Source of the DNA: Endotrypanum monterogeii
Lineage: Eukaryota; Euglenozoa; Kinetoplastea; Trypanosomatida; Trypanosomatidae
DNA: 64,000 bases
Direction of reading: 5' to 3'
Assembly: GCA_000333855.2 (NCBI GenBank)
Contig: CM007317.1
Coordinates: 1,239,071 to 1,303,070 of the forward strand
Shown here in pieces: positions 1 to 64,000 of this stretch. Both the position numbers and the translations under genes were made by a program. How positions within the stretch are numbered: the stretch's first letter is position 1; each line of letters opens with the position of its first letter. The notes under the pieces were generated by a model. That model ran no database searches and had not been told where the DNA came from. It saw only the letters and a list, made by a program, of their open reading frames with translations.

Positions 1-1872
1 CGCGGGGTTAGCGCATACACTGTCGTCTGACAAGCCAGAACGTTTGGTCTATTTCAGGTGTCTCATATCGCACCGAAGGTCACGAAACGACAGCTGCGAT
101 CGCTGACACGATCTTCGACATCGCTAGGCACACTCTCGACTGCTTGCACAGTGATCCTCTTTTCGAGGCTCGAAGCGGGTGGGAGTGAGTGGGGCAATCG
201 AGCGCCCTGCGCCTGTCCTCTCTGAGGTGCGCTGCTGAAATCCAGGGCGCAACCGTGACTCTGTGCAAGCGCTCTGTGATCGTCTGTGAGAGGGAAGTTG
301 CTTGTTGCAGGTACCACTCGTGACACTTGCAGCGACCCTGTCGGCCACGGAAATGTTCTGCAGAACCTTCATCTATACGTGGCAACGCCAATCAGCAGCG
401 GCCCACTTCCAATTTCCGTGGGGTCCGCAATGGTGTGTCTCATAAGTGGGGCACTGGACACTTCACCTCGTCTTTCGGATGAGGTGAGGAGCCACTGAAG
501 CCGTGAGCGGTATTTCCCACCGGGAGCCTCAAATTGAAGAAGTGTGTTCTGCCGCAGCTACCTGGGTGAGTACGAGAAGACTGCCGGTGTCTCGCAACGT
601 CGGAGATTTCCCAAGACCGATTGCTTTCATTATTCATTTCACTCATCACCCCCCCCCTTTTTTTTTTTTGACACGTTGCGCCACGTACCGCATCCACTGG
701 AGAAGGCACGCAGTGACCAAGAAACTCGCGCTCCACAGCAGCAAAGTGGAGAGGATTACCTTGGCGCACATTCTGACTAGCCGGAAACTCCACGTGGGAT
801 TCAGCAACAAATATGGAGGCAGTGTCACCTAGATGCAAATCTATTTTCTCATCCATATCCGTTGCTCCTCTGAAGTAAACACTCCAGTCACACACAGGGA
901 GGGGGTCCAGAGGATGACTGCTCTCGACGAAGAAGAGGGTGCACAAAACGCTCATGACAAACTCAAAGACTCAATGTTCACTACTCCCAATCGATGAGGA
1001 TGCGATGCAGGGGGGCCGTGCTCCATATTGTGTGTGGATTTGGTGTGCGTGTGGAGCATATGGAGAGGCCGGCAGTGCTGACGAAATTCAGGACCTATAA
1101 TCTGAGGGCTATGGTGAGGAGGTCCTGCCAGAGATTTTCCAGCTCGATCCATGGTATCGATTGCGGCGATGAGAGCCCAAGCGATGCTCACATCACGGTA
1201 TCCGGTCTATGTCGTCTGTCTGATGGCGTCAAGCTGCAAATGTGTTGGAGCGAGGTCGCGTGGATCACCGTTCTGGCGTAGAAACGATATGGAACTTGAT
1301 GTCATCTCGTCCTCCTGCGGCCACGATGCTGACACCACCGGTGACCTTCGCTGAGTCAACGAAAAGGTCGATGGGAGAGGGTAACTAAACACGAGGGGCA
1401 TTATTATTCTTATTATTATTTATTATTTTATTATTAATATTATAGGGACGTTTATTCACATCAACGAATAGCAGTGCGACTAACTCACAGTTGCATGTGT
1501 CACGCAGTCTGCTTTGTTCCACCTTTGCATTGGGGATCGCTCACCGGCAAGATGGATGATGATACGACTGCCACAAATAATATCGGTCACGCGGTGGCTG
1601 CAGGGATTTTCGCTTCTCGACACGCTCACTTGCATTTTGTCGACAACAACAACGGTTTGATGCGCGCTTCTCGTATCAGGAAGACATGACTTCGGTTGGG
1701 AGCAGTTCGCCGAAAAAAGAAAAATGTACCTGAGATCAAGCGAAGAGGGAATACTTCCTCATATATATATATATATAGTATATATATATATATAATATAT
1801 AAGTACTATAACGTACGTACTAGTCTGTCGTAGTACCGTACGTAGTAACGTATAACGGTTACGAAGGTAACG

Positions 1873-1900
1873 NNNNNNNNNNNNNNNNNNNNNNNNNNNN
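1873..1900. other. Assembly gap (28 N)
   Basis: There are 28 consecutive N between two TA-rich tracts. The flanks at 1808-1872 and 1901-1925 consist largely of TACG-ordered runs such as acgtacgtac, which look like sequencing noise rather than biology. The true distance across the gap is unknown. Confidence 0.95.
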
Positions 1901-1922
1901 AGAGAGAGAGACGTACGTACTC

Positions 1923-1925
<3 letters not shown>

Positions 1926-1974
<49 letters not shown>
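1926..1974. repeat. (TA)n microsatellite
   Basis: This is an uninterrupted alternating AT tract of about 49 bp, the longest in the window. It sits just downstream of the N gap, so its length may be unreliable. Confidence 0.9.
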
Positions 1975-1976
<2 letters not shown>

Positions 1977-3285
1977 CCGGCCTATGCTGTGCTTGACAGT
2001 CTAGTATCGAGAAGCTTAAGGTACCAAGGGGCGACCTATTCGAGCGATTGGAGCGTTGTTACCCCCGCGTGTATGTGTGTGTGATGGGGATGGCGCACCG
2101 TAACGGCACCCAAACCCAAATTTTCGTACCAATGCTGTGTGTTTGTATGTGCTCTGTGAGCGGAAGGATCGAACGCACGTCATTACATGTCTTTTTTTTC
2201 GTCTAAGTGCGACTGACGCTCAACTCTTTAGTTCTGACAGGTGAGTGGTGCTCGGTGTATAGCCGACGGGATGTCCAACGGTGAGAATCCATGCGACTAT
2301 CTTTGCTGATCTCCTTGAGCAGCATCACCATGCGTGCTCTCAGTGTCGACTGGAGCAAGCATTATTGTCGCCTTGATGCTTTTAGCTGCTCCTCTCGCGA
2401 GTTGCTCGTCACACTCGTTTTCCGTCGCTCTTGTTTCTTCCCCTCCTTCATGCGCTGCGCTCACTTGTCTGCTGCTGCTGCTGTTGCTGTTTCTAACGAG
2501 TCTGGCGTTGGCGCAGCGTGAGATGCTGTAGTCGACCTCACCGCTGACGTGAACGAGGAAGAAATGGCTCCCCATCCCTCCCTTCCCCTAAAAAAGAGCA
2601 ACAACAAAAAGTATAGTGTAATCAACTCATTTATCGACGGACCCTCCTCTCCTCATGGCCTCACCCCCTATCGACATCTAGTAGTGTCGTTTAAACGAGT
2701 GGTAACAACAGAAAAATGAAAGGTGTCTAACCTGGCAGACATTTTGTTCTAGAGGCAAAGGACCTCGTCCCTACAGAGGTATCTGACCCTTTTACGTCTT
2801 CTGCTCCACCGTCCTCTCCTCTCCGCTCCTCTCTTTATCACATGCCCTACTCCATGTTCTGGGGCGCCTTCCCCCCCCTCCACTTCAAACTATCTTTCTC
2901 CTGCGTTTACCATGGTCCGCAAGTCATTGACGTTGAACAGGCTCATCCTCTCACCCCCCCCCACAATCTTCCGCCGCAGTCATCATCTTCATCGCAGGGA
3001 ATTTTAACTTTTCTTAGTTTTCACCGCTTTCCGTTTTGTTGCTTGACCCGTGGCGTGTTTCCATCCTGTCGATTGTTCTTTGCGCATCTACACACGGATA
3101 ACACACACACACACACACACAAACACACATTCTTGCTCTTAGCAAGCGACACTTCACGCTTGCTACCTTTTTTTTTGTTTGGGACACATTTTTAGCTGTG
3201 CAGTACCTTTGCTATTTGCAAGTGGTCTCCCTGCATCCTTTTTGTGTACAGATTGCATTCTGGGCTCAATTCGCTTCCTTGGCTC

Positions 3286-3358
3286 CCTCTTCGGCGAACT
3301 CTCTTTTTTTCTGGCTTCGGCAGATATATTCATTTTCTCTCTGTGTGTGTGTGTGTAG
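3286..3358 (+). promoter_or_regulatory. Candidate trans-splice region for the 3434 gene
   Basis: A T-rich tract at 3300-3311 is followed by CAG at 3321-3323. A second pyrimidine/GT tract at 3328-3356 is followed by AG at 3357-3358. Either acceptor would give a short 5' UTR before the ATG at 3434. The exact site cannot be decided from the sequence. Confidence 0.4.
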
Positions 3359-3433
3359 CTGAGGTGGAGGGTGCTGACATAAGACACAGTCGTGACATCG
3401 GCAAACGGCTGTCCTTCTGCAAACGGTCCAGCT

Positions 3434-6400
3434 ATGGCTGCCAGTGCGCCAATGGCGGTTCAGGAAAGGCGAGAACTAACTAATCCCCCCCCGCAAGGTC
3501 TGCTGTCCGCGCAAGGCCAGCATGAGCCTGTGCAATTGTCTGGAATTACTGCAGAGCACACATCATCCAGGGAATCGTATCCATCAGACTTCCCCAACTA
3601 TGACGCCAGCGCGCGAAAGGCGACGTATGCGAAGCGTCTGCACCATGGCGAGAAGCACACGAATCCACCATCGAGTGGTGTTCAGTCTGCTGAAATGCCG
3701 CTGCGCGGGGCGGCTGATCCGCAACGGGTGAACCGCAACCTCCCCGATGAGAACCCAATGTATGCTCACTGGATGGGAGATCGATCTCAGTACACCTTCA
3801 ACATTGATCGTGGCACTTTTGCAAACCACGAATACCGTAAAGGCTCCTTCCACGACAGGGCATTATCGGGTCGCATGCCAGGATCGATGATGATGGGTCG
3901 CGCGGGCTCCATGTTCGGTATGGGAGCCCCGCCGATGTCTATATATGGGATGGGCAGCTTGTACGGGGGAGGGTTTTCGCGCCCGGTCTCAGTGCTTGGG
4001 AGTATGTACGGTAGTCAGTATGGGATGGGCTCCATGTACGGGATGGGTGGCCCAATAAACGTTATGGGATCTTTCTACAGCATGGGGATGCCCAGGGGCT
4101 CTATGATGTATCCGATGGGCTTGGCAGGTGGTTCAACTCGCTCAATGTACTCCATGAACGCCGACAGCCAATTCGTTCCTAACGGGTTCGGCAGCGCGTA
4201 TGGGGGAGAAGCGTCTCAGAGCAATCCGGGCAGCATAAAGCAGTACGACGGCAGCAACTACGGCATGTCCGGCATCGGTAACAGCTATGAACCGCAGGTC
4301 GGCTACGGTCCCACTGGTGTGAATGACAAAGGTGAGGCCGTTCAATTAAACGCTGTGTCCCATGAGAATGCCTCGACAGGCGGCCCTGTCGGAGAACAGG
4401 CAAGTCGGTCGAAAGAAGTCGACCCTGCTCCCAAGTCACTGCAGGTGTCCCCTGGGATGAAGTCGAGCAGCGGTACGCATGCCTCAACAGCCGAAGCGAC
4501 CAGTGCTGCGCCTGGAAAGAGCAGCGATCGCAAAAACGACGTGGCGGGCTTGCTGGTTGTTTCCGCTGGCACGAGCCAGGAGGTCCCAGTCGTGTTGCCG
4601 GGCAACCCGCCAGACGGAATGTCTGCGGAGGAGGTTCTCCGCACTGGCCCCGAAGCGCAAGCCACGGCCCTCAGAGTGAAGCGCCACAAATACTGTCGTG
4701 ATTTATACAACAGCGTCAACGGTGGCCACAACGTCGCGTTGCTGATCGCGACTGACGGTACCCCAGAATCTCGCTCCATGGCAGCGGTGGTAGCGACAGA
4801 AGTGCTCGCAGAGGCGCTTTCGGAAGCGGCAGAGGCGGCTGCGCGTAACGGCGAGCTTGGGTACTACGACGCTCAGGTCTCCGCGTGTGCGCTGCCCAGT
4901 GCTACAAAGTTGATCGACTGTGTCAGCAGCAACGATGTCAAGGAAGTCGACGTTGGTTCGCACCCAGTCTTCGGTCCCGCTTTGCTGAACGTTGGCGCCG
5001 TAACAGTGCGCAACACAGTATCTGACATGTCCCAGGCTGGCACGGCCATCGTTGCGGCGTGCGCGAAGACTGATGCCCACGTTGTTGTCGTTGAGGCTAT
5101 TGTTAAACAGGTGCGACCGGCGCAGAGAGGCGACAGTCAGACAGATGTGCTGTTGTCTTCAATTTTATTTCTTATCAGCAACGTTACAAAGGAGCAAGAG
5201 GCTTTTTTCGACTGCTTGCGCAACGAGGCGTACGTCCCACCCGCCCTCGTCAAAGGTTGCATTGGCGGCGCATGCCGTACCGTGGCTGTGCTTTGCCTGC
5301 CTCACTGTACAGATCCGTCCAATGCCCAGGAAGCGCTGGCCTCGCTTCACCGCATCCGCAACACCGCTAACTCGATGCCTCGTAGTGGAAATCTCGCTCG
5401 GTTCATCAGCTTTGCCGCTGGTGAAAACGAAAAGTTGCGCCAGAGGCCAGGGATGGACGCCGCCGTGCTGGAAAAGGTGGATGCGATGCTCTTGGACGGT
5501 CACAATATGCTGGCGGATCCTCGTAACACCCTGCCCGTAGCGTATCCACGAAGTCTGCAGCGCCCTCCTAATTCCATGAATACCCCGCAGCTCTCGTCGC
5601 GCGACCTCAACGCCCACGCCGCAGAGAAAGCGCGCGACGCGTCGAACCCAGTTCGTGTGGCTGTCATTGCAACTCCGCAAGCCAGCAACGATGTTCCACC
5701 GACGTTCAGCATTGGACCCGACGGCAATTCCATCGTAGACAACACTACCGATACGCAGGCGTCTGCGCTAGAGGTGGTAGTGCGCACGCGGGACGATTGG
5801 CGCAACGTGACGCTGGGGCAGGTGAGTGAGGTTCAAACACTGTTTGAGAACGGCAACAACACTGCCATAATTGGCGCTACCTCGCCGAGCGAGTTGAGCA
5901 CATTGAGCAAGCATCCGCTGTGGCTGTCGTACAAGCGCATGGTTTCGTCCCTTCTGAGCGTGGCGACACAGAAATACAAGTCGGCCGAGGTGAGTCTCAG
6001 TGTTACTCTTCTCGGTGGCAACGAGGTACTGGCGGACTTATTGGTAGACATGGAGTCGGAAATACCGACGGTGCAGGCCCCGCGGAAGTTATCTGTAGCG
6101 TACTCTCCACTATTCGGTCCTACAGTGTACAAGGCAACCATAATCAAGCAGCCCACTCCTCTGCAGCTTGAGTCGACGATCAATGCTGCTCTGTACCACG
6201 TGCCGACGATAGCGCAGCAGCACCCTGGCAAAAAAATAGTGATTGTTGCCTCGGCTGTCATGAAGGGGGTGACTGCCACTGACGTCTACACAAGCTCGAT
6301 GCTCGCAGCAAGTGCCATGGACCCGACGTTTTTTATTGATGTCCTAGACAAGAAGCTGGATGTGCCGCATGAGCTCTTTGAATATGCATTCGGTGGTCCC

Positions 6401-7072
6401 TGCTGCACCTTGTTTCTTGCTCACGTTATCCAAGGAGACGCAAACGTAGGGAAACTGGTGGAGTTGATGAATCGACTCAACAACACACAGAACCGCAGCG
6501 TGCGAACGTGTAGCGTGAAGAAATTTATTGCGTTTGCTGAGGAGAGCCTGAGGAGAGCGGCTGACTCGGCAGCAGCAGCTGGATCGTCTGAAGAGAAGGA
6601 GACGATCTTACGCAGCAAGAGGAGCATGGAGGTGTTCTACTTGGAGTACAAAACTCTCATCGAGGATCCCGAACATAATGACCCAAAGACGTACCGCCGA
6701 AGCGGTGGGGGCACTAGCTCCTCCAGCAATGATCGAGTGCCGTCCAACAAAGCTCGTAAAAATGCTAACAAAGGCGTTGAGAAGGGCAACGAGCGCGACA
6801 AGGCTGATGCAGACGCGCGTTCTTCGGGGAGTCACCACAGCTCTGGTCACCGTAACGCCGCGAAGGACTCCGCTACGCGTTCTCACTCTCGCGGCAAGGT
6901 TGATGCAGACGCGCGCTCTTCGGGCAGCCACCACAGCTCTGGTCGCCGTAACGCCGCGAAGGACTCCGCTACGCGTTCTCACTCTCGCGGCAAGTCTGAT
7001 GCGAACGCACGAAATTCCCGGAGTCACCACCGACCGGGTCACCGAGGGTCTTCTGCAGGTGGAAAGGGGTAA
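3434..7072 (+). CDS. Tandem pseudo-kinesin domain protein, Gly/Met/Tyr-rich N terminus
   Basis: This is a 1212-residue protein; the frame opens upstream, but the first ATG is at 3434. Residues about 150-280 are a low-complexity region of repeated Gly-Met-Tyr-Ser units. Two domains follow with the same order of blocks as a kinesin motor. Domain A spans about 415-690: a GGHN strand before the P-loop position (430-433), VFGP (512-515), IGGACRT (610-616) and LARFISF (from 654). Domain B spans about 785-1045: GNNTAII (807-813), LFGP (893-896), FGGPCCT (986-992) and SVKKFIAF (from 1027). Neither has GxxxxGKT/S, the SSRSH switch or DLAGSE, so ATP hydrolysis is not expected. The C terminus has 32-residue Ser/His/Arg repeats. 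It heads a cluster with two similar proteins. I infer a structural microtubule- or flagellum-associated role. The kinesin relation is read by eye, and no gene name is recognised. Confidence 0.85.
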   Translation: MAASAPMAVQERRELTNPPPQGLLSAQGQHEPVQLSGITAEHTSSRESYPSDFPNYDASARKATYAKRLHHGEKHTNPPSSGVQSAEMPLRGAADPQRVNRNLPDENPMYAHWMGDRSQYTFNIDRGTFANHEYRKGSFHDRALSGRMPGSMMMGRAGSMFGMGAPPMSIYGMGSLYGGGFSRPVSVLGSMYGSQYGMGSMYGMGGPINVMGSFYSMGMPRGSMMYPMGLAGGSTRSMYSMNADSQFVPNGFGSAYGGEASQSNPGSIKQYDGSNYGMSGIGNSYEPQVGYGPTGVNDKGEAVQLNAVSHENASTGGPVGEQASRSKEVDPAPKSLQVSPGMKSSSGTHASTAEATSAAPGKSSDRKNDVAGLLVVSAGTSQEVPVVLPGNPPDGMSAEEVLRTGPEAQATALRVKRHKYCRDLYNSVNGGHNVALLIATDGTPESRSMAAVVATEVLAEALSEAAEAAARNGELGYYDAQVSACALPSATKLIDCVSSNDVKEVDVGSHPVFGPALLNVGAVTVRNTVSDMSQAGTAIVAACAKTDAHVVVVEAIVKQVRPAQRGDSQTDVLLSSILFLISNVTKEQEAFFDCLRNEAYVPPALVKGCIGGACRTVAVLCLPHCTDPSNAQEALASLHRIRNTANSMPRSGNLARFISFAAGENEKLRQRPGMDAAVLEKVDAMLLDGHNMLADPRNTLPVAYPRSLQRPPNSMNTPQLSSRDLNAHAAEKARDASNPVRVAVIATPQASNDVPPTFSIGPDGNSIVDNTTDTQASALEVVVRTRDDWRNVTLGQVSEVQTLFENGNNTAIIGATSPSELSTLSKHPLWLSYKRMVSSLLSVATQKYKSAEVSLSVTLLGGNEVLADLLVDMESEIPTVQAPRKLSVAYSPLFGPTVYKATIIKQPTPLQLESTINAALYHVPTIAQQHPGKKIVIVASAVMKGVTATDVYTSSMLAASAMDPTFFIDVLDKKLDVPHELFEYAFGGPCCTLFLAHVIQGDANVGKLVELMNRLNNTQNRSVRTCSVKKFIAFAEESLRRAADSAAAAGSSEEKETILRSKRSMEVFYLEYKTLIEDPEHNDPKTYRRSGGGTSSSSNDRVPSNKARKNANKGVEKGNERDKADADARSSGSHHSSGHRNAAKDSATRSHSRGKVDADARSSGSHHSSGRRNAAKDSATRSHSRGKSDANARNSRSHHRPGHRGSSAGGKG
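6806..7054 (+). repeat. 96-bp tandem repeat in coding sequence
   Basis: Two nearly identical 96-bp units begin at 6806 and 6902, and a diverged third begins at 6998. Each encodes 32 residues starting DADARSSGSHHSSG. The period is a multiple of three, so the frame is preserved. The unit is basic and Ser/His-rich and forms the C-terminal tail of the protein. Confidence 0.9.
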
Positions 7073-8302
7073 CTGCCCGTGTTTGTGGAGTGTGAGCACG
7101 GAGGTGTTTGTGTCGGCAGCACGCAGCGGGGCACACAACAACTGAGAGCGTCGGTAAGACGAGGAAAACCGGTTAGCACTGCGCTGTGTGATCCTTGAGT
7201 CTTCTGTCCGATCCCCTCCCTCCTTCCTTTCCCGCTCACCCTGACATATACCCAACTATTCGCTGTCGGTAACACCGTTGTGCGCACCTGTGGCGTGCAA
7301 TGACACTTTTCTACCTGTTCATTTGCTACTGTGTTTTCATTCATACAGTTTAGCGTACTGGAGGGGAGGGGGGGGGCGGCGGTGCACGACCTTCTCCGTA
7401 ACCCAACATAGTCTCGATATTTCCTCTACCGGTTGCTCTCAGGCATGCGCGTTGGTGGATATATAGACTTGTCGAGTGTAGCGCTCTGCTCTGTAACGTG
7501 AACTCCCTCCACGACACGCGGTTCGGGCAAGAGCAATCGTATCTCTCCCATTTTTTTTTTTTTTTGGGGGGGGGGGTTGGCAAAAAAAAGTATAGATTGT
7601 CGTGTACTGAATACTGATAAGGTCTTTGCCGCTCGTTTTTGAGAGATGATCGATTGTGTGTGCGAGCGTGTGTGTATGTTTCGGTCCATCTTGATTTTTT
7701 ACTACTGCACGAAGATGACACTGGTGTGTATCCGTCTGCTTTTTTTTTTTGCAGGTCCTCTATCGCTACATGTCTCCGGTCTGATAAGCTTCTGAGAATC
7801 CTTTTTTATGTTTTTTTTTCTTCTCTTCGAGTGTCATCATGACCCTACACATTCCGAATAAAGATATTATTCACTCTTCTCGTTTCTTGTGTCGTGTCTT
7901 TTCACAGATGAGCCGTTCCGCATGTGTACAGATTTTTGTTTTTCTGTTGATGTTTTTTCCTTTTTTGTGTCAAGATTTACAAGCTGATGTTCAGCTTATT
8001 ATTATTATTATTCGATGCCTTTTTTGAAGGAAACTTGGATAAGCTGCTTGCACGTTTCCTTTCACCATCTTTTCTCTCTCCACAACCATGTGCTGCGGAG
8101 GCGCTTCAGCCACAAGCGACCGACTATCTAAGTCGATCAACCTGTAGAGATTCACACACACACACACACACACATACCAAAGTAAGTGCATTCAAGAGGG
8201 ACAAAAAAATTATGTGCAATGTAGTGAATATAGCACCCGCTCCTTTCTCCGAGGACGCAGTCGCCGATCGAGCACACTATCTGTTACGCGCATGCACCAA
8301 TA

Positions 8303-8324
8303 ATATATATATATATATATATAT
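8303..8324. repeat. (TA)n microsatellite
   Basis: This alternating AT tract of about 22 bp lies in the spacer downstream of the first pseudo-kinesin gene. Confidence 0.85.
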
Positions 8325-10871
8325 GTCTGTGTTATCGTGTTGGCAGTGTATATATATTTTTTCAAAAATTAGTTTTAATTTTATGTCGCATGCGCTGTCG
8401 TCGCTTCTGATCTTGTGACTTTCCTTTCTCCGCCTTTTTTTTTCTTGTGGGTGTCTCGGTTTTCGAGCCGCCGCGACGGTGCAATAACGGGGCGGCAAGG
8501 TACATCGAGCTCATTTTTTCTGCTTACGTATTTACATCAATTGTGTGTTTGGTGCTCACAGATGAATTTACGGTGTACAGATGCCTATCTTGTCATCATT
8601 TCTGCGCCATGTGATTGCTGAGGTAGCTGTGGTTCCATTTGTTCGGATAAACGCCTCCAAAGACTTTGACTCCTATTAGCACGCTGTGTGATTCTCGGGC
8701 GTCTAGAGACGTACGCTTTCCGGGGAATGCGTGTTTCCTTGATGTGAGTAGAATTCCAAAAAAAAAATTATATATATATTTTCCCACTGTGACGGATATT
8801 ACCATCATGACATGCGTCTCGATAATTATCGCAATAGAGGACAAAAAGAGATACGACAGTTTTTTTTTGTATTTTATACGGTGGGTCTGATTTTCCTCAG
8901 CTTGCTTTTATTTTTTGCTTACCTTGGCTATTTTTTTGTTGTTCTTCTCACCTACTGCGCTGGGAGATGTCTGCCGCGTGTCGTCCTTTCTACCGCATTT
9001 GGTTTTGGCCTTTTTTTTTCCATTCATTCTATTGCGGCTCATGTGAACAGATATCTTTTTTTCTGCAAAGCCGGGTAGGCGTTGCTCCTCCTTCTGGTCG
9101 CTTTTATTGTTCTCGTATCGTTTCTCCAATCCCCCTTCTCGATTCCCTCTCGACCCCTTGTTCTCATCGGTTTTTTTTTCTTTTGCGAGATTAGTGTGCC
9201 CTTCCTTCCCGTCTTGACAGGGTGCGGGATGCGCTGATGCCTGTGCGTGTGTGCGTAGAAAGGAATGAGAAAAGAGGAATAAAAGAGAGAGCAGACGAAA
9301 GAGGTGATGTATTGTAGCATGGGCTCGCTTGAGAGCCCTCATTTTTTTTTGCCTTTCTCCACCAAACGTTCAAACACAAAGTGCAGCCTGTATGCTTTCC
9401 CCCCCTCTTTTTTTAAATCTCGCTCGATCATACTTGCGGAATGCCATCCCGGTGTATAATCAGTAACCTCAAGGCATTTCAGGAGTGGGAACTGTAATGC
9501 CCAAAATAGAGATTCACGATGACGCCCACAGATGCGGACATACGGAGGTTTGAAGACTGAGTTTTATTCCCACGAAGCAGAGATGAGCCGCACAATAACC
9601 TGCTGAGGTTTAGGTTATTTTGAAATGTTCTCTCTTTGGACACACCCACCCACCCACACACACACATACACACACACACAATCAGCACACAGGCATAAAC
9701 TCCTAAGAAGTTGTGCATCGTGGGAGAGGCACATAGAGTGATCCCGTTCTACGGGTGCATGCGATCTTTATCTTTTACAACTATTCTGTGTGTGTGTGCA
9801 TTGTCGCATTTCACTAAATGACGTTTATTTATTATCTTTCTTCACGTGTTCCCGTGCCATGATCTATTTTGTCTCATTGTGTTACGTTTTATTTGCTCAC
9901 ATTCATATGTTGACACACACGCGCTTGAAATTCCTCGAGGAGGGATTTTCGGTCCCTCTCCCCCCCAAAAAACGTCTGCGTCTATTTCCATACATATGTA
10001 TATAAATGATGTTATATATATATTCTTCAATTGCCCGTGAAAAGTGTAGAGATCAACGACTAGCGTGTGCTGTGACGCCTCTCTGCTATCTCTTTCCCTC
10101 GGGGATAGAAAAGTAAACCAGTCTCATCCGTGAAGAAATGCTGAGCTCCTTTTTTTTTTTTTTGATGAGTTCGCAAAGAACACCTCATATTTTTTTGTGA
10201 AAGGGAGGGACGCCAGGGCGCGACACGATCGGGAATCGATCGATTATTCTTTCTTGTATTCCCTTGAGGCGAAGTATATGTACCTCAATCTTTTTTTTTT
10301 TCGCGAGATTCATTCTCACGAGCAGATGGCCAGGGAGGTCTCTTCATTACCACTCTCTTCACCCCACCCCCTCGTAATGCCACTGCTATTCTCTCCAGTA
10401 GTGCGCCTAGGTCATGTGAATTTCTTCATTACTTCACCCTTGCAGGCAGGAGGGTTGGAAAAGGCGATGACAACGCACTGACTTCAGAAAACAGACATTG
10501 CCCATGACAGCAGCAATTTTTTTTTTTGGATAAGGGCCACTTGGTATGTACCAGTGCGATCTTGACGTGAGTGACACGACAGGGCAGGTGTACCTGTGTG
10601 GAATTTACGAAAGACGACGTGTGGTCGTGCTGATAAATTCACTGTAAAGCTCTTCGCATGCCCTACTTCTTTTTTGCTTACTTTGACGGTGTTGCGGAGA
10701 AAGAACACATGTGAATGCGAAACAACCGTGCTGTGGTGGAATCTTTCTTTTGATTCTTTCTTGTACGAAGCACCCCTTTTCTCCACAGTCTTTTGATTTT
10801 CTGTGGGTCGTCCTCATCTCTGTATCTTCAGTGATGCCTCCTGCTGCTTTTTTGCTTGCGTGTGAGTCTCT

Positions 10872-10909
<38 letters not shown>

Positions 10910-12650
10910 CAACACAGGCCTTCTTTTGTTTCCCTGTTCCATGAGATTCTGGTGGATGGGGTCATTAGCGTCTGTGCGTCTTTCTCGCACCAGTTTATAT
11001 CACCCCCTTTGTCGCCTGTTCCTCAGCAGGTTTATGTGTATTTTCATTTTTTTTTCCCCTCCTCTCTTCTTCGCCTCTTCCTCTTGTTTGAACTCGCTTT
11101 TTCATTCATGTCGTCTCCCCCACACTTCTCTCATGTCCTCCTCCCAGTGATGAAGGGCGAGGTGTTTACGTTTTTTTTTTTCCGGTGAGCGTGTGCGATA
11201 GGAGGAGTGAGTTGGTGACTCTAGTGTAGGTCGTTGTGTAACGGTTGATAGCTGCGCATTCCGTATCGGGTAATATTTCTGCTTTTGTGTTGTTGCGTTG
11301 CTCAGGTCGACAACATTGAGAGGGGTATGCGTGTACGCGGGGGCATGCTTAGGTCGGGGTATATTCTTCTTCCTCCAATTGTCTTTTTTTTTTTTCCAAC
11401 TCCCCCTCCCACTGTCGACAGGTGTCTTCGTTTTTTTTTTGTTTTTCCCTTCCTGTTTATTTATTTAATACGTCTGTGTGCCTTTTTATCCCCCCCCCCC
11501 AGCGCTACCGAAGATAGAGGGAAAGTTATGAGAAGGGAAAAGCATTCTCACTCATTTGCGCTACACCCTAGCCCAGTCATCACCAAACATGTTAGACATT
11601 AGAGATTTTGGGCTCACCATTGCTACGTTTCACAGACTGCTTGTTTCGATCTCGATCCTATGTCTTCATTTGTCTACGTCTTCAGCTCCGCGGGATTAAA
11701 TGGGGGAGAGGGCAGGAGTGGCTTCGCATGGTTTGAGTGTATCCTGTATACAAATAAACTTTTTTTCGCACATGATCTGAGCCGCTCTTTCTGAAACCAC
11801 CTGTCTATTCATTGCGTCATTGCACCGGGCACTGCTCACATTCATGTAGGTGTCTTCCTCTTCCGCACTCTGTGGGCGGTCTCTGCGAGCATTAAGGAAA
11901 TAAATAATGCACTGGCGGCCTGAGTGGTCACGCGCAACGCAGATGGGTTTTCCTCCGTTTCTTCTTCAACGCCCCTTCCCCCTCCCTTTCGTCCAGAGAT
12001 CTCCAAAACATCGCCTGCACCACTTACCCGTTCATACCAACTCTATTTCCAGTTCGTGTGCGTGTGTGTGTGTGTGTGTGTGAGGAGGTAGGGGGGGGAG
12101 AAGCGGGCGAGCGGTCGGGCTGCTTGTCATGGAGAGATGATTCCCTATTTCTTTATCTCCGCGCCTCTTTTATGCCACACTTTATCTGTCCACTCCTGCT
12201 GACTTCCATGCCGTTCACGTACGGCTTGCCCACGTAACGCCCTTTTCTATTGCAATTGTTTCAGAATGACACTGGATCCCTGGGAGTATAGGTTTCTTTG
12301 ACATACAAAATAAGGTCCGTCCACTCATCCGTATACCCACACTGCTGCATCATCTCCACCCTCTAGCGATTTTCTTCTCATTTTCTCTTTCCACCTCCTG
12401 AGGTCATATATACATTTATATGCAGACACGCCTGCGTAGGGAATCCTCATCGTACTTCACCCGCCACTGCTCGGGGCTTTGGGTGGTGTGAACGCTTTCC
12501 CCCCCTTCTCAACGCGGAGGCCCCTTCGGGCGACGTCAGCTAACACAGACGACGTGCTCCCCTTCACCTCCTGCAGCCCAAGTGTGCTTTCTGCGTGTAG
12601 ACGCGTGAGTGTATACGTGCCTGCCAGTCGTCGCGCACGACTGCACCGTC

Positions 12651-12662
12651 AGTTTCTTTCAG
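12651..12662 (+). promoter_or_regulatory. Candidate splice acceptor for the 12787 gene
   Basis: The run gtttctttcag ends in AG at 12661-12662 and would leave a 5' UTR of about 124 nt. A further pyrimidine tract at 12731-12760 has its next AG only two bases before the ATG, which is too close to be likely. Confidence 0.4.
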
Positions 12663-12786
12663 TCTGGACTGAGCTCTTATCTACGACCCCCCACTCGTTG
12701 ACTCTGTGTGTGTACATTCAGATCCCGGCCCTTCCCCCCTTATCACCTGCTTTCTTTTTCCAACCTGCACCACACCACCGGCAAGG

Positions 12787-13776
12787 ATGCAGATGCACAA
12801 CAACATGTATTCGCAGCGGATGGAATGGCTGATGCGTCAGCAACAGCTGCCACAAATGCAGGACAGCCGAAACGCATTCCCGTCACGTGTCTACCACTTG
12901 GAACCGTTGAATGCGAACCCGCAGTTTAGTAATGTGAATGGTGTAATGATGAGTCAGCATGCTGGTGGCGGTGTCATGGGCGGCATGTCGGCATACGGTC
13001 CGGGTCCCGTGAGGGGGAACACGCAGGACGGTTACAGCAGCTTTTTGGAAGCGGGTGTCGGCAATGGGGCTGCCTTGAGTAGTAAAGGCATACACCGCAC
13101 GGGCTCGATGGGGTACGGCAACGCTGGAGTGGGTGGTCCGAACGGTGCGCCAAACGGCATAGGCGCCTCTCTTTCTGCCGGCACGGCTTGGCACAGTGCT
13201 GATCGGAGCAACGTCAATTTTCAGGAAGTGTTTAACGCCGCGGCCAACCCGCTCACGCAATATTCTGTAGCGTTGCAGGACGACGGAGAGCCACTGCTAT
13301 TCCCCCCTGGAAAGATTCTTGCGCAGTATCCGACTGAATATCAACAACAGCTCGTATTCTACTACCGACTCCTGCGCCTGCAGTACCCGCAGTTGTATCA
13401 GCAGTACGTTGACTACTACTACAAATACTATGAGCCACTCTACTACCCCCCAAACCCACCAGCACCCGTCAAAGAGGAGGTCCCCGTAAAGCCTTCGAGG
13501 AGGCCGCCACCACCGAAACCAAAGGAACCGCGAGCGGAGACACTGCCGCCGCCGCCCGTCATCTCGCCGCCCGTGTACACGTTACCGCCGCCGTCACAGC
13601 CGCCACCAGAGTTACCACCACCGACAGAAAGCTTGCCCCGAACTGCATCCACCCTCAGTGGAGGACTTAAGCGTCAGAGTTCTTTGCGGCGTCAGAATTC
13701 GATACGCCGAAACGAGGTGAACCAACTGAAGAACGAAGGCGGTCTAAGGCGTCTTCCGAGCATGCGAAAGGAATAG
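12787..13776 (+). CDS. Tyr-rich / Pro-rich low-complexity protein
   Basis: This is a 329-residue protein. The ATG at 12787 is the first in a frame that opens upstream at a GTG. Residues 1-160 are Gly/Met/Asn/Ser-rich, like the N termini of the flanking paralog-like genes. Residues 163-226 form a striking conserved-looking segment packed with Tyr and Gln, including QYVDYYYKYYEPLYYPP. Residues about 227-300 are polyproline with PPPP runs, and about 301-329 form a basic tail with repeated RxxS sites (RQSS, RRQNS, RRLPS). No catalytic domain is visible. Position inside the pseudo-kinesin cluster and the shared N-terminal style suggest a partner or structural component of the same assembly. That is inference; I do not recognise the gene. 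Confidence 0.8.
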   Translation: MQMHNNMYSQRMEWLMRQQQLPQMQDSRNAFPSRVYHLEPLNANPQFSNVNGVMMSQHAGGGVMGGMSAYGPGPVRGNTQDGYSSFLEAGVGNGAALSSKGIHRTGSMGYGNAGVGGPNGAPNGIGASLSAGTAWHSADRSNVNFQEVFNAAANPLTQYSVALQDDGEPLLFPPGKILAQYPTEYQQQLVFYYRLLRLQYPQLYQQYVDYYYKYYEPLYYPPNPPAPVKEEVPVKPSRRPPPPKPKEPRAETLPPPPVISPPVYTLPPPSQPPPELPPPTESLPRTASTLSGGLKRQSSLRRQNSIRRNEVNQLKNEGGLRRLPSMRKE

Positions 13777-14345
13777 GACTCGGCCGAGGGGAAAAAAAAG
13801 GTGTTTTGAGCTGGAGAGAGATTGGCATGACTTATGAAACTGTGCAGACCGCATCGAGGGCGAGATCCATATTTATTGAGTCTGACTGACGCAAACGGAG
13901 GGTGGTACAACGACGTCTACTCGATCGGTCGCATTTGTTGCCTCCTCCGTCGTATTTAAAAAAATGTATATAAATATATATATATACATATATATGTGTG
14001 TGTATGTGTACATATTGCGGTGTATTCACTGTCGAAGGCTTCTAATGTTTTTTTGTTTTTTTTGACTGGATGCGATGGTGATAAGATTCCTTTCCTCTTG
14101 TGCACAAGATTTCTATGTGTCATTCACTATGTTTTATTCATCTTTTGTTGTTCCATGTTCTCTTCTTTATTCCGGTGGGACATTCCAAGAATATTCTCCC
14201 CCTTCTCGTTTCTCTCGTGGCTATCGCGTTTTTGCGTCGTGTTGTTCTTCACACGATCAATCCGGTATTTCTATCTTCCCTTAGCGCTCGTGTTTTGTTT
14301 CCGCCTCTATTGCTCAACAGCTATGTTTTATTTCCCATATAATAC

Positions 14346-14382
14346 TATGTATATATATATATATATATACATATATACATAT
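14346..14382. repeat. TA-rich microsatellite
   Basis: An interrupted AT repeat with ACAT interruptions. Similar shorter tracts flank it at about 13972 and 14654. Confidence 0.75.
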
Positions 14383-14916
14383 AGTTTTTTTTAGTTTTTG
14401 AAGGGACTTTGATCACTTCACAATATATGCTCTTCTTGTGATCGATTTCACATTTTTTCCTAAGATGCTTAGCACTTGGCCGTATCTTTGCCGTGTAGAT
14501 AATACCACTTATTAGATTCGACCTTTTTCTTCTACCCTGCCGCTCACTTTCTCATCTGTTTACTTCCCACAAACAAGTGCTGACGCGACCTTGTCGTTTT
14601 TTTTTTTTTTACTTGTCATATGACTACTAGTTGCTCTGTTGACTCTTACTTGATATATATATATATATATCCATATATTCTATTCTGGCCATGTATATGT
14701 GTACATGCCATTGCAGGAACGAGGACATCTGTCTGGCCCCTTTCTCCACCTCTTTTATCACCTGACTGTCCCTGACATTTTTGTTTTCACCCTATTTTGC
14801 CTCATGTGTGGATCTTTCGTCGTTTCACTTTATTTTTTATTATTATCAAACCTATTCGTTTCCTGAATCTCTTGTACACAGACACCTGGTGAAAAAAAGA
14901 TCAATCTGGAGGAGGA

Positions 14917-15173
14917 GGGGGGGCCGCTTATCACCGCGTGGTATCGGCGGAGCGTGGTGACGTGGTCCGGCTAGGGTAGCCGAGTTTTCATGGGCCTACC
15001 GCACATGCCCTCGCTATTCGGTACAACCTGAAGGGGCCTGTGGAGAAGTCGGGGTGGTCACGGTTTAGGGGTTTCAAGGACGCCCTCATTTAATATCTAG
15101 AGCAGCAACATCATCGACGCATATGTGGGCCGGGGGAAAACAAACACAAAAATGCAACGTTCGAGGTCAATCA
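14917..15173 (+). mobile_element. Dispersed element, copy 1 (full length)
   Basis: This stretch of about 257 bp recurs in inverted orientation at 30926-31180 and, shorter, at 58135-58362. It begins after a G-run with ggccgcttatcaccgcg and ends with gcaacgttcgaggtcaatca. It contains a hairpin, CGGCTA-GGG-TAGCCG, at about 14968-14982. It has no coding capacity. Size, dispersal and lack of ORF fit a short non-autonomous retroposon, of which SIDER/RIME-type elements are the known kinetoplastid examples. I did not recognise the signature sequence of those families. Confidence 0.7.
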
Positions 15174-17466
15174 GGAGTCTTCATTGTATGCATAGCTGTC
15201 ACTTTCCGGCTGCTGCGCCACTAAGCAAATGCTGCAGCGAAGCTTTCTCTTCTGCGGCGTAAGTTGCATTCGGGACTCTTGTGAATGTTGCAAGGGCTTA
15301 GGAGGATGCGCGCTCGTGGAGAGAAAGGGTGGGGCTTTACCTTATTATATCTCATTTCTGGGAGGATATATCGACTCTGACATGTGTACTCATTACCCTG
15401 ATCACTGGTCGAGCGCCTTGCAGATTCATTCGAAAGAATATTTATGTTTTTTTTTTTTTTGTGGTCACTGCACTTTTCCCACCTACTCTCCTCTCCGTAT
15501 TTACCATTCTTTTTCACTTCCCCCTTTCAAACGCCCCAGGACAGTCCTCCACATCAAAAGTGAAACCTGTGAGGGCGAGGGTCACCGGGGAGTGCTCTTT
15601 ATCGATTTCCCTCTTTCCCCGTCCCTTCCCTCCTCCCTGTTGAGGGACAAGAAGGTGAAATGGACGGCAGCGGCGTCCGCCAAGTTTGCATTCCCGCTCC
15701 TCTGTTCTTCTACATTATTCTTTTTTCTATGCAGTTACAAATATTTGTTTTTCGTATTTCACAATTTTGCGTTTCTGTTTCCTTTCGCCTTTCTTTTCTG
15801 CTCTCATTGCGAACTCATTTTTTATTTGGGTTCATCGTTCCCGCACACAATGCTGCTTTATCGCCGGGCTCACAAATATTTGCCTTTTTCACGGCTAGCA
15901 GAGATGGTTTTGTAAATTCCTGGTCTCTTTTTTTTTTTTTGGGGGGGGGGGCATCTTATCTTCACCACAGGGTGGAACGAATCAAAGACAGTGGGCCTCA
16001 TCAAATAGGATGGTCTTACGAGAATGAATCGCTCCTCCGATGCACCTATCTATGAACGCTTGTGCTCCTGTAGTACTGAGCGATAAGCAGCCGAGCTGTG
16101 CTTTGGCAGATCTGTCATGCGAGTTCAATGAATGCGTTGCAATGCTCCATCTCCGCGGGCGTACGTGTCAGCAGATCGACACTCCCTCCTCTTCCCAGCG
16201 AAATGGAGGAAGGAAGAGGGTGAAAATTACGTGTACGCAGCTTGTCAAACAATTGGCAACGAGAAGGGGGAAAAAACCGCCCACAGCGACGTAGCTCACG
16301 TTCAAATGTCTTCTGAGTGTACACTATTATATGCGCACACAGCGATTAGCGTGTTTGGATGTTCGTACTTGCGTGTGCATGTTTGCCTATCTGCCTTTGT
16401 GTCTTCACAACGTAAGGGCTAAAGGGGTATTCCCACTGCTGACGGGAAAGGGACGGCAGAGAGGAACAAGTTTTCAGAGTCCCGTCACTGGATCTTAGTG
16501 GACTCCAACCAGGTGTAGAGCAAGGAAAGGATCATCTGCGTCGCGCTGTACAGGAGCTTCATGTAAGGACCCTCTGCAGCAGTTTAGATCCGAGTCGGGC
16601 CACGTAGAGCTGGCCCAGGCTGAGGGAGCGGGTCAGTGTCCCTCCCGCGAGTGATCCGCAGTGCTTGTTTCACCTTTGTCGGGGATTATCATGGTACATA
16701 GAAAAACAATATATAAAGAAAGATCCTTCTGTGTCCCCCAATCGAAGAATATTTTTTTTGTAAGTTGCACTTCGATTGTACGGTGGGTCTCGTGTATTCC
16801 TCCTGCTTCCCCTCCCGCTCTTTCTCACTGCTTACTGCTTCACATTGTGATGAGTGATTGACCTTTCCCTTCTCATTCTTCTTCTGGTTTGCGAACACCA
16901 CATGTCCTGCATCCTCGCTCTTCTCTGACCTGCGTCTTTCGCTTTGCGCGCGGCACGCATAGTCACGGTGATATCCCTCCTTACCTGCATTGCAAAAATA
17001 TGTTCAGTGGGGTTGCAACGTGCCTCTCACCGGCACACCAACTCGATTGGCTTGATTTCAATCTCACCATAAGTGTCTGTAGTTTTTTCTTCTCTTGGTG
17101 TGTCTGTGCGTGCGTGGGGTGGCTGTGGGACATTGCGTTCCCTCGAAAAACGGCGTTGCACGGAAACTTTCTTCATGGCATCTTCGGAGTCTCCCTCATC
17201 TTTTTATCCCACTTCTTTTTTTTCCTTTTTTGTCAACTGCGGCCACCGATCTTCTCCCCACATATTTTCGCGCTCGGCTCGTTCTCCGGCTCGTTTGTCC
17301 GCCTGCGCGTGAATGAGATAGCAGGGAGACTGCTCCTCTCTTTTTTTTTTGTTGTTGTTGGTTTCCATGTCCGGGTGCGCTCCACACATCTCAGTGTTCT
17401 CTCGAGTCATCGTTTGGTACCCCTCGTGATCCGTGGAGCTGTTTGCAGCTCATTTCTGCCGACTAT

Positions 17467-17482
17467 CTCTCTCTTGCTTCAG
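17467..17482 (+). promoter_or_regulatory. Splice acceptor for the 17509 gene
   Basis: The pyrimidine run tctctctcttgcttcag ends in AG at 17481-17482, giving a 5' UTR of about 26 nt before the ATG at 17509. It supports the upstream ATG rather than the internal one at 17833. Confidence 0.55.
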
Positions 17483-17508
17483 GGTTTACTTGGATAAGGA
17501 AAAAAAAA

Positions 17509-20500
17509 ATGGGGCGACGAAAGGCCGTGGCGCGGGAAGAAAAAGGGAGAAGGCGTCTCCCTAGTGTGTGCAGAACGCAGTCCTCGAAAATAGACGAGCT
17601 CGAGAGATTTGATGGAAAGGATTCCCGCCAGCAAGTATCCTGTGGTGTTGATGGCGGCCTTTCCTCCCGAAAATGTTCTATCCGCGTGGGAGGCGGAAAC
17701 CTCGCTCGCCTGCAGAGTAGCAACAACTTCATTCAAGACCGGCCTGAGAATAGTTCCTCTTTCCGTCACCCCCCTCATCCACTGGAAGGGCCCAACCCGG
17801 GGACCTGCCACGGCTTCGCTTCTCGTGCACCAATGCACCAGTCGATGCAGGCAGTCCTGCCTCAGCATCTGCCACCAGCGCAGCAGATGAACCACATTCT
17901 CCCGCAACAGCAGTCCTTCTCCCAGGCATCGCTGCCAGTGCAGTGTCGTCAACAGGGCCAAAAAGGTCCCTTTCCCACACACTCACTAAATTTTAGCAAC
18001 GGTGCGGCCAGTGACGGTGGCGGCTCTCTTGTTGTACCAAGCACGGACCCGATACAGGTTTATCAGCCTACAGGGAACCCCTTGCTGGTGGGCCCCCAGC
18101 GTCAAATATGCCTCCCTGTGGGCGACGCGACACAGGAGAATCATTACCAGACTGAGGATTGGAACGCGTTTCCTTCGCGCACTCACATAGGCCACATGAA
18201 TGGAATCCAGCCGGCACTGAATGCCCATCAACAAGCTCTCCCTGTCAGTGCTGGGGGTCTTCAATCAATGCAGCAGCAGGAGCCAGCTTATCCCCCTCTA
18301 CCACCGCTCCCTTTCGTAATGACGCCTCAAGGTCCGATGGCGCCGCAGCCTCTGTTTTTGTTCAACATGCAAGGGTTTTCGATGTTGAGTGGAGTGATGC
18401 CGCAGCGCCGGCGGTCCCTCAATCCACAACTTCCAGTTCAGCCACCCGAAACTAGTCAATTCGTAGCACCGCAGATGATGCCCCTTATGAACGGCAGTGC
18501 CATACCCGCACGTCCACTGATGCCACAGGATGCGCAGAGGCGAAGTGAGCATGATCAGGTACCAGTGGAATCACCACCGCCGGCGCTTACAAGGCGGCCG
18601 TCTTTCGTTGCAGCGGGAGATGCTTCCTCTCATTTGACTGGTGCAGCTGCGGCCTCGGTGAATGCTAATGCCCAAACGTCGAATGGTGGCCCCGTTCCTC
18701 TGCTTCGCACACAGAGCATTCTGAGTCACACCTCGAGTTTCAAGAAAAAAAAGTCGGATCTGGGCGCCGCTCCTCGAACCGATGACACACAATCCGTTCC
18801 GCAGCCAAGTATTCTTAATCGTGTTTCAAGCTTTAAGAAGGTATCGCAACCGGTGTCCGGTGCCGCGCCCCCAACAGAGGTCAAGATGGAAGAAAGGCTC
18901 CAAGCACGAGAGCAGGAGCGGTTGCGATTGCATCAGGAAATGAATGCCCGTGCAGCTGCTATCAAAGCTGAGCGGGAAAAGCGGCTGGCTGAGTTGAAGC
19001 AGCAGCGGACGCTTCGCACCCTCACACCAGATCCACTGGTAAGCGCCACTCCGCGTGTGCTTACCGAGCGCACCCAAAAAGTGTGCACTGGTGGTAATGG
19101 CGGCTTGCAGATTCCTGGAGGGCACTCATGTAGGCCTTCGTTGCCACCACAAAAGCTGTCCAATCTAGAAAGTTTGCCCTTGAAGGAGATACTCCTTCGC
19201 GACTCTCCTCCATCTCAGACTGCAATGAGGCATCAACTACCGTTCATGGCAAATGGTCCGCGTACAACACAGGAGAATCGCCTCAACTCGCCAATCCCCA
19301 ACGCGTCCTGCTTTGTGGATGCGATTCATTCTCAAGTCACTCAAACGGCAGCTGTCTCGGATCGGGGACCAGCTGCTACGATGGCAACGAGTGGCGTCGG
19401 TGCCGGAATAACCACAGGTGTAGCTGGTGAGGAGGTCTCGGGCATATCTATGGAAGCAGCGCACAAAAAGATTTGGCATCGTTCCCTTTCTCTTGTTCTC
19501 TACGAGATTCCCCTGCGGTGCTCCAAAAGGGTCATTTCCAATGGCATGGAGCAGATCGATGACTCGTCGTATCCTGTTCGAATATTTGGAAACGCGCTAC
19601 GCATCACTGACGCGGCGGGCCAAAGGATCCAGGAATATCAAATTGATGAGCTCGTCATGCATCGGCGGGGATCGATGAATGCAGAGTCCATGCTCTTCCA
19701 GAAGCTCACCGAGGTGGTCATTGCTGGCTACAGTGCTTCCGTGCTGAGTCTAGATGCTAAGAGTCTTACCGAATCGATTTCTGCATTTGAAAGCGCTGCA
19801 TGGCTGGCGAAACGTCGGCTGCTCATGAACGTGGTGACCACCGCGAAACAGATGCAGTCGATGTACGAGAGAGAGGGTGTGGGTACTCGTTATTTCCAGG
19901 CAGCATTTTCCTTTGCTCTCGTGAAAAAGATGTCCTCCGGTAGAGTGGGGGGAGGGAATAGTTCGAGCGCAACTAATGCGCAGATGGCGTATGAGGTGTT
20001 GGACCTGCTTCACTCTGAGCCAACTGGGGTTCCACTCAAAATGCAGAGGAGTCTTTTGTTTGGCCAACGCATAGCCGATGTCGAATACCGTACCCTCCAC
20101 ACTGAGGAGGAGTTCGTGAAAGCTCTGATGACTGCGCAAGCCAGTGCCAACATCGTGCTTGGTCGCCTCGCCGACGCCGTTGCCAGAGACCCCCAAAACG
20201 AAGAAGCGGCAAGCGAACGGGCGTCGGTGTTTCAGGTGGTGACGTGTGTGCTGACGCACCGCAAGTCAGGTGCCGTCTCTCTTCAAGAGCAGATGGAAGA
20301 GTCTGCCGGTGATTTCTATAGGAGAAAGATGGAGGGGGACGTTTCATTTTCAGATGAGGAGGACGAGGTACACTCCTCCACAACTTTTCGGTCACGCAAC
20401 AAGCCATCCCGCAACAGCGACATTATTTTGAACTGCCTCACCTGTATTGGCGCTCAGCAGAATCATCACCTGTGGTCCGCAGCACTGGAGCGTGACAGTT

Positions 20501-20856
20501 CTACGGTACCGGTCGAGCTCATGGACAGCGTGCTTGGTGGCCCGACGTACACGTTAATGGTTGCGAGCATCGACCCCTCCAGGGACGATGCGGCCGCGGC
20601 GCTCAATACGCAGTCGGCCTTGAGTGAAAAGTTCTACCGCCGGCCGCTCAATGGCTCTGTGAGCCGTCTTCTCCAAACAACCAAATACAAGACAGGGGCT
20701 TCGCGAGAAAGGCTCCAAGCCACCGCTTCCCTATCCGCTGTGCAACAAGAAGACCTGAAAGGGAGCATTCGAGAGAATAACATGATATTAGAGTCGCTGC
20801 GTAAGGTCATCGGCTCCTTTGAAGCACACGACCTCAGCGTTTCAGGCGCTGCCTAG
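17509..20856 (+). CDS. Pseudo-kinesin domain protein, Gln/Pro-rich N terminus
   Basis: This is a 1115-residue protein. The ATG at 17509 follows a good acceptor; an internal ATG at 17833 begins MHQSMQ, much like the start of the neighbours, and is an alternative. Residues about 110-420 are Gln/Pro/Met-rich and disordered. A repeated motif ending SSFKK occurs twice, in HTSSFKK and RVSSFKK. A charged coiled coil spans about 459-505. The C-terminal domain at about 653-1070 follows kinesin motor order: GYSASVLSLD (740-749) at the strand before the P-loop, LLFGQ (849-853), LGGPTYT (1009-1015) and SVSRLL (1050-1055). The P-loop, SSRSH and DLAGSE motifs are absent, and this copy also carries inserts. 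It is the most divergent of the four domain copies. I infer a non-motile scaffold derived from a kinesin. Confidence 0.85.
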   Translation: MGRRKAVAREEKGRRRLPSVCRTQSSKIDELERFDGKDSRQQVSCGVDGGLSSRKCSIRVGGGNLARLQSSNNFIQDRPENSSSFRHPPHPLEGPNPGTCHGFASRAPMHQSMQAVLPQHLPPAQQMNHILPQQQSFSQASLPVQCRQQGQKGPFPTHSLNFSNGAASDGGGSLVVPSTDPIQVYQPTGNPLLVGPQRQICLPVGDATQENHYQTEDWNAFPSRTHIGHMNGIQPALNAHQQALPVSAGGLQSMQQQEPAYPPLPPLPFVMTPQGPMAPQPLFLFNMQGFSMLSGVMPQRRRSLNPQLPVQPPETSQFVAPQMMPLMNGSAIPARPLMPQDAQRRSEHDQVPVESPPPALTRRPSFVAAGDASSHLTGAAAASVNANAQTSNGGPVPLLRTQSILSHTSSFKKKKSDLGAAPRTDDTQSVPQPSILNRVSSFKKVSQPVSGAAPPTEVKMEERLQAREQERLRLHQEMNARAAAIKAEREKRLAELKQQRTLRTLTPDPLVSATPRVLTERTQKVCTGGNGGLQIPGGHSCRPSLPPQKLSNLESLPLKEILLRDSPPSQTAMRHQLPFMANGPRTTQENRLNSPIPNASCFVDAIHSQVTQTAAVSDRGPAATMATSGVGAGITTGVAGEEVSGISMEAAHKKIWHRSLSLVLYEIPLRCSKRVISNGMEQIDDSSYPVRIFGNALRITDAAGQRIQEYQIDELVMHRRGSMNAESMLFQKLTEVVIAGYSASVLSLDAKSLTESISAFESAAWLAKRRLLMNVVTTAKQMQSMYEREGVGTRYFQAAFSFALVKKMSSGRVGGGNSSSATNAQMAYEVLDLLHSEPTGVPLKMQRSLLFGQRIADVEYRTLHTEEEFVKALMTAQASANIVLGRLADAVARDPQNEEAASERASVFQVVTCVLTHRKSGAVSLQEQMEESAGDFYRRKMEGDVSFSDEEDEVHSSTTFRSRNKPSRNSDIILNCLTCIGAQQNHHLWSAALERDSSTVPVELMDSVLGGPTYTLMVASIDPSRDDAAAALNTQSALSEKFYRRPLNGSVSRLLQTTKYKTGASRERLQATASLSAVQQEDLKGSIRENNMILESLRKVIGSFEAHDLSVSGAA

Positions 20857-21038
20857 TACCCCACCTCCACCGCCAGCCAAACCAACCCCCTTCCTTTCTT
20901 CTCTCTTATTCATATGCGACGTACAGAGAGCAGGACCTGCGAGCTAGTTACGAAAGGGAACTAAGCAAAGGCCTCATATGAGCTGGTGAAAGAACCGCTT
21001 AGTGCGTCTGAATAGACGCAGCGACACACTCGCATGAC

Positions 21039-21043
<5 letters not shown>

Positions 21044-21071
<28 letters not shown>
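21044..21071. repeat. (TA)n microsatellite
   Basis: This tract of about 28 bp lies about 190 bp past the stop of the preceding gene, probably in its 3' UTR. Confidence 0.85.
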
Positions 21072-22393
21072 TCGTTTTTGCTATATATTCTCTAAAGATT
21101 CTATCTACGCCACTGTGCATTTGTATGGAAATCTGGAAGCCCTCAAAGACGCACTTGAAAAACTCAAGAAACATATCCATCCGTATGTATACATTGCTTC
21201 CGATACATGTACATGCCTCTATTGTATGTTCGTATTTCTCATGGCTCGGTGTGTCATCTGGTTTTGGTATCAAAATGAGTAGTTTTGTTTTCTCTGTTGA
21301 GTGCTTTTCGCAAAGGTTAAGGTCGCCGGCTGGTATGCACACTTGGTGAGTGTGGCAGAAGCAGATTTCATGTGCGCCCTGGATGGGTTTAACCCTGCCT
21401 CCGCCCAATCTTATAGACACGTTTGCGATGTTTTTGTGTAGATTTCATGAAGGAGCGGGTTGAGAGCGCTATCTGCGTGTGTTTGTGTTTCCAGAAAGGG
21501 TCTCTGATTTCTCCCGCTTGGCGGTTTTTCTGCCTGCGCGTGCTATTGGGTGTATTTCCACTTGAAAACTTTCTTATTTGCTCGGCTCCTTATAAAATAA
21601 CAAAACAAAAACAGAGTGGAGGTAGAGCAGTGTCACCAAATGACATTGGGATGTCTGCATCGACTTCACCTGTCATCGTGTCCTCATCTATGTGAACATC
21701 ATCTGCTGGTAACTGATTTGCATAGGTTCAGGTCGGTTAGCGCTGGTGCGTGCTTGAGAACATCTGCATGCCTCCTCTATTTGTTTATTTTTCTTCGAAT
21801 ATGTGTACTTCTGCCGCTACCGCTACAAGTGTCAACTGACAGCGACGGCGAAGAGACGATTCTGCCGGGAACGCACGTTTTTCTGAGTTTGTGGACGTGC
21901 TCACTTCCTTTTTAGTGGTATTGTTCAACTCTAGGCGCTGGTCTCGCTAATTATTTGTGCCCTCATTGTTGATATTATTATTAGTACTTCTGCCCCCCCT
22001 TTTTTTTTAGTGGCAGGGGGGGGGGTAAGAGGTGAAGAGGGGAATGCATGTGTATACATACTGTTTGCTGATTCGATTCTGTTTGTGTACGGGTGCATAT
22101 GGCACTCCGCTCTTTTTCATGGAAGCATAAAGCCTTCTCATTTCCTAGCTTATTGGAACCCTGATGCACCCATGTGTAGCAGTGTTTTTTGGAGGGGTGT
22201 GGGAAGGAGGAGAAGGGGAGTGGTGGGTGTCACTGTTCATAGTGCTTCTACGCGGTCTCGTACCCCAGAGACTATTCTCTTTTTTTATGTGAAGGCTGTT
22301 GTTTTTATTTTCCCCTTATGACTTTTTCTTTTCTGTCATTCTCATGACGTACCTACCCCCCTCATCCCTCTCGCACCCTCCGGCACACACGCC

Positions 22394-22394
<1 letters not shown>

Positions 22395-22419
<25 letters not shown>
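22395..22419. repeat. (TA)n microsatellite
   Basis: A tract of about 25 bp in mid-spacer. Confidence 0.85.
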
Positions 22420-22424
<5 letters not shown>

Positions 22425-23419
22425 CGCTTACTATCGATTACGCATTGCTCTTGTCGTCATGTTCTCTTCTGTTTTTACTTACGTGCAGGCACATATAGGT
22501 CCAACGCGACGGCGCGGGCATTGTATTCCCCGCTGGGTCTTCCCTTTCATGTTTTTTTTATTTTTATTTTTGCAGTGCTGATGCTTTTAGCTTTAGCGTT
22601 CTCACAGTCCGGATGGCTTCACTCATCGCTGCTTACCCCTGACTCCCGACTTCTCCCTCCTTGGGAACCTCTGCTTCATTCCATCTTTTTTTTTTACTTT
22701 CTCCCCCGCGCGCTGACAGGTTAGTGCCCTAGTTCACTGCCTTTGCATCTATGTTTCACATGCTGTGATGATCGACTTGTATTGGGTATGGAGGAGCGAA
22801 TATATGAGTGTGTACTGTTTTTGTCAGTTGCCGAATCACAGGACATTGGCTCTGTGGAAACATTGTACAAACAACAGTTTTCAGTATGTCTTCACCCTGT
22901 CCTCCCTACTCATTTTAATTGTTTTTTTTTTTGCATGATTGTCTTTTCTTTGTACTATTCTTTATCCCTGTCTGCTGGTGTGTCGACACGTTTACATGTA
23001 TTTATATATATATAGAGAGAGAGATCGTTTACATGTGAATTTGTTTTCTCTCTTGTGGGAAGGGAGGGGGGCGTCCGTAGATTTTTTTTTCGAGGAGTGT
23101 TCCCCTTCTTTCCCTCATACAATCAATATCTCCATTTTGTGCCTCTCTACCTGCTGACCTTCTTTGACTTTTCTGCCTTTGTCAGGTGTTGGGCATCATA
23201 GGCGTACCAAAAAGAAGCAGCACACGAAGCGTATATTAGATATTGATGCTCATGTCTCTGCGTCTACACCTTTTCGCGCAGGCGCTTCGCCGGGTCTGCT
23301 TCTTAAGGGAAGGTGCTCAGTATGGCGTGTGTGCATGTATTCTCTCGTAACCGGTGTGTCTACTGCTCTATTCACTGCACCTTCCCCTTTCCTTCTCTTG
23401 AGCGATATGTATATGTATG

Positions 23420-23444
23420 TATATATATATATATATATATATAT
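23420..23444. repeat. (TA)n microsatellite
   Basis: A tract of about 25 bp in the spacer before the 24815 gene. Confidence 0.85.
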
Positions 23445-23787
23445 TTGATCTTTGCTTTATTTTGACACGTTCGCCATCATGGCATATTTTCACCAGTCCC
23501 CCCTATGGTCACCTCATCGCTCCAGGGTGCTGAGAAAGAGTGAGGCGGAGATACGCCATCGAAGATGACGATGTGAAAATCAGCAGAAAAGAGAAGCGCC
23601 ACTTCCCTAAAGTACACACAATCATACGCGAGCACTTCTCAGCAATTTTCTGCATCAAGACGACTTGTATCTTTTTTCTTTGAGGAGGGAGGGGGGGGGA
23701 AAAACTGCTTCTATTACCGGCGCTTATATCCTCCCTGACGGGCGTTCGAGTTTCGAAGCACACACGCAAAGACACACACACACACCC

Positions 23788-23815
<28 letters not shown>
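23788..23815. repeat. (TA)n microsatellite
   Basis: A tract of about 28 bp joined to (CA)n on its left and (GT)n on its right, so the whole locus is purine-pyrimidine alternating. Confidence 0.85.
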
Positions 23816-23820
<5 letters not shown>

Positions 23821-24584
23821 CGTGTGTGTATTAATTTATTTTGAATCGTATACATGTTTACGTTCATGTGTGTATGTGAGTTAGGAGAGCTGCCTCCCAA
23901 CACTGCAAAAGAAAAAATTGCAACTGTCCACCTCAGCTCTGATGTGGGTATTGCTGGATAGACAATCGTCACTGTTGAAGAAGACTGTTGGTCTATTGCG
24001 ACGCCCTATTCCCCCTCCACCCCATTTCGGCCCTGGGTGTGTGCGATGCGGAGAACAGCAGCGCTTTTCATGGCCTGCTGCTCCCTTGTCGTCTCCCTGT
24101 GTCAAGCAGCCTGACTCTGCGCACGCGTGAAATGAATAATTCTTCTTCACGATGAACTGTTTTTTACCGTTCTCTTCCGCATTTATCCTTTTGCCCTATG
24201 CTCGTTGCTTCATCCATTTACATGCCTTTGTTACTCTTCACCTGCATTGCTTCGCTGCCACAACAACTTCCCCCTCTTCGTTTCCCACCTCCTCGCCTTC
24301 GTCCATGGGCCAGTTAGCGGCCCTCCAACGAGCGTTTCATTGAATATTCGTTTTTTTCTCTTTCGTAGTGTTCTACACAGGCCGGTCAAGGCATTGGGCT
24401 CATCTACACTCTCGCGTCCATCCCTCCATCCCTTCACACCCTTCCACACGTATTCATTCATTTTTGTTTTCCAGCGTTCGAACCATCAGCTTATCAGCCG
24501 CTCCGTCGTCCTTTGCACTCCTGTGTTTGACCGTTTTTTTTTTTTTGCGTTCGTGACCGAGCTTCTGAGTTCTTTGTGTGCTCG

Positions 24585-24591
24585 CTTTCAG
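24585..24591 (+). promoter_or_regulatory. Candidate splice acceptor for the 24815 gene
   Basis: A T-run at 24534-24546 leads to ctttcag with AG at 24590-24591. Using it would place a C-run, a CA tract and a TA tract inside the 5' UTR. A later T-run at 24661-24676 with AG near 24702 is an alternative. Confidence 0.4.
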
Positions 24592-24761
24592 TGGTGATTT
24601 CTCGTACATTGATCCAACGCGGACTTTCTCTCGCGTTTCCTCCTCCTTCCCTCCGTCTTACTTTTTTTTTTTTTTTGAAAAATCCTCCTTTTTAATTGAA
24701 CGAGCAACCGAGGTACAGCACTCGCACGCGTCTGTACCAAGCCCCCCCCCCCCCCTCCTCT

Positions 24762-24762
24762 C

Positions 24763-24801
<39 letters not shown>
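24762..24801. repeat. (CA)n-(TA)n tract immediately before a start codon
   Basis: A (CA)7-type tract passes directly into a TA tract of about 27 bp that ends some 14 bp before the ATG at 24815. It therefore probably lies in the 5' UTR. Confidence 0.85.
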
Positions 24802-24805
<4 letters not shown>

Positions 24806-24814
24806 GTACATCAC

Positions 24815-27800
24815 ATGTATCAACAGCAGCCACAGGGTGCGTCATATGGGTTCCATGGGGCCACCAAACTGAATAGGCCAGGCGCCGGCACTGGTTTTGA
24901 TGCCGGCTCCATGAACGCCAGCATGGGAAGTGCTGCCTACGGGGGTGGTTACACTGGCTATGCTGCGTGGGGCGGTGGTAGCAACTACGGCCAATCCGGT
25001 TTGGGGTCGATGATGGGGGGCATGCAGGAGGAGATAGTCGTCACAAAGCTCTTTTCTAGCCGTCGAGACCTTGACCGCCTCGCTTCATCGCAGGATTTTT
25101 CACGCCGGTTCAACTCCAACTGGGGAAGTTATCTATTCGCAGGTGCAGATGGCTATGGAGGCTCGCTCTACGGCGTGAATAGTGCGGCTGGCGGCTCCCT
25201 TATCAATTCAGGTGGAGGGGCGGACACTTCATTCTTTGGGAACCAGAGAACAGGTGCCGCTGGTATTGGCCCGAACGACCACGAGGACCCGGGCATTGAC
25301 AGCGCCAAGGAAAACGGTATAAACAGCGACAAAGACGGTGCTGGCGCCGCCGGCAAGAAGCAGGCAACAAAGACGATGGTTACTCAACCAAAAAAGACAG
25401 CGGGAGGGAAGGATGATGCGGGGCGTGAAATTCCCTCTCGTGACTCACAGCTTAATGGCGTAGTCAATTCCATCGCGCCTAAGTTATCTGACGATCGAAA
25501 GCAGGATGTGGTGAAAGATGGAAGCCTCAGGAACCGCAGCGAAAAGGGGCAACCAACGACTGGCCAATCTGCGAGCCAAACAAACAAAAGCACTGAACGC
25601 AGCGATGGTTCTGGGAGTAGGGTCGACAGTGGCACTTCTAGGAATTCACAGCCAGCGATCGAAGAGATACCGCTACTGGCGGGTGTGGAAGGTCGCAGCA
25701 AGGAGGCCCCCAATGCAACAAGTCAAACTGCCACTGTGAGAATCGAGAACGGATCCGGCGCACCGAAAACACACTCGCGCACGGCCGAACCTATTGACGA
25801 CATTCCGCTCCTCGCTGAAGATGTGCGGCCGCTGCAGGCGTCAGCCGCGCCTACGACAGAGTTGCACAAACCGACGGAGCTGCCCGCGGGGGATGAATCG
25901 ATGCAGTCCAAGTCACTCAATTCAGTGACACAAGCTGAGATGCCCAAGGAAGCAGCAAAGGCCAGTCAAGCCGTGAATCGCACCTCACCCACCAACCCAA
26001 CGAAGAGGTCTAGTGGCAACGGGGAGTCTCGCCAATCTCGTCCACGTAGTCGCCAGCCAGTGCGCCCCACCAGCCGCCTCTCTTCCACGGGCGTTGTGGA
26101 GTTTCCCGAGGCGCAGAAGATGCCAGACGACCTGGTCAACGATGATCTCAGCTACTCTGAGAAACGCACATCCATCAACGCTAAGCAGGCTCGGGGCCCC
26201 GAGGACGCTGTGGGCGTTGAGCGCCAACGTCCTCTTAAAGCGATTGAGGAAGCGCAGAAGAGGCGCGAAGAAGAAGCGCAGATGCGGCGGAAGGAGAGAG
26301 AGAGCGAACAACAACAGCGAAAAGAGTTGCTAGCGAAGCTGGACGAGGAGCGCAAGCGCGAGCGGGACGCTGCCGTCGCTGAACGCGAGCGTCAGCGCGA
26401 GGAAGAAAAGCTCCGTTTCGAGGAGATGAAGCGCACAAACGATGAGAGAGAGGCCACGCGTATTAGCACCGTGATAGCCGAACGCCAGCGGCCTCGTCAA
26501 GCGCAGGGGGGAGAGGCACAGGGAAAGCAGTCTCGCAGCGTTTCGCGTCAGCGCAACCGCCGTCCTCCTAGTCGCCCCGCCTCAACGCTGCGCGGTGCAA
26601 TCCCTGAACAGCCTCCTGAACTGGTGGCCGGACAAATACAAGATACGCTGGCGTCGGATACACTCGTGACACATCCGCAATACCACAACGAGGCTCACCA
26701 CCCTCACTCTGAAGAAGAGACGCAGCGCACAGTTGGGTCGCTGCCTGAGGTGAACCGTACGACTCACTCCTCGTTTGCACCGGGGGCACAACACGCAGCT
26801 ATATCAAATGTCACCCAACCGCCCCCGTCACAGGCAGCAGTCGTGTCGCGGGCCCACCGTGTCACGCCCGCGACTCCACTCTCGCAAAGCTCGAGGAACA
26901 CGCGTCCCTCTCGTCCAAATGAGCATAAAGCTGAGAGCACAACGGCGAGAAACAGTCTGAAGCCGTCTGCAAACATGGTGAAGACGTTGGTTCTTGTAGA
27001 GGAGATCCGTGAAGGCAATCATGCCCTGACTCTTGGAGACCAATCGGTAAGCTACAAGGATCATACTATAGGTGTGACAGAGGTGAAGACTCGTCCAGAG
27101 GGCAATTTTAATTATCAGTCCAGTGTCGTCCACGACGTCGGCGATGCGGTGTGCAACGGTTACAACGCTGCAGTACTCGCGATCGATGCCCCGAATACAG
27201 CAGGTCGCTTCGAATCCCCTGTGTGGTCTATACTGAACCGTATCATCCGCAGACTACTGCAGGAGAACAGCAACAGCTCCGGTGAACTGCGCGCTGACTT
27301 TGAACTGACCTGCGCCTTTGGCTATCTCCACAAAGACAAGGTGAAGGATTTGCTTACAGCCTCTGACACTGAAGCCCCGTTCACGAAGGTTAGCGTAAAT
27401 CCCTCCCCTATCTACGGACCACGGCTGACAAATCTCACCTACGACACCGTCACAGACCCTTCGGTTTTCGAAGATGTTCTCACCTCCACTCTTTCACGCG
27501 CCTCAGAGGATGCAACGCTCAATAATCTGACGGAGGGTGTCTTGGCAGCCTTCGTGCTGATCATGCAGACACGCGAGACGGATGGCAAGTCGGATGTTTA
27601 CCTTTCGTCGCTTGTGGTGGCCACATCCGGCGAGGACACGTTTCCATACCAGTCCGCGATTTCGCACACCCGGAATGAGTACGCAACGGTGTTTCACCTG
27701 GTTCTAGGTGGTCCAAGCTGCACTTGCTTTATGTTGAATATCGCTGACGATGATGCGGCCCGCGGGGGAGGTGATTCTGGTGAGGAGTCTTTGCAGGAGA

Positions 27801-28039
27801 AGATCGTGCGGTTGCTGACGCTGCTGCAGGACATGACTACACTTCAGAACTATGATTTGCGCAGCGGCTCTGTGAAGCGTTTCATCAAATACGTGGAGTT
27901 ATCGCACACCAACGCGCTAGCGAGGCTCGAGAAAGAGCAGGATGAGGCACAGCGCCGAAAGGTGGAGCGGTACCTCCGTGAGCAGGAGCGACTTTTGCAG
28001 GATGCCTATCGTCTACTCCAGGGGGCGAGCATCAAATGA
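24815..28039 (+). CDS. Pseudo-kinesin domain protein, coiled coil plus C-terminal dead motor
   Basis: This is a 1074-residue protein; the first ATG is at 24815, just after a TA tract. Residues 1-130 are Gly/Tyr/Ser-rich. Residues about 130-470 are polar and disordered and contain two similar acidic motifs, EEIPLLA (283-289) and DDIPLLA (about 328-334). A highly charged Glu/Arg/Gln coiled coil spans about 474-565. The C-terminal domain at about 720-1030 has nearly the length of a kinesin motor and is the clearest copy: GYNAAVLAID (782-791) stands where kinesins have GYN-x-T-I-F-A-Y-G-Q-T, then SPIYGP (864-869), a DVYLSSLVV strand at the DLAGSE position, LGGPSCT (964-970; kinesins have LGGNSKT) and SVKRFIKY (from 1019). 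The P-loop is replaced by DAPNTAGR, so nucleotide hydrolysis is unlikely. I infer a structural microtubule-associated role. Confidence 0.87.
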   Translation: MYQQQPQGASYGFHGATKLNRPGAGTGFDAGSMNASMGSAAYGGGYTGYAAWGGGSNYGQSGLGSMMGGMQEEIVVTKLFSSRRDLDRLASSQDFSRRFNSNWGSYLFAGADGYGGSLYGVNSAAGGSLINSGGGADTSFFGNQRTGAAGIGPNDHEDPGIDSAKENGINSDKDGAGAAGKKQATKTMVTQPKKTAGGKDDAGREIPSRDSQLNGVVNSIAPKLSDDRKQDVVKDGSLRNRSEKGQPTTGQSASQTNKSTERSDGSGSRVDSGTSRNSQPAIEEIPLLAGVEGRSKEAPNATSQTATVRIENGSGAPKTHSRTAEPIDDIPLLAEDVRPLQASAAPTTELHKPTELPAGDESMQSKSLNSVTQAEMPKEAAKASQAVNRTSPTNPTKRSSGNGESRQSRPRSRQPVRPTSRLSSTGVVEFPEAQKMPDDLVNDDLSYSEKRTSINAKQARGPEDAVGVERQRPLKAIEEAQKRREEEAQMRRKERESEQQQRKELLAKLDEERKRERDAAVAERERQREEEKLRFEEMKRTNDEREATRISTVIAERQRPRQAQGGEAQGKQSRSVSRQRNRRPPSRPASTLRGAIPEQPPELVAGQIQDTLASDTLVTHPQYHNEAHHPHSEEETQRTVGSLPEVNRTTHSSFAPGAQHAAISNVTQPPPSQAAVVSRAHRVTPATPLSQSSRNTRPSRPNEHKAESTTARNSLKPSANMVKTLVLVEEIREGNHALTLGDQSVSYKDHTIGVTEVKTRPEGNFNYQSSVVHDVGDAVCNGYNAAVLAIDAPNTAGRFESPVWSILNRIIRRLLQENSNSSGELRADFELTCAFGYLHKDKVKDLLTASDTEAPFTKVSVNPSPIYGPRLTNLTYDTVTDPSVFEDVLTSTLSRASEDATLNNLTEGVLAAFVLIMQTRETDGKSDVYLSSLVVATSGEDTFPYQSAISHTRNEYATVFHLVLGGPSCTCFMLNIADDDAARGGGDSGEESLQEKIVRLLTLLQDMTTLQNYDLRSGSVKRFIKYVELSHTNALARLEKEQDEAQRRKVERYLREQERLLQDAYRLLQGASIK

Positions 28040-30669
28040 GGTGAAGGGGTTTTTATAATGATGAAGTACACCGCCGGATCAATGGGATAAAATTGGTGCT
28101 TGCTCTTTGATTCGCTCCATGTGTAGTCGCCTATGTGGATGTGCGTCAGTGACATAGAAGTATGAAGGGGAAAGCCTGCACCGGTTTCGCCCTGTCTTTT
28201 TTTTTGCTTCTATTGTCATCATCAAGACTCCTCTTTTGACCCCCCCCCCTCTTTCTTCCCGTGGCCATGAATGAAAATCTTCTTTCTTCACATTTCCACC
28301 TGTCTCACATATTATTCTGATTGAGGTGTGAATACCCAACACCTTGTCTGCTGTCGGCCATGCGTATGTGTGCAACGTCTCTCTTTTTTTTTTTCATATT
28401 CCTTCCTCCTCCTTCCCCTTCATACCTTTGTGTGACCTATGCAGCCATGAGATGGGTTTCCGTTTGCCATTACTACTGTATGTGTCTTTATCTGAAGTTG
28501 GGGATTTGTTGCGTTGCCCAAGGGTCGGATTTTATGGTGCACATCCGTGTGGTCATATTCTTGCCTGTTTGTGTTCCATTTTTTTTTGATAGAAGTGCAG
28601 GGCTCTCATCCATCTGTTTCGGTCACCGAGTTGCTGTCATCTCTCCCTTAGTGCATGTCTTCGACTGTTTTTCTCTTTTTTCTGTTCTTTTACATTTTAA
28701 AATTTGGTGTGGCAAAGAGGGGGGGCGGCGGTGTCGCGCGCGAGGCTACTTCTTTCCTTTGCCATCATGATTTTTTTTTGTATTGGGTTGCTTTGTCACC
28801 TGGTGGGAGCTGTGTGTGCGTTTGAGAGAAGGGGTAAAAGAAAAAATGAGAGCATCCTCGATCCCAAATGTTGACCCTTCTCCTCCTCCCATAGACATAT
28901 ATACAGATATATATATATATATATTTCACATTTTGCTGTACTCGTAGAGTGATACTATTATTTTTTAAAGACCTTGTGGTTGGGTCTGGTGCCTACCTTG
29001 GCGCCTTTTGTGGAAGACCTCAGCGTTGAGTTTTTTTTATTTTCAGTTCGTACATATCTTCTACAGTGGTCTGTGTGGCGCGGATGCAGAAGTGTTTTCC
29101 CGATCGTGTGAAGGGAGGGAAGAGTTGAAGGCGGTAATGGTCTACTCCTTGAGATGCAGTTTGTAGTCACCCGTTTTTTTTTTCTTCTGATTATTGGTGG
29201 GTGGGCGCGAACGGTGCTCGTCTCGCTCTCTCTCTTTCCCACTTCTATGCATCTGCACTCCACTAGACTTATGTAGGATTTATTTCTGTTTGTGCACACT
29301 CACAACCTGCACCTTTTTCGCCACACGAGGTTGGCCGTTCTCAGGTGCTTTTTATAATTTACATCTACTCACGTGTGGCAAAGCACAGATGTGGCTCACT
29401 CTCTTCTTTTTTTTCATTCCTTTCTCCCATTGCCCCACAGCGACTAACAGACTGTAGCACCCCCTCTTTCTTTCATGCCGAATCAGCGATCACGCATTTT
29501 TCACCTGATCTTGTCTTCCCCATCCCCCGCAACTATTTCTGTCGGTTTCTCGGTTCTTCATTTGCCGCCTCTCGCTTCCCTTGACCTTCTTTGTTTCCCC
29601 TTTCAAACTCGTCAGAGGTGTAGGACAGTCGGGTTGGGCCACGTTCATATGTCTTACGTCTTTGCGTTAGTGTCAGAGAAAGAGAGGGTACAGTCGGTCT
29701 GAGTTGCTGGAAAAAAAACACCTATGAACCGATCGTTTGGCATGCATAGCCAACTGTCCCTTCTGTAATTTTTAAAGGTGCTGCTGCCTTCACATATTTA
29801 TTCCACTTTTTTTTTTTGCGTGCCACCATCTTGCATGTGTTTAGCCTTCCTAGGATTTTTACGTCATTGCATTTATCCAATTGCTGAACGAGGGAAGTCT
29901 CCGGAGGAACAAAAAAAGACGTGCTGTTGCTGGAAATGGGTTTGTTTCACCTCACCTGAGAGCGCGTCTTTTTTTCGCCCCCTTTTCTTCTTTTCGCCTC
30001 ATCGCTCCTAACCCCACTCTGCATCGCCTACCTCCCTCCCCCCTTCCTCCCCTGGTTCCTACCTCACTTCAATGTGTATAAGTCTCTTGCTCGACGTCCA
30101 TCTCCGATTTGTGTTTTCTTCTCCCTTTTCTCCAACGCCGCGCAGTTTATTATTATTATTATTATTATTCATCCCTTTCTCAGCTGCCTTTCTGATACCG
30201 TTTTTCCCGCGTGCCGTCTGTGCTCACTTTCTCCTTTTTTTTTGTCTTGCCGCCTTCACATATTTTGGTGGAAACTTTTTTCATAAGCGTATCTCGTGTC
30301 AATGTTATTCCTGCCTAACTGACAGAGGTATTCATCACTCGCCCCTTCCACCCACCCTCCCCCCTCCCCCCGGACAAACATGTGGACTCACGATGCTGTA
30401 AAGACATACGAGGTCGGTGTGCCTTCCAGCTGAACTGGTGTTGTGTGTCATGATTCTTGCTCAGGTTCTCCTCTTGTGATGAAGTCTATTGAGCCGACTT
30501 TGAGACTTATCGAAAACGGTGTACATCCCCTTTGAATCATTTGACAATCCCTAACATGTGCTCTTTTCGTTTCGTGTGTTTGTTGTTGCTCAATTCTCTA
30601 TCGGCATTTTCTCTTCTTGTCTTCGCTGTGTTTTCCCTGGATACACTATCTCACACACACACGCAGATC

Positions 30670-30696
30670 TATATATATATATATATATATATATAT
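30670..30696. repeat. (TA)n microsatellite
   Basis: A tract of about 27 bp, preceded by a short CA run, 230 bp before the inverted dispersed element. Confidence 0.85.
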
Positions 30697-30925
30697 CATG
30701 TTTGTATACGTAAATGTTTGTCGGTCGAACAAGCAGCGGCCCCTGGTGATTTTTTTTTCTATTTTTTTTGTCTGACTGCCTTTTGAAGGTAGGTGCTCAT
30801 GTAGATTCTGGGCGCATTTTCTTGATTCTTATCTCGCTTATATTTGTTAGACGTATCTCATGTGTATATCAATTAGCGACTCCGCAGAACCCATAGGCAA
30901 TTCACTAGACAGAAACGAACAAAAT

Positions 30926-31180
30926 TGATTGACCTCGAACGTTGCATATTTGTGTTTGTTTCCCCCGGCCCACATATGCGTCGATGATGTTGCTGCTCTA
31001 GATATTAAATGAGGGCGTCCTTGAAACCCCTAAACCGTAACCACCCCGACTTCTCCACAGGCCCCTTCACGTTGTACCGAATAGCGGGGGCATGTACGGT
31101 AGGCCCATGAAAACTCGGCTACCCTAGCCAGACCACGTCACCACGCTCTGCCGATACCACACGGTGATAAGCGGCCCCCC
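30926..31180 (-). mobile_element. Dispersed element, copy 2 (inverted, full length)
   Basis: This is the reverse complement of the element at 14917, with the same two ends: the caatca-side end at 30926 and the ggggcc-side end at 31180. At several positions where copy 1 differs (for example cgtacatgcccccg and caacgtgaag on the element strand) it agrees with copy 3, so copies 2 and 3 are closer relatives. Its hairpin keeps pairing through a G-T wobble. Confidence 0.7.
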
Positions 31181-33340
31181 TCTCATGTCACATCTCTGAC
31201 TGCTTGTGTACTGGAGTTTCGACTCCAATCTCGCCATCATTCCGTCCTGCTTTTTTTTTGCGCACTTTGTTCCCTGTGTGTGTGTGTGTGAGGAGGGGTG
31301 TATGCATGCATGAGCTGTTTTTTTTTTCTCTCGCTTTCCTTTTTCGAAGGCCTCTTCTCTTTTACCAGAACCGTCGAATGATAGTACTGGTTTGGTCACC
31401 CGTCCTTCAGGGGGAAATACAAGGGGAGTTGAGGTATCACGAGGTTGTCTTGAAGCACACAAACATACACACATACACGAAGAGCTTGTGCATCAAGCTC
31501 TTCAATTCGTGCGATTTTGTTCTTCATGTGAACACTGATATGTGATAGGGAGCGGAGTCGATGCGGAATATGTGTTGGAGATTGAAGTGCGAGTTCACTG
31601 GAAACGGTGTTTTCTACTCGAAAGAAAAGTGTATCCATCAACAATATATTCTGCCATGAGTCGGTGTGATGTTCAATGCGACACGTGCATATATACTAAG
31701 GTGGAAGTACATAAGATGGGTCTCGCGTTATCGTTTCCCATCGTGGGGAGGAAAAACGGGCGATGTTTTCTTACGCCCTCTCTCTTTGGCCGATGCACGC
31801 AGCGGGGATTGTACCGGCTGGTCGCCAGCGCATACGCGCACACACACACACACACACACAAATACTCGATGCGTTTTTCCGTGGATTCTCAACAAATTAT
31901 TTTTTATTTCACGAATACCTAATTCTTTCTCCATCCTATTTTCCTTTTCTGGCTCCCGGCTAACCTCTTCGAATTGACATATTTTTTTTCCTGCAACCTC
32001 TTCTCCACTGTGCGCTGGTGTTGGTGCGACTCTATCCCACATCGAAATATACTACACCAAATAATAACCACGTCATGAAAAAAAAAAGGCGAAGGTGTGT
32101 GCTACATGTTGGTCTCTAGCAAAGGTTCTGCACCTTCAGTTTGTTTTCTCCCCAAAAAGCAATCATCATCTCCCCTAGTGCCAATCACAGCACATAAAAC
32201 GCATCCGTTTGTATAGGAAAGTGTTTGAAAGACAAACAAAATCACACCCGGGGGAAGAACACCCTCCCTCCCTCCCTCCCTCCCATCATCATCATCATAT
32301 CAAAAAGAACAAAAAATTCGCCCGCAAGTCCTTGTGTGTGTGTATCAAACAAAGCGTTCACCTACATAACTCCCTCATAGGAGACATTCTGCTGTGATAC
32401 ATCTCAGCTGTTTACATTTTCATTCCCCACGCTTTCTCCCGCGTTCTGTCAAGAGTGAAAATTGCGTCACGTGATCGAGGAAGAAACCAAGTTGGCTGTG
32501 ACTACAGCAGCGACCACGTCGTTACACAAATTTGTTGGGCGGTGCTGCTCACCGTGCAACGTGTGGGAGCAACGCGCCGATACCAAACAGGGGAAGGGGT
32601 GGTGGTGGTGGTGTGGTATACCTGCTTTGGTCTATACATATCTCGCAGCGAGGCACTGTGCATTCCTCTCATCGTTGTCATACTGCCTCTGCGCATTATT
32701 CTTCAAGAGGCATTTGCACCGCCTGTGTGCGTGGTTGTCTTCTCATCTTTCAAAGACGGACTCCTGCGGCAGCTGCAAAGGACAACTCCCCTTGACACAA
32801 ATCGTCAATTTATTCTATGCTTTGTCGATCCTGCATTAGTTCCCTTACCAGTGCTTGATTGCTTGTGGCCGCACTACTAGCGTTTTATTGGCTGTGTGTG
32901 TTCTGTCTCCCTTTTTTCGCTCCCATGTTTTTTTTCTCCTCACCCGGGCTCCCCCCTCCTTCCGAGTATCTTTGCCGTTTGTCTGTGGACAGCGTTTTCC
33001 CCTTGTTACATTTGATCGCTTTCCTTCGACACCCACCGGAGTTTGTTGCCCCTCTGTGCGTTATGCTCTTCTCATTGTTAGCGGCTCCTCACTGTTTGCC
33101 ACGTGTTGTCTAGCTAATTTTTTTTTTCCGTGTGCATCTGTGTATCTTAGTCGTCAATGGTAAACAGTGGCAGGCGGCAGTGGTGCTCCCCCTTCACATC
33201 AGGTCTTTGTCAAACAATCCCTCCCTCCCACAAACCCATTCATCTGTTTTTTTTTTGGCGTCTGTTGCAGACTGTGGACTTCATAGGCTCCACACTTTTG
33301 TGTGTGTGTCTTTTTGGGTGGCAATCACGAAGCTTTATTG

Positions 33341-33380
33341 TATTTTTTTTTCTCTTCTCTCTCGTCGTTCAACTGTGCAG
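33341..33380 (+). promoter_or_regulatory. Candidate splice acceptor for the 33615 gene
   Basis: A long T/C tract at 33342-33373 leads to gtgcag with AG at 33379-33380, about 235 nt before the ATG. An earlier tract ends in CAG at 33268-33270. Confidence 0.45.
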
Positions 33381-33614
33381 CGTGGGTGGTGCCTTCCCTC
33401 ACCTGCCTCCCTCGTCTCTCCGCCGCCCATCTTTTATCTCCCTCCCTCTTCTGGAGGGGTTCGGCTTGCAGTGCCGCTCCACTTTGATTGAGGAGGACCC
33501 AGAGGCCATCCGACTAGGCACACGCCCGAAATTCACGGGAATTTAATTACAACGGGATAACACCACGAGGGATCTCACCGCCACACTGACAAAAAAAAGA
33601 AGAAGAAGAGGGCC

Positions 33615-36176
33615 ATGCACGGCTCGCAAGACACCTCGCGGCATTTGAATGGCGGCGTACATCATGTAACAAACTTGCAAGCGTCTCTCAACTCGGATTT
33701 GAATGACAATCAGTCTGCTGCTCTATCAAGGGGGACCTCATACCTCAGGTCTGCTCTCACGAGTGACGACAACGTCTCATCGAACTCGTCCTCCACCTTC
33801 TTCCACGATTACTGGGGCATGTTTCATGGCGCTGGGTCAATGCCTTCATGTGATGTGGAGAGCGAAGAAGAATTTGGGGAGTTCGATGAGCTCGTACGCA
33901 GCGGTTGCTTCGCACCCACGCAGCAGATTGATGCCCACCTTCCCCTATCTACCAGTGGCTTATCGACAGTTTTTTTGGCCGATGTGGATATGCCTAGCGG
34001 CTCGAGCGTTGAGTGGTATTCGGTCTACGATCAGAAAAAGGCGAGCCGCTCCAAGGGCAGCTGTTACTCCTTGATTCCATCGGTGCCCAGGAGGGACTTC
34101 TTGTCTACGCCGAGGATGGATATATCCTTTCTGGCGCCTTTTGTCGAACCCCTCTATAGTGAGCCCATTGCACCTTCAGAGGGGCTGCCGAGCAACTCGA
34201 TTGAACGTGAGGGCAGAAAGGAGAGCGCCAGTCGGCTTCGCATGGCAAGGCCCCATCGCTCACTTTTATTTTCGCAGCTGTCTTCAACAAAGGAGTTCGG
34301 TACATATCCCGGAGGAGAGTTCTCGCTTTGTTTCAAAAACCATACTTCCGACGACACGCAGGGCAGCCCTTTGGCATCAACACCGCTCAAGAAGCGGTTG
34401 TATCCGGCAGCACGCGCGGAGCTGGGAGAGATGCTGAAGCGCTGCTGGTACTCGCACCAGTCCAACTACAACAATGACTCTATCCCTGGTGACACGATGG
34501 GTTTGTGGTTTTATGGCATGGAAGAGGAGGCCGAGGAGGAGGAGTGTATCGTATCAAGGCGGTCGTCAGGCAAAGATATGAACGACAGTGCCCCACCCGT
34601 CGGTGCGAATGCTCACCTGTCTTCTCCACAAGCGATGTCCCGGGTATCTAGAGAAGCACATCCTGGCGCTCGGCGTGATGAATGGGTGAGTGCGATGGTG
34701 ACTAGAGGTAGCCACTCGCCCAGAAAATTTGAAGGTATCCACACTACCGACAGGTTGACACACAGTTCTTCCTTTTTTCGTCCTCGTAAATTCAGTAGTG
34801 GGAGTCGGCCCCTCGAATCCCTCAACGCAGGAGAAAGAATCTTCTCCAAAGCTGCTTTCCGTGTCCTACGTGGTAACTTTGACAACGACGACGCCAGCCT
34901 TGACAGTCGCATTTTGGATGCTTCCAGCAATTACGAAGGCGGCTCGAATAGCGGGAAGCTGAGGTGTTCGTCCTCTCGGCGGTCGTCTTCCCTGAGTCAT
35001 GGGCTTACATCAGGTAGTGTAGCTGGTAGGCTGAGGGGAAGCATCATAATGACGGGTGGCAGAGGCAACTCCTTGAACCCCCTTGCCGACGCCTCAGCGC
35101 GTCTTGAACAACCTGGACACGCCACGGCCAATATCATGAATAGACCTTCCCGAGGAAGATCGAGGGATCTTCCGCCTGCCGTCGGGTCACCTCCCTTCGG
35201 GCGAGTCCAGGATTTACGTTCTTCTATCTCGCATTCAGCGATGATCCTTAGGTGGCGACTGCTGAGTTTCCGCGATCTAGATGACACGCCGCTAACGAAT
35301 TACGAACAAGTTCCACACAGCGACGCAGCGAAACGAAGGAAAAAGAAAGGAAAGGATACGAGAAAGAGCAAGAGGAACGCAAGGCACCACAGGTCGCGCG
35401 ATGCTGCTCAGTGTGATGGTAGAGGCGAAGGTGCGACTTCAGGCGAGCACGGTGATGGGGCTCAGAAGGACAGCAACCTGCACGGGGGTGCAACACGAGT
35501 GTTCCAGGAAAGAGGCAAAGAGGGTTCACCTGTTGAGGTTTCTCAGCCGCAAGAAGGCGACAAGAAAAGTAATGGGTCTACTCACAAGAAAGGAGATGTC
35601 CATGAGTCCCTTCCGCACAACCTGGGAACACAACAGCAGTCTTCAATACGAGATGCGACTGACGTCGCCACCGGAACGGGGATGCGGCGGCCAAAGTCAA
35701 CGATATCGAGTCGTATTCCCTCTACATTTCCCGATAACTGTTCCCGTCGTCTATCGGGCATCACAGCAGGAGACAGATCGGCGAAATCGGGGGAAAATAT
35801 TCAGAGCTTCCCGGTGGCAGGCCCTGGCCATCTGCAGACCTCGAGTGCCGTGAGTAGGGAGTCACAACCACCTCACTCTTTTCAAGGTGAGAAGGGATTG
35901 CCGCTAATGAGCCCCTCAGCCACAGCGCGGCACGTCACTGTACACCGAAACACGCGAAGGATCAGTAAAACCTATGACCGCAAAGTTAGTGGAACTGGGC
36001 TGAAGGATATTAGTTGTCGGCAACTTTGCCCAGGGCCTCCCTCAGGGGCTCAACACTCTAGACCGATGCCACCCTACCGTCTTCCAAGAAGCCTGTACAG
36101 CGGCACGGACTCTCACCACACTGAAGCAACGCCGCAGATGTCAAGTCGCCAAACAGACCGGCTGCCGCAACTTTAG
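33615..36176 (+). CDS. Ser-rich disordered protein of unknown function
   Basis: This is an 853-residue protein; the ATG at 33615 follows a purine-rich leader. I do not recognise any family. Visible parts: an acidic aromatic stretch in the N-terminal quarter (the SEEEFGEFDELV region), a more ordered-looking segment at about 272-312 with LKRCWYSHQSNYNND followed by an acidic EEEAEEEE patch, many RSS/SRR clusters, and a strongly basic run at about 571-600 (KRRKKKGKDTRKSKR) that resembles a nuclear localisation or RNA/microtubule-binding patch. The rest is polar and low in hydrophobics. There is no signal peptide or membrane segment. Codon composition is steady throughout, which together with the length argues it is real. 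Confidence 0.8.
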   Translation: MHGSQDTSRHLNGGVHHVTNLQASLNSDLNDNQSAALSRGTSYLRSALTSDDNVSSNSSSTFFHDYWGMFHGAGSMPSCDVESEEEFGEFDELVRSGCFAPTQQIDAHLPLSTSGLSTVFLADVDMPSGSSVEWYSVYDQKKASRSKGSCYSLIPSVPRRDFLSTPRMDISFLAPFVEPLYSEPIAPSEGLPSNSIEREGRKESASRLRMARPHRSLLFSQLSSTKEFGTYPGGEFSLCFKNHTSDDTQGSPLASTPLKKRLYPAARAELGEMLKRCWYSHQSNYNNDSIPGDTMGLWFYGMEEEAEEEECIVSRRSSGKDMNDSAPPVGANAHLSSPQAMSRVSREAHPGARRDEWVSAMVTRGSHSPRKFEGIHTTDRLTHSSSFFRPRKFSSGSRPLESLNAGERIFSKAAFRVLRGNFDNDDASLDSRILDASSNYEGGSNSGKLRCSSSRRSSSLSHGLTSGSVAGRLRGSIIMTGGRGNSLNPLADASARLEQPGHATANIMNRPSRGRSRDLPPAVGSPPFGRVQDLRSSISHSAMILRWRLLSFRDLDDTPLTNYEQVPHSDAAKRRKKKGKDTRKSKRNARHHRSRDAAQCDGRGEGATSGEHGDGAQKDSNLHGGATRVFQERGKEGSPVEVSQPQEGDKKSNGSTHKKGDVHESLPHNLGTQQQSSIRDATDVATGTGMRRPKSTISSRIPSTFPDNCSRRLSGITAGDRSAKSGENIQSFPVAGPGHLQTSSAVSRESQPPHSFQGEKGLPLMSPSATARHVTVHRNTRRISKTYDRKVSGTGLKDISCRQLCPGPPSGAQHSRPMPPYRLPRSLYSGTDSHHTEATPQMSSRQTDRLPQL

Positions 36177-36823
36177 CCCCCTCCCCCCCCTCTCCGCTTT
36201 TCAGTGTTCCTTCCATCCCTGCCGCCACCATTCCCCTGCCCTTTCCTCTCATCGTAAGGGGTGCCGGTCCGTTCGCGCGTGTGCGTGGGTGTGCTGGACT
36301 GGCGTGATAACCTGTCTGCAAATAGGCTCCTCTTCTTCTTTAAAACTCTCGATTCTTTTTCTGTGTTAGGGGGAGAGTGAGGCTTGCGTCTGAGTTAGAA
36401 TCGCCGCCGCCTCCGCGGAGGCTGTCACATCATGATTATTCTTATGGGGCTTCGAAGTGAAACGTTTTTTTTTTTTCGATGAAGGGCTTTCGTGCTTTAT
36501 TCTTAATGACAATTTTTTTTGTTTAGGGGTGGATAGCAAAGGGCTAGTGGAAAATGCACCTGGGTGTGTGTTTGCACAAAAAAAGTGTTGGGCGGTGTTA
36601 TTTCTGAAAATTTCTGTGTGGTGATGTGCGTTGTTCTCTCTAACCGTCTAGTGCACATGCACACACAAGTGCATTCATATTATTGAGGGTCCTCCGTGGG
36701 CTGTGATTGACGCGTAATTCATTCTCAAAAGGATTTTTTTTTGTGTGTCTCCGGTTAGGTGCGTGCAATAACTGCAACCCAAGGCAGCGTACGCGTTCTT
36801 TTTGTTGATATGTTTTTAAGGTT

Positions 36824-36869
36824 CACCTCATCTGATATATATATATATATATATATATTAGGTGAGGTG
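36824..36869. repeat. TA microsatellite inside an inverted repeat
   Basis: CACCTCA at 36824-36830 and TGAGGTG at 36863-36869 are perfect reverse complements and flank a self-complementary TA tract. The whole 46 bp can fold into one long stem. Confidence 0.7.
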
Positions 36870-37384
36870 TAGATATGGCTGCGCGCGTGTACATACTTAA
36901 TATAGGCATGTGTATATTCATACGTCTCTGTATTTTTCTGCTTTTTTCTGCTGACACGATGGCGTTTATCACACAGATAGGTGTGATTATTGTGAGATGA
37001 TAAGGCAGTTGCTATTCATACAGTCACGAAATAGAATATTTTTTCAAAAATATTTGCAGTGAAGTCTGCTGCTAGTAACCCCCTCCTTCTTCTGCTCTTA
37101 CTTCTGTGATACCCCGTCCTGGATTTGTTTTGATCTTTTTTTTTTTTTTCTGTCGTTCGACCGTCATTTTTTTTTTTTTCGGTGAGGGGAGGACTTCTGT
37201 TTTCTATGTGTACAAGTGCTTGCTTGACTTCAGTTTTTTTTTTTTTTGGTTGTGTGTCTATTGCTCACCCTAACATATTTTTTTCTAAAGTATATTTTTA
37301 TCCCTAATAGAGGAGCCCGATATCTGAAGAGGGGGGTAGCACTCTTTTGCCAACCGCGAAGGGTATAGGGAAGACTAAATGGGG

Positions 37385-37389
<5 letters not shown>

Positions 37390-37417
<28 letters not shown>
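37390..37417. repeat. (TA)n microsatellite
   Basis: An alternating tract of about 28 bp. Confidence 0.85.
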
Positions 37418-37420
<3 letters not shown>

Positions 37421-40192
37421 ATTGTTCTCTTCGCGTCTTTGTGTGTGCTCACTATTGTTCCCTCGATCCCCCCAGCGTACTTCCTGCGGATTGCAGCAAC
37501 TGATTCACTAAATTTGGGAAAGGAGAAGGGAACATGCCCACCGCCAGGGATCGTGGGGCACTGAGCGTCACTTCCTCTGAATCCCCTCCTCTCTCCCCCC
37601 ACGCAGAGAAGGGTAAAAAAAGATCACGTACAGACAGGTGAAACGAATGGGTTGTCTCCCCACCGGGATCTCCGTTTGAGTATGGAAAAAAGAGATTTCT
37701 GTGTCCAGCATGAATCAGTAAAATCCCAGTGATGATCCCTCGCCTTACGGTTTGGTGCAGTTGACTGGATGCAGCGATATATTTCGAAGCAATATTTCTA
37801 CGACGACCGCGCGGTGATCTCGGAAGAGAGCCCCTCTTCCCACATCACCAACACCACCATAGTCTAACTATTGACCCTGCGCTGCCCGTGTGGATCCCCT
37901 GGAGGCGTAAATAGGCACGAATGTTCAGGGCCAAGTGGGAGACCTCCTCTCAGTCCTGGCAAAGGTTTTTTTTTTTTTTTAGCGTCCCGCGCTGAGTCGA
38001 CCGCGGCGCCACCGCCACAGGGGTAGGAAATGTCGACGGGGACTCGTATCCTTTAAGTGGTCGTTTTGCTCATTCATCGGCTTTCAGCTGCGTTGTAGTC
38101 CTAGAAGACGACATAAAAGAGCACCACCTGTGAATGCAAATCTCCACAAAGGTAATTGCGTAAGATCCCTTCCCTTTGTCCGAGTGGTGGGCTCGCTGCA
38201 TGTGGTCCAGGAGGATACCCCGTCTGCGCAACCTTCTTTTCCCTCATAGGCCTCTTTTCATCCCTCCGATTATTTATCTAGTAGTACTCTCAGCCTCCCT
38301 CCCCAGTAGTGGGTGAGAGGGGTACTACACCTCCCAACGGTCTCATTATCCTGATATGTCAATGAAGCGGCGACGGCTTGCCCTGGCTTTGGACTCTCGC
38401 GGAATACATTCTACACTTTCTGCACTGTAGCGACCCCCCTTCCTCGGAATGAGAAAAGCCTTCCGCAGCACGACCCTACAGCAGCGTTGCTGCCCGTGCC
38501 GCTGAAGAGGCGTGTGACCCTCACCATACATCCCAGCGTTGACGTGGTCTAGGTACAGCGGGCTGCATAGATGAAAAAAGAGACCTCCCTCTTCTTTTTA
38601 TCCAAGCTAGAAAAAAAAAAAGATTGATGGACTCTAAACTCCATGAAAAGTGTGTGCTGCAAACGGTTTCATTGCCACAAAACTGTCCAACGAGGCGGGT
38701 TTGTACAGCTTTTGTGAAGGATCTTGCGACCAACTTTCTGCTTTGTGACTGCAGTGCAGCTCCTTTCATTCGAGCATTCCATCTTCCCCCTGCTGGTTCT
38801 TGAGTGAGCCCCGAAATTTTCCTGAAGCATCGATATCGCTCTCGAAAACGGGCGCCGAACTCCTCCTGCCGCAAGCACTTCTTTTTCCTTTGAGATGAAA
38901 CACCAGCGTACGTTCAAGCACCAACCGATTCGGTGGGCGGCGCTCCCCACGTTTATCTTCAAGGATGCCATAGTGGAGACGAGAACTCGAATCAATTCCA
39001 GACACTAGGCATTTTCTTTTTTCCAACTGGGGTGGGGGTCGGGAGCAGCTCCTTCCCCGAATGTGAAGCTGGAGGCCATGGGCTCGATCATTCCGAAACA
39101 TGGGCAAGGAGGTGTGACCGTTTTGACCAGCTTGCTTTTGTTTGTTTGTTTGTTTCTGCCCCTGCATACGCTTCTCACCTAAACGGTGGAGGATCCTGCA
39201 TTGGATATATTTTTAGGGTGCGCTGGTAATGGTGATACTGCTTGGTCTGAGTGCGCCCTTCTTGTCGACTCAGTTTTCCCGCACTCACTCGGAACTCTGT
39301 CAACATCGGCGGCGTGACCTGGGACAACGCACACTGCAGGTATTGCTGGCGAAGGGCACTCGTCGGCAAATTCAACTCGATTTCGCTTGAAGGGGGGCAA
39401 TTTCTGATGTGACGCACCAGGACAAAAAACCACACAGGTCGGAAAATGCTTAGAACCAAATAAACCAGCCCACTGCCAACCAGAGGCTGGGAGAGAGCAT
39501 CGTTACATTTTTCCGTCGACGAGACTACCTTGACTTTGGTCTGCGGCAACGGTACGCGACATTTCGATCCCCACATGATTGACAGAAAGACAGAAGTAAT
39601 TATCCACGCTGGCACCCTGGCAGCCCCTGCAGGCGTGATGAGGATGACAGGAGGTACCACGACGCTGTGTTAAGAGGGGCATTCACCTACGCCAACACTC
39701 ACACCTTTCCTTACGACAGCGGTTGTATCACGTGGTGAAACGATTGGAACACTTTTTTTTTTCGCACTATATTGTATGCTAATAGAAGTGTATGGACTCC
39801 TTTCCCCCCTTCCCGTCTTGAAGAGACAGAATCATTTGTCAAACAGGTTTGCAAAGGGAGGGGAGTCTGAGTGGTGAGCACACCTTTCCGATTTGTGCAA
39901 CTGTGGTGTATTTCAGGAAGACAATGTACCCAATGGCACCACGAAAGCCGAACTGATGAACGAAAACAAGCAAACAAAAGCTGCCTGCATCAAAATAGTA
40001 CCCACTGTGGGTTGGGGGGGGGGAGGGAGGGATTGAATGAGCGGCTTCTTCCCTACTGGGCACTGTGAACATGTGTTTGTTCACCTACAGAGAGAAAGTT
40101 AAGGGTACTTACCACGCAACTTTTTGTGTGAAGAGATGCCTATTTGCATTTTTCAGGACAACAGATCATTGTCTCGAGCAGTCTGCTCTGAG

Positions 40193-40223
40193 CATGTATA
40201 CGCATACATGATTACATGTATGC
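40193..40223. repeat. Overlapping alternative hairpins
   Basis: CATGTAT (40193-40199) pairs with ATACATG (40204-40210). GCATACATG (40202-40210) also pairs perfectly with CATGTATGC (40215-40223). The two stems share the middle arm and are mutually exclusive. Confidence 0.55.
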
Positions 40224-40827
40224 ATATATTTATGTGAAGCGTAGCACGGGAGGCGAGCGACGATTTGCAGCGGGCGCCCACGCTGAAGACTTGCTTTGGC
40301 GATCTATGACCTCACCTGGCACGTTGAGAAATTGTCTCCTGTGCCACACGCAGATACACACACAGGCAGACACGAAATGGGGCGAGTGGGTGTAGACTTT
40401 CGTGGCCCTGTCAGCTCTGAGCCCCGAAGTCTGACTCGGCTTATCAGACGTCAATCGCAGAGCACCACTCCGGGTAAGGGGCAAAAAGGGCAAGAAAATT
40501 GCCTCGATCACGTTGCGGAGCCAGTCAAAATCTGACTCACCGTGGACAGAGGGATGTAATGTGGATGCAGGATGGACATGAGGAAGAGAATCGGAAGTGG
40601 ATCTCTGCACGTACTTGTGGGTCTTTTTTTTCTTTTCTTGAGACAAAACGCCAAGAGAAGGGTAAAAAAGGAAGGCGTCTTCCCACAGTCTACTAGTGTG
40701 GGAAATCCGCCCCCCCTTTTTTTTTCTTTGCTGGTTTCTCTTTGATCCTTAGCGATAGACAAGTGAGCTTAAAAACATACACAAAGACTAGCAGATGAAC
40801 TCCATTGTACATCTACATGTACATGCG

Positions 40828-40856
<29 letters not shown>
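40828..40856. repeat. (TA)n microsatellite
   Basis: A tract of about 29 bp. Confidence 0.85.
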
Positions 40857-40860
<4 letters not shown>

Positions 40861-41446
40861 TTATTTTCGCACCGCGCATTTATCTTGTCGTCTGCCCCCC
40901 TGCTTCCTCTCATTTCATTTATCTTGATCTTATCTTTCTCTCATACACGGGCGTGTGTGTAAGAGTGTGCGCGATTATTTTTTCATATTTCTCTGTCCTT
41001 CCTTTTTTCACCTACTGTGCGCTCATCGCCCGTCTTTTCCTGCTGCAAGTCTTTGGTGTTCGTAATTTGCCCGCCGATGGTGTTTTCATCACCGTTTCCC
41101 TTCCACTCCCCCTCCCCCCCTTTTTTTAATTATTTTTTGCAACTTCGCCCCGCCCTGGAAAGGAGTAATCCTCGACTATCGAATGTGTTCAGGACGCGGG
41201 CCTACATCCAACTGATGTCGTCATTAAAATCTTTTTCTATTTTGGTCTGCTGTCAGCATTCATTCGTAACCCCGCTCTTTGTAGTTATGCTCGCCTTTGC
41301 CCCCCTTTTTTTTTTCCCGGTGGCGTCGCTTTCTCTTTTTCTGTTGTCTTTTTTTTTTCTATTATTATTTTGTTGAATTTGAGTTGTCTCTTGAGAGTTT
41401 TTCTTTTGTTCTTTCTGTGCGTTTTTTTTTTTCCGCTCCTGATATG

Positions 41447-41452
<6 letters not shown>

Positions 41453-41490
<38 letters not shown>
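41453..41490. repeat. (TA)n microsatellite
   Basis: A tract of about 38 bp, the second longest in the window. Confidence 0.85.
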
Positions 41491-41493
<3 letters not shown>

Positions 41494-42692
41494 CTCATTC
41501 TTTTTTGTGGGACTTATTTTTACGTTGGGTGCAGTGTTCAAGTTGTTTTCTATGGTAGCTTATGGAGGGTGGAGAGGGAGCAAAGGATGTGTACATGAGC
41601 TGCCGCCTCTTCACTCGCTCCTTTTTTTTCTTCGGAAATTGTGAACAGCACGCATTTTGGATGAAATGCAGAAGAGAAAAAAAAACGTTCGAATATGAAA
41701 ACATCGATCTGGTATTTGTCGCCATGCGTGTTTGCAAATAATGATCTACATTTGGACTGTCGCCCGCATCCCCCCTCCTCTTCCCCCCTCCGGTGTTTCA
41801 GTTCATTTTTTTTTCTGTGCTGTCTACCCTTATTTGTGTGACGATATTTTTTTTTTTCTTTCGGGGGGGAGGGCTTATGTCGATACGCCAATCTCTTTCT
41901 CCCCTTCCCTGTTTGACCATGTGCATTGTAAGACTGCTCTCTGCAAGCGAGAATAAAAAGGGAAGGACCTGCTAACACTCCCTACATTCCCTCCCAGCTT
42001 TGTCGCTCGTCTGTGATGGGTGACAGTAGTATTGCCATACCCCGACATCCGTGAACCTCGCAACACCCCCCTTGCTCCAAGCGAAAGGGAATTATCTTAT
42101 TAAAGTTTGAGGCTGACATTCACATCTTTTTGCTAGTTGTCCTCCGCTTATTATCGTACACCCGCACGGCAGATGACGCGAAGACAGGGCTTAAAGGGAG
42201 TATCTACCTATCGTTGATACACAGGCACACACGCATACGCATTGCCGACCTAAAAAATATGTATTTCTGCTGATGTTTCTGTTGCAGCGGGTGTGCTAAG
42301 TGAAAGTTGTCTCTGACTTGCACGTTTGGAAAAAGGAATACTCTCTACACAGGTTTGTTAGTGCTGCGCTACACTTGGTCATCTCATTTTCTCGCCTCGC
42401 TGTTTTCATCTTTCCCTCGTCTCCCCCTCCTTCCTGCTCCAACGGGGAATACCAAGCCGGTTGTGGTGTTGACATAGAGGTAGGCGCGCACGTTCTGCAC
42501 ATCTCATCATTTCAGAGCGAGAATTTCGCCCTCATGTCATGATTTGGAACACAATACATCGCCGCCATCACTGGTTTTTGTCTCTTTATCGATCACCTAT
42601 TTGGTTAGGACTGACCTTCACGACAGTAGTGAATATACCGCGCTTTCAGGGTTTCCCACTGCTTCAGTGCTCCTCCGCATGCGCTGGATAGC

Positions 42693-42763
42693 ACACAGGC
42701 TACAGACTCTCGTAAGGAGTCTGCGTGTCTGAAGGTGTCATTCTGTACGCTGAGAATGACACC
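42693..42763. other. Two adjacent hairpins, candidate structured RNA
   Basis: Hairpin 1 pairs CAGACTC (42703-42709) with GAGTCTG (42717-42723) around a 7-nt loop, with a possible outer helix ACAC (42693-42696) to GTGT (42725-42728). Hairpin 2 pairs 11 bases perfectly, 42734-42744 with 42753-42763, around an 8-nt loop. The sequence is not low-complexity. Trypanosomatid H/ACA-type snoRNAs are single hairpins, which is one possible class, but I could not assign one. Confidence 0.35.
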
Positions 42764-45700
42764 GGTAAATCAACTGTGCGAACCCTGCGTCGCTTTTTCA
42801 TTTGGTCGTCGTGAATACGGCGGTGCCTCCGCCCCGTCCCCTCCTCTGGCTTCTTTGCATCACCCCCCCCCTCCTCCCCTCCTCTGCTCCTCCTCCTTCC
42901 TTCCTGCCACTTTTGTCCTCCTCATACACGTTACGCCGCACATTTTCCCCATTTCCCCTCCTTTTTTTTTTCTTCGTCTGTGCTGCTTTCACCTTCCCTC
43001 CTACTTTGGCCCTTCTCGTGATGGAAAGGCTCACCGATCTACACTACAGCGCACAGGCGCATCGTTGACGCCGCTGCTACTGCTAGCCACCAGCGACGCT
43101 GGCGTGAGATAGCACAGCGGGAGGGAGAGACGCGGTGCTTCTACCCTGCAGTCATCAACATCATAAACTCAGACCATCGCGGTCCACACTGGTAGAAGGA
43201 CACGCACACACACGCTTCGGCTTACACCCCTCAGCTTCTTAACGTCGTATCTCTCTTTTTCTGCCTTTTGAAGATTTGATTATTTATTCTTTGGTCCGAA
43301 GCCATTTTTTTTTTCCCCGGTAGGGGACGAACCGCGCACCCGTCTTGCCGCAACGCATCCACTGCGGCTCCAGTGGTGCGGAACACGTACGCATATTATT
43401 AACATTTGAGGAGGGAAGAGGAGTTGTGGACTACAAGAGGAATACTGCTATCTTCCACGCACACTGTCACATTCAGGTGGATATTTGGCAAGTCTCATAC
43501 CACACATCGACGCAAACACGATTCACACCATCTAGACTTTTTTGCCTATCGCCCCTCTTGTTGCTGTTTTCTTCTGTTCATTCACATCTGTTGTCGGACA
43601 GCGCGTATATTCTGCTGCAGCTTCTGAGGGCTTCAAGTAAAATAGGGTGTCTCGAAGCCTCGTCACTTCTGTGAACATATCGTGCGGAACTTCTTTTCTT
43701 CTTTTAAAAAAATCTAGTTGCACTTTACCTCTCGTCCACTGCGACTGCTTTCGCCTTTCCCAAAAGAGCGACTCAGCCTGTTGTGCCTCCTCCTTGCCCG
43801 TTTCTTTTTTTTTTTTTTCAGCTCCCATTGCCATTTCATTAGCACAAGGAACAACACATTGAGGGAGCATTCCCCCCCCCCCCCTCCTCCTCCAAATAAA
43901 TACACACACACACACACAGAGACCGGCCGACCCGACAGAGACGCGCACACAGGCACACATATACCGCCTCTGCCTACATCACTCTTTGACCTTCTTTGTT
44001 TTTCTGCTGTTGTCTCTAGGTTGGCGAAGACGTCTCGACGTGCCACCAAAACGTCTGGTGGGCGATACCCAAAGGGGAAGTAAAGACACAGTGTGTGTCG
44101 ACCTGAGTAACCAACCAGGTAAGTGGTTTGTTCCTGCCCCCAACGATAGCCACCCGTCGTTCTAGAGCGGGGGTACTTGGTGGTGGGCAATTAGGTTGAA
44201 GGAGGACCATCAAGTTTCTTTACGGAAAACGACGGCTGTTTGAAGCTATCGTCGCTCTCCCTTTTTTTTTTTCCTCCCTTCGAAGTGATCTGATATTGTG
44301 GCCACGCTCGATATGGTCTGGTGTGCCCCTGCAGTCTCCTTCTGTCTCCCCTACACTGTACCCACTCCTTCATCATTTGTCTTCCTCATTACCATTGATT
44401 CTTGTCTACCGCTTTTCTCCTCTTTGTCGCCGCTGCGTCGCGTGTTGCGTTCCTCTTCAAAAAAGACGTCAAGGCAACGGTGGAGATACGAAGAAAAAAG
44501 GTTGATAATTGACGTGCACACTTTTTTTTTTTTAGGGAGGGGGGTACCAACGGTGAGCGTCTTTTCATTATTTCGTGTTGGTGTGTGCGCGAGTGTGTGT
44601 GTCATACCTTGTTGGTTTACTTGATGTCTTCTATTTTGCCGCATGGGCGCGCGCATCATTTTTTTTTTCTTTCTCTAGACTGATTTATATCTACTCCATT
44701 CTTCGAAGAGATTATTTCGGTGTCGCCGCTCTACTAGTCTTGTGGACACCACCTTGAGGTTGCGGTTTGTCTCTCTGTCTGTCTCTGTGTGAACGTGCTC
44801 ATAGTTCAGCGTTGGTGTTTTCGCCCTAGAAGCTTCTTAGAAACCAAAAATAAAATAATAAAAGCAGCTGCAGTAGACGCATACTCAAGGGGGATCACGA
44901 ACAAAAAAAAAACTCGGGTTGTTTTGTTTTCCTGAATTGATTTTCAATTTTTGAGCTCTCTCTTTTCCTTCAATTTTGCAGTGTTTATATCCTATTCCTG
45001 TCCGCAGTCGTGTGTGCACAAGTGATCTTCATCGGTGTTCCACCTCTATTCTTTCAATTTGGGGTGTGTTTGGGTCTGGGTCGTGCCGACGGACGACTGT
45101 TGGACGGCGTAGGTAACGGTGTTGGCGTCTCTTAAATTGAAAGAAAAAAAAATTAATACCATCTTTGCGTTCTTGCGGTTTTTCTGCCTCTTCGCTTGTA
45201 GGGGACACACCCATCCTTGGGATTGCTGTATCGACCTTCCTGACAGCCGCTCTCTTTTTTTTTGTGTGTTTTATCTCTCACCGAAGCGAACCGGCCGACC
45301 GCTACGGTGCCTTGTCTTCCTTGTGTATATATTTTGAATTCTTTGTTCTCTACTGTTGCTGACATTTTTCTCCATTGTTCCTTTCTCTTTTTTTATTATT
45401 CATTGGCTGCTTTTTCTTCTCTTAAACATATTTTTCCTCTGCCCTGTCTGCCGCCTCCTCGCTGTCGTGTACGTCGAAGGCACAAACACACACACACAAA
45501 CACACAAACACCTAACACTTAGCGGGGCGTTTGCCCAAACGACGGCACTGTTTTAGTATTTTTGAATTCCCTGCACTTTACCTGTGAAGGCGTCGGTGAG
45601 GTGTAAACATACAATATTTGCAGTGTTTTTTTTTTTTTATGCTCTAACGTGCAGCGAGCGTGTTTTTAAGTTTTTTTTTTTGTTGTGGTGTGTGTGTCTG

Positions 45701-45770
45701 TGTGCATGAGTTTGACTGACTCATAGCTCGCGCAGGAAGTGTTTTCTTTTTGACGGCTCGACTTTTTTCT

Positions 45771-45824
45771 CCTCTTTTTTTTTTTTGATATTTTTGCCCT
45801 TTTGTTTTTTTGTATCCTGTGTAG
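45771..45824 (+). promoter_or_regulatory. Splice acceptor for the 45946 gene
   Basis: A long T tract over 45763-45815 ends in gtgtag with AG at 45823-45824, giving a 5' UTR of about 120 nt. Confidence 0.5.
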
Positions 45825-45945
45825 ATCTTCTATTCTCAGAGATCCCGTGTTGTTTCCCCTTGGGTGGGGTATCGCTACCATCTTTGCGCCACTTGTCCGC
45901 AACTTTTGCCACTCTTTGTGCGGATTCATCTCTCAAGCTACGGTG

Positions 45946-48900
45946 ATGTATCATCAGATGAACGCTCCGCAATCGCGGCAGTCAGACAGTGCCTCGGGTC
46001 GTAGAGAAACCACTGAGGGTTCCGGAGAAAGGGACTTAAACGCTCATTCGCACACGTTCACGCCACTGTCCGGCGAACCTCCGCCTCGGGTAGGAGAAAA
46101 CACTGAGAATCATATCGAGCCGGTGGCAAACGACGCTCCGCATTTACGGCGCGATATGAATTCACCAAAGACGAGGAGCAGTTCCAGTGAACACACGAGC
46201 GTCGAGGCGAAGAGTCTTGGGTCGCCTCGTATGTACACGACTGTCAACACATCTCTGAAGAACGAAAGCATCCGTGTATTTCGTTTGCCTGATAGAGCCA
46301 TTCCTACAATCCTGTCTGAAATTCAGAGTCCAAGCGAGCACAGAGATGCCAGCGATACCTCTCGATGCGCAACGCACGTGGAAGAGGATTACTTTGAATA
46401 TACGGATGACAGGGTCACTAGAGAGGATGAAGCGGACGATGATATTGGCGCAGCTGTCTTGGGGTTTCACAAAGTGAAGAGGCCGCGTCGTCCTGAAGGT
46501 GTTCTCGGCAAGGAGTCACCTCTGCCCCCCTCGGTCCTGAGAATGCGTCTTTCGTCTGGTAGGATATCCGCTGGTGGCAACGGCACCCCACACGTATCCC
46601 CCGACAAGGCGGGCGGGCGGTATTCAACGCTCTCATTGAGCTCTCGACAAGAGGATAGCCGTCGCCTGCTGATGCGCGAAATGGATATCGCCCAAGGCGG
46701 CAACGTCTGTTTTGAGAAAACTCGTGCAGTGATACAGGATGATATGGTGCGCAACAGCCCCATGGACAGCTTTTCCGTAGACGGAGACGGGGTGACTTCC
46801 GCACTCAGCGCGCAGCCGCAGCGTATGAATTCCTCCATGAACTCGCTTGTTTTCCTCAAATCCAGAAAGCCGCTCAACATGAACGCTTCTTTTCGCCTCG
46901 GCAGCCACTGCAACTCTCCAAGCAGCTCAGCTAATTCCCCGCGAAGTAACGCGGACGCGATGACGCCTACGTCGATGCGCTTGAGTGGTCCCCACTTTCG
47001 CTCTTCTAATCAAAGCGGTATTGTGTCCCACTGCCGCAGCCAGCATCAACATGTGCACACGAGCTACCAACAAACACACCAATCCTGTCATGGCGACAAG
47101 GAGCTGACTGGGGACAACGGTCGCCGAGTTGGCGGTACGATGCGCAGCAAAGCGCCTGGGAGATCATTGCCCAGCGGCAGCGACGTATCGGAAGCATCTC
47201 TGTCACTTTCAAATGGATTCGATCTTGTGCGTGCTCCGATAGCTGGGCTACGCGCGGTGCTCCTGGGAAACAACGCAGTGGAGGAGGAGGAAGTCGCCGA
47301 GGATCCTGAGATGCGGGTACTCCAAATACAGCAGCTGAAGAACTTTTATGCGAAGGTAGTTTCGCAGCACCGTGACGGCCCTAAAACCAGTGCACCAGTT
47401 CACAGCTCCTCGACAGCAACCTTTATGAACAAACCACTTGTAGCGTCGGAGGCGCCACGAACTCCGTCCCCTAACGCCACTGCCGATGCCACCACCGATG
47501 GTGTCGCCTACCGCCAGGAACTTGGTATTCTCGCTCTTCCCTCGTCGTCTGACATCCGCACCGACTGTCGTGCTGTATTGAGTACGGAGAATGTGTTGGC
47601 ACGTGGGATAAAGAAACGAGAAAAAAGGGTCATGTTCAACATGAAAGATGTGGTGCAGTGGTGCGCAGAGGACAACGGCGCCGCGCCTTTGTGTCACCAC
47701 GGTACCCCGCGAGGGCCTCATCTCGTGACGCAGCTTGCGTCGTCGGCCTTGGAGCTCCAGTGCAGCAGCGCCGAAACGAACGTGGGCAGTGACGCTGTGG
47801 ATGTGGTTGATTCCCCCACATGGAGATCACCACCCTCGCCAGCGTGGCTAAGGATGAATCTTAATGCCTCCAACATGTCAAGTCAGTGGATGCCGGCATC
47901 AAGTACAGAAAAGGCGCGCATGCTGACTGACACTGCTGCTCAAGTCGAGGCACCAGTGCTTTTCCCAATGAGCCTGGCAAGGCCGCTGAGAAGAACACCG
48001 AGGCCGTCCTCTTCTGGTTCTCCGCGTAGTGCCGGCGAAGACCGCTTGTATCCTCGAACCACGCCTTTCACTTCTTTGACGTCTGTGAATTCGGCACTAC
48101 CGTTGTCACCACCGCCCACCGCTGTCGCGGCCATCATGCCGTCGCCTCCACCCCTGCCGTCCAAGACTTTGGAGCAACTGCACAGCATATCTGGTGCTGA
48201 AGAAAGATGCCGATTCTGTGGCATCGACAAGCGTGATGAATCGAAGGGGCACTATGAGGCCCCCATGGTGGTCACTAAGAAAACCGCTAACGACACCGTG
48301 GCGCTGCAGTCAGGTTTTTCTTTTGAACCTCAGACACTGCTTTCTCACTCGTGGTCTAACTCACTAAATGTCGAGAAGACCTCCGAGGTTTCCCTGCGTG
48401 ACCACAAAACCACGCGTGAGTGTCGTGCAAAGTCGCACGACCCGCTCCAGACGAGCAAAGGTGACCTCTGTGTCCCAGCTAAAGACTCTCCGTGTAAACA
48501 GTCGGAAGAGAGCATCGCTCCCCTCAGTCATTGCGAGGTGAGTGTATTGTCCGCTACCAAGGCACTAAGGACACCGTCCTCGCGTATCGCGCAGCTTGCC
48601 AGAGACGACTGCTTGTCCTCGGTGCCGCCGTTGCAATTGCCCTTCCTAATCTCTGCACCACTGTGCGTGACCCTCAATTTCGAAGCGTCAGCAGCGAAAC
48701 AGCAAACCCGGAAGAAAAGCGTCGATGAAAATCAGTGCAACACACAGCGCAGCAGCGAATCTGTATACTCTGCAGTAAACCCTCCCTCGATGAATACTGA
48801 GCTTCCACTACGGATAGGACAGACCCCCAGTCGCTCACTCGCTGCCGATGCGCCAGGCGAGTGGGTCTTCATGGAGCGCTGTTCCCCCCTCGACGGTAAG

Positions 48901-49080
48901 GGGCTCTCAAAGAAGTTGCGTCCCACTTGGAAGGGGTGCTTTTCCGTCGAGGAAGAGACTGTTACAACGCTAAAAGATGTTAGCTCGACTGCCTGCGATG
49001 GCTCCTCGTCCCCTGTACAAAGCATTACTGCTTCGGTGAACACAAAGTCGCTTCTTAGGGGGTCAGATGTGACTTCTTGA
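45946..49080 (+). CDS. Long disordered protein with candidate PP1-docking motif
   Basis: This is a 1044-residue protein. The ATG at 45946 is the first in a frame that opens upstream with TTG; a second ATG four codons later is also possible. It is Ser/Pro/Asn/Thr-rich and mostly disordered, with no domain I recognise. Features seen: a short Glu-rich helix-like segment around EEEEVAEDPEMRVLQIQQL (about 445-470), the sequence KKREKRVMF with R561-V-M-F564 matching the RVxF protein phosphatase 1 docking consensus with basic residues upstream, a Pro-rich stretch near residues 720-745, and one CRFCG cysteine pair near 755, too few cysteines for a zinc finger. I infer a possible phosphatase-targeting or scaffold protein. 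Confidence 0.8.
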   Translation: MYHQMNAPQSRQSDSASGRRETTEGSGERDLNAHSHTFTPLSGEPPPRVGENTENHIEPVANDAPHLRRDMNSPKTRSSSSEHTSVEAKSLGSPRMYTTVNTSLKNESIRVFRLPDRAIPTILSEIQSPSEHRDASDTSRCATHVEEDYFEYTDDRVTREDEADDDIGAAVLGFHKVKRPRRPEGVLGKESPLPPSVLRMRLSSGRISAGGNGTPHVSPDKAGGRYSTLSLSSRQEDSRRLLMREMDIAQGGNVCFEKTRAVIQDDMVRNSPMDSFSVDGDGVTSALSAQPQRMNSSMNSLVFLKSRKPLNMNASFRLGSHCNSPSSSANSPRSNADAMTPTSMRLSGPHFRSSNQSGIVSHCRSQHQHVHTSYQQTHQSCHGDKELTGDNGRRVGGTMRSKAPGRSLPSGSDVSEASLSLSNGFDLVRAPIAGLRAVLLGNNAVEEEEVAEDPEMRVLQIQQLKNFYAKVVSQHRDGPKTSAPVHSSSTATFMNKPLVASEAPRTPSPNATADATTDGVAYRQELGILALPSSSDIRTDCRAVLSTENVLARGIKKREKRVMFNMKDVVQWCAEDNGAAPLCHHGTPRGPHLVTQLASSALELQCSSAETNVGSDAVDVVDSPTWRSPPSPAWLRMNLNASNMSSQWMPASSTEKARMLTDTAAQVEAPVLFPMSLARPLRRTPRPSSSGSPRSAGEDRLYPRTTPFTSLTSVNSALPLSPPPTAVAAIMPSPPPLPSKTLEQLHSISGAEERCRFCGIDKRDESKGHYEAPMVVTKKTANDTVALQSGFSFEPQTLLSHSWSNSLNVEKTSEVSLRDHKTTRECRAKSHDPLQTSKGDLCVPAKDSPCKQSEESIAPLSHCEVSVLSATKALRTPSSRIAQLARDDCLSSVPPLQLPFLISAPLCVTLNFEASAAKQQTRKKSVDENQCNTQRSSESVYSAVNPPSMNTELPLRIGQTPSRSLAADAPGEWVFMERCSPLDGKGLSKKLRPTWKGCFSVEEETVTTLKDVSSTACDGSSSPVQSITASVNTKSLLRGSDVTS

Positions 49081-49962
49081 AAATATCGCCCTCCGCGGTA
49101 GTGGCCGTCGAATCCATTCGGCGGCCCGGTGCCCAAACGACTGTACGAGTCTCGTGATCTTGGGGCGTGTGTCGGGGCAGCTGCCAAATCCCTCCTCACC
49201 GCCCTAAAAAAAAAATGAATAATGTGCACATGACTGTGGACAACAACACCAAAAAGCGTTTTAGATTCAACTGCGACTTTGTTTTCGGCTGTCACACATG
49301 CCACAGTTTTTCTTTTATCATTTCGGACCCTTTGAGATCGTTACTCCTCAGGGTAAAAATATCTGCGGTAGCGTTTGCAGACCGCCTGTCGGACGGGGGA
49401 TAAAAAAATATTGCAGATGGGAAAACGTATGCACTGCTCCTGACTTGTGCGTCGTTTTCTTCATCCTCTTCCTGGCCCGCTCTGTGCATACTGTTTTCAC
49501 TGCTCCACACCCACTGACCGCATCTACCCATTCGCTTTCTTTCCATGATCGTCAAGCATAACATCTGTTGCCATCTGCGATGGGCAAGTGTACGCCAAAG
49601 AACCGCGGTGAGCACATCAGTGGTTCCCCGAAAGGTGAATGGGCAAGGAATGATGGCATTGCGCGACTTAATGGAATTGCATTGAACTATGCTGAATCGA
49701 AAAATAGTGATCTACAAAGCCTTACGGTGAGCAGTGGATCACGAAGGGGATAACACGAACCCTGCTCCGCGCAAACTGACACACATGAAGGACGCCTTTT
49801 CTTCTTCAAAAAAAAAAACGTCTCATATATATTTTTCACATCATTTCTTCTTCCCTTTCTTTGTATTTTCTCCATCTCATATCGGGGGGAAAAAAAACTA
49901 CCCTAGCGCTTAAGCTGTTGCGATTACTGAGGATAGACGGATGCGTTCTTGAGGTGCTGCAC
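49081..49962. other. 0.9 kb spacer
   Basis: This is the shortest spacer in the window. It has an A-run near 49206, a short minus-strand-compatible region of no coding character, and a strong pyrimidine tract at 49846-49880 serving the next gene. No gene is supported. Confidence 0.65.
49846..49906 (+). promoter_or_regulatory. Splice acceptor for the 49963 gene
   Basis: A tract of T and C at 49846-49880 is followed, after a G/A run, by ccctag with AG at 49905-49906. This leaves a 5' UTR of about 56 nt before the ATG at 49963 and argues against the open frame's TTG start at 49861. Confidence 0.5.
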
Positions 49963-52900
49963 ATGACGTGTGAAACCTCAGCTTGGCTGCCGTCCATCTT
50001 CGTCTCGACAGTATCTCTCAAACGTCTCACAAGAAATTCGATAAACTTTTCTTTTTTCTCACATCAGCTGCCGCGTCTGTTTCGATTTCATGACGAGATC
50101 TCACTGAGTGCCAGTGTCACCGTGCTCGCAGTTGTCCTCACGGGATTGCGACTGAGCAAGTCTTTCTGTTTCGGGGATGGCGTATATCTTCGCCATCGAG
50201 TACTGCTCCTTGAAAAAATTCGAGGGTATGTGCTGCGATGGGAAGCGACTTGCGTGGCGGAGGTGCAGGCCTCCTGTGCAGATGTTGATCGCCAGGCCAT
50301 TGTTGTGCTCTCCCGCCACATAGGAAGGTCTGCGGCGCAGCGAGTGGAGGCTGAGTTGGCGGCGGAGCGGGTTAACGATGTTTTGCCATTCCAGACGCCG
50401 GTCGCGCCGCCGGCGTCGTTTTCTGGAATCGGGTCATCCTTTTCCTTCTCAAAGGACATCGCGCTGGAAGACATGCTTGAGGTGGCCTACATGGCGGATA
50501 GTGTCTTGCGTCTCGCCGAGGATCGGCAGTGGCTTGAACGCTTTGTCACTATCCTGCAATATGTTTTATTCCGCCGGGTGTCCCAGATAGAGGAAGTGCG
50601 GTTGTACCGCAGGATCTTCGAGCGCGCAATTTTTCCGGGGATTCCTTCACGGCAAAAATGCAGCCAATCTAATCACGGAAACCGAGGGATGGCGTCCAGC
50701 ACCTGGGCTGGGGCCTGGAGAGTGTACTACCGTCCCACCTGGTTGGCGCCACTCTCCGGTGGCACCCAATTCCTATGTTTGCCACTGAGCTACTTCCCTA
50801 TCGAAGCCGTGTTGCCGTACCTTGCGTGCGAGACATGGCTCAACGAGCGTCTGCTCGGCAAAATGTTGCCCCAATGGGAGCGTCTTTGCGTGCGTGCCTT
50901 GCGGCGGACAGGTACTTCCTCCCTCTCTGTACCATTGCTCTCAAAAGGCGCGCCGGCTGAAAGGGCCTCGAAAAAGGTGCACTACTGGTTTCTCCGTTAC
51001 ACAGCCCCACATCTTCGCGTCTGCGTGGACCGTCAGCGGACTGCTGCCCGTAAGTTTTCAATGAAGGAGTTGAGCACCGCTACAGGCTGTGAGGGCTCCG
51101 CAGCGTGTGACTTACCCCGCAACCCTTTCGGCTTGCTGTGGCGATGTCTTACCAAAACCTGCAGGTATGATCTACCCGCATCAACAAGATGCGCATCAGT
51201 GCCCGGCGCCCCCAGGAAAACCAGTGGCACTAGCTGCGGAGGTTCCGAGGAGAGTGAGGAAAAGAAAAGACTTGCACGTCGTGCCCTGTTGCTTCGCGCT
51301 GCATCTCAGGCCCTCGTGACCACCTTCCAGGTCTGCTGCCCTCGTCTTTCCGTCCGGTATGTCACCGAGGTTTTAATCACCGGATCGATTCTGCAGAGGA
51401 GAGGCACATCGCTATCGGATGAGGTCACTGCTGCCGAGGGATCAGAATCTCTGCGAGTGGATGCATTGCTCAGGTCTATGGCTGTGAACCTTGGATCTTA
51501 TTTTCTGGCAGCGGTTACGGAAGTGCTGTTGTCTCGCTTTATCAGTGTAACTAGTGCGCATTTGATATTGCAGCTCACCGACGCTGCACTGGGACGACTT
51601 CATCAAGAGCTTCTCTGTGTCGACGAGGCCTTCTACTCTCGCTGGATTCGTACTGTTCCTCATGAAGGAGGTAATATGGGGGGCACCAGCTCGGCTGCAC
51701 TTCCTGGCGGGCGGTTGTCACCCACCACCACGCCACGGCTGCACTCTCACCTCACAGTCGATGACGTTCTTGCAGTGGGGAGGGGTGGTGGTGAGCGTAT
51801 CATCGCTTTACATGACGCAATGGTAAAGCGAACACTGCGATACGCAGTGCTTGTTGGTCGGGCAGCTGTCACGTGCGAATGGCGGCCACTGATCGGTGCA
51901 GTGATCATGGTGTGTGTGAAAGTACCATCGCTGATTTCCTTGCTCTGTGTTGCGATAGGCTACTCGACCCCCTCCGAGGTAGCGCGCCTCTTGTCGCGAA
52001 AAGAGGAAAGTCTGCCTACTAGGTGTCCTGTTGGCCTGCGACTTCTACAGGACCTTCTGGTGGAGGTGGATGGTGACACGACAGTGTGCCGTGGGACATG
52101 GCTGCGAGGCCGATCACATCTGCGGTATCCTTACCTCGCGCTTGTGACATGCTCGAGCATTTGGACTTTCGAGCACCTCATCGCTGACACACACTGTGGT
52201 GTGGTAAGTCTCCTTTCACACATGCGCCAGCTGAAGGCAGTGTACACGGCAGTAGGCATACACAGGTACGCAGTCAGGCCGGGAACACGGGCGAGTACTG
52301 CAGCGAACGCGATAACCGCAATGCAGGAGGACGTGCGCTGCGTGCTGTATTACAACATCTACCAAGCTCTACGCACCTGTGAGGAACGGTTTGCCGGCGT
52401 TGCTGGTGCTGCTTCGCCGCGTCTCCATAGACTTCTCGATGCGGAAGAAACGGCGTTGCTTCAGCAGCCTCAAGCGCTATCGTACCTCCCGGCACACGTG
52501 GATTATTATGAACTGTTCTCTCTGCCCTACCGCTTTATTTTGCGGCAGTTGGGCCTTGAAATGGTGTTTGCCTATCGCGCTGCAACAGGCATGCAGCAGG
52601 ACTCGAGGCAGATGGCGGAGGAGTGGTGGACGCAGACACTTTTCAACAGTCCTTTCAATCCACTAGCATTGGCGCTACACGAAACTGCTCAGCTCACTGC
52701 GTCCTGTGCAACTGTGCTGTTGCTGTGCTCAAGAATCGTGGACTGGAGCTGGGTCGTGTGCCCAATCCCACTGCCCGCTCTTCTCCGGCAGGCACATACC
52801 ATGCAAATGTACCGAGATATGCTTCTTAGTGTGGTGGCGGTGGAGCGCCTCGAGGACGGATTGGCCTCGTTGCAGCAACTCAGCGAGCACCTGCCGCATG

Positions 52901-54309
52901 CGATTGTGTCGGAGATTCCTCTGTCCACGCTACGGCCTCGAAGTGAGGCAGAGAAAAGTGACCCTGTGGCACCACTGTCCGCTCTTCAACAACGTCGCCG
53001 TCACTGGCGTCAAGTGCTGAGCTCACGGCGAGCAGAGCTCTTCTTCGATGTAAGCGATCGTATCGTTGGAGGACTGCGCCTCCGCAGCGGCGTGAGCTGG
53101 CACCATGTGTACTTCGCATACCCACAACTTTTTGCAACACCCAGTGCGCGAGATCTATCTTTAGAGAAAGGAAAGGTGGGCTGTGGAGTGCGACCCACAC
53201 TCACTGATGTGTGTTGTGCGTGCCCGGCTGTTGGCATGACCGCCGTGATCGGGCCAAGTGGCGCGGGTAAGAGTTCTCTGAATTTACTGCTTCGGCGTCT
53301 TTACGATCCAATCGCTGTGATAGAGTGCAATCGCGGGTGTACAACGGAGCGCTCGGCTCTCGAGGAGCCGCAGCCTGTTTACGTCGACTTGAATTATGTC
53401 GGCACCGCTGTGGACGCAGAGGATGTTCTAGTAGAAGTTTTGCGGCTGGCTTTGGTTGAAAGTGCACTCCCGCCTCCGTCAATGCTTGACGAATCATTTT
53501 GGCATCTCCTCGATGGTTCCAGCGGACATGGTGGCACGTCTGAGGTAATTCTGGCGACCTCTGCGTCTCTAGTCAGCTCGCCTCATTACCGGCTGCGAGT
53601 TCAGCCTGGCTACATTGCCCTCGACGGCATTCCGCTCTCACTCTTCTCCCCCGCTTACGTGCGTCAGTGGTTCAGCTGGTTGCCGCAGACAGCTCATGTG
53701 CAGCCGCGACAGAGCTTCCTCTCCAACGTTCGTGGCACAGCGTTTCCCGTGACGATATTCGATATAGAACGAGCCCTGCGTATGTGTGGGTGCCTTTCCT
53801 TCATGGAAGAGAAACACCGCACATTGCAAGATGCTGTCGGTTCCCTGAGTAGCGGCGAGAATCAGAGACTGGCACTCGCAAGCGTTGTGGCGGCTTTGTT
53901 CGCACGCTGCCGACTGGAGCTCTTGCACGGGGTCTCATTCCCAGGTCCTCTCGGCGTCACAGTGCCAGCAGACGCAGCAATCGGCGGATTAGTGCTTGAT
54001 GAGCCTACAAGTCATTTGGATGCCGCCAATGAGCACCGCCTCCTCGCCGCCCTGGAGAAATTACAAGGGAAAACTGATACCGCGGAGTGTAACGGCGAGG
54101 CAGGGCTTCCTCTTTTCGTATGGATTATATCACACCGTATGTCGACGCTTTGGTCCGCACGTCATATGGTGGTCATGGAGCACGGTCGTGTTACTGCGAG
54201 CGGACCCTCCGCAGAAGTCACAAAGACTAGTTTCTTTGCCAAGATCCAGATGAAGTTGCAGCGGCTCGACGAGGACTCTACACCCACCGTTGTCCACACA
54301 GCTCATTAG
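49963..54309 (+). CDS. ABC transporter-like protein, single C-terminal NBD
   Basis: This is a 1448-residue protein. The nucleotide-binding domain is C-terminal and complete: Walker A GPSGAGKSS (1097-1105), Q-loop glutamine 1242 in WLPQ, signature LSSGE (1295-1299; canonical LSGGQ), Walker B ending LVLDEP with Asp1346 and Glu1347, and the H-loop histidine 1391 in ISHR. It is therefore probably an active ATPase. Walker A to Q-loop spans about 137 residues against roughly 40-50 usually, so there is an insert of about 90 residues. The first 1070 residues are poorly conserved-looking, with candidate membrane helices near 47-62, 506-530, 643-667 and 913-940. A half transporter is normally 600-700 residues, so the N-terminal region is greatly expanded. 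The layout resembles ABCB or peroxisomal/glycosomal ABCD half transporters, but substrate and membrane are unknown. Confidence 0.88.
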   Translation: MTCETSAWLPSIFVSTVSLKRLTRNSINFSFFSHQLPRLFRFHDEISLSASVTVLAVVLTGLRLSKSFCFGDGVYLRHRVLLLEKIRGYVLRWEATCVAEVQASCADVDRQAIVVLSRHIGRSAAQRVEAELAAERVNDVLPFQTPVAPPASFSGIGSSFSFSKDIALEDMLEVAYMADSVLRLAEDRQWLERFVTILQYVLFRRVSQIEEVRLYRRIFERAIFPGIPSRQKCSQSNHGNRGMASSTWAGAWRVYYRPTWLAPLSGGTQFLCLPLSYFPIEAVLPYLACETWLNERLLGKMLPQWERLCVRALRRTGTSSLSVPLLSKGAPAERASKKVHYWFLRYTAPHLRVCVDRQRTAARKFSMKELSTATGCEGSAACDLPRNPFGLLWRCLTKTCRYDLPASTRCASVPGAPRKTSGTSCGGSEESEEKKRLARRALLLRAASQALVTTFQVCCPRLSVRYVTEVLITGSILQRRGTSLSDEVTAAEGSESLRVDALLRSMAVNLGSYFLAAVTEVLLSRFISVTSAHLILQLTDAALGRLHQELLCVDEAFYSRWIRTVPHEGGNMGGTSSAALPGGRLSPTTTPRLHSHLTVDDVLAVGRGGGERIIALHDAMVKRTLRYAVLVGRAAVTCEWRPLIGAVIMVCVKVPSLISLLCVAIGYSTPSEVARLLSRKEESLPTRCPVGLRLLQDLLVEVDGDTTVCRGTWLRGRSHLRYPYLALVTCSSIWTFEHLIADTHCGVVSLLSHMRQLKAVYTAVGIHRYAVRPGTRASTAANAITAMQEDVRCVLYYNIYQALRTCEERFAGVAGAASPRLHRLLDAEETALLQQPQALSYLPAHVDYYELFSLPYRFILRQLGLEMVFAYRAATGMQQDSRQMAEEWWTQTLFNSPFNPLALALHETAQLTASCATVLLLCSRIVDWSWVVCPIPLPALLRQAHTMQMYRDMLLSVVAVERLEDGLASLQQLSEHLPHAIVSEIPLSTLRPRSEAEKSDPVAPLSALQQRRRHWRQVLSSRRAELFFDVSDRIVGGLRLRSGVSWHHVYFAYPQLFATPSARDLSLEKGKVGCGVRPTLTDVCCACPAVGMTAVIGPSGAGKSSLNLLLRRLYDPIAVIECNRGCTTERSALEEPQPVYVDLNYVGTAVDAEDVLVEVLRLALVESALPPPSMLDESFWHLLDGSSGHGGTSEVILATSASLVSSPHYRLRVQPGYIALDGIPLSLFSPAYVRQWFSWLPQTAHVQPRQSFLSNVRGTAFPVTIFDIERALRMCGCLSFMEEKHRTLQDAVGSLSSGENQRLALASVVAALFARCRLELLHGVSFPGPLGVTVPADAAIGGLVLDEPTSHLDAANEHRLLAALEKLQGKTDTAECNGEAGLPLFVWIISHRMSTLWSARHMVVMEHGRVTASGPSAEVTKTSFFAKIQMKLQRLDEDSTPTVVHTAH

Positions 54310-54579
54310 CGTGCGAGGGGGTGAAATTTTGTGGATGTGTTTGGGTGGTTTTAACTTCTCTTAGGCGGTGTGTGATATGGTGCTATGAATCGATGTTGGG
54401 ATAGTTACCCCCTTGCGCTTTTTGTTTACACTGTTACATGTTAACTGCTTTACCCTGAACATCTCTCTGTCAACATCGTAAACGTTGGCGTGACTGAAGA
54501 TGGTGTCGTTTCCTATGACTTGGGTTCACACCTTTTTGCTCCTCTTGCTATGTGGCTACGCCGAAACGTTGGACTTCAA

Positions 54580-54589
<10 letters not shown>

Positions 54590-54616
<27 letters not shown>
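54590..54616. repeat. (TA)n microsatellite
   Basis: A tract of about 27 bp after an A10 run, 280 bp beyond the ABC gene. Confidence 0.85.
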
Positions 54617-55061
54617 CTTTGTGTAAGAGGCAACTGCGGCACGGTGCTCACTTTCTGCGGCGTCCTAATGGAGTGGTACCCTCCCATCCACACAACAAAA
54701 AATGACAACTCTACATGCACAGCGGAAAAGTATATGAACACAGCAACCCTCCGATGCTCATAGTCTTTCGTACTTGACATGTTCATGCACTCTGTCTCTG
54801 ACTGGTGTGAGGCATCTCTGCCCACTCTCCTGAAGTGATGCAGATGAGGAGAAAGGATGAAAGAATCGTTGATCCAGTTCTGGTTGTCGCCACTGCCCTC
54901 ACATTCACGACCACTGTGCCATAGTTAAAGTATCAGCACACTATTTCCAGCTGGTACTGAGTTCTTCATTGATCTCATTTTTTTTTTCCAGTGGTGGCGG
55001 TGGGGGTGGGGGGGGTCGAGTCGACTGATTCACGTCCTGGTTCGGAATTCAACAACACCAC

Positions 55062-55084
55062 ACCCTCCTTCTTTTTTTCTTCAG
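55062..55084 (+). promoter_or_regulatory. Candidate splice acceptor for Tdp1
   Basis: A pyrimidine tract ending cttcag has AG at 55083-55084. Alternatives are CAG at 54989-54991 after a T-run, and TTCAG at 55381-55385, which would leave only 7 nt before the ATG. Confidence 0.45.
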
Positions 55085-55392
55085 GTGACTGCCGTAATAC
55101 TCCACTCCATATCGCCTTGTTTCTTCCATGAAACGCTGTATACGGTGAGTCACTTACGCATGAGGTGCGGAGGAGCGAAGCAGATCTCCGGATGGTGGTG
55201 ATGCGTTTGTGCAAGTGGGAGTCTGATTTTATGGGCGGCACAGTTCAACCGTCATCAGCTATACCTCCTCCAATACGGATGAGAGTGTGGATGGGAGGGG
55301 ATTTGACACCAACAACACGTTCTCCCTAACTATGTTGCAAACCGCTAAACTGATCCCTCCTTAACACTTCATATTCCCTCTTCAGTTTACCA

Positions 55393-57432
55393 ATGAGCAG
55401 CCGTGATGCAAAACAGCACGCTGAGACTGGCTTCCCGTTTTGGGTCAACAACATTGATGCCTTTGCATCTTTACCAGAGCGCGATGTGACGTCGCCGTGC
55501 TCACTGCTCCACCTCCGCGATTTGTTCCGTTGCAACCTAACCGATCCTAGTGAGTGCTGGCAGTACATCCTTCTCTCAAGCTACAAGACAGACTTTCGAT
55601 GGTTGCTGGAGACCGTACCGGAGCTGTCTGCGGTGACAGGGAAACTGGTGATGCTCAGTGGTGAAAAAGGAACAGCGACGCTGCGGTGCCCTGCAGGAGC
55701 GGCTTTGTCACCCTCCACATCAACGTCGCCGCCGCTTTATCGCAGTAACCCATTTATAGCTGCCTTACACGAACATAAATTGAGCGCTTCCGCTTCACAG
55801 TCTACGCTCCCGCGAGATCGGCTTGTCGTTATTGAGCCCCCTTTACCCTTTGCCTTTGGAACTCATCACACAAAGATGGCTATGTGTGTCAATGGAAAGG
55901 GCCTGCGCATCGCCATCTTCACAGCAAACCTGCTGGAGCAGGATTGGTGCTGGAAATCGCAAGGAATATACGTACAGGACTTCCCATGGAAGAAACTCGG
56001 AGGGAATGCGCAAGAAAACTCTGCACCTTTGACAACTGGGGCCCGAACAGCTAGTAGCGACCCTAGTGGCGCTCATATCAGCACTACATCCGCTAAGGGC
56101 ACTCAGTTCGTTGAGCAACTTCGTCATTACTTGGCGCAGTGCGGTTTGAGTTTCGCTGCCGTTTTCAATTCACCATCAGCCGCATCATCTGCCGGACCTC
56201 TGGGGATCTTTGATACAGATTTCCTCTCTCACATTGACTTTTCCGCGGCGGCTGTGTGGCTTGTTAGTTCCGTACCCGGCACGTACCCACGGGGTGAGGT
56301 TTGTCCAGGATATCGTGTGGGACTGTATAGACTGGCAGAGGTTTTGGAGCTTTCGGGCGCAGCTATGCCCACAACGTCGGGGCGCATTGACCTTAGTTGG
56401 CAATATAGCTCTCAGGGATCGCTCAATCCAGCCTTTCTGAACTCGCTTCAAGCAGCCATGTGTGGTGAGTCGGTGTCAGTGATCGAGTCCGGCAAAGCAC
56501 CGCGTAGCCTTCGCGACGTGCAAGTAGTGTATCCTACGGAGGCAGAAGTGCGGAATAGCTGGGAGGGTTGGGGTGGCGGCGGGTCACTCCCGTTGCATAC
56601 ACGATGCTGCCATGCATTTGTGAACGAGCGTTTGCACCGCTGGGGCTGCGGCGTGAACCATCACTCGCCCACCTTCGAACCTTCAAAGTCAGCCAGAAAC
56701 TGTGCACCGCACACTAGCCGTGAGGACGCTGTAGATGTTGATGGAATGGACAGTGACCGCGAAGAGTCGACAAAACTGAGGAGTAGCTGCGCCGCCTACT
56801 GGCAGTTTTCGCTGCCTCACATCAAATCCTACGCAGCCGTGGCACCTGATCGCTCCAGCGTTCACTGGTTTCTTCTGACAAGTATGAACCTTTCCCAGGC
56901 AGCCTGGGGCAGTGTCAGCAGAAAGGTCAACGACCGCGGTGGGCAACATTTGTTGGTGCGCTCGTACGAGTTGGGCGTTCTCTACGACTCCCATTCTGCC
57001 ATTGATCTGTCGGTGTCCCCTATGTTTAGTGTGGTTGCCCAATCTGGAATTGAGCTTCCCACCCCTCGTAATTCTCATGCCGTGTTGTATGAAACACCGC
57101 TAGGTGTTGGAGCTTGCCGTGTGTGCGTGTACCTTCCTTACAACCTCCTTTCTCCAATGCCGTACGCAAGTACAGCTGCTCTGCAGGCGCTTAGGCGTGA
57201 AGGTAATCATAACGGCGAAAACACAGCAGCAGCAGCGCTGGACTGCCTTGATGTACCGTGGGTACTAGATATGCCCCACCGGGGTGCAGACGCGTACGGA
57301 TACGATTTGGGTAGTGCGTTTGAGAGAACTGGCCCGCTACTTTTATCGAAGTGGAGGCCGCGAATCCGTGGCTCAGCAACCACATGTGATCTCCATTCAA
57401 TAGCTTCACATAAGCGCAGGCGTGAAGAATAA
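55393..57432 (+). CDS. TDP1: Tyrosyl-DNA phosphodiesterase 1
   Basis: This is a 679-residue protein with ATG at 55393. It belongs to the phospholipase D superfamily Tdp1 family, which cleaves 3'-phosphotyrosyl bonds left by trapped topoisomerase I and so acts in nuclear DNA repair. Both family HKN motifs are present: H159-T-K161 with N179 (context GTHHTKM ... FTANL, then DWCWKSQGIY, typical of Tdp1), and H476-I-K478 with N499 (context HIKSY ... TSMNLSQAAWG). H159 is the expected nucleophile and H476 the general acid. Between the motifs lie variable inserts, including a Ser/Ala-rich stretch at about 215-240. Length is close to that of other eukaryotic Tdp1 proteins, with a shorter N-terminal extension than the human one. 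Trypanosomatid topoisomerase IB is known to be a two-subunit enzyme; this would be its repair partner. Confidence 0.95.
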   Translation: MSSRDAKQHAETGFPFWVNNIDAFASLPERDVTSPCSLLHLRDLFRCNLTDPSECWQYILLSSYKTDFRWLLETVPELSAVTGKLVMLSGEKGTATLRCPAGAALSPSTSTSPPLYRSNPFIAALHEHKLSASASQSTLPRDRLVVIEPPLPFAFGTHHTKMAMCVNGKGLRIAIFTANLLEQDWCWKSQGIYVQDFPWKKLGGNAQENSAPLTTGARTASSDPSGAHISTTSAKGTQFVEQLRHYLAQCGLSFAAVFNSPSAASSAGPLGIFDTDFLSHIDFSAAAVWLVSSVPGTYPRGEVCPGYRVGLYRLAEVLELSGAAMPTTSGRIDLSWQYSSQGSLNPAFLNSLQAAMCGESVSVIESGKAPRSLRDVQVVYPTEAEVRNSWEGWGGGGSLPLHTRCCHAFVNERLHRWGCGVNHHSPTFEPSKSARNCAPHTSREDAVDVDGMDSDREESTKLRSSCAAYWQFSLPHIKSYAAVAPDRSSVHWFLLTSMNLSQAAWGSVSRKVNDRGGQHLLVRSYELGVLYDSHSAIDLSVSPMFSVVAQSGIELPTPRNSHAVLYETPLGVGACRVCVYLPYNLLSPMPYASTAALQALRREGNHNGENTAAAALDCLDVPWVLDMPHRGADAYGYDLGSAFERTGPLLLSKWRPRIRGSATTCDLHSIASHKRRREE

Positions 57433-58751
57433 GGTGTTATGAACGACAACACGTTACCTTTTCCGTTTTTCAATCCTCTAGGTGGTGCCGTCGAAATCGT
57501 TGATGTGAACAATGGATGTTTTCTCCCTTTTTTCCCGGCCCCATCCTCACCTGTAGTTTTTCTTGTGCATCTCATATTTGTCCCGGGAAGAGGTGCAGGT
57601 ACTGAGGAACATGCATATCCGACTGCCACACATGACTAGAAGGTCCCCAAAAGACTAGTACGTTGATGGTTAGTACTTTTTGTTGTGTCACTGGAGAAAA
57701 CAGATCGAAATGCTGCAAAAGATATGATTTCTTTTGCATCAATAACTTTGTCGTGTTAAGCTCTGCTTATATATATATATATATATAGGGACAAGTCTTT
57801 GGGTTTTCTTTACTTCCATGGCTGCAGAGCCGACTGCTATTACCTCTTCACCGTCTCTGTCGTGGACTCATTTCTCCCCCATCTGCTTCGCTCGGCAACC
57901 TCGAGAATATGGCCGGAGTTCCTTCGAGCCGAGCTGCTAAGATTGGTATGTGTGTGTTTGTGTGTGGCCTGTGGGGTTGAAGGTGCTCATGCAGCATGGG
58001 GGTGTGAGTGTGTGGAAAATTAATGTTTCAAATAACTGAAAGAATTTTGGAGACTAGAACAATCGGTTCTCTTCACCGCCCTCCACAACACCCCTAGCGA
58101 ACGCTCATTGCTTTCCCACATCCCCAATAATTGGAGGGGCGCTTATCACCGCGTGGTATCGGCAGAGCGTGGTGACGTGGTCCGGCTAGGATAGCCGAGT
58201 TTTCATGGGCCTACCGTACATGCCCCCGCTATTCGGTACAACGTGAAGGGGCCTGTGGAGAAGTCGGGGTGGTTACGGTTTAGGGGTTTCAAGGACGCCC
58301 TCATTTAATATCTAGAGCAGCAACATCATCGACGCATATGTGGGCCGGGGGAAACAAACACAGAGGAGGAAGCGCCTGACTTGGCTTTTGCGATCGTTGA
58401 CTGCTTCTGATGGTGATATTGTTATCATTCTTGAATGGAATCCCTCCGCAAACAAACACACACACACACACACACACATACGTTGCACTTTACATCCCTT
58501 TTTTCTCACGACTCATTAAGCCGCTTTTTTCCCCCTTCCGGTTATATTCCCGGACGTTCGTCCATGCATATTTCCACATACTTTTGCCAAGTCTTACTTG
58601 AAAACTTATTTCTCTTGAAATCGAAAGCGTGGCGAGTCGAGGCGTCGACGAAAACAGCCAGTAGCACCAGCCTTTTCACGCACAGCAGTTTTTCTTTTCT
58701 CTTGAATTCGTCACGTGCCCCTCCGTTTTTTTTTTGTTCCCGAGAAAAAAA
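57433..58751. other. 1.3 kb spacer with a dispersed element
   Basis: A TA tract lies at 57769-57787, the third element copy at 58135-58362, and a (CA)n tract at 58456-58479. T/C tracts at 58687-58702 and 58724-58738 precede the next gene, with AG at 58743-58744 only 7 nt before its ATG. No gene is supported. Confidence 0.7.
58135..58362 (+). mobile_element. Dispersed element, copy 3 (3' shortened)
   Basis: This copy matches 14917-15144 with a few substitutions and stops near gaaacaaacacag, missing the last 25 or so bases present in copies 1 and 2. The hairpin keeps both stem arms while the loop changes from GGG to GGA. It lies 390 bp before the giant FAZ-like gene. Confidence 0.7.
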
Positions 58752-61700
58752 ATGACTTCGGCGGCGTCCTCGGAGCTCTCAGTCACACGGCAGAGCATCG
58801 GATTCAGTGGGGATGGGTGGCTTGAAATTGCGCGGGCACAGAATGACGCCATCACAGCCACGTTCAGGGAGGAAACCGCCGAAGCACTCAGTATTTCCTT
58901 CCAGGATGTTTTTGACATCTCCTTCACCGATGGCCCCTTTACGGTGCACTGCGCTGTGCGCCACGCCGCACATCTCTCCGAGGCGCATGTTAAACAGGTT
59001 CTCTCCTCGTGCCCCTACCCGCGAGTGTGGGAGCTCTACTCCAGCTATAAAGAAAAGAAACGGGAAAGCACAGGCGTCTATTCGACTGATGCGCCTACTT
59101 TAGTATCATCAGTAGAGGCGAGCAAGGGGGGAGGCGGAAGAGAGATCGATGTAGCATCCCAAATAGACCACCCATATGTGATTTACCTCCGTGGCGACCA
59201 ATGGGCATCGGCATTGACGGCTCACAGGCTCGAGCTTGAGCAGGCTGCGCTTCTGGACATCACAAACGCTCTGAACAGCAGCGACGTTGATAAGGGGGAT
59301 GTAAAAGGCAACAAGGGACAGGGGAAAGCTCACGTAAAACTGGAAGCTATGAGGGGTGGCGCTGTTCTGACATGCGGGATTCCGTATGATCTCTCCGCTG
59401 ATAGTCGGCGAGATCAGAAAGCGTTGCTTGGCCGTTGTGTGTATCCAAACTTGTCGTCAACATACACTCAGGTCACCTCTGACGCCACTCTCGTCGAGAC
59501 GCGCCACCGCACCCTCCTAGGCGGTGATGGATGGAAGAAAGTCTTTGCAGCTGCCCCAGATAAGATCACTGAGGCGTTCCGTGAGGATGTAGCAGAGCAG
59601 TTGCACCTATCAGTTGACTCCGTGAAGCCACCCACGTGCACAGCGGCCTCTGAACTGGAGTTCACTGTCGAACACGCACCAAGCGTATCGATAGCTGTTA
59701 TCAATGTGGAGCTTGGTGAGTGCAACTATAAGCGCACTTGGCTCGTCTATAATATGGTCATCGGGTCTAGTCCTCCTGTAGCGGCGCTGTATTCGAAAGG
59801 TCGCCCGGGCAAGAAATCTCCGATCGAGATGATCTTAATAAGCAGCAGAGGCGGCGATGTTGAACACGCGATATCCACTCGCCATCGCCTGCGCTTTGCC
59901 GGTGATGCCTGGGCAGCGGTGATAAAGTCACACGGCGAGGCTGTCGTGACTAGTGTGCTTGTGCAGGACATCTGTTTTGCTCTCCGACTGGAAACTAAAA
60001 ATGTCCGTGTACTTCGTTTGGAGACAGGCAGTCTTGTGGCTGAACTCCTTCTTATACATTCCTCTTCCCTCTCACGAAAAGAGATTGACAAAATTCTCGC
60101 GTCATTTCCTTTTCCCGAAACATGGAAGCTGCTCTGTCAAAAAACATTGCTCTCCACGCCCCCACAGAACCCAGACGAAGAGCTCGTGAAAAAAGTCTAT
60201 CCGACTGTGCAGATGCGCTTTCACGGTGACGGGTGGGCTGGTGTTGTTGACAAGGACGAAAAAAAGTTGCGCAGATGCCTTCAAGAGGATGTTGCCACAC
60301 TGTTTACAACTCCCTCAAGTGCAGTCCAAAAAGTTGAGATGAACATGGATACTTTGTCGGTTGTGTTCGACGCCGAGCAGAGTGCTTTGGGCGACCGAAA
60401 AACCCTGCAGAAGGTGTTGACCAAGTGCCCTTTCAAAAAAACATGGATGCTTTATCAGCACTACAACGCCTCCAAAGGCGATGTGTCGCTTATCACCACC
60501 CGCCATCATCTTCTTCTCCCTGGCCACGCTTGGTCGCGTGTGCTGGAAGGAAACAAAGCCGCCGTCCAGAGCGCATTGGTTGCGGATGTCGCAGAGGAAC
60601 TTCTTGTTCAGGAGTCGCAGGTGACAGAGGTTTCCTTTACCGGTGAGCTAAAGGCCATGTTTGCCGTTTCTCACCCCGCAACCATCACACGACAAGAAAT
60701 AGAAGAGCTGCTCAGCAAAGGGCGATTCCCGCGATTATGGGATTTGCACATGGAAGCACATTCATGGACGGGAGATAAAACACGCGAGGAGCTCCCTGCT
60801 ACGACTATCGAGGCTACAGCACCCACACAGGTTTTCAGTGCTATACCCGCCTCCCTCGCTTCAAGCGCTAGCAGCGTAGTTACGAGTCACCACCGCGTCG
60901 TTCTTTACGGCTCCCATTGGGAAATCGCGATGCAAGATAGCCAGACACAGCTTCGAGAAGCGTTTATCAACGACGTAAAGTCTGCACTTGATGTGTCAGC
61001 GGGTGCTGTGCAGTCTATGATACTCCAACTTGGGAGTCTGATCTTCCATTTCGATCTGACCCACTTCTCTGCACTTGACCCGCAAGAGGTCGACCGTTGC
61101 CTCAGCGTCTTCGAGTTTCCTCGCACCTGGGCTGTACACGCCGAGTCTGTTGCTATTAGTACGAAAAGATTAACCAGCGGCACCACAACCCATCACCGTG
61201 TGAAGCTCGAGGGTGAGGAGTGGGATACAATACTGGCCGTGCATACCCCCGAGTTGAAGGCGGCCTTGGTGAAGGACCTCGCTGGTTCGCTGGGGCTGCC
61301 GAAGACCGCCTTCTCCAACCTGACCTTCTCGCTGGGAAGTCTCTCAGTTGATATGGACATATGCCACCCGGCTGAGTGGACACTCGAGAGGACAGATGAA
61401 CAATTGGCTAGGTGTCCTTTCACCGAGACGTGGACTTTGTACAACTCTGTGAAAGTAAGGTCCACTACACAAGTGACCCGGCACCGCGTTTACATAGAGG
61501 GTGACCATTGGGTGACCATCCTTCACAACCATGCCGAAGACTTGGAGCAAGCATTTACGTTAGACGTCTGCGAAGCTGTGGAGCTGTCGGAAACTGCCGT
61601 AAGGTCGCTCAAGTTCAACGTCGGCAGTCTTGTCGCTGAGTTCAAGCTTGTGCATGATCGATACGAGCGCCAGGTGTACGACGAGAAGCTTGCGAGCTGT

Positions 61701-64000
61701 CCGTTCCATCGCTCATGGACCCTGTATCATTCGAAGGTCGAACAGTCCGAGTCTTCACAGTCGACCACAATTACGACAGACCACTACATACAGCTTGATG
61801 GAAGGGCCTGGGCGCCAATTTTCGAACATCAGTTGCCCGCCCTTACAGCGGCGATCACGTCTGATGTTAGCAACGCTTGCGCTTTGCCAAGGTCAAACAT
61901 CAGCGATCTCGCTTTCGACCCGTCTCACTTTGGCGTCTACTTCAAGGTCAAGCACCCAATCAGTAGTACGACAGCAGACATTAACAAAGTTCTTTCCGCA
62001 GCGCTGTTCCCCATCACCTGGAGTTACTACCCCAGCAAAAGTGAGAGATCTGAACTGCGAACGGCCGAGGAATCTCTCATCGCGTACCCCCTTTGCTCCA
62101 CATATGTGGAAGATGTACAGAACAACTTACCTCTCACGAAAGCATCAGATCCAGAGCATCAGACGCTATCACAACTACAAAAAGCAAAGGTAGATGCACT
62201 ATCAATCCTCGTCTCGGAAACACCTCCACCAAGTCCGCCGGACACGAACCCAGAAAAGCCTTCCGGTAAATTTCAAGCTTTAATCTCTGAAACGTCAATA
62301 GCAGCTGACCACCCTTCCTCGCCACTTGAGAACTTCTCACCAGATGGATATGCACGAAGCAATCCCTATGTTACCACTTCAGCAGAAACGCCTCATCTGC
62401 CCATTGACCCGATTTCAGCACCCGATTCGATCAATCGACAGCAAACAATCCCCCTTTCGACTTCAACCGAAGATCAGCAGTCCTTCAAGCCACCTCGTCA
62501 TACCTCTCTACAAGCTTACGAGGCAAACACCTCGGCCCAACCAATGGAACATGTACAAAATGTGAAGAAAAACCGACCAGAAATGGGACCGGTGGCGGCC
62601 ACTGTAGTGACAACACACCACGTGCGCCTGGAGGGCGAGCTGTGGGCGCGGGTTCTAGAGGACTGCGCTGACGCAGTGAAGCACGCGTTCGAGACCGACG
62701 TGTGCGAAGCGACAGCGTTGCCGCGCAGCGCAATACATAAACTGATGTTGGCAGCAGGCAGTCTCTTAGCAGACTTCCAGCTGACGCACAGCGGCGTGCC
62801 GAAGAAGCAGCTGAATACCGCGCTGGCGCATTCGTCCTACACGCACACGTGGAGTATCTACGAGCGTATCGTGACACGTCTCGAGCAGCAAGGAGCGCGT
62901 AGCGCAGTGCCGCAGCCGGTTGTGATCCAGGACTCAGATAGTTTCATCTCGCTTGATGATGTGCACCAGGAAAAGGCACGTGCCGAAAAAGAAGGAGCGA
63001 CAGTCGAAGCTGCACTAGTTGATGAGAAGCACACACCTGCGCCGCACCGTGAAATCGAACCAGGAAAGCCACTACCAATAGAAGGCCAAACATACCCACC
63101 GGAGAACCCGGTGGCGGGCACTGTAGTGACAACACACCACGTACGCCTGGAGGGCGAGCTGTGGGCGCGGGTTCTAGAGGACTGCGCTGACGCAGTGAAG
63201 CACGCGTTCGAGACCGACGTGTGCGAAGCGACAGCGTTGCCGCGCAGCGCAATACATAAACTGATGTTGGCAGCAGGCAGTCTCTTAGCAGACTTCCAGC
63301 TGACGCACAGCGGCGTGCCGAAGAAGCAGCTGAATACCGCGCTGGCGCATTCGTCCTACACGCACACGTGGAGTATCTACGAGCGTATCGTGACACGTCT
63401 CGAGCAGCAAGGAGCGCGTAGCGCAGTGCCGCAGCCGGTTGTGATCCAGGACTCAGATAGTTTCATCTCGCTTGATGATGTGCACCAGGAAAAGGCACGT
63501 GCCGAAAAAGAAGGAGCGACAGTCGAAGCTGCACTAGTTGATGAGAAGCACACACCTGCGCCGCACCGTGAAATCGAACCAGGAAAGCCACTACCAATAG
63601 AAGGCCAAACATACCCACCGGAGAACCCGGTGGCGGGCACTGTAGTGACAACACACCACGTACGCCTGGAGGGCGAGCTGTGGGCGCGGGTTCTAGAGGA
63701 CTGCGCTGACGCAGTGAAGCACGCGTTCGAGACCGACGTGTGCGAAGCGACAGCGTTGCCGCGCAGCGCAATACATAAACTGATGTTGGCAGCAGGCAGT
63801 CTCTTAGCAGACTTCCAGCTGACGCACAGCGGCGTGCCGAAGAAGCAGCTGAATACCGCGCTGGCGCATTCGTCCTACACGCACACTTTGGGCCTCTACG
63901 AGGGCGCTATCACCCGTCTTGAGGAGCGGTCTGCGTCCACCACAGCACAACTTCGGGATGTGATCCAGGACACGGTTAGCTTTATTTCACTAGACTTTGA
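58752..64000 (+). CDS. Giant FAZ1-like tandem domain protein (3' partial)
   Basis: The frame is open from ATG 58752 to the window end, 1749 codons, with no stop. It consists of at least 13 copies of a domain of about 85 residues with the pattern H-H-x-V-x-L-x-G-x-x-W, a leucine-rich middle with D-V, then G-S-L-x-x-x-F-x-L-x-H, ending F-x-x-T-W-x-L-Y. Domains start near 58788, 59167 (degenerate), 59490, 59875, 60200, 60495, 60880, 61180, 61475, 61770, 62610, 63129 and 63648. A disordered Ser/Pro linker fills about 62036-62590. I match this by eye to the conserved domain of flagellar attachment zone protein 1 and its kinetoplastid relatives, which are large cytoskeletal proteins linking flagellum to cell body. 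The family call is moderately sure; frame and repeats are certain. The last three domains lie in almost identical repeats. Confidence 0.8.
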   Translation, partial: MTSAASSELSVTRQSIGFSGDGWLEIARAQNDAITATFREETAEALSISFQDVFDISFTDGPFTVHCAVRHAAHLSEAHVKQVLSSCPYPRVWELYSSYKEKKRESTGVYSTDAPTLVSSVEASKGGGGREIDVASQIDHPYVIYLRGDQWASALTAHRLELEQAALLDITNALNSSDVDKGDVKGNKGQGKAHVKLEAMRGGAVLTCGIPYDLSADSRRDQKALLGRCVYPNLSSTYTQVTSDATLVETRHRTLLGGDGWKKVFAAAPDKITEAFREDVAEQLHLSVDSVKPPTCTAASELEFTVEHAPSVSIAVINVELGECNYKRTWLVYNMVIGSSPPVAALYSKGRPGKKSPIEMILISSRGGDVEHAISTRHRLRFAGDAWAAVIKSHGEAVVTSVLVQDICFALRLETKNVRVLRLETGSLVAELLLIHSSSLSRKEIDKILASFPFPETWKLLCQKTLLSTPPQNPDEELVKKVYPTVQMRFHGDGWAGVVDKDEKKLRRCLQEDVATLFTTPSSAVQKVEMNMDTLSVVFDAEQSALGDRKTLQKVLTKCPFKKTWMLYQHYNASKGDVSLITTRHHLLLPGHAWSRVLEGNKAAVQSALVADVAEELLVQESQVTEVSFTGELKAMFAVSHPATITRQEIEELLSKGRFPRLWDLHMEAHSWTGDKTREELPATTIEATAPTQVFSAIPASLASSASSVVTSHHRVVLYGSHWEIAMQDSQTQLREAFINDVKSALDVSAGAVQSMILQLGSLIFHFDLTHFSALDPQEVDRCLSVFEFPRTWAVHAESVAISTKRLTSGTTTHHRVKLEGEEWDTILAVHTPELKAALVKDLAGSLGLPKTAFSNLTFSLGSLSVDMDICHPAEWTLERTDEQLARCPFTETWTLYNSVKVRSTTQVTRHRVYIEGDHWVTILHNHAEDLEQAFTLDVCEAVELSETAVRSLKFNVGSLVAEFKLVHDRYERQVYDEKLASCPFHRSWTLYHSKVEQSESSQSTTITTDHYIQLDGRAWAPIFEHQLPALTAAITSDVSNACALPRSNISDLAFDPSHFGVYFKVKHPISSTTADINKVLSAALFPITWSYYPSKSERSELRTAEESLIAYPLCSTYVEDVQNNLPLTKASDPEHQTLSQLQKAKVDALSILVSETPPPSPPDTNPEKPSGKFQALISETSIAADHPSSPLENFSPDGYARSNPYVTTSAETPHLPIDPISAPDSINRQQTIPLSTSTEDQQSFKPPRHTSLQAYEANTSAQPMEHVQNVKKNRPEMGPVAATVVTTHHVRLEGELWARVLEDCADAVKHAFETDVCEATALPRSAIHKLMLAAGSLLADFQLTHSGVPKKQLNTALAHSSYTHTWSIYERIVTRLEQQGARSAVPQPVVIQDSDSFISLDDVHQEKARAEKEGATVEAALVDEKHTPAPHREIEPGKPLPIEGQTYPPENPVAGTVVTTHHVRLEGELWARVLEDCADAVKHAFETDVCEATALPRSAIHKLMLAAGSLLADFQLTHSGVPKKQLNTALAHSSYTHTWSIYERIVTRLEQQGARSAVPQPVVIQDSDSFISLDDVHQEKARAEKEGATVEAALVDEKHTPAPHREIEPGKPLPIEGQTYPPENPVAGTVVTTHHVRLEGELWARVLEDCADAVKHAFETDVCEATALPRSAIHKLMLAAGSLLADFQLTHSGVPKKQLNTALAHSSYTHTLGLYEGAITRLEERSASTTAQLRDVIQDTVSFISLDF
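62591..63886 (+). repeat. 519-bp tandem repeat in coding sequence
   Basis: Unit A starts at 62591, unit B at 63110 and unit C at 63629, each 519 bp (173 residues, frame-preserving). A and B differ at only two bases that I can see (near 62599 and 62624). C is identical to B until 63886, then diverges in the TWSIYE region. Each unit is one FAZ1-like domain plus a charged linker. Confidence 0.95.

What the first reader, a model, noticed from the sequence alone, without database searches (positions are those of the whole stretch)
17509..28039. A clustered family of kinesin-like domains that have lost the ATPase motifs
Four domain copies (two in the 3434 gene, one each in the 17509 and 24815 genes) share the same blocks in the same order: a G-Y/H-N/S strand at the P-loop approach, (L/I/V)(F/Y)G(P/Q), a D-V-Y-x-S-S strand at the switch II position, (I/L/F)GG(P/A)xxT, and a final S-V-K-R-F-I helix. 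Established knowledge: kinesin motors have GYN-x-T-I-F-A-Y-G-Q-T-x-x-G-K-T, SSRSH, DLAGSE and LGGNSKT, ending in a TLRFA helix. The copies keep the framework but lack every catalytic residue. I infer a pseudo-motor family used as a structural or microtubule-binding scaffold, with the motor at the C terminus.
Basis: partly seen in the sequence, partly recalled or inferred. Interest (0 to 1): 0.88.

Follow-up and report, generated by a model that had tools for sequence, protein, structure and literature searches.

The report
Dead-kinesin family of flagellar adhesion plaque
Three neighbouring genes of a Leishmania-like parasite carry four relatives of the kinesin motor domain that lack the ATP-binding motifs; they likely belong to the recently published ARND family and would work as building blocks of the plaque that sticks the flagellum to the insect gut, not as motors.

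The parts
3434..7072 (+). Gene with two pseudo-kinesin-motor (ARND-type) domains, 1212 aa from the ATG; by gene order perhaps the orthologue of LmxM.32.2980 (inferred)
   Evidence: homologues in Leishmania and Strigomonas
3880..4210 (+). G/S/M/Y-rich low-complexity stretch (GSMYG type) of the 3434 gene, limits approximate
4556..5626 (+). Domain copy 1 of the 3434 gene (GHN, VFGP, DVLLSS, IGGA); limits set by hand from profile matches
   Evidence: HHalign to kinesins on its own only 24.7, E 8e-4
5636..6733 (+). Domain copy 2 of the 3434 gene; predicted kinesin fold
17509..20856 (+). Gene with one highly diverged pseudo-kinesin-motor domain, 1115 aa; cryptic family member, by gene order perhaps LmxM.32.3000 (inferred), which the main text of the ARND paper does not name
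19456..20853 (+). Domain copy of the 17509 gene (GYS, LFGQ, DIILNC, LGGP), with long insertions; not folded here
   Evidence: 3 of the 9 proteins of its alignment match Pfam Kinesin weakly, best E 0.06
24815..28039 (+). Gene with one pseudo-kinesin-motor domain, 1074 aa; by gene order perhaps the orthologue of LmxM.32.3010 (inferred)
26954..28036 (+). Domain copy of the 24815 gene; predicted kinesin fold
27158..27166 (+). GYN at the P-loop approach; no GxxxxGK[ST] follows
27404..27421 (+). SPIYGP, the family's own SP(L/I/V)(F/Y)G motif
   Evidence: loose pattern: 20 of 20 copies, 1 of 27 kinesins
27593..27610 (+). DVYLSS, start of the beta7 strand that in kinesins leads to switch II
27704..27715 (+). 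LGGP, equivalent of kinesin LGGN
27869..27886 (+). SVKRFI, start of the helix after the alpha6 equivalent
12787..13776 (+). Small ORF (329 aa) between family genes, without the domain; by gene order perhaps LmxM.32.2990 (inferred)

Best explanation
[quoted passage not shown] Shown: 20 homologous copies in 10 genes, 9 of them in one array; kinesin ancestry by sequence profile; no full catalytic motif in any copy; a markedly shorter segment where kinesins carry L11-alpha4-L12. Predicted: the kinesin fold, for two copies. Inferred: identity with ARND (by array, chromosome number, member count, kinesin match and Walker A loss; the paper's sequences were not at hand). Inferred and untested here: the fold is used as a rigid binding module, in some proteins repeated two to four times per chain, behind long low-complexity tails, some rich in GSMYG repeats, so that several such proteins co-assemble into the plaque under the flagellar membrane.
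Against: No call compared a sequence that bears an LmxM identifier, so ARND identity and the gene-by-gene mapping are inferred. The count differs: 10 genes here, 11 published; on the array chromosome 9 here (8 without the 17509 gene) against 10, so up to two published members have no counterpart in my mapping. Both models are of moderate confidence (mean pLDDT 63.4 and 65.9, pTM 0.66 and 0.46), and in the first one the stretch after beta7 (221-273) is under pLDDT 50. Copy 1 of the 3434 gene and the 17509 copy were not tested by structure on their own. Alone, the four window families score against kinesins 85.6 (24815), 67.3 (3434 copy 2), 24.7 (3434 copy 1) and 11.4 (17509). The full-length profiles of the three single families found no kinesin in the PDB. 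The authors say some members may not act in adhesion; no C. fasciculata paralogue was upregulated on adhesion, and the T. brucei paralogue POMP22B is mitochondrial. I saw no direct evidence of binding between these domains.
Confidence: 0.82

Rival explanations
1. The domains are pseudo-motors that still bind microtubules without ATP and link the plaque or other structures to the axoneme or subpellicular array.
For: Kinesin fold predicted. [quoted passage not shown] Vik1 (recalled).
Against: SS to GG is 30-34 residues in 20 of 20 copies against 54-84 from a later point in 11 kinesins; the models show only a 7-residue helix before the alpha5 equivalent (too, but there at low confidence). KIAP4 lies beside the substrate, and the word microtubule has 0 occurrences in the paper's main text.
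Confidence: 0.12
2. Septin-like action: the proteins polymerise into filaments that shape the flagellar membrane, as the ARND authors speculate for KIAP4.
For: Proposed in the discussion of PMC13416946; tandem copies and low-complexity tails would suit polymerisation.
Against: Sequence and structure point to kinesin: no septin among the 60 PDB rows shown or the 50 Foldseek rows shown; both lists are capped. This does not exclude polymerisation by a kinesin-type fold.
Confidence: 0.2
3. The proteins are non-catalytic partners of active kinesins, as KIN-B is of KIN-A in the trypanosome chromosomal passenger complex, and tune transport.
For: KIN-B is a precedent in the same group, with lost P-loop, switch and alpha4-L12 residues (PMC10987093 passages).
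Against: KIN-B has an N-terminal head followed by coiled coils that pair with KIN-A; here the domain follows a long tail, has a short helical stretch behind it, and one chain holds up to four copies.
Confidence: 0.07
4. The likeness to kinesin is convergent; the domains come from another fold class.
For: Single proteins and single-family profiles score weakly or not at all.
Against: E 2.4e-14 by sequence profile and matching folds from two separate alignments, with clean controls.
Confidence: 0.02

Closest known systems
ARND (Adhesion Related NTPase-like Domain) family, KIAP4 / LmxM.32.2940 (PMC13416946, PNAS 20 July 2026)
   Same: Array on the corresponding chromosome plus one gene on chromosome 17, one or more NTPase-like domains per protein, kinesin as best structural match, Walker A lost (paper)
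   Different: The paper calls the domain p-loop NTPase-like, compares KIAP4 with septins and, in what I saw, tests Walker A only. Here: kinesin ancestry by sequence, loss of switch I and II and of most of the alpha4 segment, domain-position classes, and a member below its BLASTP cut-off
KIN-B of the trypanosome chromosomal passenger complex (PMC10987093, passages)
   Same: Predicted dead kinesin lacking P-loop, switch I, switch II and many alpha4-L12 residues
   Different: N-terminal single head with coiled coils, partner of KIN-A, acts in mitosis
Non-motor kinesins KIF26A (PMC10585591, abstract start seen), Cos2 (passage in PMC2867816); Vik1 and Cik1 (recalled)
   Same: Kinesin heads with no or doubtful motor activity used in other tasks
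   Different: Not known to me as arrays of genes or multi-domain chains (recalled, not searched)
KIAP2 and KIAP3 calpain-like adhesion proteins (described in PMC13416946)
   Same: Same adhered flagellum (KIAP3 in the plaque, KIAP2 in its filaments); also built on a catalytically dead enzyme domain
   Different: Calpain-like domain

Membership tests
ARND family (PMC13416946) | Genes arrayed on chromosome 32 (L. mexicana numbering), one member on chromosome 17 | tested here: met
   9 genes on C33:1178782-1267109 and one at C17:441954; that L. mexicana 32 corresponds to 33 in other species is recalled
ARND family (PMC13416946) | NTPase-like domain whose best structural match is a kinesin | tested here: met
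   Met for the 24815-gene copy and copy 2 of the 3434 gene; for the other two window copies only profile evidence
ARND family (PMC13416946) | Walker A not conserved | tested here: met
   0 of 20 copies
ARND family (PMC13416946) | Linked to KIAP4 by iterative BLASTP at 1e-5 (the authors' way of finding members) | tested here: inconclusive
   KIAP4's own sequence was not at hand. Among the 10 genes here 9 are linked to one another at 1e-5; the 17509 gene to none, best 0.003. It joins at profile level
ARND family (PMC13416946) | Direct sequence match to a named LmxM.32 member | not tested
   No call gave LmxM identifiers for P0012, P0028 and P0036, the L. mexicana homologues
ARND family (PMC13416946) | Predicted coiled coils and intrinsic disorder | not tested
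   Low complexity of the tails was seen only by eye and by GSMYG counts
ARND family (PMC13416946) | Localisation to the adhered flagellum | not testable with these tools
   Needs microscopy; published as strong for seven of eleven L. mexicana members
Active kinesin motors | Kinesin motor fold | tested here: met
   (predicted models of two copies)
[quoted passage not shown]
   0 of 20 for GxxxxGK[ST], [ST]S[RE].H and D.AG[SNT]E
Active kinesin motors | Full-length L11-alpha4-L12 microtubule-binding segment | tested here: not met
   30-34 residues from SS to GG in 20 of 20, against 54-84 from DLAGSE to GG in 11 kinesins with a clean motif; helix of 7 residues in the models (at low confidence)

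The most novel reading that the evidence does not exclude
A kinesin was stripped of both its engine (P-loop and switches) and its track-binding helix and turned into a modular brick: an ancestral three-brick protein was copied along one chromosome, and the resulting arrays of dead heads with GSMYG-rich tails self-assemble into the adhesion plaque, with the 17509 gene as an overlooked component.
Probability: 0.3. Interest if true: 0.72.

Novelty: new member of a known kind. Interest (0 to 1): 0.42.

Why it matters
A motor domain reused some 20 times as a structural brick would be an extreme case of an enzyme fold kept for its shape. The kinesin origin and the loss of the track-binding segment point experiments towards domain-domain contacts instead of nucleotide or microtubule binding. 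The cryptic 17509 gene gives a concrete untested candidate for the plaque that lets these parasites hold on in their insect vectors.

Tried and rejected
Pfam on single proteins found nothing for the three genes. The PF00225 search of the whole genome listed 61 matches, none in the array. PDB profile searches with full-length family alignments found no kinesin, their best rows being low-complexity or chance; the domain-wide profile did. phmmer of the 24815 protein gave KIF4 at E 0.011, a hint only; the 3434 protein gave histamine receptors at E 0.2 and above, taken as chance. Member-wise Pfam scans: Kinesin in 0 of 16 (24815 family), 0 of 7 (3434 family), 3 of 9 (17509 family, best 0.06), 8 of the 20 domain copies (best 6.8e-4).

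Which kinesin class the family comes from was not settled. Many top rows are kinesin-3, and the SVKRFI helix aligns with the stretch after the neck of KIF13B, but kinesin-8 and KIF4 rows lie among them, and no class-level tree was made. The domain tree (20 copies and 4 kinesins; a fifth that I named was not in the set and dropped out) has 4 starred of 21 inner branches; most position classes are below the usual cut, and the first copy of the 1178782 gene does not group with the other first copies.

VIA-align rows for the tandem model cover only its second domain; the first was not tested alone. The kinesin set is 28 loci (8, 20) of 61 matches; 27 domain pieces were kept. Of these 27, 7 failed the stricter switch II pattern, 3 had no GG match and 17 gave values; I dropped six of the 17 (42 five times, 49 once) because the pattern had caught an FRGS/FRNS stretch before the true motif. 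In one search one copy of 20 holds a stray SSR and one a stray D[LIMF][ASG]G; LGG[NSTAP]-like motifs are in 10 of 20 copies and 13 of 27 kinesins; and the length list there caught a wrong GG in some copies, which one search corrects by alignment columns. With low-complexity filtering on, one direction of one pair among the nine linked genes falls short (0.002).

Literature searches did not show the family; the search for LmxM.32/LmjF.33 identifiers did, and one search lists three papers for KIAP4, KIAP3 or POMP22B. Of PMC13416946 I saw the outline, parts 1-3 of 8 of the text, the whole discussion, one methods section and term searches, no supplement; of PMC8141408, PMC2867816 and PMC10987093 only passages; of PMC10585591 only the start of the abstract; of the other two papers only the listing.

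Full report
Where it lies. The window is bases 1239071-1303070 of contig C33 of a 30.7-Mb, 44-contig genome. The closest protein found for the 24815 gene is from Porcisia hertigi (85% in the domain; 66% over the whole length), followed by Leishmania species, so it is a Leishmania-like trypanosomatid and probably not P. hertigi itself.

What is there. Searching the genome with the domains, reading the ORFs and scanning them with four profiles gives 20 copies in 10 genes, with limits set by hand. On C33: 1178782 (3 copies), 1188088 (3), 1198114 (4), 1215995 (3), 1222339 (1), 1229805 (1), and in the window the 3434 gene (2), the 17509 gene (1) and the 24815 gene (1). On C17: 441954 (1). The array spans 1178782-1267109, its nine genes on one strand. 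The copies follow a long N-terminal tail; several tails hold GSMYG repeats, up to 13.

What was lost and what is new. Walker A, the SSRSH-like and the DLAGSE-like patterns occur in 0 of 20 copies, and in 26, 26 and 25 of 27 kinesins. GYN is kept in varied form, but a variable stretch replaces the P-loop. A motif of its own, SP(L/I/V)(F/Y)G, is in 20 of 20 by a loose pattern and in 1 of 27 kinesins; a loose SVKRFI pattern is in 16 of 20 and 0 of 27. From the SS of strand beta7 to the LGG equivalent all copies have 30-34 residues, while 11 kinesins with a clean motif have 54-84 from the end of DLAGSE, which lies later; that is at least 20 residues fewer, about 30 by my estimate of the offset. 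L11, alpha4 and L12 lie in this stretch in kinesins (established knowledge); the models keep one 7-residue helix there (confident; under pLDDT 50). So the usual microtubule-binding face is probably gone. The SVKRFI helix follows the alpha6 equivalent.

How the family grew. In the tree first copies, middle copies and last copies of different proteins tend to group by position, with the first copy of the 1178782 gene as an exception. This suggests, with modest support, that a protein with about three copies was duplicated along the chromosome and that some genes later lost copies.

What it is. PMC13416946 describes the ARND family: 11 L. mexicana proteins, ten with LmxM.32 numbers and LmxM.17.1030; kinesin as best Foldseek match; no Walker A; [quoted passage not shown] KIAP4 in the adhesion plaque; KIAP4 null mutants unable to colonise the sand fly valve; three tagged T. 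congolense paralogues at the adhered flagellum. Against a single role: two members gave only a weak signal, one was not detected, no C. fasciculata paralogue was upregulated on adhesion, and one T. brucei paralogue is mitochondrial. The likeness in array, chromosome, number and domain makes identity very probable, but no sequence with an LmxM identifier was compared here. By gene order I map 2980 to the 3434 gene, 2990 to the small ORF at 12787, 3000 to the 17509 gene and 3010 to the 24815 gene; this is inference.

A cryptic member. The authors collected members by iterative BLASTP at 1e-5. Here nine of ten genes are all linked at that level (low-complexity filtering off), and the 17509 gene is linked to none, best 0.003. 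Its L. mexicana homologue P0036 gives E 2.0 to P0028 and no match to P0012, the only two other L. mexicana members at hand. Yet its family profile joins the other 19 copies at 99.5% (E 3e-22). LmxM.32.3000, which by order would be this gene, is not named in the paper's main text; its supplement was not seen. The motor-like region is kept at 49-58% in eight relatives, so it is probably not a decaying pseudogene.

How it most likely works. The fold is kept while motor chemistry and the track contact are lost, the copies are repeated within some chains, and published members sit in the adhered flagellum. I therefore favour a binding-module role, as the authors also suggest in general terms: dead heads contact one another or other plaque proteins such as KIAP3, and tails add flexible multivalence. 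The contacts themselves are untested. A septin-like polymer, as the authors speculate, is compatible in effect but not in ancestry.

Verdict. Real, correctly read as pseudo-kinesin, probably wrongly read as a microtubule scaffold, and already published as a family; the additions are kinesin ancestry by sequence, the shortened alpha4 segment, the position classes and one cryptic member.

Noticed in passing
12787-13776 and G000:C33:1208970-1209977: Two small ORFs (329 and 335 aa), by eye rich in Gly, Tyr, Met, Gln or Pro, sit inside the array without the domain and without BLAST likeness to each other or to the family.
   Followed up: partly
G000:C33:1198114, 1188088, 1229805 (proteins, N-terminal halves): GSMYGMGG(NPM) repeats, 8, 8 and 13 GSMYG units; the third also has KDAKEAD repeats. 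Possible self-association tails.
   Followed up: no
33615-36176 and 45802-49080: Two long ORFs (853 and 1092 aa), Ser-rich by eye, with no Pfam match.
   Followed up: no
49861-54309: ORF ending in an ABC-transporter ATPase domain (Pfam E 3.8e-10).
   Followed up: no
55393-57432: Tyrosyl-DNA phosphodiesterase gene (Pfam E 1.1e-59).
   Followed up: no
G000:C6:140500-143500 (L048): A weak Kinesin match (E 1e-4 and 5e-4, below the cut-off) in a 705-aa frame; may be another inactive kinesin, perhaps the KIN-B counterpart (guess, not tested).
   Followed up: no
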